Of a DNA stretch of 64,000 bases, positions 1 through 64,000 are shown one piece after another. The translations under genes and the position numbers were made by a program. The stretch's first letter is position 1. Each line of letters starts with the position of its first letter. This stretch comes from Amyelois transitella (lineage: Eukaryota > Arthropoda > Insecta > Lepidoptera > Pyralidae). The notes under the pieces are model-generated. The model made no database searches. It worked only from the letters and a program-made list of their open reading frames with translations, and was not told the DNA's origin. Location of the stretch: contig NC_083507.1 of assembly GCF_032362555.1 (NCBI RefSeq), positions 6,141,001 to 6,205,000 on the forward strand, read 5' to 3'.

Positions 1-3000
1 GTTACAACATTTTGGATGAAACAGAAAGGATGTTCCGCACCAAAGTACAAGTTACTATCCCTAAGTTTAAGATTGAAACCGAGATTGACTTGAAATCTCT
101 TTTACCTAAGGTATTTTTTTTTATTATTCGTACTGCTTTATCGTTCAACGAAGTTTGAATATACTTGTTTAGAGTTAAACTATAACTATGTTATTCTCAT
201 TTGGATATCCTTTTCAATTCTGTCTTAGTGAAACAGTTTACAAAAAAACTATGGTTCATGGTCTTTTTAGTTTCTGGTCACATTTTTATGCCGCATTGCT
301 GGAATTAGGACTTTCTTGCTCCTGTATCTATAAAAAAGATACATCAGCATTATTTATTTAATCACACCGGATTTTTATGTCATTCCAGCTGGGAATTAAA
401 CAGATCTTTGATGAAGAAAATTCGGGTTTGACCAAAATCCTTAATTCGGGTGAAAAAATCCATGTTTCCAAAGCGATACAAAAAGCTTTCATCGAGGTGA
501 ACGAGGAAGGAGCGGAGGCCGCTGCTGCCACGGGTAAGCAACCTTCTCATAATTTTACCTGAAGTGTGTATTTCATTTGACTAAATTCAGAAGTCGTAAA
601 TAATTCAGTAACTAATTGGAGAAAAGTGAAATAAATTATATTAGGAAAATTTCTAGAAGCGCATATTATTTTCTATTCAATCAGATGTCATAAATGATTC
701 AGTAACGTATTCAGACAAGTGAAATATCACTCAGGAAGTAGCTGTCATGAAACGATAATTCCTGATTGACCAATACATGAATTAATTTTATTCATTATGA
801 TGATATAGCAGATGTTTAGTAAATGATGTATTTCATTTTTTCGTTAAGGATGGCTAAGTTTCTGTGTCATTAAGCGGGGGCTTGTAGTTTTTAATCATTC
901 CTTATAACTGTAATGTCCTGATGCTTTTGTGAACTAAGGACAAAGTTAAATATCTAGTTATTTAGTAGACATTAGTTTAATTGACAAACACATGGACAAC
1001 GAGACTAAACGTATTGCCAAAATTATGCGTTAATTTACATAAAAAAGAAACCTTTGGATCAAGATATTTCAAGCAAAAGAGAAAAAGCCATTGAAGTTGT
1101 TTCTGAAAGATAATATTGATTTATTGAAACAAATTATTCTGTCATATATATTTATCAGTTTACCTTTAAATGATAAACAAGTGATATTAAATTATCTAAT
1201 GACGGTGGTTTTTATCTTGCATTTGTGGAATGTGCTTATTGCTGTCCATTTCTAAATTATTTATTTTCTACGTATGCACTGAACATATGTATATCTGCAC
1301 AATAACTTGTAAAACGATAGATGAAACACGCTAACCAGCATTTTCTTTTATCTACAAATGCGATAAGTTGTTGGTAAAACAACGATAGGCATGCATGTAC
1401 TCTTATGTAGGTACCATAATTACGAACTAGTATGATTTTTTGGGTGAATCATCGACCAATTTCACCGATACACGATGACCTGTTTGTTGCAAACGTGCGT
1501 GTTATCTCATGGGCAACTAAGTAGGTATATACTAGTAAAATTATGCCTGTTAATATGCAAAAATACTCAGTTTGTATTTTTACAATTTAATAAATATTCT
1601 CTTGGTATCTAGAGGCATGTGAGTCCGTCGCCAAGAAAAGCAAGTGACGCTCAAGGGCACTACATACCTTCTTTCGAAAGGTTGCGTCGTTTTGCATATT
1701 CCAAGAAACCCTCTAGTTTGCTCTAATGTGGCTGAATGACAAAAAATTTCACGCACACTTTTTATTATGGTGATGGTTCATAAAATTGCTTGTTGTTTAA
1801 TGTTTGCATTGGACGTTCTCACATTAGTGTTTTGTCAACCATCGATCACGATTAAGCGTCCAAACAAGTTACTAATAAAATAATGGTCAATCTGTTCTAT
1901 TTTTTTATACATAAATTCGATTGGTTGGTAAAAATTTAATGTAATAAGAGCGGTCCCTGTGAATCGTTTGCGAGTGTATACGTGTGCGGCGCAGCTGGAG
2001 TTGTGCGCGTACGCCGTTCGATGCCGAGCCCGCCTGAGCAGTTCCGCGTGGACCGGCCGGCGCTATGGTGTCTTCTTGTGGATCAACAGATGATATTTGT
2101 AGCCAGATTCCAACCAACCCCGCTTCCGAATACTCAACGCGATGAACTTTAAGCTAGTTCCACGAGCAAATATAAATATTGATCTGTAACGACGATATTA
2201 AATTTTTATTATTTAAATTAGTTAGGTACTTGTGTTGTAACTAAGTGGTCGTACACTTTTTAAAAATCTTTTGCCCGTGTAACTAACTTCCCTTGGAACA
2301 ATCGAGAGTGGGGTGAATGGTGTCAGTGGTATACATAGATAAATTAATGACCTCTCAGAACTTAAAAATAGTATTAAGTACCCATTGCAGTTCCACCTGC
2401 GCTGCCGTCGCCCCGCTCCCGCGCAATCTTATTGCCCGTGGTCGCACCATGGGCCCGTACAAGACGTGTAAACTTGAATCGTTAGTGCTAGAATCTGCAC
2501 CTTTCCTTTCGTTATTGACTTTATTGGTTTTATTTCTAAACTCATCCGAAAAGTCTAGCTCTTTGCACAGATGTTGGAGCGTAATGGATCTATAATAGGA
2601 TCCCAAGCCTAGCATTACCTACTCTCTAGTAAGGAATAACTTAAGTAGTACGGGCCCTGACCGGTGTCCCCCCGCAGGTATGGTGATGGCGTTGCGCTGC
2701 GCAATGCCGATGCCCCCGCCGCGATTCTGCGCAGACCGACCATTCCTCTATCTACTCACTGGCTCCGATCACACCATTCTCTTCATCGGCGTGTACTGTG
2801 GAAAGAAATAAATTAATATCCTCTTAATTGTTATTTAAACAACTTCGTTGTAATGTAATTTATGTAATTCGTGAAAGTTAAGATATTACCACAGTGATTA
2901 TGCACAAGCATGTTATTTGTCGTTTACAGTATACGCACCAGCAAATAATTCATTAATTCACCATGAAAACATGATTTATCCACTTACTTAAAATCTATTC

Positions 3001-4901
3001 ATGTAAAACCTATCTTAAGAATTATTCTTAGTAAGAAAAATGTATGGAACATTTAAGGTAACTACTTAAATGAAGAGTATGCAATGTGTGTGACTCCTTT
3101 AGCTAGAATTTAATATCTTTATGTATGTAAAGGATAAAGGTCAACAAAAAACAAGTAATTTACAGCGACATTTTATGTTCATATTTCACTTTATATGATC
3201 GTTTAGAAATACACCTTCCTCAAACCTTGTACCTAACCTCAAACAATGTCGGGTTAGTTTAATCATGTGATAAGTATGTAATACATTTTGGGACGTCTTT
3301 CAGCCATGGTGGTCGCGATGTGCATGGCCATGGTTGGGGAACCACAGGTGCCAAGGTTTGTCGCTGACAGACCTTTCTTGGCCGTTATACTGGACCAAAA
3401 TAGCGTTCCCTATTTCTACGCAACTTACGCCGGGAAAAAATAATACTGTACAAATTTTAAATTAATGTTATTGAAAAATAAAACTATTATGTGTACAAAT
3501 AATACAACTAGTCGCATTTATTTTATGGTATTTATTTCAGATTCAAGTTAAAAGATTTGTGCATTTTAAGCTTTTATGCGTACTAATAAAACCTTATCTA
3601 TATCCAAAGAGTTTATAACCGGTATTGAACAAGAAGCCGTTATACAAACAGTGTAGGTATACCTATTATACATATTACCTACCTATTATTATATCAATAT
3701 AAATCGTTTGACTGGTCAGTATTACTATTACCAGTAGTTGTAGCTCAGAATTATTAATAGTACCACTAACGTAGTTGTAGTTCTTTTATACATGCAGTCC
3801 GATTTTAACCAACACCTTGTTAAGAAAAATGTTTCTTCATATGAACTGTTTATGGTTATAGGAGCACAATCTTGGCTTAAAAACTTAAATGTAATTAAAT
3901 ACATTATATTATTCTGTTGTAAAGGTTACTTCAAAGTTTATCGAAAATTTTATGTCGTCGTTAAGTATTTTAAGTTTACAAACATGATGGTTCGATCCTA
4001 AGATGATTGCATAAAAAAATTACTTTAATGTTGTTTAGACGGGTGTCAAGTAAGATTAAAGTGTGAAATTCTCTCTCTATCTGATTTATAGTTTATTTAT
4101 TTTTTACAAAAAGATCTTCAAGTGAAAACGTGAATCAGTCAGTAATTTAACTTGGTGCTTAGGTACTAAACATTATGGAAATGAAAATATTTATTTCATC
4201 TTTGTTAATACTTAATAGTTTGTGAATGTTTGGATTATATTTATTATGTGTGTCCAACTGTGGTTATATATTTTTATATTTGCGTATTTAAAAGAAATAA
4301 TCTTCCTTATTTTATTTTTGTCATAAACGGAGACCTGTTAGGTATGTGTATTTAGACTTTTTATTGTTTAATATAAACATTTATTTAAGAATGTTGTTTT
4401 TCATTTCCTATCTTACTGTGAGGGTATCCTCAGTAAAACAAATATCATCCTTATACCTATAAGATTAGCATCTTTCTTGGTAACTACTGTACTGTACATA
4501 TAAAGTTCAAATTTATAGTTACACTTTCGATATTCAAAAATTAATGTTACGTGTCCAAAAATATTTTTTATTTGGGGACCAAAAAATCTATAAGTAGTCC
4601 CGATATTATTAGGTATTTTTGTTTATTTACAGCAGCCAACGTAACGCTGAGATTGAACGCTCCAATTTGTGATGTGTTTAACGCCAACCATCCGTTCCTT
4701 GCCGTTATTATTGTTAAGAAAAAAGGTTTTTGTTTCAAGAGTGGTTTGAAGCCAGTTACACTCTTTTGGTTAATATATAGAGGTGGCAAGCAAAATATTA
4801 TTCAGAAATGCTTACAATGCTTGATGATTTCGTCCGGGGCGATCAAAGAAAAACTTAATAAGCGTAGTAACAGACATGTTAAAAATGTTGATCCTACTTA
4901 G
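1..4901 (+). CDS. Inhibitory serpin, 3' part, with shared hinge exon and alternative last exons
   Basis: Partial gene cut by the left window edge. The first visible exon (to 110) encodes the serpin strand VTIPKFKIETEIDLKS. It joins in phase 0 to exon 389-533, which begins LGIKQIFDEENSG and runs into the hinge EVNEEGAEAAAAT, the small-residue P17-P8 pattern of inhibitory serpins. That exon ends at 533 with one base of a split codon (donor GTAAGC). Four downstream exons each begin after an AG in the matching phase, encode a different reactive loop followed by the serpin C-terminal strands, and carry their own stop: 1995-2152, 2678-2811, 3304-3443 and 4633-4901. This is the alternative-terminal-exon design known from Manduca serpin-1 and Drosophila Spn42Da (Spn4). 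The product should be a secretory-pathway suicide inhibitor of serine proteases. Gene identity as serpin is near certain; orthology to a named serpin is inferred. Confidence 0.95.
534..1994 (+). other. Serpin intron, no further exon seen
   Basis: AT-rich intron between the hinge exon and the first alternative last exon. I looked for the serpin C-terminal pattern (an F..DRPF-like strand followed by a hydrophobic strand) after AG in the right phase and found none before 1995. Confidence 0.5.
1995..2152 (+). CDS. Serpin alternative last exon A: RVRR reactive loop and C-terminal RDEL
   Basis: Joined in phase to the hinge exon (split codon G+CT), this exon reads AGVVRVRRSMPSPPEQF, then VDRPALWCLLVDQQMIFVAR and ends NTQRDEL-stop. 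The DRPA strand and the IFVARF strand occupy the positions of the serpin DRPF and FxGR segments. RVRR matches the furin-type R-X-R-R consensus and sits at the scissile-bond region; by simple counting from the hinge P1 is the first or the second Arg of the RR pair. The final RDEL is a KDEL-type ER retrieval signal. Drosophila Spn42Da makes an isoform with a dibasic RCL and a C-terminal HDEL that inhibits furin, so the same role is inferred. The exon is GC-rich relative to its surroundings. The polypyrimidine tract before the AG at 1993-1994 is weak, so splice usage needs a transcript. Confidence 0.85.
2678..2811 (+). CDS. Serpin alternative last exon B
   Basis: The acceptor is CCCCCCGCAG, phase 1 as required. 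The peptide begins GMVMALRCAMPMPPPRFCADRP and continues FLYLLTGSDHTILFIGVYCG before KK-stop. The ADRPF and ILFIGVY segments are textbook serpin C-terminal strands. Counting from the hinge puts Arg in ALRC near P1, suggesting a trypsin-like target. AATAAA overlaps the stop codon (around 2806), so a very short 3' UTR is possible. Confidence 0.9.
3304..3443 (+). CDS. Serpin alternative last exon C
   Basis: The acceptor is GTCTTTCAG, in phase 1. The peptide begins AMVVAMCMAMVGEPQVPRF, then VADRPFLAVILDQ and ends YATYAGKK-stop, with the same terminal GKK as exon B. The DRPFLAVIL strand is diagnostic. The P1 region (MCM) is hydrophobic or Cys, so a chymotrypsin- or elastase-like target is a reasonable guess. 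AATAAA follows at about 3477. Confidence 0.9.
4633..4901 (+). CDS. Serpin alternative last exon D with long C-terminal tail
   Basis: The acceptor is a tandem CAGCAG (AG at 4631-4632 or 4634-4635), and both choices keep frame, changing one Ala. The peptide reads AANVTLRLNAPICDVFNANH, then PFLAVIIVKKKG and, after an eight-residue excursion, VTLFWLIYRG. The NHPFLAVII and VTLFWLIYR stretches fit the last two serpin strands. LR in TLRL falls near P1. The reading frame continues about 38 residues beyond the usual serpin end, giving a Lys/Asn-rich tail of unknown role. It is less conserved than exons B and C, and the stop at 4899-4901 is the first in frame. Confidence 0.78.
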
Positions 4902-5404
4902 CTGTATTGTTTTGTATGTATTATATTGTAATACTGTTTTTTTTACGTTTCTTTATTTGTAGATAGTGTTTAAATAGCGGGAAGAGCATTGCAACTGTGA
5001 ACATGCGAAGATGAGAGTGTATTAATATTGTTTTATCGTGTCAATGGCTTTAAAGTACCTATATAATAGCCCAGAAAGTAGCGGCGTTCACCGCCGAGCC
5101 ATAGGCCGCAGCCAAATTATCCTTTGTACATTAGTAAAGATAGCTACGGGGCCCGACAATATTTGATCCATCGTCTTCACGCCTGGAGAACCCTTCTTTT
5201 TCTGCAATCCATTGCATCTACCCACGCTCTAAGACCCACACCAGAACGGACGAACAGAACAGAATTTATGCCCAGGAGAAAGTTTTTGTCATAAGGTAGG
5301 TAACTGTGCGATGTTAGTGTCTAAATATATGAAAGAGTTGAAACATTTACCTATATGCAAGTAAATTGTAATGTTAAGTAGATCAATAGGTACCTACCTA
5401 ATTT
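4902..5404. other. Downstream flank of serpin, no gene seen
   Basis: AT-rich flank with a short GC-richer patch around 5080-5270. No serpin-like strand, no other domain and no clear repeat could be recognised. Confidence 0.4.
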
Positions 5405-5672
5405 GTACATACATACATACATATGGTTACGTCTGTATCCCTTGCGGGGTAGACAGAGCCAACAGCCTTGAAAAGACTGAATGGTCACGTTCAGCTATTT
5501 GGCTTAATGATAGAATTGATTCAAATAGTGACAGGTTGCTAGCCCAGCGCCTAAAGACGAATCCCAAGTTTGTAAGCCTATCCCTTAGTCGCCTTTTACG
5601 ACATCCATGGGAAAGAGATGGAGTGGTCCTATTCTTTTTTTCCATGGTGCCGGAAACCACACGGCACACGGT
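5405..5672 (-). repeat. SINE-like (CATA)n-tailed repeat, near full length
   Basis: It starts with CATACATACATACATATGG, contains GGGGTAGACAGAGCCAACAG and CGCCTTTTACGACATCCATG, and ends near GTGCCGGAAACCACACGGC. The same roughly 260-bp sequence recurs at least fifteen times in the window in both orientations with varied truncation. Read in its own sense it opens with GTGTGGTTCCCGGCACC (a B-box-like motif) and ends in (TATG)n, so it behaves as a retroposed short element. Confidence 0.85.
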
Positions 5673-5873
5673 ACCTACTTTGTTAACATTAAATACTTAT
5701 CGAATAAAATAAGCGAAGTAAATGTTGTTTGGCGTTTATATTTTATTGAGGCACTTTATAAACGCTATTGTAGTACCTATTTAATTCATTCGTTTTGGTT
5801 AAACCATACGGAGGTGGTATAATAAAATTGCAAAACAATCCAAATAGGTACCTATGTTTAAGTCATATACCTA

Positions 5874-7095
5874 ACTAGCTGTTGCCCGCGACTTCGTATG
5901 CGTGGAAGAGTCGCAAATACCACAGGAATGTGGTGTGTGGCATTTATGAAAAGTACCCGACGTCATTCTCCAGACTGTTCTTAGACCCCACAAATAATAA
6001 AGAGAAAATATTTGTATTTTTGTATGTTTGTAACGAAGATACTCAAAAGCTTCTGGACTTTTTGGCGCATATAATATGTAGAATAGATCTTCGGAAGTGA
6101 CTTAGGCATTTTTATAGAATTTTCATGGAAATGAAGCCCTGCCTTAAAGCAAGTTATATGTATATATACACAAAATTTCAAGAATATTGCTTCAGTAGAT
6201 AACGCGTGAAGAGACAACAAAGAAACAAACGTTTGCTTTTATAATATTAGTTGGGATTCAAAAAAAAGTCGAATAACCACAACGGAAAATATAAAATACC
6301 TACTAGCTGTGCCCGCGACTTCGTCCGCATGGAAAAGTTATTTTGGGCATCATTGAATGAATAATTTTCCCTGTTTGTTTCACATTTTCCATTATTTATT
6401 CGCTCCTAATAGTTGCAGCGTGATATGATATATCATCACGGAATAATTCTTTCATACATATCTATGTATATTTTTGGCATCACCGTTTTCGCAGCGCAAG
6501 CAACGGAAGCCCTCAAGGATGAATATTTTAATTCCCGTTTTTTTCCACATAATCTTTTATTTCTTCGCTTCTTATAGTTGCAGTGTGATGTTACATAGCC
6601 TTAAGCCTTCCTCGATAAATGGTCTAATTAACACAAGAAGACTTTTTCAATTCAGTAGTTCCTGAGATTAGTGCGTTCAAACAAACAAACAAACTCTTCA
6701 GCTTTATAATATTAGTATAGATAGAACCACCATATATTTCTTTATTCCTAAACTAGCTTCCGCCCGCGACTCCGTCCGCGCGGATGTCGGTCTTCGCGTG
6801 GATGGTTTATTTCTCCATTTCGAGTAACACTGACAATGACACCCTATAAATATCTATGGACCCAAATACCTACGGGTAACGCAACGTGTGTTCGCGGTTC
6901 TACAGAACATAAATGGATGAATGGAATGGATAAAACTGAAAAATTAAGATTTATTTTTTTCTACGTATTTTCCCAGGATAAAAAGTATCCCATTTTATGT
7001 CCAGGATAATAAGGTATAATTATACCAAGTTTCATCGAAATCGAACCATTAGTTTTCACGTGATGCCTGAACATACAGACAGACAAAAAATTTTT
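5874..7095 (+). repeat. Three tandem copies of the 'GCCCGCGACTTCGTCCGCG' lepidopteran repeat
   Basis: Copies lie at about 5874-6255, 6301-6722 and 6752-7095. Each opens with ACTAGCTG(T)GCCCGCGACTTCG or a decayed version, and the first two end in TTTATAATATTAGT. The third carries the related ACCAAGTTTCATCGAAATCG and CAGACAGACAAAAA segments. This is one of the commonest interspersed families in moths. I believe it belongs to the non-autonomous Helitron-like Lep1 group, but the class name is from memory. Confidence 0.7.
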
Positions 7096-7754
7096 TAATC
7101 ACATATTTGGGTTTGGTATCGATCCAGTAACATCCCCATGCTATTTATTTTTTCAATATTTTCAATGTACAGAATTGACCCTTCTACAGATTTATTAAAT
7201 GTATAGATTCTAAAGCGTGGGTTTTTGGACAAAGTATCTGTGAGTTGAATTCGTTTTTTTTTTAATTAAAATAATATAGTAATCGGTTCCATAACAAACA
7301 CAAATCACAATCATGCGAAAGATGTTGGGGGATGTTTTACCACACACTAACCGATTAGCGCATTTGATGATTGGTTAGTACCAAATCAACATATATTTTT
7401 TAACAGAATCTAATACAAAGGATGAAAATCTTTTAAGCTATTTTAATACCATGTTCTTAACGTTTTTCTTTTATGCACACTTCAGTAGGTATAAAATTAT
7501 TTAAACCTAAATGCCTACTTAGACATTAACCACGGACATAACTGATTGCAGTTTCATGGACACTACTAGCTAGCCACTACTTCTAGTATGATAAGAAATT
7601 TGATTGCGTGCGGTTCTGATATCAAATTGTTTACAAGATTTGTACAATGTGAATACAAACGAAAAATAAAAATTACAGAATTAAATTTAGGTTTTGCTTA
7701 TATTGAGTGCGATTGTGATTTTAGCGAGCGAATACTATGAGAATGTAATTAAAG

Positions 7755-10700
7755 ATGTTAAAGTTTTTTTTGTTGATGATGTCATTCAAACATTATAGTG
7801 AATCTCTTCGAATTTTTCCGCGACCAGTTTATCACCTGACAGCACCATCGCGTCTTCAAGTATACAAATGTAGAGTACTGCATCGCTGTGGAGACCTGGT
7901 AGACTTAGAAGATCTTAGTGGACAAGAATATTATGATAAAAATAATAATTTAAGAATGGTGCATCATTATGTGACTAAGGATACAATAGACGCGTTGATC
8001 AACCCATATTTCGAAACGACAAGTAAACCGGCCACTGATAATTTTTTTTACAATAGTATTCCTTTAAATTCACACCTAGGGAATCACTTTATTTTTAATC
8101 ATCCCACCTATGATGTCAATAACTACAGATCAAGTTCTCCAAAGTATGATCCGACTCCTATGTCAGTAAGTTCTTTAACAAAATTGAAAGAAATCGTAAC
8201 GAATAAGGTCAAAATTGCTTCACGCATATGGAATGCAAAGCATCGTTATTTCGAATCCGATATACCATCATCATTTGCCAAAAATGAAATTGACACACTT
8301 GGTGCTATTAATAAAAGCAATGTTCCTTCACATATATTCAATACAGAGAAAAACTTATTTGAATCTGAATCATCAGCAATACCCGATACTGAAATTGACT
8401 CGAGTGTTGATAAAGAAGCAAAACACTATCTAGAAAGTCACATATCCGATAATACCACTAATATTTCATTAGCTCATTCTCAGAGATTGTTACTAAACGA
8501 ATTTAAAATTGGGTTGGACAAACTTGAGCGGCAATTTTACATGGTAAGACTTATATCATTTTACCTACTGCCTTACTTGAATATCCATGATGAGCAAAGA
8601 TGCCTTCAAGACCTATTCTAAAATAATTCCATCCATAATATGCATTATCTTAATTAAGACCTTTCCTGCAGGTCTTTTTAAATAACAGAGGTTTGTGTTA
8701 AACCACCAGACGTTTCGCCTGGTTTTTAAACTTTTTCAGGTGACATTCAACAAACTTAAAAACATGACTGCCGGCGGGTCTCGTGCTGAAAACGCTATCA
8801 GTTTCGTCCAGTCCGCCCTCTTCGTGCAGTTGATATTGCTGGCGGTGTCCATTGACAGTGATAACGATGTGAAGATGAAAATTGACAACTGCATTGGAAT
8901 ACGAACGCACATTTCAGACGCAGTAAGGACGTATTTATACCGTATTTATTTTCAATATCTTAAAATAGTAAAATCACGAAATTAGGACTAATACAAAGAA
9001 TAAAAAAGATGGTTCGCGTTTTGCTGAACCGATTTTGATGGGGTTTTCAGGAAACTATATGTTACACTTAAGAAGAGGTTTCAGAGTTTCTGAAACCGAC
9101 TTCAAAAAGGAGGATATCGAATGAAGTCGGTTCACTTGTTACAAAAGTTATTTTTGTAGTTAATTAGATACCTAAGTGTGAAGTAACCGATTACAATTGT
9201 AAGTTACAAGTTTGAAATATTTTTTAAATTATACCAATTAGTAAAAAATGTGTCCATTTTAGGAAAGAATACAACTTATAGATGATGTTGTCTCGTCATT
9301 GCCAACTGCGAGTCACGGTTTGGTATTCCGCTGGTCATCTCACTTAGTGTTGGGACGGAACTATAATGTTAGCGACGCATTCAGAAATGGCGCTGCAGTT
9401 GCATTGCGTCTACATTTGGACCAGTTCAATGGAACAGAATCTCCGAAAATACTAAGTGAAATATTGAATCGAATGGTAATTACTTCACCACCCCAATAAC
9501 AATCTCAGTTCGATCTAAAGTTTTGGCTGGCAGAGAATGCATTTATTTTACCTAATGTATATTTTTTGTTGCTTTCTTTTTTTTTCTTACGCGTTTCGGC
9601 ACTATACTTAACCCTTTTTGTCCTTAGGGCTTTGACTCCAAGCAGTTGGAAATGAGATGCCTACGACGATTGGGTTTAGGCTATGTTGAGATTATCTTTC
9701 CTAATATCTGTGAAGTTTATTATAGGTATTTGTTTGTTGTAGGTGGAAGAAGATTCTAATGGCGCTATTCATAATACATTCGAACCAGAAGACCTTTCTG
9801 GGACCATCAGCGCAGTCTTCTTAACTACCTTATACCTTCGTAGTCGATGGCGTACTGCGCCAACTGTCTTAAATGGTTCCAGGATCTTCCGAGATGCGTA
9901 TGAAGACCCTGATAGGACAATTCGCATGATACGCATCAATGACATGATGCGGTACGCCAATCTCATCGATTGCGATGCTGAGGTAGGTAAACTACTTAGT
10001 GATAATGTTTGAAATTTATTGAAGTTTAACCAAAATACATGAATTTTTATATTGTGATAGTGAAATAATACTTAATTAATGTACTTATTTTGTCTTATAA
10101 TGTAAATAATGACTACCGTTTTTATACATTAATTATCTGCTGGAATATAAGTGACAATCAATATTAAATATGCTAAAAGAGAAATAATAAATACCACACT
10201 ATTTATGATGTTACAAAATGTTACCCAGTCATTAGTGGTGCGTTGAGTTTCACTGCTGGTGTTACCTTCATCTTCTGCTAATTTCGTTTTCAATGAGTCA
10301 CTGGGGTCAAACTCCGTGAACACCACATATTTACCTGGACCCGTTCTCACGAGATGAGCGACGTATGTGATCCATCTAGGAGTCGGATCTTCGCGCTTCG
10401 TGAGTGTCATTAGCAATAACGTTACCAGGATTCCAACCAGTGTCAGCAGCATGGAGTCGCGGACAAAGAGTAAAATAATGGGTGTATCCGCTCCGTGTTT
10501 TGGAATATCGTATCCAATTTCCGTCAAAAATATAAAGTGACCAAAAAGACTAAAGCATAATAGCAACAACCTTATGTTGTCTTTTACTCCCAATAAAAGC
10601 GATGTCAACGTCAATAGAACTATTACTATGGAGGGAACAACCACAATAGCTGCTGGTCCGGCGGCTTCCCTCTTCAGTACAAACGTATACTTTAACATTG

Positions 10701-13700
10701 GATATGTTTCATTGGGACAACAGGCATATTTCCCTGGTAATCGTTCGTTCGCTACACGCAGAAGTCGCCAAGCTGGCCCGTTTTGAAAATCACTTAAAAC
10801 GACAGGAAGGTTTGGATAAAAAGTGTAATTCACTTGTTCCCCTTTGTGCATCCAAGAGCCGAAGTATAAAGTGCAATTTTGGCGATCGTAAGGCCATCGT
10901 CGAAGCGAAGTGCTGCAGATCCCAGAATGTGCAATATGTGGCACACATGTGACGTTTCCTACAAACCCTAAGGAACAAGTGGTGAAGAATTGATCTGACT
11001 GGTACATAGTTGCATCAGAGTTAAATAACGCCATACGTGGTATCCAGATTTCGTGACTTTCAACTTGGATTTCTTTGATGTCACCATAGTCAGTCGGATT
11101 CCATGTTAAAAATTCGTCTATCCAGTTCATCGCCACCCAGCTGTGGACGGTGAATGTTTCTTCGAGATAGTCAAAACTTAAGTACTTGACTGCAAAGCGT
11201 ACTTTTACAGTTACAGCCTGGGTGTGATTTTTCACAGGACGATAATCGCTGTTATAGTCGGTGAACAAATCTTTATGAAGTTGGGCTTCTTGATGTAAGA
11301 TCTGCTCCCGGTAAATATCCGCGCTGGTGAAGGGAAATAGGAAAATCCAGAGGATTGCACTCCTAGTTACACGGTCCATGGCTGATCACTCACTAACGTT
11401 GGTGTATTTGAGTAACATATACTTTTGGGTTGGTACTGGTGTTATGTGATACTCTTACACCGCCCCCAAAGATAAGGAAAGTGCGTGTGCCATCTGCAAT
11501 AGTTATTTGTATATTTATCTTATATTATGGATCGCCCGCAGGATTGCTCTCGTTTAAATTTTAGTTCTTGTGTGTTTTTCTGATGTCTATATTAGCTACT
11601 GTAAAGTTTCATTCAAATCCAAATGAGCAAGAAATAAGTGCCGTGTGGTTCCCGGCTCCAACAGAAAAAAGAATAGGACTACTCCATCTCCTTCCCATGG
11701 ATGTTGTAAAAGGCGACTAAGGGATCGGCTTACAAACTTGGGATTCTTCTTTTAGGCGATGGGCTAGCAACTTGAATCTTTTGACATTTGAATCTCAATT
11801 CTATCAATAAGACTTTTAGCTCTGTTTACCCCGCAAGGGATATAGACGTGATGATAAGTATGTATGTATGAATTTTCGGTGACCGATTCCGCGTGTAGTA
11901 CTAAGATGACGTATGAGGCGAATAAAAGACATCAAAAATGTGCTCTAATCAACATCGCTATTTGAGACGGGTTGATGTAGATTGTAAAAAAAAAAATAAG
12001 TCATCGAACATTTGATATTATCAGTTTTACACAGATTGAGGTACAGCTTGTCTCGGCGGAAAAAACACAGCCTACTAGTAAATTATACCTAACGGGAGGC
12101 ATACGATAATTATCGCTAATGTAAAACAATTCGAAATGTGAGAATCACGGAGCCTAATAGGAATACTTAGTAGAAAGTGCCCCTGATCTGTTACACGAAC
12201 ATGAGGCAAAATAATATGTATAAGGTTCCATTTCATCCGGTGGAGACATAATGAGCGACATAGATTTTGAGTCTCCCTTGGATGGAGACCTCGAAACTTA
12301 AATAATTATATATCCTTTCATCTCAATCTGTACATTGCAGGGCCTGTATGCTGTCTCTGATAAATGAACCCACTGGTATATATGATCTGTCCGAGTCGAC
12401 ACGTTCAGAAGAAGGCCTAAACAGTTATGTTCCACCCAAAGATTTTTAGTGCAAACTATTTACTTTTGTTACAGGCGATCGAAGTTTTTTACGGTAAGCC
12501 TGGTCTCAGCGTACTTATTTTGGTGCCCCGTGGACCTTCGCTCAGGAGACTGGCGGCGTATGTGGCCGAAGTAGGGTTGCCTCTCATTACGGGCGCCATG
12601 AGGAATGTAAGGGTAGCTGCTGATTTGCCACTCTACACCCTTCGAATGTCACTGTTATTGCCTAATAAACTTGAGGGAGTAAGTACCTGTCATGATACTT
12701 GTATAACAAACTAGCTTTTGTCCGAACCAGAAAATGTAGCCAATACTTTACCTAGAATTTAACTTTATCCATACAATATTTTGTCAAAATCGGTCTAGCG
12801 ATTGATCGGTAATAAAAACGTAATAGACAGACAGACTTTTGCAATAAAAATATTTTGTAGTATTTTATTTTGAACTAGCTGTTGCTCGCAACTCCGTTTT
12901 CGTGTTATTGGAAATACGAAGGTTACGGTAATTAAATTTACTCAAATTCACCAAAATACTCGTAAATTGAAAGATAACTTACAAACTTGGGATTCTTTTT
13001 TAAGCGATGGGCTAGCAACCTGTCACTATTTGAATCTCAATTCTATCATTAAGCTGAAGCATTTAGCTGAACGTGGCCATTCAGTCTTTTCAGGACTGTT
13101 GGCTCTGTTTACCCCGCAAGGGACATAGACGTGACCATATGTATGTATGTATGTAAATTTAAACGAAGTTTGGCATTACATAAGATATAATTTCGATTAA
13201 CAAAAAAATACTTTATATCCCGAAATTCTCACGGCAGCGAAGCCCCAGGGCATATACATACATACATACTGAAAATCACACCTTTTTCCCTTAGGGGTAG
13301 GCAGAGACTACGTCTTTCTACTTTCCACGATCTCTGCATACTTCCTTCGCTTCTTCCACATTCATAACGGATTCGGGTACTCTTGACCTGACCCTTTGAC
13401 GTCCTTAATTTGATCAAGATACGTTCGTCTAGGCCTTCCCACTCCAACCTTTCCCTCCACACTCTCTTTGTAAAATACTGTTGACAGCACATATTTAATA
13501 ATCCGTACTAAAATTAAATAGAGAAAAAATATTCGTATTTTTGTTTATAACGAATAAACTCAAAAAGTAATGGACTGATATATCATCAGGCAGAACAACT
13601 TTTGCTAAGACGTCATTTCCGTACATATTACAGAGTAGCTGTCCCTTTGGCTTCCCCATCAGATCCAGATCTTCCAGTTTTTTTCGCCAAAAGAATATGC

Positions 13701-16700
13701 TCATCAGGTTTTGTTCAGACGTCTTTTCCATAATTCGGTCAGACGTCTTTTCCATAATTCGGATGATTTAGCTGGTCTATAATAGTTCTGCACCAGGTGT
13801 TCTAGATCCAGATTCCAAAATAAATTATTCCCTATATGTTGTTGTTATGTATGTGTTAATTTCAATTAAATATGTAGAAATTTAATTCATTCTATTTTTT
13901 TATTGTTTTTATTTTGTAAAGGTTTATTTGATGAATAGTTTTTTTGGCTTAAAAGTTGGTATATCGTGTTATGCTATAGATAACAGAAAGTCAAAAGACT
14001 TGATGAATCCTCACAATGGTTTTTTTATTTTGCTCGCTTATGTACCTAATGGTTGATAAAAAAACTTTAAATTGTTATCTTATCAGGGTAACGTAAAGAA
14101 TGAAAGTACTTGAAAACCTTGACTCGGGGATTGTGGTCAAAGGCTAACCAAGGGCTCCTCCACAGGCAAGACGCAACCACGACAATGGTAGGAGGATGTT
14201 AAGGCAAATCAAATTATCAAAATATTTAAACAGATTTTCTATCCAAATGTTTCAGCTGGGCTTGTCTGATCTACTGCACACAGATAACACTACAGATAGC
14301 CATTTGAGAATGTCGCACGGTCTTCAGAGGCTAATGTTTTGGGCCGAAGCTGGACGCACCGCATTCAAGGATGATGGTAAAACTTAAAAGTCAATTAATA
14401 TGTTTATCTTAAGTTTTTATTTAATATGTTATCTATATAAGGAACCTAAATCGTAAAAGCATTTTTAAAAGTTTACTTCTATCCAAGTTTCCATATTGGT
14501 CTAATATCGAAATAAAAAACATATTTAGTTATGTCGTGATTTGCTGTTTTCTTCAGTATTTTTACCAATTATATTTAAAATCGACTTGTTTTGTTAATTA
14601 TTCGATAATCGATACATATAATTTTAATAAATATAAGGCAACATTCCAATAATTGCACAACACGAACATGTAAACATTTGTTACCAAATCCTCCAATCAT
14701 GAAGCGTCGCGCCATTTTAGATCAGCCAATAAGATTCCAACCTGTTGTATTTTTTATTTTAACCATTAAGCTTCACTTGTCAAATGGAATCAACAAATCA
14801 GGGAAACTAATTTTGAATTTTTAGTCTATGGTAGTCCTTACATGATTGGAGATTGACCTTACCAATCGAAGACATTAAAACGTTTTTCGACATTTCGTAT
14901 GAACCAAGTGGGGATGACAGTTTTCCTTTTTGGATAAAATTTTTAGAAGTTTGTCTTGATTGATTCTCCAAGAAACAAACACGAATGCTCGGTACGAGAG
15001 CTGTTATAATTATTATTATAAAGTGCTAAGAGTTATTGTTGAAATTAAGACTCAATAAAACAGTAAAGAAACAAGAAGAGTTTTTATTCGCAAAACTTCA
15101 GAAGTACGGAAGCGAGTCCAGACAGCCCACAGGAAATTATAAGGTACGTTAATAAATCCTCTTACCGTGGCCAAGACACCTTTAGCCGTCACCTTGGTGA
15201 CTGATTTAATGAGTCTGTTAAATCAGCGGTATGAAAATCCATCCTGTGTACATTGCACGAGGTACACGCACCCTTTTCCTTCCCAACCTCCAGTCTGGGG
15301 TCTTAGGTTTCATGGCGTCAGACTTTCCTTGCTCATTTATTATTCAATACACCTATACTTACGCAGGGTAGGGTATTTTAGGCATAGGACATGAACAAAC
15401 CACACACGACACTGCATTTTGAATACCTATTACGTACCTACGTTTGATTTTATAGTGTGTTCATTCTGTTAACGTGATTAAAGTAAAACGAAATTATAAA
15501 GTATAAAGATGTCCTGTTATTAGTGTAAAAGACACCTACCTAGCAAGTTTCAAAATAATAATAATTAATTGAATAATTTTGATTAGAATATCTGAGATTT
15601 CAGCGTCATGCTAAATGTTTTCTTTTATTTCTCTTGTTAATACCCAGTTACGAATGTATGAAGATAATTAAGTTTCAAATTATTTAGTTATTGAATCGAA
15701 AATGTAGAGAACGCGTAGGTAAATAGGCAAATTACCCCGGCCGCGTTGCTATGATACGCGGCTGAGCCGTACCTCGACTCCCGCGCGCCGCACCGCAGCG
15801 CTTCTCCGCGACTCGCGCGCTGAATTAACTTCGAATTTGCGTTCGTTGCACATACAGCTAGGTACATATCTACGTCTACCATAGGACTTTTTAGATAATT
15901 TATTCTGTTTTAATTCCGTATCAAACTTTCATAATGTACGCAGTTAATACACAAATAAAAAGTGAAATAAAAAATATAATGATATTGCTATGTAGGCACT
16001 ATAGGTAATAGCGAAACTATTTTCGAGAATTTGGTATTTATGATTCATATAATTTGTGCTCATAGGTACCCAAGATGTCTACACAGATTTTAATTTATAA
16101 ATATAGAAGTGTACCTAATTTTTATTTCATACATGAGGTAGATAGTATCAATTGTAAAGAATCAGCCATGTGAGCCTCCAGATACTGTAGTCAATCAGCC
16201 ATGTGAGCTGACCATAGGCCATGTGTGCCTCCAGATACTGTAGCTAATCAGCCATGTGAGCTGACTCAGGCCATGTGTGCCTTACGATAGCGTAGCTAAT
16301 CAGCCATGTGAGCTGACTCAGGCCATGTGTGCCTTGCGATAGCGTAGCTAATCAGCCATGTGAGCTGACTCAGGCCATGTGTGCCTTGCGATAGCGTAGC
16401 TAATCAGCCATGTGAGCTGACTCAGGCCATGTGTGCCTTACGATAGCGTAGCTAATCAGCCATGTGAGCTGACTCAGGCCATGTGTGCCTTGCGATAGCG
16501 TAGCTAATCAGCCATGTGAGCTGACTCAGGCCATGTGTGCCTTGCGATAGCGTAGCTAATCAGCCATGTGAGCTGACTCAGGCCATGTGTGCCTTGCGAT
16601 AGAGTAGCTAATCAGCCATGTGAGCTGACTCAGGCCATGTGTGCCTTGCGATAGAGTAGCTAATCAGCCATGTGAGCTGACTCAGGCCATGTGTGCCTTG

Positions 16701-19700
16701 CGATAGAGTAGTTAATCAGCCATGTGAGCTGACTCAGGCCATGTGTGCCTTGCGATAGAGTAGCTAATCAGCCATGTGAGCTGACTCAGGCCATGTGTGC
16801 CTTGCGATAGAGTAGCTAATCAGCCATGTGAGCTGACTCGGGCCACGTTTGCCTTGCGTTAGAGGAGTTAATCAACCATGCGAGCTGACTTCATGCCATG
16901 TGTGCCTTGCGATAGAGTAGCTAATCAGCCATGTGAGCTGAACATGGGCCGTTTGCTTCTCATGTTAAGGTATAAGGTATGATCCTCGGCCACGTGTGCC
17001 TCGGAATGGACATAGCATATGGTAGAATTAATGGCAGGGACAGACTGTTTTGAATATAAGAGTTATATGAATGGTTCTTCAAAAAAAACTATATGTTTTA
17101 TGTATGTAATAGATACTTCGTTCCGCAAAAGTAGTAAAGGTTCTTATAATATAATGAAGGGTTCCTCCTTAGCTGTTATTAGTAGTAATTATGTAATATT
17201 ACAGCCTTTATCTTTTTATTTTGAGGTAATGGAGCGAAGGAAACATATCAGAGAAAAAAGGAAAGGTCCTGCATGTTCACTCTTGCAACACAATAAGCGA
17301 GCAAATACTAGTACGAAATCTATAACCTCAATGGATAGGTGGGAGATTGAAGATGTGAGTCAAAATTCGCCACCAATTACCCTTAATAACCAGTCGACGA
17401 TGGAGGAATCTGACAGTGCATTCTCCCCCGAAGATGTTATGAAGTTGCTTATTAACTTCCAGAAGAATAAGGCACATTCTAGTAATCTTCATAACAATCA
17501 GCTAAATAACGTTATACCGGAGTTTGATCCATCAAATAAAATGCAGTCTGTGGATAGTTGGTTAAATAAAGTTAATGAATGTACCGTGATATATGAATGG
17601 AACGAGAAGCAAACCATACATTTTGCTTTACAAAAACTTGCTGGCCAGGCAAAAAAAATGGTATGAATCACTTCAGACAGTTGTATTTACGTGGGAGGAA
17701 TGGCAGTTCAAAATTAAAAAGGCTTTTCCCAATGAGCAAAATTATGGTCGGCTACTCGAGGAAATGTTAGCACGTACTACTAGGATAAGCGAGAGTTTTT
17801 GCGATTATTTTTATGACAAGCTTAGTCTTATAAATCAATGTAATATCGTAGGAAAGAATGCAGTAGACTGCGTTATACACGGAATTACAGACAAGTCTAT
17901 TAGAAATAGTGCACAAGCTTTGAATTGTAAGGATCCAGAAGACTTACTGGGTTTTCTCAACTCCCAAAAAACATCCGAGATACCCTACTTTAAAAGGCGC
18001 GAAATACTTAACAAGGATTTAGGTGACCGAGGCAACAACAATCAGTCTACTTTAGATAAGAAAAAAATAATTTGTTTTAATTGCCGTACGGAAGGTCATA
18101 CATTTCAAAAATGTACAAAACCCTTAATTAAATGTCAAAAATGCAACAGAGTCGGCCATAACGATTCGACCTGCCGAATAAATCCATGAATGTAGTCTGA
18201 TGCGAGACTCTGATGCAAATAAGTTATCTTTAGCTTGAATATACACTGAACTTCCCCTTATTAAAGGATTTGATCAACTTGACGGTAGTTCCCAAATACA
18301 AAAGTTTTATACAGTTAAAGCTGGACGAAATAGGTCACCCGGGAATAATAAAAACAGTTGAGAAAGTCCAAAGTCAATTCTGGTTTCCCAAACTACGCCA
18401 TTTTGTACAAAAGTATGTGAAATCATGTATTGAATGTGCATACAATAAAGACGAGGCGTGTCATAAGAAAACTGGCCACTTATTTCCAATCGAAAAGGTC
18501 AGCAAACCATTTCATACAATACATATAGACCATCTTGGCCCATTCACCAAAAGAATAAAGGGTTATTTATACTTATGTGCTCACGATTGTAGACGGATTT
18601 ACAAAATACTTGTTTGCAAAACCGGTAAAAAAACTCAAAGCACAATAAACGTGCTAGAAAATCTGTTTAATGATTTTGGATTACCATGTCGCATTATACA
18701 TCGACCGTAATTACCGACATAATTTTTGTAAAGCACACGGAATTAAACATGTACTTAACGCAGTCGCGTGTCCCAGAGCGAACGGTCAAGTAGAACGTTT
18801 TAATCAAACTATCTTGAGTGCAATGGCTAAACATAATACAAACAAGAACGAACGCGACTGGGACACGTGTCTGGGTAAGAGTCAGTGGGGCATCAACAAC
18901 ACTGTACACGCTGCAACACGTACCTCTGCAGCAGAAGATCTATTTGACACACAGTTTAGAGATAACTTAACAAATAAACTTAACATTAATGTAGATCAAT
19001 CAATAAAAACGTTGCTGAATTAAAAAAAAAAAAAAAATAGACTCAAACATAAGACATGACCAAGAAAAGCAAAAGATACGATATGATAAAAATAGAGTTC
19101 CTGCGGCAGTTTTTAAGAAAGGAGATATTGTAAAAATTACGAGAACAAATTTTTATAACCAAGGTAACAGTACAAAACTTATGACAAAATTCATGGGCCC
19201 TTATAAAATTACGAAAACATTAGGTAACGATAGATATAGTTTCAAATATACCCAGCTTTAGCAAAAATAACAGAAAGTTTGAGAGTGTTGTAGCAGCTGA
19301 CCGCATAAAGCCATGGGTTCAATCGGAATCTATGGACAGTGACACAAGTAGTACCATCGAATCCACCGATGAAAGCGATGATAATATTCCATTATCGGAA
19401 CTGCAACAACGCATCAAAACTATAATTAACGATTATTAGTCAACCGTTTCATTTTTGTTTTTAATTTGATAAAATTGAGAAAATAATAATTTCTAGGTAT
19501 GCTAACAAGTACGAGTGTCGTGATTATTTTTGCTTAAAACTTGCTTTTATTTTTCTTTTGTCTTATATAATTTTCTGTTATTTCTATTAATTGCTGTTAT
19601 AAACATGTTTGGTTTCCGCTAATTGAATTATTAATTATTGATTATTGTTATAGTGCACCAGGAGGTTGCACTGAGTAGGACGGCCGAGTGTCGTGATTTG

Positions 19701-22341
19701 CTGTTTTCTTCAGTATTTTTACCAATTATATTTAAAATCGACTTGTTTTGTTAATTATTCGATAATCGATACATATAATTTTAATAAATATAAGGCAACA
19801 TTCCAATAATTGCACAACACGAACATGTAAACATTTGTTACCAAATCCTCCAATCATGAAGCGTCGCGCCATTTTAGATCAGCCAATAAGATTCCAACCT
19901 GTTGTATTTTTTATTTTAACCATTAAGCTTCACTTGTCAAATGGAATCAACAAATCAGGGAAACTAATTTTGAATTTTTAGTCTATGGTAGTCCTTACAT
20001 GATTGGAGATTGACCTTACCAATCGAAGACATTAAAACGTTTTTCGACATTTCGTATGAACCAAGTGGGGATGACAGTTTTCCTTTTTGGATAAAATTTT
20101 TAGAAGTTTGTCTTGATTGATTCTCCAAGAAACAAACACGAATGCTCGGTACGAGAGCTGTTATAATTATTATTATAAAGTGCTAAGAGTTATTGTTGAA
20201 ATTAAGACTCAATAAAACAGTAAAGAAACAAGAAGAGTTTTTATTCACAAAACTTATGTGGCGACATCTCTACGCCACAATTCACAACAACCAATTACGC
20301 AACGCTATCAGTCAAAAACAGCGAAAATCTTAATCATAAGCAAAGATTACACGGATTGGAGCATATGTAAGTATACAACCTCCGACACAACATCGTCGAA
20401 GCTGCAGTTCCCCAGGCCTAGCCTTGCCTGGCGGCAGATCTTCCCTTTGTGGCGTTCGAGCCCGAACTATCGCTCCTGCTTCAGCTAACAGCTGCTTTTA
20501 TCCCCGCGTACTTTGTTAAATTAATTATGACCCTAGTCTCGATCTACACCAAAAGGGATTTAGTCGTGATATGTGTGATTGATAAATGACATTAATCGTG
20601 TTTTTATAGATAAATAAGTACCTATTTGAACAAACAAAAATAGAATTAACCAACTTTTAGTCGTGCAGTTAACGGTGTTGTCTTGATCAAGCAAGAGGTA
20701 CTTATAAGCTTTCCAAGATTAAAATAGCACGTTGATAATGTAATATGAGTAGGTACTTTTATTTCCATTTGCGGAACTAAATAAACGCGTGTCCAACAAC
20801 CCATAACATTGATACTTAGCCATTTTCTTCAATTCACGTGCGTCACGTGGTGTTAATTAATTATACCCAGTAAATAACAGGTTTTAATTAAACTTAATTG
20901 TAAGCGAAATTCGTTTTCCCTGTCACAGATAAGTATAAGATGTAAACTTTTTGTTACAAAATGTTAGAACTATGCACACAGAAACGGCCGGTTAGAAAAC
21001 GCGTAATTATGAATCAATACAAACATTGAGGCAAAGGGATTTATTTTAATATCTACCTGCGCATTATTGACACGTCTGCAACAATGGTGATTTTTAAATA
21101 CCATTACCGTGCCGTGTGGTTCCCGGCCTTTAGATGACGTCACATTTCTAATACCTATTGGATTTTATTAATTTTCTCAAAAATACATCGATACCAAAAA
21201 TCAACTGATATTTTGTTGGATCCAGAATAGTAAAATGAAGAAACAGTTATTTTTGTTTGGGTTCTTAAAATAATTAAATGTTGTCAATTAGCACATTCAC
21301 CTAGAAAGCTTTCATGCTGGTCAACAAAGGAAAAAAAATTGTGTGTGCCAGCTGCTTCTTTTTCCACCCAGATTGTGAGGTCAATCAAGGCAAAGGCTTG
21401 TGAACACGGGATCTTGGAATCCCAAGTTTATTACTCACAAGGTTTATAAATTTTACCTGCCTACTTCCTAAACAAGATCTTCATATTTTCGCAATTCCAG
21501 TGGAACTTCAGCCTAAGTGGCTTAGCTTTGAAGCAGCTTTTTCCAAATTTACTAAAGTTATCACTTGCTTCACTTTAATCGTAGTTATTAAGCCCGATTT
21601 ACAAAAATACGACGCTGTGCTGTGATATGCGCGGCTTCCCACGCGCGCTTACAATCGCCTCAATTCCAACATAGACGACAATGTTGGTAATCGGGCGATT
21701 TTTATTTGACGGCCTCTGTGGCGCAGCGGTAGTGCGCTTGTCTGTGACATCGGGGGTCCCGGGTTCAAATCCCGGCCAGGGCATGATGAGAAACGAACTT
21801 TCTCCGATTGGCCTGGGTCTTGGATGTTTATCTATATAAGTATTTATAATAAAATATAGTATCGTTGAGTTAGTATCTCGTAACACAAGTCTCGAACTTA
21901 CTTCGAGGCTAACTCAATCAGTGTAATTTGTCCCGTATATATTTATTTATTTATTTATTTCACTATACGAGACTTTTCAAAATGCAAACAATGTAAAACA
22001 GATATAAAATTACCCATTATTAAAAAACAGTGGCCTGTTCGCCGCAGTGGTAATGTTTCTGCCTCAGAACTGGTTTGGGTCAAGATCAAAATCTTTAGGT
22101 ATAGGTAAATTATTTAGTGTTGTTTAGTTTGTATCCCATGACACTAGTCTTGAACTGTCTTTCGGGCTTGCTCAGTGTGATTTTTGTTGTTTATTATTCA
22201 TATCATAATATTAGTATCGCTTTGGTTTCAGGTATCGAGTGGGATGACCCGCCACATATGAGAATCGTCGTTGATAGGCCATATTTGTTTTTTGTTAGAT
22301 GGTATAATATGACACTTATGAATGGCAATTTTGTATTATGA
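7755..22341 (+). CDS. Serpin-like protein with long N-terminal extension, probably non-inhibitory
   Basis: Seven exons splice in frame: 7755-8543, 8740-8922, 9263-9475, 9743-9982, 12475-12678, 14256-14376 and 22232-22341, giving about 619 residues. Residues 1-20 look like a signal peptide (MLKFFLLMMS...). The next roughly 220 are a Ser/Asn/His-rich region I do not recognise. The serpin fold then follows in order: AENAISFVQSALFVQLILL (helix region), AVFLTTLYLRSRW (the NAIYFKGxW strand), AIEVFYGKPGLSVLILVPRG (the ELPY..lSM strand), LGLSDLLHTDN, and VVDRPYLFFVRW in the last exon. The hinge equivalent EAGRTAFKDDG has Arg at P14 and no Ala run, which argues against loop insertion and hence against protease inhibition. 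It is the neighbour of the inhibitory serpin on the same strand, suggesting a cluster. Function unknown. Confidence 0.85.
9000..9150 (+). repeat. Interspersed repeat fragment in serpin intron
   Basis: It contains GCTGAACCGATTTTGATG and ACCGACTTCAAAAAGGAGG, motifs common in moth introns, with an inverted echo (GAAACCGACTTC versus GAAGTCGGTTC). The class is not assigned. Confidence 0.45.
10129..11379 (-). CDS. Divergent nicotinic-type Cys-loop receptor subunit, intronless
   Basis: A single 416-residue open frame. Residues 1-20 form a signal peptide (IFLFPFTSA). The Cys-loop spans C155-C169 with exactly 13 residues between and the WPYDRQNC ending. Vicinal Cys220-Cys221 (YACCP) mark an alpha-type ligand-binding loop C, and WPYD with upstream aromatic residues supports the extracellular domain. 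Four membrane segments are visible: about 241-263, 268-287, 299-323 and 389-411. The M3-M4 loop is short. M2 lacks the usual GEKISL start and reads KDNIRLLLLCFSLFG, which is unusual for a cation pore. The gene lies antisense within the fourth intron of the serpin-like gene and has no intron of its own, as expected of a retrocopy or an old nested gene. It could be one of the divergent insect nAChR subunits. The start is the ATG at 11379, directly before the signal peptide. Confidence 0.92.
   Translation of the reverse strand: MDRVTRSAILWIFLFPFTSADIYREQILHQEAQLHKDLFTDYNSDYRPVKNHTQAVTVKVRFAVKYLSFDYLEETFTVHSWVAMNWIDEFLTWNPTDYGDIKEIQVESHEIWIPRMALFNSDATMYQSDQFFTTCSLGFVGNVTCVPHIAHSGICSTSLRRWPYDRQNCTLYFGSWMHKGEQVNYTFYPNLPVVLSDFQNGPAWRLLRVANERLPGKYACCPNETYPMLKYTFVLKREAAGPAAIVVVPSIVIVLLTLTSLLLGVKDNIRLLLLCFSLFGHFIFLTEIGYDIPKHGADTPIILLFVRDSMLLTLVGILVTLLLMTLTKREDPTPRWITYVAHLVRTGPGKYVVFTEFDPSDSLKTKLAEDEGNTSSETQRTTNDWVTFCNIINSVVFIISLLAYLILIVTYIPADN
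11640..11871 (+). repeat. SINE-like (CATA)n-tailed repeat
   Basis: It starts GTGCCGTGTGGTTCCCGGC and ends CGTGATGATAAGTATGTATG. It has a full-length head and a slightly shortened middle, in the sense orientation. Confidence 0.85.
12709..12910 (+). repeat. Decayed copies of the GCCCGCGACTTCG repeat family
   Basis: AACTAGCTTTTGTCCGAAC, then GTCAAAATCGGTCTAGCGAT and AGACAGACAGAC, followed by a second head AACTAGCTGTTGCTCGCAAC. It lies directly after serpin exon 5. Confidence 0.55.
12978..13154 (+). repeat. 5'-truncated SINE-like (CATA)n-tailed repeat
   Basis: It begins at ACTTACAAACTTGGGATTC, contains GGACTGTTGGCTCTGTTTAC and ends CCATATGTATGTATGTATG. It lacks the GTGTGGTTCCC head. Confidence 0.8.
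13251..13475 (-). repeat. LINE 3' fragment (tail at left)
   Basis: On the reverse strand it encodes the same C-terminal segment as the better copy at 44888-45285, including the [18 protein letters not shown] and RWK regions, and ends in (CATA)n. It is 5'-truncated and frame-broken. A small 24-bp tandem duplication (TCAGACGTCTTTTCCATAAT...) lies just beyond at about 13715-13762. Confidence 0.7.
14532..15098 (+). repeat. 5' LTR (567 bp)
   Basis: It begins TGTCGTGATTTGCTG, contains an AATAAA signal (CTCAATAAAACAG) near its end and runs to CAAAACTT. It is identical to 19689-20255 apart from one base. Confidence 0.85.
15099..16159 (+). other. Retroelement leader with a CpG-rich island
   Basis: Non-coding leader between the LTR and the minisatellite. 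It includes an unusually GC-rich stretch at about 15735-15825 (GCCGCGTTGCTATGATACGC... to ...CGACTCGCGCGCTGAATTAA) within otherwise AT-rich DNA. No recognised coding domain is present. Confidence 0.5.
16160..16941 (+). repeat. 52-bp minisatellite, about 15 copies
   Basis: A head-to-tail array of a 52-bp unit containing AATCAGCCATGTGAGCTGAC, then TCAGGCCATGTGTGCCTTGC, then GATAGCGTAGCT. The unit is itself two related halves (GCCATGTGAGC and GCCATGTGTGC). The period is a strict 52 bp across the core, so it is not in a coding register. Later units change GCG to GAG (CGATAGAGTAG), and edge units are more diverged. Eleven successive units contain TGACTCA (first at 16262, last at 16782). Confidence 0.95.
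17229..18189 (+). pseudogene. Retrotransposon gag with one frameshift
   Basis: From MERRKHIREKRK the frame runs through a gag capsid-like region (FDPSNKMQSVDSWLNKVNEC) to LAGQAKK. It then breaks at an A8 run (17651-17658), where the continuation WYESLQTVVFTWEEW lies in another frame. The second frame ends with two CCHC zinc knuckles (CFNCRTEGHTFQKC and CQKCNRVGHNDSTC), the nucleic-acid-binding end of gag. One extra A would explain the break; slippage or a base-calling error in the homopolymer cannot be excluded. Confidence 0.85.
18270..19439 (+). pseudogene. Integrase remnant of the retrotransposon
   Basis: It opens with an HHCC zinc finger (GHPGI...RHFVQKYVKSCIEC), then the catalytic core start (HIDHLGPF). 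A frameshift near 18700 is followed by the core end ANGQVERFNQT with the catalytic Glu. A further break at an A15 run (19022-19036) precedes the C-terminal GPY/F module (KFMGPYKITKTLG) and an acidic tail ending at 19437-19439. No reverse transcriptase precedes it. The enzyme cannot be made from this copy as read. Confidence 0.85.
19689..20255 (+). repeat. 3' LTR (567 bp)
   Basis: Same sequence as 14532-15098 with one difference. It is preceded by GAGTAGGACGGCCGAG and followed immediately by a different repeat family starting TGTGGCGACATC. Confidence 0.85.
20257..20490 (+). repeat. Copy of the TGTGGCGACATC repeat abutting the 3' LTR
   Basis: It shares most of its sequence with 53314-53540, including CACGGATTGGAGCAT, CAACATCGTCG, CGGCAGATCTTCCCTTT and CGAGCCCGAA. 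It starts one base after the end of the 3' LTR. It may be a solo LTR into or beside which the retroelement inserted. Alternatively it may be leader sequence following an LTR, since TGGCGAC resembles an insect gypsy primer site. Confidence 0.65.
21705..21965 (+). repeat. tRNA-derived SINE
   Basis: The head GGCCTCTGTGGCGCAGCGGT shows an A box (TGGCGCAGCGGTAG) and a B box (GGTTCAAATCC) in a CCGGG/CCCGG T-arm. The acceptor stem pairs poorly, so this is a SINE and not a tRNA gene. The body contains GGCCTGGGTCTTGGATG and AGTCTCGAACTTACTTCGAG, and the tail is (TATT)n. Pol III transcription is expected from the boxes. Confidence 0.88.
22028..22200 (+). repeat. Degenerate second copy of the tRNA-derived SINE
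   Basis: It keeps GTGGCCTGTTCGCCGCAGTGG, CCCATGACACTAGTCTTGAAC and GCTCAGTGTGATTTTTGTTG. It sits about 30 bp upstream of the last exon of the serpin-like gene, so it may supply part of the splice-acceptor context. Confidence 0.65.
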
Positions 22342-24601
22342 AATTTGCGATACAAATTGAGACTGAGCATAAATTTTGATAAAGGATTTCTCTAATCTCT
22401 CTAGTGCTATGAATCATCACTCTACAAATTTTTAGCCTTATCTACAGGAAGACCGTTACTCGGAGGGTTCATTACCTCTTAGACTATAAGAAATGTAAAT
22501 ATTTCGCGACAGATTGTAAAAGAACAGTCATTTCATGACAGGCAAAGCTTTAACAAAATGCTATATATGAATAGAAACTGCAATTTAACAGTTTTTTTTT
22601 ATCGCATGCATTGTATTGAAATCAAGTATTTTCATAATTATTCTGGCCTGTCCCTATTACATTGTCACTTCTCTGGAGAGGAGCCCGGAGCCCACTAATA
22701 GGTAATCACGAAAGGGTAAGTTATTCGGAGAAGCAATACCCGTTTGACTTCAGCGTCGCAAAAGAACCTGGCCAGATTTGGATTACGTCCAGTTGCCTGC
22801 AAGTGTAGGTTTCCTAACTATGCTACTACTACTTACCCTCAATTCTTGGTCCACAATGAATGTTATTGGTAAAAACTGTTGGAAGTACTCACTTGTATAA
22901 GTTTATATTAAGTTTTTTTGGTTTTATTCTGAAAATGCAATGTAATGTAACTTATATGTTCTTTCTTACTGTTTACCAAAAATACAGAAAATTATAAAAA
23001 AACAAAGATTCTTAATATTATTTACTGTATATTAAAGTAGCAAACATGATATTAACTTCTTTATTGGAAAGTATGTCAGTAATTATAAACTTTTTGTAAC
23101 TGAAAAGTTATTCAGCGTATCGATCACGCGTATCGTATTGATCAAGCAGTTGGCAGAAAATAGTTTTTAGAAGTGCCTACTAGGTAGTAGTTAATAAAAA
23201 AAATTATCCTAGGAGGCTATTCACAACAAAAAACTCTCGTCTCAATAAACATCACTAGTTTAACTTTTTAACTAAATATCCCCATAATTCTCAGTTATTC
23301 ATCCGTGCCGTATGCCGACACTTTGTGAGTTTCCATGCTGGTCTGGTACAATATACCTAGTGTGTAAAAATTAATAAAAGGAAAAGTTAATAAACTCGGA
23401 ATTGTTCTTGTTTGGCGATGGACTGCAATTTCGATATTTCTGAGAATGTTACAACATACTGTTTGTAAAGTTAGTTGTAGGTATTCCCAGTAAAAAAGAG
23501 TGCACACTAGGTTTTAAAAAGAAACCCCTTTACATTAGAATATATAAATAAATTTATTTTTAGAGAAAGATGCAAAGCAATCATGTTTTCTGCACAACTA
23601 AAGATAATTTTGATAGCTTTATTATTAATATGAGCCATATTTAATTCATAGTAGTAGAAAATCGCTTATCAGACTGAGCCAGAGGATCTACCAACAGAGA
23701 AAAATGGCGGGAGATCGTGAGGAAAGTTGGCCTCATTGTGACCACGACCGCTCTGGCAACATTGAAACGACAAATAAGTAAAAAATAATCTTGGATAAGA
23801 ATGAAAACCTACAATAGAAGGTTAGAAACTAAGAAATATGTGATCGAAGGCTCGATCGTAATTGATGCATTTTTTTAGTAGGATTTTTTGTTTTGTTTTG
23901 CCGACAACTTAAATACAATAACATTATTGCCAATAACTTTAATTAATAGCAAACATAAACCTGATTAAGCAATATACAAGTAAAAATAAAGTAAAAAAAT
24001 ATAAATATAAACTTAATTAAGGCTTACGTTTTGAAATTACATTAAGTAGTGCATGGTAGTGATTATTAAAATTCAGTTCCTTATTTTTCTTAAGAATTAT
24101 TTTAGACTAGTATAGATGTGAATACTTCATGTGTATTTTGGAATACTGCTTCCTGAAAATAAAGAAATAAAGTAAATTAAAAAATACGAAATAAACAAAA
24201 GTAAAAATACGGCAAAGTTTTTGTTATAGGTTTTGGAATATTTAATGAATAGATCATAGTTATGCATATATTTATTCAATTCAAAGTTTTCAAGTGTAAT
24301 TACATTATCAACATTTCCAATCCTTATAACTTGACATGTCGTTATATAAATACTCGTTGACTAGTAACAGTATAACACATGGTGCAGTCCTTGCTCACGC
24401 TCACGTGGGTGCTTGATTTTTTTACTGATCTCATCTCCAATACTCAGTCAAGTATTTACTCGTGAGCTCGAACTGCGATTGTGATTTAAGCCGAAATAAC
24501 ATATTAATTTAGAGGTTTATTCAACTATTACACATTTGAATCAAACTAACACTAAACATTAAAAAGTTAACAGTGAGTAACGATTGCGTCGTTAGGATGC
24601 C
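22342..24601. other. Intergenic, no gene seen
   Basis: AT-rich. Around 22670-22800 there is a patch with CTCTGGAGAGGAGCCCGGAG that resembles another moth SINE body. Around 23690-23765 a GC-richer patch (GGCGGGAGATCGTGAGGAAA) looks like a transposable-element fragment. No exon with a recognisable domain was found. Confidence 0.4.
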
Positions 24602-24609
24602 TTTTACAA

Positions 24610-25656
24610 GGGTTAGTAGTCGATTGGCACGAAAATAATTCGCACGATCGTGCGAATTGTCCCCTTCAAGAATTAGTAGTATGCGATTCGAACGCACCTA
24701 TATTTTATCGAAAAGTACAGTCATGTACAATATACTAGAATATTAATATTAAAATGAAATAATTCTCTATTGGCATCGCACTCATGCACAAAATACTAGT
24801 TAAGAGGTAAGATGAAAAGTTTTGTCAGTATTTAATATGAAAACTTATATGAACACCATAAAGAGGATATGAATCCTCTTTATGGTGTTCGTATAAGTTT
24901 TCATACATTTAAAACAATACTTTAGCTAATTAAAACGATTTTTTAAATTGTAATTACGAAAATTTAAAAAGATTTATATATTTATAGTTTCGTTATATTT
25001 TTCGTTGTTTTTAAAATAAGCTTTTAGACCATTATAAAGTTAATTATTTAATTTTGACTTACTTTTTTAAACAACATTATTTTTAACAAGACTCAGGAGT
25101 TCACAAAAAGTTGATTTCGGTAAAATCTCTAATAAGTACCAATTTGTGTTGATAGGCAAAGTATTTATATGAAATATATTATTATACCTGTGATTTAAGG
25201 TAAATGCAAGTTTTAATATTACCTGTACGAACGAAAAAAAGTACCTATAAAAATGCAATACCAAATATTTGATTATAAATCGTACTAACTGTGATTTTAA
25301 TTGTAATCTTGGTTATAATTATGGTTTTAAGTTATTTAAACTGTGAATTATGTAAAATCACTTTCTGATAGATACAAAGTAAAATATAGTACCTTGATTT
25401 CCTTAAAAATCGTTTTAACTGTCCTGTATTAAAAGAAAGCATTTTGTACGTGAGCGTATTTTTTCTTGAAACTTTTCGATAAAATATAGGTGCGTGCGAA
25501 TCGCATACTACTAATTCTTGAAGGGTTCTTGGAGGGGAAATTCGCACGCAATTTAAATACTTCCGTGCGAATCGCCTACTAAAAAAATATTTTTATTGAA
25601 AGGGGACGATTCGCACGATCGTGCGAATAATTTTCGTGCCAATCGACTACTAACCC
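24610..25656. mobile_element. Foldback/MITE DNA transposon, 1047 bp, 8-bp TSD
   Basis: Terminal inverted repeats of about 57 bp (two mismatches) start GGGTTAGTAGTCGATTGGCA on the left and end with its reverse complement on the right. TTTTACAA flanks both sides exactly (24602-24609 and 25657-25664), an 8-bp target duplication as in hAT-type insertions. Each terminal repeat contains the perfect 20-base palindrome ATTCGCACGATCGTGCGAAT. A second inverted block (about 24667-24720 against 25470-25520) lies inside. No coding capacity was seen, so it is non-autonomous. Confidence 0.85.
24836..24905. repeat. Long internal hairpin within the foldback element
   Basis: Arms of 33 nt (24836-24868 and 24873-24905) centre on CACCATAAAGAGGAT / ATCCTCTTTATGGTG with a four-base loop and about one mismatch. 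Confidence 0.9.
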
Positions 25657-25664
25657 TTTTACAA

Positions 25665-28600
25665 TCTCATTTTCAAAGTGAAACATAATTTTAATATGAG
25701 ATTGTAAAAATAGCAAGCCATGAATGATAAAACCGTTTAAGTGTAATTTATATTGGAATATATAGTGAACCTTGTACATTTACACAAGCAATTGGTGTAT
25801 ATAATGAATTTGTCTAACATCCTTATTAATAATGACATATCCTTCACATCTACAATAATGACGAATACTTCTCCTTAACAAGCTAAGCTCAAAGACGAAC
25901 GGTAATAACTGATACTTAAACACCCCCTGAGATACTAACATTTAGTACTTATACTACTTATTCTCAACATTACAATAACGTTCTCGAGACAAGAAATTGG
26001 TTGTTTCGCAAAAAAACTTCATTCACTTGAAAACGTATTTCGTTTTGTAAAAAGACAATGTCGCTGCACTTGAACATTTACAATATAGCCGCTTGATTGT
26101 TATTAACCAAAAGGCTCGCGCAATTTACTTACAGATTTTGCATCGCATTCACCAGCCATGTAAACTTGTGTTATTTAAATAAGGTGTGAAGTTGTTGATT
26201 AACATAAACATAAATACATATGGGGTTTGTTTTCTTAATAAATGTTATCAAAATTAAATATAATTCATTAAATAATATTAAATAGTTAAAATTATTTATG
26301 AAATTTTTGGGATTTTTCCGTTTCTCCGATCTGAACTCAGATTGGTAGGAGGAGCGGGATTTGTGGTTGTGTCGCAAAATCATTTTTTAGATGTTTGATG
26401 AACTTTTTAGTTTTGTTATTTCCAACTAATTTGTTTAAAACTTTATGACTAAACAGAATTACATTTACTTTGAGTTTTTGCTAAAATTAGGTAAAATTGT
26501 GAATTCTGCAACAATAACTTCTGTTTAAAGAAAATGTTAGTCTCTAATGTTGGATGAAGCGAAGGAAGTATGTAGAGATCGTGACAAGTGGAAAGAGGTA
26601 GTCTCTGCCTTACCCTCCGGGAAAGAGGCGTGATTTTATGTATGTATTTATGTTAGTCTCCCCATTTATACAAATAATAATACAGTTTACCTCTTTTCTG
26701 AGAAGAGCATAAAAGCTGTAACAATCCACTTCGTGCTCATAATATCGGCCTTTCAAGATCTACTGTTTCATACGCCTGCATAGGTTTTGCTTTCTGGGCA
26801 TGGAAAATATCGAGCGAGACAATCACACCTTTCACTCTAAAAATAAGTATAATGAATACCGAAAGTAAAACAGAGATAAGTCCATCTAAATTCGGTAGTC
26901 TAGATCATGTGACCATGTGTTAATGAACCTAGCTCTCTAAACATTGGGAGAGACGATTAATAACAATCTTATCTTATCATAAGTTCCATCTTGGTCATAG
27001 TCTAGTAATCACTTAAGCTAAAAGAGAGTACTAATTTGCTTTACTAGAATTAAATTTAGATCAATGGACATTGTTACATTTAGTTCGAAATAATGTCATA
27101 ATCCTTATACATATACATATTACATAACGAAGTCTTGCGATTAAATAAAATTGATAGAAAAGTTTACGGCAGGCCACGCGTAGAAGCGAGCCAGCGAGAT
27201 TCCAAGGAGTCTAGTCACTTCTGCAACATGTCACAGCAACCTGTTTAGTCAAATCTACGGTCTCACTGAAAAATTGCATTCATATGATTACACAACCTGC
27301 CTATATTCACAAATAGTGTAATAGGCATGATGACTAATTTTTGTGTTAGTGATTAATTTAGTTTCACAAAAAAAACTAAAACATTAGTGAAATAATTGCA
27401 TCAATCTCAAAAAACTAACTAAGATAAAACATTATTTGGGCGAGTCAAAAACGCCTATTATAAACGCTACTTAAGTATGATGTGACACCTTTTTCTTGTT
27501 CGCGTCATGAACTTTATTTGTATGGCACCTACCTTAGTTATTGCATTTATGGATATGATGTCTTAATTAAAAGTTGTTTCATATTTTTGTTTATTCATTC
27601 ATGACAAAGTTATTTTTAAATAATTTTGAATTTTTTAAATAATTTTTCCCAGCATACTTTGAATGGATATAAAACATATAGGAAGTCAAAATTAGAACTA
27701 AAAAATCACGTAATGTATTTAATTATGTGTATTCTATCATGTTATAACTAATTAATATTGTTTTAAGACCTTGTCATTATCCCTATTATGCTTCAAGACA
27801 TAATTATTATATTTCAAATTATATATTGACTCTCAATATAAAATGTTTGTTTTGATAAATATTTTGCAAACTAAACAGTGCTGTAACAAGCTAAAACAAT
27901 GAAATGTGGAATGTGCATTCCTAATTGAAAAATATTTTTAATTTTAACAAAACTATTTAAACCTAGTGCTTATATTATTTACCATCAAAGTACATCTCAT
28001 CTAAACATTTCATGCCTCATATGCGAATATTTATTTCACCTATTAATGTTTATTTTATTTTGAAAATCCCATCAATAGTTTATTAATAAATATTTATTAA
28101 AAAAATAATTTAAATAAGTCATAAGTACCAATTTGGTTTTGGACCTTAAAAATCTTGTCATCTTCATAAATAAGTTATAAACATTATAAATGAAATATGT
28201 TTTCATTTGACTTATCAATTTTGACCTTAAAATACAGACACAGAAGATTTCATGGAAATTATTATAATATATTGTAGTTTTATTTTAACAGCCATTTCAT
28301 ATTTTTATAATTGATAAGTGCCATCCATTGTTTATAATAAATGAAACCTGCAAAATGAAATTTGGCAAGTATGAAGGTAATAAGGTATGGCTTGTTGGTA
28401 CTTCATATCATATTTGTAATTTCATTTTAACAAAAATTTAGATCCCATTTTTAAAAATACTGACTTATTCATGGTTCCTTTCTTGTGTTTTTGGCAGCAA
28501 CTAAATATTTGAGGATTCATGGAAACAATCTAAAAACATAAAGTATACCAGCATCTTTTGATTAAATTGACAACATGAAATACATCACCCCCTGAAGCAA

Positions 28601-29114
28601 TCAATGAGAATTTCAGATAAAAAGCAGCAAAAGAGTCCCAGTTACTTATTGCAACATACATATTTACTGAAATGATTATTGAATAATAAGGATAATTTCC
28701 TGTATATTAATTCTGATAAATTTATGCTAAACTGGCAATATTAAAACACAAAGCATTATTTCCATCTTTTAACTTTGCTACATTGTATTTATATATTGAA
28801 ATTTCTAAATCTTAAAATTATCATGACTTCATATAGGTAAGTATAAACATATAGGTACATTTATGAAGATAAAAGATAAATTAACACATTATGATATCTT
28901 GGTAATCCAATGACATGAGTTGACTCATGTTTTTACTACATAAAAAATTAACCTACCTATTTCCACTGTCAAATATCACATGAAAGTTTATGAAAAACTT
29001 GAAGTTTAATGGAAGAATTTAATCACTCACACTGTGTACTATGAATTAATGTTGTAATTGATTCAAATAGTAAAAACATTTAGTTGACATAATTAGACCA
29101 TAACCATGAGGTAC
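25665..29114. other. Intergenic, AT-rich
   Basis: It begins with a short inverted repeat (TTACAATCTCAT ... ATGAGATTGTAA, about 25659-25707). It holds a LINE tail fragment at 26553-26648 and is otherwise very AT-rich. The last few hundred bases are presumably the 3' UTR of the cysteine string protein gene on the reverse strand. No exon recognised. Confidence 0.45.
26553..26648 (+). repeat. LINE extreme 3' tail
   Basis: GGATGAAGCGAAGGAAGTAT, CGTGACAAGTGGAAAGAGGT and GGGAAAGAGGCGTGATTTTA, followed by ATGTATGT. It corresponds to the last 30 or so codons of the LINE copy at 44888-45285. Confidence 0.8.
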
Positions 29115-29732
29115 TTATTGAGAAATTCCATAATTAACCCCACCTGTGTTGAGCCCCGTGTTTTCTGAGGCACCGCCGCCCACGGCTGGCGGCGCGGGCA
29201 TGGCAATGGGGGGTGCCTGGTCCCCTTTTGGACGACCCTCGCCACCTGGCTGCACTGTCACTGCTTGAACGCCGTCTGAATCATCGCGCTCCAACGTGTG
29301 ATAATCCCCGGATTCTTCTGGAGGGCGAGGCTTGCACTTCCCACAGCAGCAGTTACAGCAGCAGCACAAGCAACAACAGAAGTAGCATCCGGTGAGAATT
29401 CCGCAAATCAAGAATACTGCTTTACACCATGTACTTGTAACTACGAAATAGGCATTGACGTTTTCTTCTCCAAACTGTTCGGCTATGTACAATCCGAGCG
29501 ATCCGTAATTATCGTAAATATTTCTCTTGGTCGCGTCGCTAAGTATTGTATGTGCTCGATTAACTTCTTTGAACTTGTCTGCTGCTTCCGGATTGTTCGG
29601 ATTTTTATCGGGGTGGTATTTTAATGCCAATTTTCGATAGCTTTTTTTCACATCATCTGCTGTAGCAGTTTTAGGTACTTGTAGTATTTGATACAAACTA
29701 TCGCCTGCAGTGGAAAGTTTTCTTTTATCCAT
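29115..29732 (-). CDS. Csp: Cysteine string protein (DnaJC5 family)
   Basis: An open frame of 205 residues from the ATG at 29732. An in-frame upstream ATG at 29762 exists, but [17 protein letters not shown] matches the family N-terminus. Residues about 15-80 form the J domain with the HPD motif ([17 protein letters not shown]). The linker is followed by the palmitoylated cysteine string [18 protein letters not shown], then an acidic and Pro/Gly-rich tail. Known function: palmitoyl-anchored Hsc70 co-chaperone on synaptic and secretory vesicles that keeps SNARE proteins folded. No intron interrupts the frame. A donor-like CAG|GTGGGG lies near the C-terminus (GLNTGGVNY), so an alternative C-terminal splice cannot be excluded. 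Confidence 0.96.
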
Positions 29733-30603
29733 TTTTACAGCTAACTTGCGAAGATAATACAATTTTCGCCGATAAGAAACAGTGAAACAATAAACAATTA
29801 TGGAGGAAAATGTAAGAAATTACTCTTTTTTGCTGTCAAGCCACAAGCACACGACAGGCAAGACCACAAACAACATAGAGTTGACAGGACAGAATTCATT
29901 CCTTTCATTCATTTAAAGACAAATCAGTGTTGCCATTGCCAAAGAATAATTACATTATTATGTACAGAACATGTGAACAGACTCCCCTATGATTGCAGTG
30001 CAGGGAGTCTGTTCATGATAGTAGACAAGGCATAATGTAATTAGTCTGTATGTATTTTTAAAGCTGGGTATGGTTAATATTTATATTTCCTTACCATCTC
30101 CCTCGTACTATTACTTCGGAAAATCAAAGTCAAACTATCGACCGTTATTGCAATTTAGAATAGAACCACTTCATATATTTCTCATGGATGACGTAAAAGA
30201 CGACTAAGGGAGAGACATATAAACTTGGAAAAACCTATTTAAACTTGGGGTAGCAACCTATCGCTATTTTATTACATCGGCACAACCATGCAGACTTCAG
30301 ATTGAGTGGCGACACTGCTTCTTACATATAGCTAGTCAGTGTCGCTGATAAGGAAAGGAAACAAGTACTTACGAGATTTAAAAATTACCCCATTTAGTTA
30401 CTGTTAGTAATGTTAACACGTGATAAAGAATGGTTAAGTGTTTTTAAATATTTAATGGTTCATATCAATTTTATAACTATAATAATAGTTTAAAAAGAGT
30501 TGTCCTTGCTGGCATGGAAGAAATGGAAATAGAATTTAATAAAGAAAATGTGTCACAATTTTATTTCATTTGATGATAAGTGATCTCGCTACATGATCAA
30601 CAG
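29733..30603. other. Intergenic upstream of Csp with a foldback patch
   Basis: 5' flank of Csp on the reverse strand. It contains the hairpin at 29946-30045 and a degenerate SINE-like (CATA)n-family fragment at about 30180-30262 (ACGTAAAAGACGACTAAGGG). No coding exon recognised. Confidence 0.45.
29946..30045. repeat. Two-step hairpin of about 100 nt
   Basis: The inner arms TGAACAGACTCCC (29974-29986) and GGGAGTCTGTTCA (30003-30015) pair perfectly. The outer arms TAATTACATTAT and ATAATGTAATTA extend the foldback. It could be a small MITE, or the stem of a transcribed hairpin. Confidence 0.75.
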
Positions 30604-31441
30604 TCAACACTGCGTTGGTAACTTAAAGAGAAAATAATGCCTTTGATTGCAAAAGCATCTTCGCGACTTCGGATCTTTTTCTAAGAGGCAAATTTCTTTT
30701 GAGAAATGATGTTGTCACAATAATATAATTCAACCACATCTTTTTGTGAGAAATTTGAAAATAAATCACAAGTGAACTCTAACATCCGGCCGTGGTCCGT
30801 TTTTTGTAGTCAATTAAATTTGATGAATTCATATAAGAAAATAATCAAGAAAATAATACGCAAAACAAAAATGTACACTTTCTTTTATTGGGTATTTTGC
30901 AAAAAAAAAAAAACATCAATGTACTAACAATCAACACATAATAAAACAGTTTAAAAATCTGAACATTGGATAGTTTATTTCTATTACATATTACATAAAA
31001 ACATAATTAGGCGATAAAGAAATAAAAATAAGAACACTGTAAGTTTAGTAGTGTAATTTTCTTATCTTTTTCTTATGGTGCAATAAAGAGTCTATCTATT
31101 TGTAATGCTAGACACATTAATGACAATTCAAACTTCATTCTTAAAATAAAATGTGTTAATTAAAAAATGTTTCAGTTTTTCTTATAAAACAGGAGATGAT
31201 GATTTCTAAAGTTTAAAAGCGTTAAGTAAACAATAAAATAAAATAAATATAATAAGTGCTTATAAACAAAAAAATAGCGACAATTGAATTAGCGTAAAAA
31301 ATATAGTATTGTTTTTATATAATATATAGCACAATTAACTTAAAAATAGTACGATACTATATAATATAGTACGGGTGGCAACCCTAATCAACACTGCGTT
31401 GGTAACTTAAAGAGAAAATAATGCCTTTGATTGCAAAAGCA
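30604..31441. repeat. Region bounded by a 54-bp exact direct repeat
   Basis: 30604-30657 and 31388-31441 share TCAACACTGCGTTGGTAACT and run on identically through ATTGCAAAAGCA. Within and just beyond lies an inverted pair of about 58 nt: 31017-31074 and 31494-31551 (core AACACTGTAAGTTTAGTAGT). GGGTGGCAACCCTAA directly precedes the right direct repeat. It looks like rearranged or nested transposon ends. No coding sequence seen. Confidence 0.75.
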
Positions 31442-31559
31442 GCTTTTTTCTCATACAGACAGTAAAAACCAGTCGAAGAAATATCTTCGCGAAAAGAAAA
31501 AGATAAAAAAACTACACTACTAAACTTACAGTGTTCTTATTTTTATTTCTTGGGGCGCC

Positions 31560-32115
31560 CTTTGGTGTGGGATGCTACTTGTGTCGACACACTTGCGCCG
31601 TCTCATCTTCAGGGTATTAAAATCTAAGGCCGGTTCTGCTGCAAATTAGGGCAGAAAACCTCAAAAGGCGCAAATATGTAGGTATCGGTAATACCTATAC
31701 TTTTGAACCTTTTGGGGTGGAAACTCTGGGACCGTGGGGCCCATCTGCCCATCAGCTTTTCCGACAATTGTCGAAAAGCTGATTGAGGTATCTCGTGACC
31801 GGAGGGCTGGAAATTATCTGGCTCAGAGAATCAGCATTGCCATTCAAATTGGCAATGCTGCCAGCCTTCTAGGCACACTCCCGCATGTTGATGCTATGCA
31901 GGGACTGTACAATTTATAAACTAAATTTTAGTTTGTAGTCATCTTTTTTCTTTATTTTTATAAGTAGTTTTAGTTTTAAATTAATTAGTTTGTAAGTATC
32001 TTTTTTCTTTCTTTTTATAAGTAGTTTTAGCTTTAGCTTTAATTTGATTTAATTATAATATTTATATAATTGTTAATATTAAAAGTCAATATAATAAAAA
32101 CATTTCTCGCTAAAA
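31560..32115 (+). repeat. 3' end of a non-LTR retrotransposon (probable)
   Basis: A short frame at 31734-31919 includes VEKLIEVSRDRRAGNYLAQR, then a Gln/Gly-Asn-Ala rich end, then stop. It reads like the last residues of a LINE open frame, but the clade is not recognised. Two strong hairpins lie in it (AGCTTTTCCGACAATTGTCG... and GCATTGCCATTCAAATTGGC...). The following AT-rich 3' region contains a repeated TAAGTAGTTTTAG block and ends in ATAATAAAAACA. Confidence 0.5.
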
Positions 32116-32249
32116 AAAACTTATAAACAGAGTTTCGTATTTAGATTGTAATATACGCTACATAACTTTTTTTCTTTCTTGGCATTATTGTAAAGAAAAT
32201 CTACACGTAGGTAAACACTGTCCTAATCTATCTGTCAAACTTTCAAACA

Positions 32250-32298
32250 CCTTTTAACGTAATACAAACATATTTTATGTTTGTATTACGTTAAAAGG
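32250..32298. repeat. Perfect 22-bp-arm hairpin
   Basis: Arms 32250-32271 and 32277-32298 pair perfectly around a five-base loop (core AACGTAATACAAACAT / ATGTTTGTATTACGTT). A SINE fragment starts within about 25 bp to the right. Confidence 0.92.
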
Positions 32299-32309
32299 CG
32301 TTTTTATTA

Positions 32310-32458
32310 TTACGTGATAGATAGAGCCAACTGTCTAAAAGACTGAAAGGCCACGTTAAGCCTCAGTATGGTTTAATGATGATGTTTGAATTGAGATTCA
32401 AATAGTGACAGGTTGCTAGCTCATCGCCTAAAAGAACCATCCCAAGTTTCGAATTCAT
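32310..32458 (-). repeat. Truncated SINE-like (CATA)n-family fragment
   Basis: GATAGAGCCAACTGTCTAAA, then AGTGACAGGTTGCTAGCTCA and TCGCCTAAAAGAA. Both ends are truncated. Confidence 0.75.
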
Positions 32459-32459
32459 T

Positions 32460-33298
32460 GAATTTTACAAACTAAAAACTGCTGGCATACTTTGCTACCA
32501 GACCAGGATGGAAGCTTCATTAAATATAATATAATAATAATAAAAAAGTTCCTATCTTTTTAATAATTATTATCACTATCTCTACATATTATAAAACAAT
32601 TCGCTACACGGTTTCTGTTTCTATATATTTATGCTTAAATCTTTGAAACTATCCAACTTGCAATAGGTACGAGTATATAGGCTGATTCAAGAGGAAGATT
32701 TGTAAACAGGTAACTATATAACATCAACATTGCACCTATGCAAAGCCAAGGTTTGTCGTTAGTATCACAATGATGAACAGATATATTTTAGAAAGATAAT
32801 GTAAATACATAGGTACTCTTGACACCAGAGTCAGATTGCATATTGACTGCACTTTGTTCTAATGTTGAAGTGAAAGCAATGCTATAATAGTAGAATTCTT
32901 ATTATTTGTTTTCAGTTAGTTCTCTATAACATAGTCCATAGGTACAACATTTCATATGCCACGAAACAACTCGTACATTTAATTATCTCGGTTTACTTTT
33001 AGCACACTCTACTTTCTGTTTTGAAACCCAATTTATTTCTTTTATGGCTGCATTACAAATATGAAATTTCCGTTAGAGGTTAAAATAAATTAACTTTTGA
33101 GGTAGGTACCTATGTAATGAAACCAAAATTTAAAAGAAAAATATGAAATCTCATCATTTATGTAAACATTACATTAGATCAAAATATCTAAACCATGAGG
33201 CACATAAATAAATAAAATTTTCAAGGATAATCGTCAACTTACGAACGGATAGACAATTTATAAATTTTCGTCCCGTTTCCACACGATGCGGAACAAAA
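32460..33298. other. Intergenic, nothing recognised
   Basis: AT-rich DNA without a recognisable exon or repeat. Confidence 0.4.
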
Positions 33299-33408
33299 AC
33301 ATACATACATAAAATCACGCAGTAGTAGGCAGAGACTACCTCTTTCCACTTGCCACGATCTCTGCTCTGCATACTTCCTTCGCTTCATCCACATTCATAC
33401 CTCTCAAC
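33299..33408 (-). repeat. LINE extreme 3' tail, reverse orientation
   Basis: ACATACATACATAAAATCAC, then CTACCTCTTTCCACTTGCCA and CTTCATCCACATTCATA: the reverse complement of the end of the 44888-45285 LINE. Confidence 0.78.
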
Positions 33409-34022
33409 AAAAAATGTGCAAAAATTATGCCTCCGTCTCTTTATGTTATGGTGACGCTTGTGAATGTGTCCTTTTCTAACGTGAGTGAGGGAGAAATTGC
33501 CCAGCTATCTATAGCTTTTTCTATTTACGGTCACAAATGAACCAAGTTGCATAAAACAAATTGCAGAGTAAGTAGAAACTAGCCATGAACCATGTATAGA
33601 CCCGATAGACCCCCCAAGACTTGCTAACTCTAGACTCGAAGAGTTGACATTAGGGATGTGACATTGCTGATAAAAAATCAATTTTTATCTAATCGATTTA
33701 TTTTTTAAGTATGAAAAATCGATTAATGAATAATCGATTTTTCTTAAGAAAATAATCGATTTTATTATATTGATAGATTTTTTCCTTATTTTTCAATTAT
33801 TGTCAAAATAAACGCCATATACATTATATCAATAGATTTATTCATAAAAAATAAACAACAGAAACAGTAAGTTCTTATATAATCAACACAAATTAAAAAT
33901 TTTAACAATCAAGTTTAATAAAAGGTACTTTCAGCAACGAATAATGAATAACATATCAACCGAATGTCGGTAAAATACTGTTCATCGACTAACTCCATCT
34001 AGAGAATGATTGATTAAATACA

Positions 34023-34283
34023 TACATACATACATATGGTCACGTCCATATCCTATGCGGGGTAGACAGAGCCAACAGTCTTGAAGACTAAATGGCCACG
34101 TTCAGCTATTTGGCTTAATGATAGAATTAAGATTCAAATAGTGATAGGTCGCTAGCCCATCGCCTAAAAGAAGAATCCCAAGTTTATAAGTCTATCCGTT
34201 AGTCGCCTTTTACGACATCCATGGGAACGAGATGGAGCGGTCCTATTCTTTTTTGTATTGGTGCTGGGAACCACACGGCTCTA
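34023..34283 (-). repeat. SINE-like (CATA)n-tailed repeat, full length
   Basis: CATACATACATACATATGGT to GTGCTGGGAACCACACGGC, nested in the hAT-like MITE. Confidence 0.88.
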
Positions 34284-34287
34284 TTTG

Positions 34288-34543
34288 ATACATACATATG
34301 ATCACGTCTTTATCCCTTACGGGGTAGACAGAGCCAACAGTCCCAAAGACTGATAGGCCACGTTCAGCTATTTGGCTTAATGATAGAATTGAGATTCAAA
34401 TAGTGACGGGTTGCTAGCCCATCGCCTAAAAGAAGAATCCCAAGTTTGTAAGCCTATCCCTTAGTCGCCTTTTACGACATCCATGGGAACGAGATGGAGT
34501 GGTCCTATTCTTATTTTTATTGGTGCCGGGAACCACACTATTT
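34288..34543 (-). repeat. Second SINE-like (CATA)n-tailed repeat, full length
   Basis: ATACATACATATGATCACGT to GTGCCGGGAACCACAC, immediately next to the previous copy and in the same orientation. Confidence 0.88.
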
Positions 34544-34942
34544 GATTGAAAAATAAAAATCAATTTTTATTTAAAAAAAAAACGATTTTTTCCATAATCG
34601 ATTTTTTTTCACATTCCTAGTTGACATTGGCAACTGATTTTAATCGGATAAAACAGACATTTTAAATTATTATCTGTGGATAAAATTACAGCTTATGTTT
34701 GTTTTGTTTTGTGGTGAATTATTTTGTATTATTGTCAACAACACAAGAGTAATACTTTCTTTGCAAATCTGTGTTTAAAGTTTTTTTGATGAACAGATTT
34801 TTGCACTTTTGCAAATGAATGATGAATAAGATTTCTAAGTTTATGTTTGAGGTTATGTCTGATCGCATAACTACTAGTACCTCTTTCAATCCCCATTTTT
34901 GTTTTTGACTTATAGGCTGCATTGGCGAATACTTAAAATAAA

Positions 34943-36498
34943 ATGCAGGTGGCTATGTCGAAGGCACGAGGGGTTTTCAAATTTTATCAACAAGCACTTG
35001 TACGTCGGCCGTACTTGGTACAAGCCGTACAGACAGGTGCTCTTATGGGCGCAGGAGACCTCATATCGCAAACTCTTATTGAAAACAAATCTTCCAAAAG
35101 TATTGATTATAGGCGTACATTACAGTTCTCATCAATTGGATTCTTCGTTGGAGTAAGTGATAAAATTCATCTTTATAAAGCATTAACAATTTCTAACACG
35201 AATACAGCGAACTTATTCATCAGTTAGTGATAGTCATACATCGAGCATCGGTTTTCATATTGTTAAGCTGTCTGGTTAAATATGCATGATGTACTTAAAG
35301 CCATAGATTGAAATCCCACCTCGGTTTGTACCAAAGACTACTTTTGAACTTGTATAAATTAGTTTAATACTAACCAATGCTCTTACGATAAGAGAAGTTT
35401 CGTGAGGACACATGCACATTCAGGAAACTGGATGTCTAACCATGATCAATCTGAAAAAGGCTTAGGTTCCCCTACAAAGGTTACATAAAAATATATATTC
35501 TTTGAGTATATTTGATACCTCAAATTAAATCCTTGTTTTCATATTGGGTCCTTTAAATTTTAATGAATTGAACAATGTATTACACATATTAGTATTGTTG
35601 TAAACTATTATTATGTAATATAACACATCTTTAAGGATTATTAAGGATCTAATTAACTTCTTCCTCCTGGTGTTTATCCTTGCTACAGCTTCACCTTTCT
35701 GGAGAGATCCTGAGGTGACCATATCTTGGGAATTTATTTATTTATTAATTTAAACTTATGCACGTAAAATGTACAATAGGTGGACTTAATGCCACAAGGC
35801 ATTTTCTGCCAGTCAAACCTTCGGACCAAATTTACATGAATATGCCTATCACCTTAGTCACCTTTTAAGACAAAGTGCTGGAATCCATATGGTACTGCAG
35901 TGTAGTTTGTTCCGCCGCTTCTTCTACACATGCGCTTTGGAAGCGGTAGTAGTTATAATTAAAGTTGTGTGACGTCAATAAGTGATACCTTGTATCCAAT
36001 TTTGAAAATAAATCTATTCTATTCTATACTCAGTTTAAAAAAAACTAATCAGAATGTTCAAATATAAGGGGTATAAAATTTATCTCCTAAATGGTTGTTT
36101 CATGATGAATTGATATTGATATAGAATTACTTTTGTATTTGTTTTAGGGTCCAGCTTTACGGATGTGGTATGGAGTATTAAATCGCTATATTGGCTCCTC
36201 TGGAAAATCTGTTGCTTTGAAGAAAGTGTGTGTTGATCAGTTTGTGTTTGCACCAATGTTTCTTTTCTTTCTGTTATCTGCAGTTGGGACTTTGCAAGGC
36301 AAGTCGTGGGATCATGTCGAAAAAGATATTAAAGCTAATTATTTAGATGTTCTCAAAACCAATTACTTCATTTGGCCATGGGTTCAACTTGTAAATTTTT
36401 ACTATGTACCATTACAGTATCAAGTGCTTATAGTTCAAACTGTTGCTCTCTTTTGGAACACTTATCTATCATGGAAAACAAATAAGGATAAGTTGTAA
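34943..36498 (+). CDS. Mpv17: MPV17 mitochondrial inner-membrane protein
   Basis: Two exons, 34943-35152 and 36148-36498, join in phase 0 (GFFVG|GPALRMWY) to give 186 residues. The start could be the first ATG or the second (MSKARGVFKFYQQAL), which aligns better with the human MPV17 start. Diagnostic stretches are GALMGAGDLISQTLIE, the GPALRMWYGVL junction, DQFVFAPMFLFFL, and TNYFIWPWVQLVNFYYVPLQ followed by FWNTYLSWK. Four short hydrophobic segments fit the PXMP2/MPV17 family. The family acts in the mitochondrial inner membrane and is needed for mtDNA maintenance in vertebrates; the exact transport role is debated. AATAAA overlaps the stop (36497-36502). PARL lies tail to tail on the other strand. 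Confidence 0.95.
35265..35480 (+). repeat. tRNA-SINE-like repeat in the MPV17 intron
   Basis: ATAAGAGAAGTTTCGTGAGG, CACATTCAGGAAACTGGATG and TCTAACCATGATCAATCTGA match a repeat body common in moth introns. The head is decayed. A fragment of a further SINE body (CACCTTTCTGGAGAGATCCT) lies at about 35660-35730. Confidence 0.6.
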
Positions 36499-36549
36499 TA
36501 AAAAAAATGGTAAAATTTGCTTTTTCTGTCATAAAATGATATTTTATCT

Positions 36550-36621
36550 ACATATGTATATCATGTCTTTAACCCTCATGGGGGTAGATAGAGCTAACAG
36601 TCTCGAAAAGACGGAAAGGCA
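36550..36621 (-). repeat. SINE-like fragment
   Basis: CATATGTATATCATGTCTTT then GGGGGTAGATAGAGCTAACA and CTCGAAAAGACGGAAAGGCA: only the tail half of the family. Confidence 0.7.
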
Positions 36622-37354
36622 TAATGAATGATGTGTGGTCACAATTTAAGGTAGGTCCAATTACCAAATCAATATTAAATATTTATTCCAAAAATTTCAA
36701 TATTTGAATTCTGCCAACTGCTATCTAAATCATAAACAAATAAAAAAAAAACATAAGCTTATACTAGGTACATAAAGAGGATAAAGATTCATAGTAAAAT
36801 GATTTAGTTTCTAGTCCTAGCTTGTTTTAGTATTAGTCTTGAATATTTAGTTCCTCCATCAATAATTGAGAATGTTGATTTGAGGTTTCATTTGTGATAA
36901 TTAGAAATATAATTTTAATTAAAACCTTTTTTTTTTTCATTGCCTTTATCCTTATCAACCTGAATTAACATGTTGTAGTGTTTTTTTTTGGAAAGAAATG
37001 CTATATCCTTGATTTTAACACAATTTAGGGAATAAAAGATTCATTTGCATAACAATAAAATATATATAATTATTTTGTTACATAACACAATTAATATATT
37101 ACAAACAATATAGTTTGATACTTTATGTATGTAGGTCACCACTAGCAGAACTTAAGATTGTCATCCCATAAAGAAAAGAAAATCTTAATTGTAATGGGTT
37201 TCCACAAGTTAACAAGTTATTTTATAATTTTTTCAAAGCACAAGAATTTTATGATTTTACTTTGTATAAGTTCTGTCACGTAAGGTTATATATAGTAGGT
37301 ACTTGCTACACATAATTTGGTCATTACAGTTACGCACATCATGAAATTGTACTA
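36622..37354. other. Space between convergent MPV17 and PARL
   Basis: AT-rich. It presumably holds the PARL 3' UTR on the reverse strand. No gene or repeat recognised. Confidence 0.4.
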
Positions 37355-40300
37355 TTACCTGCCAGTGTCATTTTTTCTCAAAGCATGATAATACTGCAGG
37401 AATTTGTCTCTATTTGCCCATATGTGGGTGCCACCCCAATGGCACCAAGCTCTAAAACAATAAAAAATGTTTAAAATGCTATATGCCTGGCATTATATAT
37501 GTTATAACAAATATATCACAGAGAAGTTGGATTATAGGAACTATATCTATCTGTTATTTATCCCAGGAATACTCACATTCCAAATAAAGCACCTCCAAGA
37601 TGTGCAGCATGGTCAAAGAACTTCCAGCCTAGAAGTACTCCTGTCAAGTCCATACACATTATTGCCTTTATTGCCTGTAAAAGTTATTTGATTTGAAACC
37701 AATTCACGGTTGTGTAAGATTTATATATTGGAAACATTTAAAACTTTTGGTCATGGCACTACTTCTGATATTCAATATGGAAGGCAGACGAAAAAAAATA
37801 TTCAGTCGGCCTTTGTGAGTTTTCTATGTTTCAATCAATGGTCTTGGGGTTAAACATATTGACAAACAAAATTGAGACTAGAGAGACAAAGAGAAAAAAA
37901 TATTTACTGTTCCAGCTGCAAATGTATACATTGGCAAGAAGATGATGCTCAGCCTGGTGTCAGGGTACTGCACGCACACATATGACAGCACTGACATGAT
38001 TGCTCCCGACTGGGAAAAAAATGGTTGAATAACGGTAAAAATGTGAATGTAGAACATATCGAAACCGAAAATTAAACAAATTAATTAATTTGTTGAAATG
38101 CAATTTTAAAATAAGTATAAATGTTAATAATGTACAATAGTCTTACTGCTCCGAGACTAAGGCCAGGCTGGTTGGCGACCACCTTGTAGAGGAAACTGGC
38201 AAAACTGCTGATCACACCAGCACTTAAGTACATGGCGACGAACTGCTCCTTGCCTAATGACGCTACAGCGGCTAGAATCAATAGAATTTTTCAAGTTAAT
38301 TTAATTGTTAGTAAGGAATAAGTTAAAAATACAGTTTTAAAATTAATATAAAATTATATTTTAAGAGCATGAATGCTACATTATGGTGCAGTTTCTACTG
38401 TACTAAACAACAAAGTTTAAAAAAATGTTACATTATTTTGTTCTCCTAAGATAATACAACATTATCGCATACCCTCTGCGGTTCAAATATTATATACCCA
38501 TTTAAACTTGCAAACCAACCCATGCCTTACTTAATAAAAATTAATTACAGGCTGTAAAATAAAAGCTAGCAAATATATTTACTACTGTTATATTAAGAAA
38601 AGAAATACCTGGCATAAAACTGTAGAGGACATACATGTTAGCCATTAAATGGAGAGGAGAATAATGGCTGAATGTGGAGAGGATCATTGGTAAGCACTTT
38701 GCACCTGCAAACAGAAAGAAATAACATGACCTAGCCTAGATAATCTTTTCGAAAACAAAAACATAACATAATATACAATAATTCTTCTGATAGCTTTAAA
38801 AGAATGGAAACACAACCTTTAGCAAAAGCTTAAAACTTCTTGGTGACAACATTCCATACAAAATTTAAACAGAGTTGAAGTCTATGAAATCAATCGCGAG
38901 TTTGTCTGCCCCTATTCAGTCAGGTTGACAAGGCATATGTTTTATCCTTCTCTCTCTCTGACTCTGAGGTAAAAAAAAGATAAGACATATTCATTGTCAA
39001 AATTAGTAAACAGTAGGTTTTATGAAAAATTTAATCTTTTAAATTATACACATACTGCCTGAAGGATTGGAGCAGAAGTACTTGACCATGAAGGGCTGAA
39101 AAGCGCGCACTCGCCACGCGCCAAACACAAGGACATTAGCAGCTAGTATTGGGTAGAACACCTTCTCACTATCCTTCAGTGAACGCCACCACTTTTGCAC
39201 GGGACCTGGTTCTGGTTTCTATAAAGAAAATATGTATATATAAGTACAAATTAATTCCGTCTCTTCCTGTGATAATTCAGTCCCCATGTTTTGAAGATAA
39301 TAGGTACTTGAGAAAATATGGAGAGAATGCTGGGATTCCCAAGAGACTGAGGTAGATAAAAGTAAATTTGTGTTTACAAAAGAACATGTTATGTACTCAT
39401 GTTGAATAAAGAAAACTTTTTTCCATGCCCAGTGGTTCCCGGGACCAATAGTTAAAATAATAGGACCACTACATCTCTTTCCCATAGATGTTGTGAAAGC
39501 AACTAAGGGATAAGCTTATAAATTTGGGATTCTTCTTTTAGGTGATGGGCTCCTCCTCCATTCCTCCACTATTTAAATTCTATCATTAAGCCAAACAGCC
39601 TTTTCAAGACTGTGGGCTCTGTTAACCCCGCAAGGAATATAGATGTGTTTATATGTAAGTATGGATTAGCCATGGGTGCTTGATCAAAGCCAGTTTTATA
39701 TACTTTAGGAAAAATAAAGGCTAAGATGTATTCATTACAGTCTATATGCTTATAAAATGTGTTAAATTTCTAGAAAACAAATATTTAATTGGTCTTACAA
39801 ACTGTGCCAAGATTTTTTTCTGCTGAGCATTCAACCAGGAGCCTGGTCGCCGGAGCAGAGTAGTAGTGTGAGCACGAAGAGTCTCATATTCCCAGATGAC
39901 ACAGCCAAGTAGACTTGCTGAAGATACCTGAAACATAAATGTCCACTATTTTTTTTGTTTTGATCTTATGAATACTATTTTATGTGTAATTTAAGATCAG
40001 GCTCAAAGTATTTAGATTAGAAGTATTTTTTTAATACAGAGGGTATTATACTAAAATATGTTTTAAATGTGAGTCAAAAAATATCATGTGCAAGTTGTGA
40101 GATATTAAGATTAAGTTGATGAATATAACCACGATATTATGAAATGTACAGTTATGTTATCATACCCCTATGGTGAAAAAGAATGGCCTTAGAAGTCCTT
40201 TAGCATGGAGTGGTCCAGACTCTATCTGAATATTTTCTAATGGGTCTGGTTCAATAACAGGTCGTTTACCGCGCCGTGAATTGTTGAATGCATTGCGGGT

Positions 40301-40508
40301 CTGAATGCGAACATATCCCACGGTACTTCGGCTTTGTTGCTGGAGTAATGATTTACTAAAAAAATATCAATGTTATTAAATATTAAATAGATAGGTATTA
40401 AACTTTTTTAAACTTTAAATAATGTGGTTATGTGCAAGTGACATTGGGAATGTAAACATACCAATTATTTGTTAGTTCAGCAATAGACCAAACATTTCTG
40501 AAAAACAT
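37355..40508 (-). CDS. rho-7: Mitochondrial rhomboid protease, PARL / rhomboid-7
   Basis: Nine exons on the reverse strand, all phase-consistent: 40508-40462, 40355-40166, 39927-39799, 39218-39056, 38704-38609, 38271-38147, 38009-37908, 37674-37577 and 37451-37355, giving 348 residues. The N-terminus ([12 protein letters not shown]) and the Arg/Gln-rich following region fit a mitochondrial presequence. [20 protein letters not shown] is the first catalytic-domain helix. The catalytic serine is S251 in LGASGAIM, and the catalytic histidine is in [12 protein letters not shown] (H309 by position, H306 nearby). The C-terminus [20 protein letters not shown] resembles the PARL end. Known role: intramembrane proteolysis in the mitochondrial inner membrane, with PINK1/OPA1-type substrates. 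It is transcribed divergently from the PiT gene. Confidence 0.96.
39425..39665 (+). repeat. SINE-like (CATA)n-family copy in a PARL intron
   Basis: GTGGTTCCCGGGACCAATAG to GAATATAGATGTGTTTATAT, with small internal deletions. Confidence 0.82.
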
Positions 40509-40727
40509 GATAAATTTACTGAATTTAGCACTTTATTTGTTTGTATCCACATTACACAAATATACTCATTTCTGTGTTTGCAGACCTATTTCAATTTTAG
40601 TGGAACTGGATCGAAACAATATAAAAATGTTACGAAAAATTATATTTGACACTTATCTACTGTTTGTCCGTACTGACAGCTTGACACGGATTTTTTTTAG
40701 ATCATGAGATCATATGACCATAGATCA

Positions 40728-40980
40728 TGCATACATACATATTGTTACGTCTATATCACTTGCGCGGTAGACAGAGCCAACAGTAACGAAAATACTGAAA
40801 GGCCACGTTCAGCTGTTATGGCTTCATGATGGAATTAAAATTCAATAGTGACAGGATGCTAGCCTTTCGCCTTCAAGAGAGATTCCATGTTTATAAGTAT
40901 ATCCCTTCGCCTTTATACGCATCTATTGGAAAGATACGTAATGTTTCTATTGTAAAGTGCTGAAAACCACCTTGACTTTG
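40728..40980 (-). repeat. SINE-like (CATA)n-tailed repeat, diverged
   Basis: GCATACATACATATTGTTAC, GCGCGGTAGACAGAGCCAAC and, at the far end, GCTGAAAACCACC. It is older than the neighbouring copies judging by mismatches. Confidence 0.78.
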
Positions 40981-42809
40981 CTATCGATATTGTGATCCAA
41001 TCCGTCCTATCTAGAAGATTATCCTATGTCCACTGCAAGACTATCTTAGATCTCATTTTAAAATAGATAGAATTTGGAATAGATTTTTCTATTTAGATCT
41101 TTTTTGAATGGATAACGGCTTAATCTTTTTATCAATAGTCTTTTGGCGGGTCCCGTTGCCTCCCTAGAAAAAGCTCGGGGCCTGCATATAATCGCGACGA
41201 GGAACTAATGAAAGTCAGTTATACAATTTATATACCATTGGAATCTAACCTAGCTTGAATTAAAAATATCCAGTCAAAAAATCTGATGTCTTTTTTTTAA
41301 TAGATTTGTAGATTTTCAATTATTTCGATGGGTTTAACAAATGGTACCCAGCACTTATTTAAAGAATAGATTCGGCCGACTATGTAAATAGGTTCGTTAT
41401 TTTGTAAGTAGCGCATCTACAGTTGTTACTACATTTGTTACATAATACGACAATATGGGCGAAGGAAATCGCTGATAAAATCAATAAAGTATCTTATATT
41501 TGTCAATAGAAAGTATACAATATTGACAATAAATTCTTTCTTTCAACAGCTACGATGACCCAGATAGACATACACATTTACACAAAAGACACATCAAGCT
41601 TACAGCATATCCTACTATACCATCGAACGAAACTTAAGTAGGTTTATACATGTCACATTGTAGAAACAACAACCGCCGTTAGCTTGTCTGGAAATATTTA
41701 GGTAGGTTCCTCAAGGTTATATATCTTATGCCTACCGAAATACCTACGTAATTCTACATATATAATATACTAGCATACCACTATAGATTCATCAATAACA
41801 TGAAGCCGGTTATGGAAGTAGGGGTTCTTTTGCAAACAACTAAACAATTTTATTGTGCTCCACTATACAAAGAGAGGGCTGCAGGAGCGGGATCCCCATT
41901 GCGCATGCTCTATTCAGATGGTTCCTTTTTCTTGACGGTGACCCTCAACAACTTCAGTATACAGCTGGGCACTCAAGGGAAAGAGAGCTTGTGGTTATCG
42001 TGACCTTTAAATTAGGACTATAAAATCCTATTATTTTTCAAAGTGAGTAAATATATGTTAACGAGTAGGTATGTAGCTAGTTTCATACTGTGTTCGTTAT
42101 AGTGCAGATCCATATAAAGAAGTGTATTATTAACGATAATGAGATATTAAAATACACCTAACTAGTGACTAAATGAGTGAAAAATGTGACGCAAGTGTTG
42201 TTCATTAAGAGTTTGGGCAATTTAATTTGACATATTCATATTTTATGAAACAATTGAATCAAATTTATATTGTAGAGTCTACGTAAGGGCTTTGTAATTA
42301 ACCCGCGAAATCCTTGGCTAATGGCGGCAGGAAATCGATATTTTGAATACCATGTGGCCTGTCCCGGCTATTTTATGTGGACATGTTGAAAAAGGTTTTC
42401 TAAATGGTTTTGCTTATCTTCTTTTTTCTTCGTTACAGAAATGATGAAGCCAAATTTATTAAAACCACATCACCTCCTCGAAATAATATTTAAACATAAA
42501 CCATTGTGACGCACAAATAATTGTTGGATTATACATTTTTTTTAAACTAATATTGTAACAATTATTAATTTTTGAATTGGGATTATATATTTAGATACTT
42601 CATCTTTCCATAGTTATTTTTCTATGGAAAGGAAAGAACCATATTTTCTATAAAAAAATGGTCATTGTTATTAAGTGTTGATATAATCAAGCGAAGCTTA
42701 ATTAATTAGTCTACTAAGTAGATACAAAAATTCTCGGATAGGTGCTATATTAATTACGAAATTTATCATTGGTTTAACTAAAATGAGATTTTAAATATAA
42801 ATTTAAAAA
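40981..42809. other. Divergent intergenic space between PARL and PiT
   Basis: It probably contains 5' UTR and promoter of the PiT gene, but no transcription start can be fixed. A small open frame at 41800-42003 has no recognisable domain. TTGCGCATGCTC at about 41898 resembles an NRF1-type site, an isolated match. Confidence 0.35.
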
Positions 42810-45800
42810 ATGGAGCCATACTCTGATGACTTGTTGTGGTTGGTGGTGTGTGGGTTTATCGTGGCTTTCATCTTGGCGTTTGGTATCGGAGCGAACGACG
42901 TCGCTAACTCCTTCGGAACCAGCGTGGGCTCTAAAGTATTGACGCTCACACAAGCATGTATCCTCGCTACGATATTTGAGATTGCTGGCGCAGTGTTAAT
43001 CGGTAAGCGATAATAAGGTGGCATGTAAGTATAAATATACTTACGATACAATAATTACTTAACTCTATTGTGACAACGAGAACGTAGAAGTCAAACATGG
43101 GTATTTTTTGCCAATAAAAGCTTTTTATCATTGCGCCAAAGTCATCATGGCTGCAAAATTCAGAATGTGCAGATTTCCTGATATTGTTTTCCCTCCTCAT
43201 TAGAACATCGGTTAGCACGGTACTTACATAACTTAAACAGTAGTAATTGTCACATGGGTAGGATTTGAGCCTCTATACCCGGCTCGTCAAGAAACGTTTA
43301 TTTGGACACTAAAACAGCTCGAACACTCAAAAAACTAAAAATCCACGTTCAGCTGGATGGCAAATGGATGGAATTGAGATTCAAGATATCTAAATACCCT
43401 TTTTAGGTTACAAAGTATCCGACACGATGCGCAAAGGTATTCTCGATGTGTCGTTATACGCGGGCGACGGAGAGCGTCTGTTGGCAGCTGGTTGCTTAGC
43501 GGCGCTGATCGCAGGAGCGGCATGGCTGATTCTGGCGACGGCGCTGCGACTCCCGGTCTCGGGGACCCACTCCGTGGTGGGCGCCACAGTGGGATTCACC
43601 CTAACTGCGAAGGGACCGGACGGAGTTCGCTGGTCGACACTAGGCGCTATCGGTAATTTTTGTTCAATCACTTGTTAATCAAACTTACCAAAGTTTAATA
43701 GGCGTTAGGGTGATGTCAAGAGCGAACCAAGTTCTTGACATCCCCATTGGCACACGAGAACTTGAGGTCGCTCTCTGTTTTCACTAGGGACAAATGTCAT
43801 GTCGTAAATCTTAGAATCCAGTAATATAATCTGCAATGTACATAGACCAGGTGTTCCTAATATCTACTATTTATGAAGATATAAGCTGCTGTGCTGTTTT
43901 GTATATTGCAGTCAATAAACGAATTTTCACTTTCATTTTGTATGACGGAGCAAAGGTTTCTGATCTCCAAAACGCTTTGTGCCGAATTTTTTAATCCCTG
44001 ATGGTCTTTTCATGTAATTGGGGTTGAAATACTTATTTAAGAATTACTCAGTTAATATCCTTTTGGGTACCTACAATGTGTAATTATAAGTATCTTTTAA
44101 TAAGCGATGTGTCTGCAAATGATTTGAATGGAACCTGAACATTTTAAAGTACAATTATAGTAATGTCCGAGATATTTGTTACAGTGTTGTCGTGGTTCAT
44201 ATCTCCAGTGATGAGTGGCGCGATGTCAGCCGGTCTGTATTGGCTGGTGCGCCGGTTCATACTCCGGGCCAAGCAGCCTTTGAAGGCGGGGCTGAGGGCG
44301 CTGCCATTTTTCTATGGAGCCACCGTCGCAGTGAACGTGGTCAGTGTTGTCCATGATGGTCCAAAGTGTGAGTAAAATTATCTCTTAAAGCTATGAATAT
44401 GTTTCGCAAATATTGGACACCGGACTCAAGGAACAGCTTATCAATCTAGGTAAAGACTATGTCTTTCTCTACAAAATGATAGTTTCGTTGATCTGTTTAA
44501 GGATTTCCAAAAATAAGTAGATATACATATATTTGAGTTAAGTAAGTTACCACAGGTCTCGAAATTAACTTGGGGCTAGCCTAACCTGAGTGATTTGCTC
44601 GCGTAGGTATGTTTGTCAGTTTATATTATTTGAAAACCACCTGTTTATGCTTTCAGTGTTAGCCATGGACAAAATTCCAATTTGGATAGCGTTGGTTGGA
44701 TCATTGGTCTTGGGCGCGTTGATAGCTGGAGCTGTGCGAGCCTTTCTTGTCCCTCACTACCGTCGCAAACTCGTCGCGCCTGCAGTCAATTTTACTTTAG
44801 GTTTATCTAATGGTAAGTAGTAAATGAAGCCTTGAAATAAATTAATTTAATTTCTGTAGATACGAGTATATACATAGTACTCAAGGCGTTAAGGAGTATG
44901 ATGGGTGTGAAATTGAGTGACAGGATAAGGAACAGCGTGATAAGGGAATGTTGTGATGTGAAAGAAGATGTAGTTACAGGAATAGAAAAGGGTATGTTAA
45001 GATGGTTCGGTCATGTGGAGAGGATGAATGAAAGCAGGTTGACTAAGCAGATATACAAGGAGAGTGTGGAGGGAAAGGTCGGAGTGGGAAGACCTAGACG
45101 AATGTATCTTGATCAAATTAAGGACGTCCTGGTAAAGGGTCAGGTCAAAAGTACCCGAAACCGCCGAGCTTGTATGAAGAGAGTTATGAATGTGGACGAA
45201 GCGAAAGAAGTATGCAGAGATCGTGGCAAGTGGAAAGAGGTAGTCTCTGCCTACCCCTCCGGGAAAGAGGCGTGATTTTATGTATGTACTCAAGGCAAGA
45301 ACGAATAGGCACTATTTGAGCTTGCGTGCATCACCTTAGGCCTTGATTTGCTTGCCACCAGTCAAACGGACTCAAATCTATTAAGTTTATTAAACCAAAA
45401 AAAAAAACGTTCATATTTCCCGCGAAGTAGACAAAACCAACAGTCTTAAAAATACTGAAAGGCCACGTTCAGCTGTAGTGCTTAATGATGAAATTAATAT
45501 ACAAACAGTGATAGGTTGCGAATTAAAATAATTGTGAAGAATACAGTAATTCAATAAAATACGTGAGTAAATGATACGTACGACAACTGAAAAACGGTTT
45601 ATTTAAAGGAGCAATTCATTTAGATCACTTATAATATCTACAAATTTAATCTTCCTATTATACAATTACATTAAAGTGAATTATTGTATTCATTGATAGA
45701 AACAACGCCAGCTGACACACCCACGCATTCAAATAAGAACAGTGTACCACAGCGTCCTACCTCTCTGCTATCCGAAGATGGGAAAGTCTTGGAAGCGATC

Positions 45801-48800
45801 GCAGAAACCGCCGAAATGGTCACCCTTAGCGATGCTGACAAAATATCCGTTGGTGTAAGAGAAATGAACGCCAGGAACCGAGCCCTTTTAGCTACAATGG
45901 ACGACTGCAGCATTCTCTCACGTAGCCTTAGTCCACCAAACAAATCTAGATTACAATTAATTGATGCTGACCCTCAAATTAATACACTCAAGTACATCGA
46001 CGAAACGTGGAGCTGTAATAAAAGTTTTGACTCAGCTCACATGGCAGGCATGGGCGAAAGTTATGATTCTAGGAATGGGTTCCTTGGCGACTCTTGTGAT
46101 ACGATAGCTCGCGGGGAGTTCGACAGACTGGCAGCGACGAGAGTTTTGCCGACTGCTGTAGACTTTGACACGCCGCCTCCTAGGTTGGATAAGGTAAATA
46201 ACCCTCAATATGAAATCTGTAGGTTACTTTTTAAACAATTAAACAAAAAAGTGACTCCAATTCATTAAGGTTCACCTGAAGCCAAAGCTAATGGTTACTA
46301 GCTTATAGCGTTAAAACTTGGATACTTGGGAATACAGGATAAAATGTAAAAGTAACATTTGAAATTAATTTCAGGGTGAAAGCAAATAAAGTAAAACGTT
46401 TTTATTTGTAGGCACCAGAAAGCAGCGCGTGGAACATCGAGTGCGCCGCCGCGAGCCGGCTGGCCGCCATCACGCCCAACTCCAGCGCCGCGCCGCTGCT
46501 GAGGCCCGCCACCCCGCCGCCCGCCGCGCCCGCCGCGCCCCCTCTGCCCGACGCACTCCGCCTGTTCTCTTTCCTTCAAGTGTTGACAGCTACCTTCGGA
46601 GCGTTTGCACATGGGGGCAACGATGTCAGGTGGGTGTGTGAAATTTCTGGGTGTTTTAATTGTAAGTTTTTGTCCATCATTCTGGCATTCAATAAAAATA
46701 TAGAAAATGTACCTTTTTGTTTATTGAAAAGTAGTGTTGCCCAAATGCAAGAACAAGACGAGACTTAGCCAGTCTTGGTCTTGGTCTTGCGCCAATACAC
46801 CTGGTCTTGGTCTTGGTCTTGGTCTTGCGCTCCCAGTCTTGGTCTTGGTCTTGGTCTTGCAGCAAGAGTCTTGCAAGTCTTGCAATGACCTATTAGTCTA
46901 TTACTATTTATTAAAGTTTACTTTAAATCTTAGAAAAACGTATTAGAATTGGAACATTGTGAGCTTGAATTAACATAGCCATAGTAAAGATCAAGCAGAT
47001 TAATAAATAACTGAAGATTTGATAAGAAATTCGAAAAATCAACTGACCTACGATATATGTCGTTTTCCATGGAAGTAACTGTTTCTTAATAAACATTTAT
47101 GATTTATAAGCTTACGCTTAAGGTTGCACTGTACTGTAATTGCCAAAATAAAGTACTTAGTTGTTACTGGCCGATTAAATGAAAATATGGGTGTTTATAA
47201 AAAATATTTAAGACGATAATTACATACTTAATATGTCGCACCCCTAGATGAAAACACCACTAACTCAAAAATACTTACGTAAGTTAATGGCGTTTTTGAA
47301 AGTATCGCATGAATAGCTACGCAGAGTTAAAATACTTTTAACTGTTAAAAAAATATTCTTACCTGTCCACTTCTTCCAGCGGTTACTAAAAAGCTTGTGA
47401 TATCTCCACTTAATTTTGGTTTAACAGGAAGAAATATTTCTGATTCCTTTTTGTGGAAAGATATTAGATGTTTCCTTAAGCCTGAAGTGTTTCTGTTTTT
47501 CATTTTTATTTCAATCTTTTTATGTTGGCACAATTTACAGAAGGCAGTTTGGGATGCATGAATTATTTCGAAAAACTCCTCAAATTTGCTTTTCGGTCTT
47601 TTAGATTTGTGACTCAAACTCTCGTTACTCGGACTAGAATAATTTGAATCTTCGTCACTCATATTAAATTGTACACGTGATACGTTTTTAGAAAATAACG
47701 AGAATTAGTAAAAACAATTATTAAGTTAGACTCGAAGCACAGCTCAATTGGAAATGACTGGAATTAAAATAATTCCTTTATTTATAGTACGTTTCCTTGC
47801 TTTCTACCGCGCCGCCTCGCCACGTGCCGGCTCTATAAAAAGGATGCCGCCGCAAATCAAACAATGCCGCGTGCGGCGTACAAACACACACTAAATATTA
47901 CCTACTTGTACAGACGCGACGCGTGAATAAAATATATGTAAAGAATTAGTGCCGATCACTATTCTTTACATATAAGTGAATGTTTTGGCGTACATCTATA
48001 CTAATATTATAAAGCTGAAGAGTTCGTTTGTATGTTTGATGACAGAAGTTTTAAAATAAATAAATAAGTCCTGAACGTCACTATACCTCCAAAGTTACTA
48101 TTCCTCGTGGACGAAGTCGCGGGCACAGCTAGTAAATACTTACTCTCATCATCTCTCTCAGAGACATTCGGGCTGGTAAGTAATACAAAACTCTTATCGC
48201 AGGCTTTTTATTTTATTAGTAGGTAAGTACCTACGCTTTTTATATTATTTTATTAGTTTTGTAGAATTTTTTTACACGTTTCAAGTATATTTAAAAGTGG
48301 CTACAATATTTATTAAACTGGTGATATTTGAACACTTTTTTGCTATTATTTCTTGTAAAAACTTAAGAAATATAATGACTAAATGTACAATAATAGTACC
48401 TAAGTAATTAGTTTAAAACCATATAAGTAATCAATATTATAATATATACTTACTAGAATGAATTAATATGACATCTACTATCTATCCTTACCATTTTATC
48501 CTAATCATAATACTACTTGCGTGATCAGTATAATGTATTCATTTTCATTCTAAGCACTTTGAAACTTATTTATTCTTTGGAACACCTGTAGGTACTCTTA
48601 AAATTCGAAATTATTTTGCATGAGTATACCTACGGCGGCAATCAAATAGTGTCAAATGTTATGATTTCGGCGTTGCGGCAACGATTGTTTTAGATTTCAA
48701 AAGAAGCCGCTGGCGCGTGTATCATAACCATGTACTTCCGAAAAGCGGCAAATTTCTTTGAGAAGTAAGTAAAAAAACCTTTGATGCCGCATTATCAAAG

Positions 48801-51265
48801 TGCCGATGGTTAAAACATAACTATGCATGCACTCAGTTTGATTTTAATAGATATTTTTTTATTCGCTATGTTTATGGTATTAGTCGTAATGCGCATAGGT
48901 CCAGTTTTTCATATTCTTTGATACAGTTTTTTGCGTCTCATAGAATTCCTAAGCGTACCTACCTATACACCGAACTGTTACACCTAACTACTCAGTGAAA
49001 TAGCGCTAAGTCCTAGCTGCAAGACGCAAGAGTCTTGCAGGCTATGTCTTGTTCTTGCTCAAGTCTTGCACGGTCAGTCTTGGTCTTGGTCTTGCGCCAA
49101 TACACCTGGTCTTGTTCTTGGTCTTGGTCTTGCAAAAACGCAAGAACAAGACCAAGACTGCAAGACCAAGACTGAATTTGGGCAACACTATTGAAAAGAC
49201 ATCAACGAGTCAGAAGGAAAAGTAATTTTCACCAAGAAAAATCTTAAAAAAATTAAACGGTAAATGTTTTTTTAATCTGTAATCCGACCATGCCTAACTT
49301 TTCAAGAGAACTGGGATTTTAAAATGTTTACAAGAAGAGCATCTAATGAAATACATATAAAAGGTAAGTATAAAATGTTAATTTTCAAATGAAAATATTT
49401 CAGCAATGCCATAGGGCCGCTGGTGGCGTTGTGGCTGCTGTACTCGGAGGGCGCGGCGCACGCCAAGGCGGAGACGCCGCTGGCCATCCTGGTGTTCGGC
49501 GGCGCGGGCATCGCGCTGGGGCTGTGGCTCTGGGGCCGGCGCGTCATCCGCACGGTGGGCGAGGACCTCACTAGCATCACGCCTGACACGTAAATTATCT
49601 TGACATTTAATATCAATAATCAACACTTAGGCCAGCGCACGCAAGGAAAGGACTTAAATAAATCTTTAGTACCTAATACTATAAAGCTGAAGAGTTTGTT
49701 TGTTTGAAGGCGCTAATCTAAGGACCTACTGTTCGAATTGAAATTTTTTTTTGCGCTGAATAGACTATTTATTGAGGAAGGCTATTGGCTATATAACATC
49801 ACGCTGCAACTATTAGGAGCGAAGAAATAATGGAATATGGAGAAAAACGAGGAAAATTATTCATCCTTGAGGGCTTCAATGATGCCCAAAAGAACTATTC
49901 CACGCGGACGAAGTCGCGGGCACAGCTAGTTATTTAATAAAGTGTAAGTCAAACGTGCATTTTGTTTTCATTGAATTATGACTCTTTGCACCCACATCTC
50001 ATATATACTTATACAACGAATCGGGTTCGCTAGCATTTGTTTGTCCTGTTTGGACATTTTGACGTACGAAGTCATGAGCCAACGAATTTGAGTGCAAACG
50101 TTCGTTGGCATTCCTTCACCCGTTCTGTAGTGTATCTGGCTTTGCACATATTTCTTTAGTTATTTAATCTTTATTATATGTAGAAACTATTTTAATACAA
50201 TATGCGAACTCGATACTCAATGCATTATCTAAAATTATAGTCAGCGTTAAATGAAGTTGTAACTTTGCTGTTGTTCATCCGATAGTAGATATAAAATAAA
50301 AATGAAATAAATAATTTTGTCGTGTGGTTCCCGGCACCAATACAAAAAAGAATAGGACCACTCCATCTCTTTCCCATGGATGTCGTAAAAGGCGACTAAG
50401 GAATAGGCTTACAAACTTGGGATTCTTTTTAGGCGATGGGCTAGTAACCTGTCACTATTTAAATCTCAATTCTATCATTAAGCCAAATAGCTGAACTGGC
50501 TGGCTGTGGCCATTCAGTCTTTTCAAGACTGTTGGCTCTGTCTACCCCGCAAGGGATATAGACGTGACCATATGTATGTATGTTAGGTATAGGTCGCATA
50601 TTGTATTTTAATACAACCTTGATACTCAATGCATTATCTAGAATTATAGTCAGCGTTAAATGAAGTTGTAACTTTGCTGTTGTTCATCCGATAGTATAAA
50701 ATAAAAATGAAATAAATAATTTCAGGGGCTTCACAATAGAGCTGGGCGCTGCGCTGACCGTTCTGGTGGCGAGCAAGGCGGGGCTGCCCGTGTCCACTAC
50801 GCACTGCAAGGTGGGCTCGGTCGTCTGCGTGGGCTACTTCTCCCACAAGGCTGTCGATTGGAGCCTGTTCAGGTAAAAGCTTGTTTATTTGTTTATATTT
50901 TCGATATTTATACTTAACTAATAACTGTGCCGTGTGCTTTTCGGCACTTTATAATAGAACCACTCCATATCTTGGCCATGGATGTCGTAAAAGGCGACTA
51001 AGAGTCAGGCTTATGAATTTATGCTTCCTCTTGTGGGTGATGGGTTCGCAACCTATAAAGTCACTATAAAGCTGAACGTGGACTTACAGCCTTTTACAAG
51101 ACTTTGGCTCTGTCTACCCCGCAAAGGATATAGACGAAGAGATTTTATGTATATAATAAATAATCTTTTTCCAGAAATATTATCTTCGCGTGGGTGGTGA
51201 CGCTTCCGGCCGCTGCGGGCATGGCGGCACTCTCGATGCTAGCACTCGAAGCTTTTGTTGTTTAA
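42810..51265 (+). CDS. PiT-family sodium-dependent phosphate transporter (SLC20 type)
   Basis: Nine exons are phase-consistent: 42810-43002, 43407-43652, 44185-44367, 44657-44812, 45700-46193, 46412-46629, 49404-49589, 50726-50872 and 51175-51265, giving 637 residues. The two inverted PiT signatures are intact: [18 protein letters not shown] in the N-terminal half, and AHGGNDVR joined across the intron to [11 protein letters not shown] in the C-terminal half. [15 protein letters not shown] and [15 protein letters not shown] are the paired second motifs. The large hydrophilic loop is mostly exon 5 (165 residues, Ser/Asp-rich) plus an Ala/Pro-rich part of exon 6. About ten to twelve membrane helices are expected. 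Function: plasma-membrane Na+/Pi cotransport. The introns carry many insertions, including a 2.46-kb hAT element. Confidence 0.96.
44888..45285 (+). mobile_element. 5'-truncated LINE copy with 11-bp TSD in a PiT intron
   Basis: An open frame (44898-45275) encodes the end of a non-LTR retrotransposon polyprotein, with [32 protein letters not shown] and [17 protein letters not shown], the C-terminal signature seen after many insect LINE reverse transcriptases. It ends TTTTATGTAT. GTACTCAAGGC flanks both sides (44877-44887 and 45286-45296), proving retroposition with 5' truncation. The intact frame and exact duplication suggest a recent event. Confidence 0.9.
45408..45518 (-). repeat. SINE-like fragment in a PiT intron
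   Basis: CCCGCGAAGTAGACAAAACC, then TGAAAGGCCACGTTCAGCTG and AGTGATAGGTTGCG. A comparable shorter scrap lies at about 43322-43385 (CCACGTTCAGCTGGATGGC). Confidence 0.7.
47345..47662 (-). pseudogene. BED zinc-finger exon of a hAT transposase (incomplete)
   Basis: [20 protein letters not shown] leads into [20 protein letters not shown]; then C..C (CKLC) and the H pair in [14 protein letters not shown] complete the BED-type finger. The frame reaches a good donor (GGACAG|GTAAGAA) near 47360, and no following catalytic exon was found before the element end at 46732. It is therefore a DNA-binding domain left without its transposase core. Confidence 0.8.
47995..48134 (-). repeat. GCCCGCGACTTCG-family repeat nested in the hAT element
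   Basis: ATACTAATATTATAAAGCTG to GACGAAGTCGCGGGCACAGC, reverse orientation. Confidence 0.75.
49672..49931 (-). repeat. GCCCGCGACTTCG-family repeat in a PiT intron
   Basis: ACTATAAAGCTGAAGAGTTT to GCGGACGAAGTCGCGGGCAC, a longer copy. It shares its internal segment (ACATCACGCTGCAACTATTA, CATCCTTGAGGGCTTC) with the copies at 6301-6722. Confidence 0.78.
50321..50583 (+). repeat. SINE-like (CATA)n-tailed repeat, full length, beside a duplicated intron segment
   Basis: CGTGTGGTTCCCGGCACCAA to CGTGACCATATGTATGTATG. It is bracketed by two copies of a host intron segment of about 120 bp (about 50189-50318 and 50600-50723), the second of which leads into the acceptor of PiT exon 8. Confidence 0.88.
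50928..51150 (+). repeat. SINE-like repeat in the last PiT intron
   Basis: GCCGTGTGCTTTTCGGCACT, GGATGTCGTAAAAGGCGACT, CTCTGTCTACCCCGCAAAGG, ending TTTTATGTATATA only about 20 bp before the acceptor of the last exon. Confidence 0.82.
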
Positions 51266-53313
51266 GTATTTAAGTGTGTGCTAGGGTTGCCTGGTTGCCA
51301 TGAGCGGGACACCCTGCGTTGTTGAACATTTTTCCCTTTTTTGAGAAGTTGGGGTAGTACATATTCTGACTTGACGACGAATTGATCGTTTTTTTGTCGC
51401 CTTCTTATTACATTAAATTGTTCAGCTTTAGAGACCATTACCGTTCGTTCCTCTGCAGTAAGTATAAAAATTCGAACAGGCCGGACAGGGCATGGGCAAC
51501 CCTAATCCCGGTTATGACCTCCGTTAATATGCCGGGGCCGCTTTGGGTAAGTTAAAGATTTTACACGAAGCGACTCTCGACTGATAACGATGATGAAGAT
51601 GATCATGCAACCTGTGCAAGGAACCTATACCTACTTATGTTACGACGTTAATTAAATAGACAGATGAGTTCAACATTCTTGTTATAGGGGTGAATCATGG
51701 AATTTCATATCATTACAATAGATATTTATTCAAATACTTATAACTCAACGGAACAGTAAGCTCCAAATGTCATGTCGTAGTTACTTTTTAATGTATCAGG
51801 GATATAAAGATATATATTTGGGTATATAAGTATATCGCACGTCCAACCTTGACAAATATCTGTTAAAATATGTGAATCTAGGATCGCTTACGCTAAAGAT
51901 AGCAAGATAAAAACAAGGATACAATAATTGCTTTGTTCTGCGATGTAAGTCTTTAAACTGTTCTTCAAACAGTCCTTTGTCAACACAATATTAGGAACCC
52001 TTCTCACATTGGGCCAATTGTTTGTTGATTACTGATTGGCTCAGTCACTTATCACATCGCCAGAATATAAATTGCCGGCTCGTAAACCGTTTCAGCAGGG
52101 TTTCCTCGAAATACGAGTATGCTTTATTTGTATAAGTGGGTGTGTTTTAATAACGTAGTATTCAACACGATTTGACACGATCAAATCACAGCCATAACTT
52201 CCGAGAAATAAAGTTCGATTCGAATACATGATGAAACTTTAGATTCGCCCTTTTTAATATCAGTTAATGTGTTCCTAGTAAAACAGTAATTCTTTTCAAC
52301 GGTTCAAATTTCACTTATGCTTATTACCTAATCTTTAAGCCTCCTTTAAGATTGACTGTATTCGATACCTACAAAGTTTATTTTATATATAGATAGTACT
52401 TACTAACGTTTTGCAATATTTCCATATCAGGATATATACTTACCTATTACCGGTACTAAAATCCCTATTATAAAAACTACAAAGTAAGTACTTCACAACT
52501 CCGGCACATAACAATAGAGCCTAGTGGGTAACATTGAAGTAAGTACTTGATTGTTACACAACTTATTAGTATAAATAGTAATGTGATATACCTACCTAAT
52601 GTGAAACCTGTAAAACGATTTGAAAACTAAATCGTCAATTTTAATGTAAATTATGTATGGCCTAGATTATTAAAATGCCAATTGATTCTAGGAAGAACTT
52701 TATTTTTTTAAAGTAAGTTCTGAAAACTTTATAAGTAGAACAGTATGGCGGAGAAACATGACTCCCTTTTCTTATAAACCAAAAAAATAGGGGCCAAGTT
52801 TCTCTGCCGGTGCAGACAAACCTAGTCTTAACAGTTCTTTTACATTGTCAATGTTTTAAGTGTAAAATGTAAAGATTAGTACTAACTGTAACTATTGCAC
52901 GTATTTTTTAGGCCCATCAGTAATGAAACTTATCTCATGTATAGGTATGGTAAAATATCGATAAAAGTCAAATGAGAAAAAAATAACTATTAACGACTTA
53001 CTGCGTTTATCCAAATTGTTGTTTTTATAAACCTTTATAATTTTAAAGCCATTCTTCTAAATATATATAAGTACTTATCTTTCATCCCTGCCAATTAAAT
53101 AAGTTGTCGTTGTGATAGTTTGCTTTTTTCGAAGCATTTACCCAAAACTGCGAACCACTGTCTATTGTAATAATAGTATTAACTAAGTACTGTTAAATTT
53201 AGTAAAAAATGTGCTGATTAGTTCGTTAGTTTCATTTTCACTTTGGACAGACCTTTTATCCCAGAAAAACCATATGTTAAGTTCTCTGCCTGGTTGTAAA
53301 AGGAGAAAGAAAG
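51266..53313. other. Intergenic downstream of PiT
   Basis: PiT 3' UTR and intergenic DNA. Around 51480-51620 a decayed SINE body is visible (GGCATGGGCAACCCTAATCC, TTTACACGAAGCGACTCTCG). The rest is AT-rich with nothing recognised. Confidence 0.45.
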
Positions 53314-53540
53314 TGTGGCGACATCTCTTCACCACAAGTCACAACAACCAATCTACGCGACGCTATCAGTTAAAAACAGCGAAAAATCGAAATGCGCAAG
53401 CAGAGATTTCACGGATTGGAGCATAAATACAACCTCCGACTCAACATCGTCGGAGCCGCGGTTCCCCAGGCATAACACCTAGCCTGGCGGAAGATCTTCC
53501 CTTTGGTGGCGGTTGAGCCCGAATCATCGCTCCCGTTACA
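53314..53540 (+). repeat. 227-bp repeat with TG...CA ends and 4-bp TSD (candidate solo LTR)
   Basis: It begins TGTGGCGACATCTCTTCACC and ends CATCGCTCCCGTTACA. AAAG flanks both sides (53310-53313 and 53541-53544). A related copy sits at 20257-20490. TG...CA ends plus a short duplication are the hallmarks of an LTR left by recombination. Confidence 0.65.
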
Positions 53541-55655
53541 AAAGTGAAGAGAGTATGTTCCGGACTGTGACTATACAAATGAAGGAGCAACTGAGATCAT
53601 AGAGAATGCTACTGAGAAACTGAACTGAGAAAATAGCGGGAGTTTATAACATGTAGTGATTTATAGCATGCATACTCAGATAAATTAAGTGATTTGAATT
53701 TAATAAATGGTATTAATCAGCAATCACAAACCGGAAAATAGTAGTCTTTTTGCCTTAAAAATAATATGCCACACGAGAACATTACTGAGATAGCAGACAA
53801 TGCGCAAACGCAAACCATTATATGTATACTTACCTAATCTTAGATTTGTACTAGAATAAAGGTTTAGTGTGGGCACTCTAGTAATTTTTCATAGAAACAC
53901 TCAAATAGGTATACCTAAAGTATTTATTGTTGTGGTTATAATATTACTATGATCTTTTGAATAAAATACTTATGGACAAAAATAACATAAAACATCTACT
54001 TAGTTGCTGCACCAGTTCCAGTGCAGTCAGTTTTTTATCACATTCCAAAAATTTGTAACTTGTGAACACGTGTGGCTTTGGCTACTCCGTATAAGTAGGT
54101 AGGTAAGTACTATTTATATATCAACGCCTTTGTTTATTCCTTTTGCCCAATGGGACGCGCGGGTTGGCGGGAGACGTCGACCGGGTGTTGGTGTTTCGAC
54201 CAGTCGGTTGATAAACGTCTGTCAAGTGTATCGAGTATACCATTTTATAACAGATTTGTACCAGTTTTAAGAAAAATTGTGAGTGATAATATATTTGGGC
54301 CCTAAAACTGCAAGGCAAGTAGGTGTAATAATAAATTTATTTATTTTTCTCTTTAATTCTTTCATGTAAGTCAGTATTTTGAGGCATATAGTAGGTAGGT
54401 ACCTACTCTTTGTACAAAGTGTACCCACTTGTAGAAGTACGTAGTAAGTAGGTACTTAGTTAGTTCACATTTGAATATTTTAGGAAGTAGCTAACCTTTA
54501 TATATTAGTAAGTGGTCAGATCATAGCGGTGAAAACATACTACATTACAACAGCGACGCTTACCATCGATGTTTTAATGTAGTTTTTTTTTCATTTGTCT
54601 AGGGAAGAAGTTATTTATTTAATTTTATTAACGATAACTCAGACTATTTGATAATACGAATAGAAATGTGAATAGATTGGAATGATTTTAAAGTAAGTTG
54701 GTACAGTCAATTAAAAATTAATAGGAAACTACCTACCTATTTAGGACTGTTCGTTGACGTTAGGGGATTCCCTGTAAAATATAAAGGGAACAGTAAGGTA
54801 AGGTATGACGCTGAACTACCAGTTCCTAGGTAGGTATCGTACGATCGAGACAAGCAATTAGGTTTCATGTTTTTAGAAATCTGAAACGTATTGTTTGTCA
54901 TAACTGTACGAAATTGCAGTGGCAGCTAAGTTTGTATTTTGATCGTACTGATCCAGACTAGTTTTTGCCCATAGGTTTGCTCCCATAGCAGTTTGCAATA
55001 TTTCTCGAAATTGGGATAAGGTATCAAAAAATCAAATAAAAAAAATTAATATATATTTAATGTTCTTTACAATCTAAAGATTTTCTACCTTATATGGTGC
55101 TGTTAAACTTATATATGTAGTAATCATAAGTACTTATATGGCGCAATACGCCTTGTGAATCACTAACTTTCAGCGGATGTTTACAATCATCATAACAAAC
55201 TGGTTTGATTATTTGCTTTCAGAATGTAAATAAAGCAATAAATAAGAGTGTGTAGGTAGGTACCTATGCCAAGCAGTGAATACAGTTCAGTGGTTTCCAC
55301 TCTCGGTCACCTTTTCTCTTTTATTATTTTTTGTAAATAACGCAGGCATATAGGTATGTACTTATTATGTTGTTCCTTAATAATGTAGGATAGGCATATT
55401 AATATTTTTTAGTTTCTTTTTTAATTCGTTTTTATTACAAGTCCAACAGCAAATTATTGACAAAATAAAAGAAATTAGGTAGGTATCATGAGTAACGCTG
55501 TGTACTTACCTACCTACTCGTAGTACCTAGTAATATAAGGGTTTTGTTGATAAAAATCAACTGCATAGGTACCGATAGTGGGAATTAAAACAATGTAAGA
55601 TGAAGCAAAATACTTAAAACATTTTTTTATATTTATAGGGGTACTTAGATACATT
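53541..55655. other. Intergenic upstream of the LITAF gene
   Basis: AT-rich, with many TAGGTAGGTACCTA-type motifs (for example about 54395-54465 and 55250-55265) that recur throughout this genome segment. No coding exon recognised. Confidence 0.4.
54150..54312 (+). promoter_or_regulatory. Candidate promoter / 5' UTR exon of the LITAF gene
   Basis: A locally GC-rich block (GACGCGCGGGTTGGCGGGAG, CGACCGGGTGTTGG) with an initiator-like CCAGTCGGTTG about 1.4 kb upstream of the LITAF start codon on the same strand. A donor-like GGTGTAATAA-type sequence follows near 54320. This is context only; no transcript evidence can be read from the sequence. Confidence 0.22.
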
Positions 55656-57430
55656 ATGGATAACGATAACATACCTTTATATACGGAAACCTGCCCTCAA
55701 CCTAAGGTGAGCATGATGTTGTTACCAGATTTTAAATGCCGAGTAGGTAATTTTCATAGTCCTCACAACCTCTACCTCCTTAGATATGAATTATATTGTT
55801 TTAAAAAATATTTCAACTTTGCATAAAACTATGTAAGTACTTAGGTATAATCGCTACCAAAGTCTAAGGCAATGATAGATCTTCGCAGATGAAAGTTTAT
55901 TTTAAATTTCAGATCGTCACCAGACATATGGACGATAATCATTCCGACGGAATTATTTTAGCAAACCAGAATCAATCTCCGCCACCAATAAATGTCCCGG
56001 TAAGCATTATTTTAGCATTATAACAGGTACATATTTTAATTATATATCTAAGATAATGGCACATACCGCAGCTTTTCATTAAACAGTTAGGTAAGAAAGA
56101 CCTACAGGCCTGTAGGTTTTATAGGTGCTGAAAGTTACAATTGTATGTAGTAATAATTGTATTATATTAAATTATGGGTCCCAAAAGTATGGTAAATAAA
56201 CTCTCTTTTAGGCGTTTCTGTCTGTTTATGGTGCCGAGTATGTGTAGCTGATATTAAAAAAATATTAAAAGGGAGTGCAAATTTGACTCCCATTGACCTG
56301 GATATTTTTTATTCTTCCTTCCTTGTTTAACTTTAAAAACTTGTAATTTTCAGGTATCGTTGGGTCCTACTAACACAGTGACCATATGTCAGTACTGCCA
56401 TGCATCCGTACGCACGTCAGTACGTCACACGGTCACCAATCGTACTCATATGACCGCTATACTTTGCTGGATATGGTGAGTTTCTCATTTCATACATACA
56501 TATGATCACGTCTATATCCCTAGCGGGGTAGACAGAGCCACCAGTCTTGAAAAGACTGATAGGCCACGCTCAGCTGTTTGGCTTAGTGATAGAATTGAGA
56601 TTAAAATAGTGACAGGTTGCTAGCCCATCGCCTAAAAGAGGAATCCCAAGTTTATAAGCCTTTCCCTTAGTCGCCTTTTACCACATCTGTGGGAAAGAGA
56701 TGGAGTGGTCCTATTCTTTTTTGCAATGGTACCGGGAACCACTCAGTTTCATTTCATTTGTCAAATTTTCTGATAAACTAGCAGAAAATGTAAATTTATT
56801 TATAATTTTACGAGTGGTCATTCAGAATAGATTATTATAGTGGCGGATGCATGCAATTCAAAGATAAGGGAAAGTAACAATTAAAACTTCATTATTTGAT
56901 AAAAATATTGGTATAATTAATCATATGCATATGCCCGTTGCTACTGCATATGCCGTAGTAATTTTTTACTAGCTTTTACCTGCGAACTACCGCGTGGTTT
57001 CTTTTTTGCAATTAAAAGTAAACAATGTTTTTCTTCAGGGACTATCTCTGTACCAAATTTCATCGAAAAAACTTCAGTGGTTTTTAGGCGCGATAGCGTA
57101 AATAACAAATAGATAGACATACAAGAGTTACTTTTCCATTTATAATATTTGTAGGGTTTTCCTTCTGGCACCACCGCAAAATGGCTTATTATTTTTTATA
57201 GTTGCGCTTTAGTACCAATTGATTACAACTTATCCGTTTATAGAAAAACTTCGACCGCGGAGCTAAGTAAAAAGGACTATTGCGCCAATGACCATCAACG
57301 TATGTCACTTTAACACAAGTATTTTTTTTTCAGTTGCTGCTGTTGTCTTCCATATTGCATGAACTCGACCAAAAATTGTGACCACTACTGTCCAAATTGT
57401 AATAAATTCCTTGGCACTTATGAGAAGTGA
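55656..57430 (+). CDS. LITAF-domain (SIMPLE-like) small zinc protein
   Basis: Four exons in phase: 55656-55706, 55913-55999, 56354-56475 and 57334-57430, giving 118 residues. The N-terminal half is hydrophilic and Pro-containing (NQSPPPINVP). The LITAF domain runs from the first zinc knuckle ICQYC (residues 57-61), through a hydrophobic Cys-rich stretch ILCWIWCCCCCLPYC that dips into the membrane, to the second knuckle CDHYCPNC and the family ending FLGTYEK. Proteins of this type are monotopic on late endosomes and lysosomes and act in endosomal sorting. Insects have several LITAF paralogues, so the exact orthologue is open. Introns carry a SINE-like copy and another repeat. Confidence 0.95.
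56490..56748 (-). repeat. SINE-like (CATA)n-tailed repeat in a LITAF intron
   Basis: TCATACATACATATGATCAC to GTACCGGGAACCACTCAG, full length. It begins only about 15 bp after the donor of exon 3. Confidence 0.87.
56968..57165 (+). repeat. Diverged GCCCGCGACTTCG-family repeat in a LITAF intron
   Basis: ACTAGCTTTTACCTGCGAAC, ACCAAATTTCATCGAAAAAA, ATAGATAGACATACAAGAG and TTATAATATTTGTAGGG. Confidence 0.6.
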
Positions 57431-57643
57431 ATTAATTTTCGTCTGGTGATAACGGCCGATGTTTTTATTAAGTACTGACTTTATTAATCGTGTCTACTTT
57501 TTTTTATATATCTTTTTAGATTATAGGTTTCAGTAAGCAATTAACACGCATAGCATTGATTCTTGTCATTTTAAACAATTTATCATAATGTTTATTTAAA
57601 ATTATGATATACTTTAATCATGTAGGTACGGCAGTTGACAAGA

Positions 57644-57681
57644 AATAAAACACATTTTATTTTGTACAGATTTTTTTTATT
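57644..57681. terminator. Convergent poly(A) signals of LITAF and INTS8 genes
   Basis: AATAAA on the + strand at 57644-57649 and its reverse complement TTTATT at 57676-57681 lie 26 bp apart. The two tail-to-tail transcripts would therefore end within, or overlap over, a few tens of bases. Other TTTATT sites exist closer to INTS8, so the pairing is an inference. Confidence 0.4.
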
Positions 57682-57977
57682 GTACCTATCTATATACAAG
57701 AATATAATACTTGGAGAATATCGCTTTTATTATTTATGTTAAAAATAAAGATAGCAATTATTTAATGTTCCTAGTAATTTTTGTTTTGAAGTTATTTAAA
57801 GCTTAGAAGTTTTCTCCAATTCAATACGCCACTATGCTTCGTTGGACCTAGGGTTCGCTTTGATAAAATATCTTCACTTTTATTCTTCAGTACTAAATTA
57901 GTTTTGAGAACTGATACTTTGCTTATACCGAGTCAAATTGTTTTGTAAAAATCTACAAAAAAGATATCTTGCGTCAC

Positions 57978-58069
57978 CAACGTTTATGAGGGTCTTAAGA
58001 AGTCTCAAGTAGCGGGAGCTTCTCTATTTGTATACCTTTACTGTTGTTACTGCTGTCTTAGGGCTCCTG
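57978..58069 (-). pseudogene. Decayed tandem copy of the INTS8 last-exon end
   Basis: On the reverse strand this segment repeats, about 145 bp downstream, the last-exon region coding for the ALELNANNSEDIQ..EAAATR segment. GGAGCCCTAAGACAGCAGTA matches GGAGCCTTAGAACTAAACGC..., GAAGCTCCCGCTACTTGAGA matches GAAGCGGCCGCTACTCGACG..., and TTCTTAAGACCCTC matches TTTCTTAGAGCCCTT. Stops interrupt the copy. It lies in the presumed 3' UTR of INTS8. Confidence 0.8.
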
Positions 58070-58117
58070 TCCCACGTAGTTTGTATTGAGTCCAGTCCGA
58101 ATATTTGCAGATAAGTA

Positions 58118-61100
58118 TTAGGCTACGTATTGGTTAGTAAGGGCTCTAAGAAATCTCGCCCGTCGAGTAGCGGCCGCTTCCCTTTGAATATCTTCGCTGT
58201 TGTTGGCGTTTAGTTCTAAGGCTCCTGCGGCCTTCACAGCACGAGCCCGGCGGCCGCCTTCTCCTCGCCGCGCGTGTAAGGCGACCGCCACTTCTAGTAG
58301 AGTGCCGTCCCACAGGCAACCGTAATACGCGTCCATCGCATCTGCGGCGTTGCCAGTCTGAAATACAATGGAAGATACTTCTTGATATTCTATGTATATG
58401 AAATGAAAATATTACTCATCAGTAAATGGAATAAACCATAGGTGAATTAAAATAGACATGCAGTCACGATGCAGTACCTTCTCCGCGAGACACTTGAAGG
58501 CGGTGGTGTAGTCGGGCTCGTCGGGCAGCTGGCAGAGCGCGGCGGCCTGCGTGGGCGCGGCCAGCGCTTGGCAGCAGCGCGCGGCGCGCCGGGCCGTGCC
58601 GCCCTCGTCGGCGGCGCGCTTGGAGAAGTGCCACGTGGCGGCCGCCAGCGCGCACAGGTAGCGCCGCAGCGCCGCGCCCCACCGCCCGCCCGCCATTTCC
58701 ACGTCGCCGTAGAGCCGCAACCTAATTATGATTAATCTGAATTAGGCACCGTCGATTTGTATATGAAGTTAACTTTTATGAATATTGCGTTCAATCGACA
58801 TTAATATTAGGTGCATTGATTCAAAAAGCACATAAAATTAAAAAGATTTATCTCAAGTATTATATATACTTACCACGAAGTATTGTACGGGTACAACTTC
58901 AAACTCCGCTCCAGCATGTCCGTAAGAGATTCAACAATATGCTTCACATTATAGTTATTTGTATTAGATAAGTTTGAGGGCCACAACGACGTGTATTCCA
59001 CTACGAGTTCCAAAGAGCTGTCATCTATTAGAAGATTATGTAATCTCGCGAGGAGAGAGAACATAACGCTTATAGCTAAAGGTTCTCTGAGTGTGGCGAG
59101 GAAGGCGTTGAATGCGTTGCGAGCTTCCGTTGCGGCGTTGGGCACGTCACGGGAATGTGCCGGCAAACCGCCCGCGTTTCTCTTCACTGGACCGTTGGAG
59201 CAGTTGCTATATGCTGCTAATGCTAAAATCAAAAAGTAAATAAAAATTATAACATGATTTATAACTTTTGGTGCGTGTTTTCAATCTTAATTGCCTTTAC
59301 AATACAAAACTCACTAAAAAAGGAAATCATAGTTGTTGGACAACCTTTCTAAGGTATTGAACATATAAAATTTATCTATTGGAAATTTATAAATTTGCTA
59401 CGTTGCTTCAGAAAATATACGAGCCAATAGGCTAAGAGGACCCTGCAGACCGAACCAAAGTATAATAGAAGGTGAAACTGAAAACACGCAAAGATAGGAG
59501 AGTGAAAGGATTATTACCATAGTCCCACAGCGGCCTCGGGAACTTTCTGGTAGCTTTCCCGCGCTGCAATTCGAAGCAAGCGGCACAGAGCGCAGCAGCC
59601 AGCTCGCCGGGGCCCGTCGTGGCGCCCGCGCCCTCCCAATCGCAAGCGTTCAGTAAACCCGTCCAGCATGCTTCTATAACCTGAATTCAGAATAATTTTG
59701 AGAACAAGCTGCATATTTTTGTCAATAAGAAGTGGATATTTTTTTTATCTAAGGTTCAGAAATAATTAAATTTGGGTCGTTTAATTTTTTTCCCTAGCAG
59801 TGAAGCATCAAACTTTCTTTTTATGATCACTTAGTAACAATGTGAAGATAGGGAAATACCAACTTGTGCTCGAGGTACAATTCCATCGTTAGATGTGGAA
59901 GCAGCGATGCAAGCTTTACATTTGTTCGCCAGAGCCGTCAAATTGAGTCGGTGATGAGGCCACTCGCTGATCATCACGTTGACTTGAAGCAGCAACACCT
60001 CCCACGACAACTGCCGGCACAGTCGATATAGTACGTTGTCCGTTCCTGTCCCGAGTTGGTTACGAACTTCTCCTTCTAAAACTGATAACAGAGACAAAGC
60101 GACGCGTGCACACCCAGCTTCAGCTCTTGCTCGCGCCGCCCCTGATATCACATACCCAAAATCTTGTAAAAATCCCCTCGGTAATGCAATCAAGGCATTT
60201 CCCAAGCCACCTGCCGGTTTCCAAGAAGGACTAAGCTTCCATAATGGAGACGCCGGCGCCATCATCGCTAGTTTAACTAGACACATGCGAACATCGTCGG
60301 CAGTAGACGCTTCAATAAGTCGCTTCTTCAGCTTTCCCATTTCCAATTCGGGTACAGACTTACAATCAAAGTCTGGTGTTTCCCAGTCATCTGAAAGTAG
60401 CTCTTGTGGAATGTCCATGGTTTCATCATCCATATGAATTGGATCATTTATGATTGTTTGTAATTCTTCGTCAGAAATCAACTTCTTTCGTATTTTTTCA
60501 GCACTTTCGCCGACGTGCTTCTTCAAATATTCATCTATCCTATCAATTGGCACTCTACATTGAGACGTCGCCAAATGAAGGAAAAACATTCTTAAATTTG
60601 TCCAATCTTTTTCAGATAGCTCTGATACTAAAACGGGCGCAAGAGCCCAAAATAATAGATCAAAGAATTTTATGCCTACAGTTTTAAACTTGTTCAGAAA
60701 ATCTGGGTGAGTGGATGGCAAACCACCTTCTAGAGCATACCTTACTGCATTCAATGCTGATACTCTATTCAAGAGATCTCTCGCTACTGTGAAGGCTCCA
60801 CTAGAAGCAGAGCCCTGTATGTCTAATTCCACTACTTGTCTATGAACCATTGGAATTTCTCTCTTGATATTGTCAGCTTGAAGAACAGCTATGATGCCTG
60901 TATAGTGATTGGCAATAGATTCCTGTAACTTTTGTAAGAGTGACGGTTCCTCATTGAGAACCTCATAACCCAAATTTAAGGCCCTGATGTACCCAATTAT
61001 CTCTTCATTTGTCATACTGGCGTAGTAGAATTCACCCCAAGGAATTTTTTTGTGAGTACCGTATCCATAAACAGTTATTTCTCTTTCTAACTGATTTGAG

Positions 61101-63434
61101 TTCTCTCTGCAGCCTAAAATATGTTTGGCAGCTAAATCATGCTGCCCATAAAAGAAATAATTATAGCAGAGATCAAAATGAATTTGCATAGCTAGTTCAT
61201 ACTGGCTGATGAGGATATCGCCCGCATCCCAGTCATGGTTCATATCATCAGAATCTTCAGTGAGGTGTATAAAAGCATCCATACTTGGTATTTTTATTTT
61301 TTTAGGTTCTTTGCGCCCAGCTGGCAAAGACAATTCATAATGAGACAATACTTCCTCTAAGTAACGGATACTTTGCATACGCGTCGCTTCAGACATTCTG
61401 AGTATTTTCTCGAAATTTTGATTCAATGGTGTGAATGCCCCTTCTGTTTGCAACCCAGGCCTAAAATAAAATTACAAATTATTATTTTATCTAGAACATA
61501 TAGGTATATAGAACACACATACATCTATTTCCCTTACAGGGTAGACAGAGCCAACTGTTTTGAAAAAACTGAAAGGCAACATTCAGCTTATGGCTTCATT
61601 TTGGAATTGAGATTTGAATAGAGACAGGTTGCTATGATAACCTATCACTTAAGAGGAATCCCAAATTTATAAGCGTCTCCCTTAGTCGCCTTTACGACAT
61701 CCATTAGAAAGATATGGAGTGGTTTTACTTTAAAGTGCTAGAAACTATATGGAACTTTTAACTAGAAATGACAAACAATTAAAAGAAAAAACAATGAAAA
61801 TCAAACTTACATATGAATGTATGACATTTTATTGGATTTAGAATATAAGGCAGCCTTGACTGGGAACCGCAGAATCCATCTATGGTACAGAGTAAGGGCA
61901 AATTGCACTTGAGGTTTTTCCACAAGTTCTGCTGAGAACTCCTGCAAAACAAAAATTGCAATATAGAATAATTAGTAATCTTGAATATTATTGGATTGAA
62001 TTACAGTTCTACTGCTGAGAAATGGGCTATTTTAAGTTGACTTCTACCTGGGGTGGAATAGCGAATGCCGTATCTGATGCCATGTAAACTAGATCCTGCA
62101 TAAGTTGTTGCTGAATCTGAGGTGGTAGTTTGCGTTCTAGAATATCTGCAAATATATATTAAAATAAATAAATAAAATAATAAATAAATAAATATAATAT
62201 AAATTTATTACTTCGATTACTATTATATCAGTTAGATTAATAGTATACTTTGATTACTATTATATGAGTAAATATGAATGGTGGTTACCAACACATAAAC
62301 TTAATTTGCATTATTCTTTCTTTAGGTGTTACTTCCAGCTACATCCTCATCTTTCTGGAGAGGAGCTGTAGGTGCGCTTTTGGACCATGATCCTGGGTAA
62401 GTCAGTTTATTACACCAAGTGACTCCCATTTGTCGTCTGATAATTTGTATGGAAATCTAACCCATATTGGAATATAGTAAAAGCTGCAATAGTTAAATGT
62501 GCTTATTTTTTTCAGGCAACTAAGGGGTAGGCTTATAAACTTGGGATTCTTCTTTTAGGCAATGGACTAGCAACTAGTCACTATTTGAATCTCAATTCTA
62601 TCTTAAAGCCTATCAGTCTTTTTAAGTCTGTCAACCCCGCAAGGGATAAAGACATGATTATATGTATGTACGTATGTCTTTTGTGATATAAATGGTAAAG
62701 AGATGGAGTGGTTCTATTCCCAAGTGCTAGGATTCACACTGCACAAATAAATATACTTTCATATTCACATAGTCATATAATTACCTAAATTCCAGTGAAG
62801 ACTAGCAGCCACTTTGAGAGCTAGAATCTTAAGTGCCAGCTGTTTCCTAGTAAACTGAAGGTTGATGGATGTGGTTGATGACGGGGGGCTGGGCGGAGCA
62901 TCCACATCAACGGCCCGTTCACTGGTAGGTTTAGAGTTGGCATTTTTAGTATCCACTGACAGGAATTCTTCAATTAAATCACAGTGAGATGGTTCTGAAA
63001 AAAGATTTTTTTTCAAATACACTAGCAGCTTACAGCTGATGCGTGTATATCTGCACTTATATATATTATATAAAAATTGTTACACAAAAATTTAATAGGT
63101 ATTTGTTGCTTTGCCTGTGTAATGCTATCTTAAGGAAATAGAATGGAACAAAAAATTAATGGGGTCAATATAAATTAATTTTGGTCCCTTCACGTTACAT
63201 TCCACTCCTTGTATCGTTTATGGGAATGATAGGCTTCCCTTAAGCTCGAAGACAGATAGAGGCAAATATAAATATTTCTAAAAATGTCTGATAGTACTTA
63301 TTGAGTAAAGTTGTACCTGGATTTGGTTTACTAAGATGCTTCTTTAAGAGGTCTTGATTTAGGAGAAATTCAAACCAAAGGATTGTATCTGGAGATATGG
63401 GCACAGTGCCCGGTCGCAGTAAGTCCACATCCAT
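58118..63434 (-). CDS. IntS8: Integrator complex subunit 8
   Basis: Nine exons on the reverse strand are phase-consistent: 63434-63317, 62994-62785, 62145-62048, 61941-61811, 61460-59864, 59680-59518, 59222-58874, 58721-58478 and 58357-58118, giving 1049 residues. Diagnostic similarity to human INTS8 includes DTILWFEFLLNQDLLKKHL near the N-terminus, LALKILALKVAASLHWNL, LREPLAISVMFSLLARLHN, the DYTTAFKCL segment, DAYYGCLWDGTLLEV, and the end LELNANNSEDIQREAA followed by RRARFLRAL. The helical TPR-like architecture carries no enzyme motif. Role: a scaffold subunit of nuclear Integrator, known for linking PP2A to the complex during snRNA 3'-end processing and promoter-proximal transcription termination. 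An in-frame upstream ATG (63602) sits across an AG that looks like a 5' UTR acceptor, so MDVDLLRPG is preferred as start. Confidence 0.96.
61513..61752 (-). repeat. SINE-like (CATA)n-family copy in an INTS8 intron
   Basis: CACACATACATCTATTTCCC, GGGTAGACAGAGCCAACTG, and near the end AAGTGCTAGAAACTATATGG. Moderately diverged. Confidence 0.75.
62515..62745 (+). repeat. Truncated SINE-like copy plus scrap in an INTS8 intron
   Basis: GCAACTAAGGGGTAGGCTTA to CATGATTATATGTATGTACG (62515-62677), followed by a reversed piece AAGAGATGGAGTGGTTCTAT at about 62697-62740. A fragment of another SINE body (CATCTTTCTGGAGAGGAGCT) lies just before, at about 62345. Confidence 0.7.
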
Positions 63435-64000
63435 ATTGTTGGTACACACAGGAGTAAGTTTGGTTGGTGAACCTAAAATTATTTTATTAACTATATTTTC
63501 ATTGCCCGCTGTATCTTTTGTAAGAAAATGCAAACTTATAATTATGAACTTATTTTGGCAATAAATAAAATATTGCTCATTGCGTCTGCGTCTGACTGAC
63601 AATTAATTGAACATTGAACTTTTTGCTTGTTAATCTTTGTTTACCCTTTTTGACGTTGACAACCTAGGTTGTCAATGTTTGAAAGGAAGGAATGAACGAT
63701 CCCCTTTTTATTTACCATTCTTAATTTTAAAAATAAGTCGATACGTCGATACTCTAAGCTTTTACACACATTAGAAGAAAACATACAGCTAAATTAACTC
63801 TGTAAATTAATCATACAAACATATTTGCCTTTTTTTTTTCTTAACGGGGTAGCCAGAACCAACATTCTCAAAAAGAGTTACAGCACATTCATCTGTATGG
63901 GTTAGGATTGAGTTTCAATTAATGAAAACAGCTAAACCAAACTAGATATTGCCAAAAAAAAAGAATACATATATAGTCACGTTTGTATCCCTTGCGTAGA
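63435..64000. other. INTS8 5' flank and repeat scraps at the window edge
   Basis: It contains a possible 5' UTR intron acceptor (ATTTTAG|GTTCACC on the reverse strand, around 63473). Two SINE-like pieces in reverse orientation follow: about 63838-63930 (AACGGGGTAGCCAGAACCAA) and 63969-64000 (GTATCCCTTGCG), the latter cut by the window end. Confidence 0.5.

Follow-up and report, generated by a model that had tools for sequence, protein, structure and literature searches.

The locus analysed here raises the question of whether a moth serpin gene carries, among its alternative terminal exons, one encoding an ER-retrieved inhibitor of furin-like proprotein convertases comparable with Spn42Da (Spn4) of Drosophila. 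The window, i.e. the whole stretch of DNA analysed, comprises 64,000 nucleotides of the Amyelois transitella genome (C3:6141001-6205000 of the 327-Mb assembly), and the 10-kb block upstream of the window (L036) was included in the analysis. The exon at issue (exon A) is probably a genuine mutually exclusive terminal exon yielding an ER/Golgi-retrieved convertase inhibitor, with splicing, folding, retention, and target all predicted from sequence features.

Within the window, the gene lies on the forward strand. The 3' part of a shared core exon occupies positions 1-110 (the whole exon comprises L036:9801-10000 and positions 101-110 of the window) and is followed by a donor, GTATTT, at 111. The last shared exon (389-533) ends with the inhibitory hinge (...VNEEGAEAAAAT plus G) and is followed by the donor GTAAGC at 534; the hinge EEGAEAAAAT is present in the shared core, which encodes a serpin domain with an inhibitory hinge. 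Exon A (1995-2152, stop included) follows an acceptor AG at 1993-1994 and encodes the RVRR loop, the serpin C-terminus, and RDEL. The R-V-R-R codons are located at 2006-2017, corresponding to P4-P1 in the register of fly Spn42Da-A, and a KDEL-like tail is formed by the RDEL codons (2138-2149) and the stop that follows to 2152. The donor at 534 leaves a single base, G, and G plus CT starts exon A, which reads AGVVRVRRSMPSPPEQFRVDRPALWCLLVDQQMIFVARFQPTPLPNTQRDEL and then stops. Three further alternative terminal exons, none of which has a retention tail, lie downstream, namely exon B (2678-2811; loop ALR-CAM), exon C (3304-3443; loop AMC-MAM), and exon D (4633-4901; loop TLR-LNA). In exon D, the insert between strands is unusually long and the C-terminal extension, also long, runs to 35 residues. 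All four exons start in the same phase, matching the donor at 534. The first-pass annotation had placed an exon in the required splice phase ahead of three other alternative exons, with RVRR followed by Ser at the scissile region and RDEL as its last four residues, and it was right in both coordinates and letters. A possible poly(A) signal, ATTAAA, is found at 2197-2202, 45 bases past the stop of exon A, but carries little weight because 18 AATAAA/ATTAAA sequences occur in 541-7700. A short GC-rich patch is also present between exons A and B (2390-2470); joined to the core, it scored 86.7 bits, no gain over control ORFs, and therefore gives no evidence of a fifth exon.

Upstream coding exons were identified in L036 at 6521-6627, 7736-7870, 8479-8685, 8932-9030, 9305-9445, and from 9801 onward into the window. 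From 6521 on, they show GT-AG borders and in-frame joins and specify a shared core of 331 residues beginning with MDQKALSS. The frame of the exon at 6521 is open upstream of the core Met and reads LSILLCFSQEIYCTSD; L036:4065-4086 (MWSVLLV) joins to it as V-LSILLCFSQEIYC-TSD. This join of 4065-4086 with 6521-6570 is in phase, yields MWSVLLVVLSILLCFSQEIYCTSD, and looks like a candidate signal peptide; it had the highest hydropathy among the seven candidate first exons found across 16.5 kb, a candidate being defined by an ATG start, no more than 25 codons, the matching phase, and a GT[AG]AG donor. With this candidate signal-peptide exon as the first, a total of seven upstream coding exons are in frame with GT-AG borders. 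A further hydrophobic candidate first exon, MRLLALLVCLSVVP, lies ~15.6 kb upstream of exon 6521. The proposed signal-peptide intron contains an apparent inverted duplication (L036 ~4145-6456), in which mirrored ORFs, e.g. 4749-4856 (minus strand) and 5781-5888 (plus strand), translate identically; judging from ORF positions alone, its arms are perhaps ~1 kb long. The full-length chain aligned with 1k9o (266.7 bits) and 4p0f (223.5 bits), the best PDB match being Manduca serpin-1.

Exon A could in principle be a GC-rich patch that is no exon and in which the motifs are accidental. Among 950 AG-phase-1 ORFs of 35-120 aa (469 on the plus strand and 481 on the minus strand), a [KRHS]DEL end was found in two, both of which are exon A, the second starting from an in-frame AG six bases further. 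In 534-7700, 2 of 50 ORFs (the same two) end with [KRH]DEL and 1 of 50 has R-x-[KR]-R in the exact position as well as the tail, whereas in 300 dinucleotide shuffles of this region none of 9,094 ORFs had the [KRH]DEL end, five had the basic motif at that place, and none had both. No other [KRH]DEL-ending ORF was present among 2,798 ORFs (at least 25 aa) in the block of the window gene and three blocks of contig C6. Against Pfam Serpin, the core scored 84.8 bits and the core plus exon A, a partial isoform, 101.0 bits (a gain of 16.2), while four control ORFs of the region joined to the core gave 86.4-86.9 bits (gain of at most 2.1); the scores with exons B, C, and D were 118.8, 113.0, and 104.0 bits, respectively. 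When a serpin-tail profile was built without exon A, the exon A ORF ranked fifth of 1,498 (E 0.0054; next 0.43), preceded by exons B, C, and D and a single ORF that belongs to another serpin-like gene, and it was again fifth (E 0.032) with a profile built without any moth exon. The GC content of exon A is 0.557, compared with 0.37 and 0.32 in its flanks. In favour of accident, the acceptor would not stand out among random AGs, 66% of 3,464 AGs matching it in pyrimidine number. Taken against the shuffles, the control ORFs, and the profile made without exon A, a chance origin was nevertheless rejected as extremely improbable. Other features count against a genuine, functional exon. In a Pfam search made with exon A only, the exon on its own had no match. 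Its acceptor has 47% pyrimidine over the 17 bases preceding the CAG, compared with 65-71% in the gene's four other acceptors in the window and a mean of 49.5% for all AGs; the AG annotated at 1993-1994 is in the right phase but weak, and the lack of a pyrimidine tract argues against its use. Residues H357-P358-F359, F372, and G374 are described as crucial for the fit of the variable exon to the scaffold (PMC4006314); these HPF and FxG clusters are a scaffold feature of serpins generally and are not diagnostic of the Spn4A-type subfamily. The equivalents of 357, 358, 359, 372, and 374 in exon A are R, P, A, F, and A, i.e. HPF has become RPA and FxG has become FxA, with Pro358 and Phe372 retained, and the C-terminal serpin strands annotated as conserved are therefore conserved in part. 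The search for relatives matched 29 loci from genome contigs, all titled bacterial, and 126 stretches of viral contigs matched the pattern, none of which was confirmed. These collections, by design free of insect genomes, yielded no orthologue. In 26 of the 29 bacterial loci (L012, L026, and L029 were dropped, their open stretches being <90 residues), a yardstick uninformative on conservation in moths, residue 359 is Phe in 25 and Tyr in 1, residue 374 is Gly in all 26, and Arg for His at 357 is common (20 of 26). Ala at both 359 and 374 counts against a functional fold, and among the bacterial serpins, exons, and other tails compared, only exon A had Ala in place of Phe359. In mitigation, Gly374 is likewise replaced in exon C, by Ala, and in exon D, by Leu, and Val takes the place of Phe359 in one of the genome's other serpin tails. 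Exon A may be either rarely used or regulated, or decaying. As a former convertase-inhibitor exon losing its splicing and fold in this species, with RVRR and RDEL as remnants, it would account for the weak acceptor, for Ala at two near-invariant fold positions, and for the lowest tail-profile score among the four exons; we regard such decay as unlikely, given a frame open to a clean stop, two short motifs intact at their exact positions, and a GC content that is still raised.

The remaining alternative depends on which residue is P1, for which the first-pass annotation allowed an ambiguity of one residue. HMMER aligned the moth loop (T-AGVVRVRR|S) with that of the fly (T-GMAVRRKR|A) without gaps and equally far from the hinge, which narrows the ambiguity, and R-x-[KR]-R stands at P4-P1 of the fly-inhibitor register in exon A but in none of the 26 bacterial serpins at these columns. 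The usual serpin spacing follows a 17-residue rule. Given the gapless alignment with the fly, the moth motif is spaced like that of the reported furin inhibitor, one residue over the usual 17; the 17-residue count instead makes the first R of RR P1 (V-R-V-R|R), without a P4 Arg, and this counts against the furin reading. In the fly inhibitor, R-R-K-R is reported as P4 to P1, experiments favour cleavage after R342, and the density of one crystal stops after that Arg, but section 8 of the same paper instead gives the crystallised fly chain as cut after K341 (PMC4006314). The first R of RR in the moth loop corresponds to the bond at fly K341, and different proteases may cleave either bond. The isoform could accordingly be real but directed against trypsin-like or clip proteases, with the first R of RR as P1, and RDEL would then merely slow ER exit, or the protein would be cytosolic from the internal Met (MDQK). 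We hold this to be distinctly improbable. The gapless alignment of exon A through the loop to exon B, where P1 is R by the 17-residue count, agrees with it, as do the fly crystal chain cut at K341, the 17-residue position (PMC4006314), and a subclade of seven Cydia serpins of group A1 reported to lack signal peptides (PMC10671500), but the fly furin inhibitor shares the longer spacing and its cleavage after R342 is favoured (PMC4006314), a candidate signal-peptide exon is present in the right phase, and a retrieval tail would serve no purpose in the cytosol.

The identity of the gene also required revision. The locus had been likened to serpin-1, an identity now ruled out: the genome has its own serpin-1-like gene on another contig (C6), which groups with Manduca serpin-1 (bootstrap 91; 147 of 263 residues identical over the shared core), and the window gene does not. 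Core identities of the window gene are 125/263 with the C6 gene, 112/266 with Manduca serpin-1, and 106/262 with fly Spn42Da, whose branch had a bootstrap of 36 in a tree of six convenience-chosen sequences, one missing an exon. The serpin-1-like locus at C6:7.88 Mb (L043-L044, C6:7880001-7900000) contains an array of candidate terminal exons that should be useful for work on exon turnover; eight of these were present in the profile list, with acceptors unchecked, and none has an xDEL end. Three C6 blocks contain other serpins, and the serpins sampled in this genome are those near six places. Alternative terminal exons have reportedly been found in serpin-1, -15, and -28 in a 2018 survey of Manduca serpins. 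Serpin-1 of Lepidoptera (Manduca, Cydia, and Bombyx) resembles the window gene in its mutually exclusive RCL exons, as described in PMC10671500, and has a similar core; unlike the window gene, it is represented here by the separate C6 gene without xDEL. The predicted P1/P1' pairs of Cydia group-A1 serpins include M/C, I/C, L/C, and R/C (PMC10671500, Table 2), and exons C (AM-C) and B (LR-C) recall M/C and R/C of this lepidopteran group (serpin-2/15 type). From these predicted P1/P1' pairs, one may guess at a serpin-2/15-like gene. According to the same source, seven Cydia serpins in a subclade next to CpSPN2 lack classical signal peptides, CpSPN2 has one, and serpin-2 of three other moths was considered intracellular, which calls for caution in the signal-peptide reading (PMC10671500). 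Most likely, the window gene is a Spn42Da-like (group-A) serpin gene with mutually exclusive terminal exons.

A second, divergent serpin-like gene is located downstream on the plus strand (8742-10012 and 22105-22341; Pfam Serpin and tail profile). Exons near 9263-9475 and 9743-9985 scored 26.5 bits with Pfam Serpin (cut-off 27), and the profile match at 22105-22338, within a likely last exon ending ...VVDRPYLFFVRWYNMTLMNGNFVL, probably marks where another serpin-like gene ends; we infer that the two parts belong to one gene. A long open frame for a ligand-gated channel subunit (10129-11385, minus strand; Neur_chan_LBD, 163.8 bits) is apparently nested antisense in this gene, and the span of the serpin-like gene also includes retroelement remains at 17590-18710 on the plus strand (Integrase_H2C2, 51.0 bits), with a zinc-knuckle-like stretch of 18.7 bits, under the cut-off of 20.8. 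On the minus strand, the window further contains a DnaJ protein with a cysteine string at 29115-29819 (DnaJ, 94.7 bits), probably the cysteine string protein, and Integrator subunit 8 at 59831-61471 (TPR_INTS8, 119.2 bits).

Together, the hinge, the register, the tail, and the candidate signal exon make a suicide inhibitor of furin-like convertases the best reading of exon A. Joined to the shared core downstream of the candidate signal-peptide exon, exon A would complete an inhibitory serpin of ~407 residues that presents the bait R-V-R-R|S to furin-like proprotein convertases and would trap the convertase covalently upon insertion of the cut loop into sheet A. The RDEL tail would allow KDEL receptors to retrieve the protein from the Golgi into the ER, and the inhibitor would then act inside the secretory pathway rather than in the haemolymph. 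RDEL is reported to be bound by the vertebrate KDEL receptor with a KD of 2.71 uM and to be retained in cells, the values for KDEL and HDEL being 1.94 and 0.24 uM, respectively (PMC8248988); retention by RDEL may therefore be somewhat looser than by the fly HDEL, if insect receptors behave likewise. Of the earlier proposal of a secretory-pathway furin inhibitor in a serpin-1/Spn4-like gene, the inhibitor is upheld as a candidate by the register, the reported receptor binding of RDEL (PMC8248988), and the candidate signal exon, and a serpin-1 identity is not. If the exon is used, convertase control by an ER-retrieved serpin would extend to a second insect order, in which the question of shared ancestry versus convergence, as put in PMC2556349, would become testable. 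Because neuropeptides, hormones, and growth factors are processed by convertases, switching the inhibitor by splice choice would then be a regulatory point worth knowing in moths. Among the matches listed, titles and abstract openings included no lepidopteran ER-retained furin-type serpin, subscription papers being mostly outside this coverage.

Drosophila has a known inhibitor of this kind, and deuterostomes have such inhibitors as judged by anatomy; the moth exon would be a further example. Fly Spn42Da (PDB 4p0f) resembles the moth gene in having a shared core with four alternative terminal exons, and its furin-type exon is exon 5, the others being 6-8 (PMC2770083), just as exon A is the first alternative in the moth. 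Both carry the furin motif in the same register and an xDEL tail; the fly chain in 4p0f terminates in ...SSEHDEL, bearing out the HDEL end ascribed to this isoform. Forms with and without a signal peptide are described in the fly (PMC4006314), and the moth has the candidate signal exon and the internal Met. The moth exon differs in having RVRR|S for RRKR|A, RDEL for HDEL, a loop two residues shorter past P1, RPA for HPF, and FxA for FxG; the core identity is 106/262, and orthology of the exons is not demonstrable. Local alignment scores were 64 for A-B, 82 for B-C, 35 for A-C, and 23 for A-D, and those of the fly exon with moth exons A, B, C, and D were 48, 52, 56, and 38. The nearest neighbour of exon A is thus exon B and not the fly exon (64 versus 48). 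The suggestion that the moth locus carries the same option as Drosophila hence holds for the furin register, the xDEL tail, and the candidate signal exon, but not as far as an orthologous exon; a similar caution about shared ancestry and convergence has been given for fly Spn4 and the neuroserpin relatives (PMC2556349). Independent origin of the RVRR/RDEL exon from the fly RRKR/HDEL exon, through duplication and remodelling of exon B in the moth gene, is a tentative and rather unlikely possibility; if true, ER-retrieved convertase inhibitors would have arisen in insects on at least two occasions, with the same kind of splice cassette and the same longer bait spacing. In Anopheles, SRPN10 has an isoform with KRAL. 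An Anopheles homologue of fly Spn4 is cited in this context in PMC4476131. A dibasic bait combined with an ER-retrieval tail, as in exon A, is likewise reported for Branchiostoma Spn-1 (NMMKR|S, KDEL), sea urchin Spu-Spn-1 (TMTKR|S, HEEL), and a Nematostella serpin (SDEL), and the lancelet and sea urchin genes, unlike the moth gene, are tied by synteny to vertebrate neuroserpin (PMC2556349).
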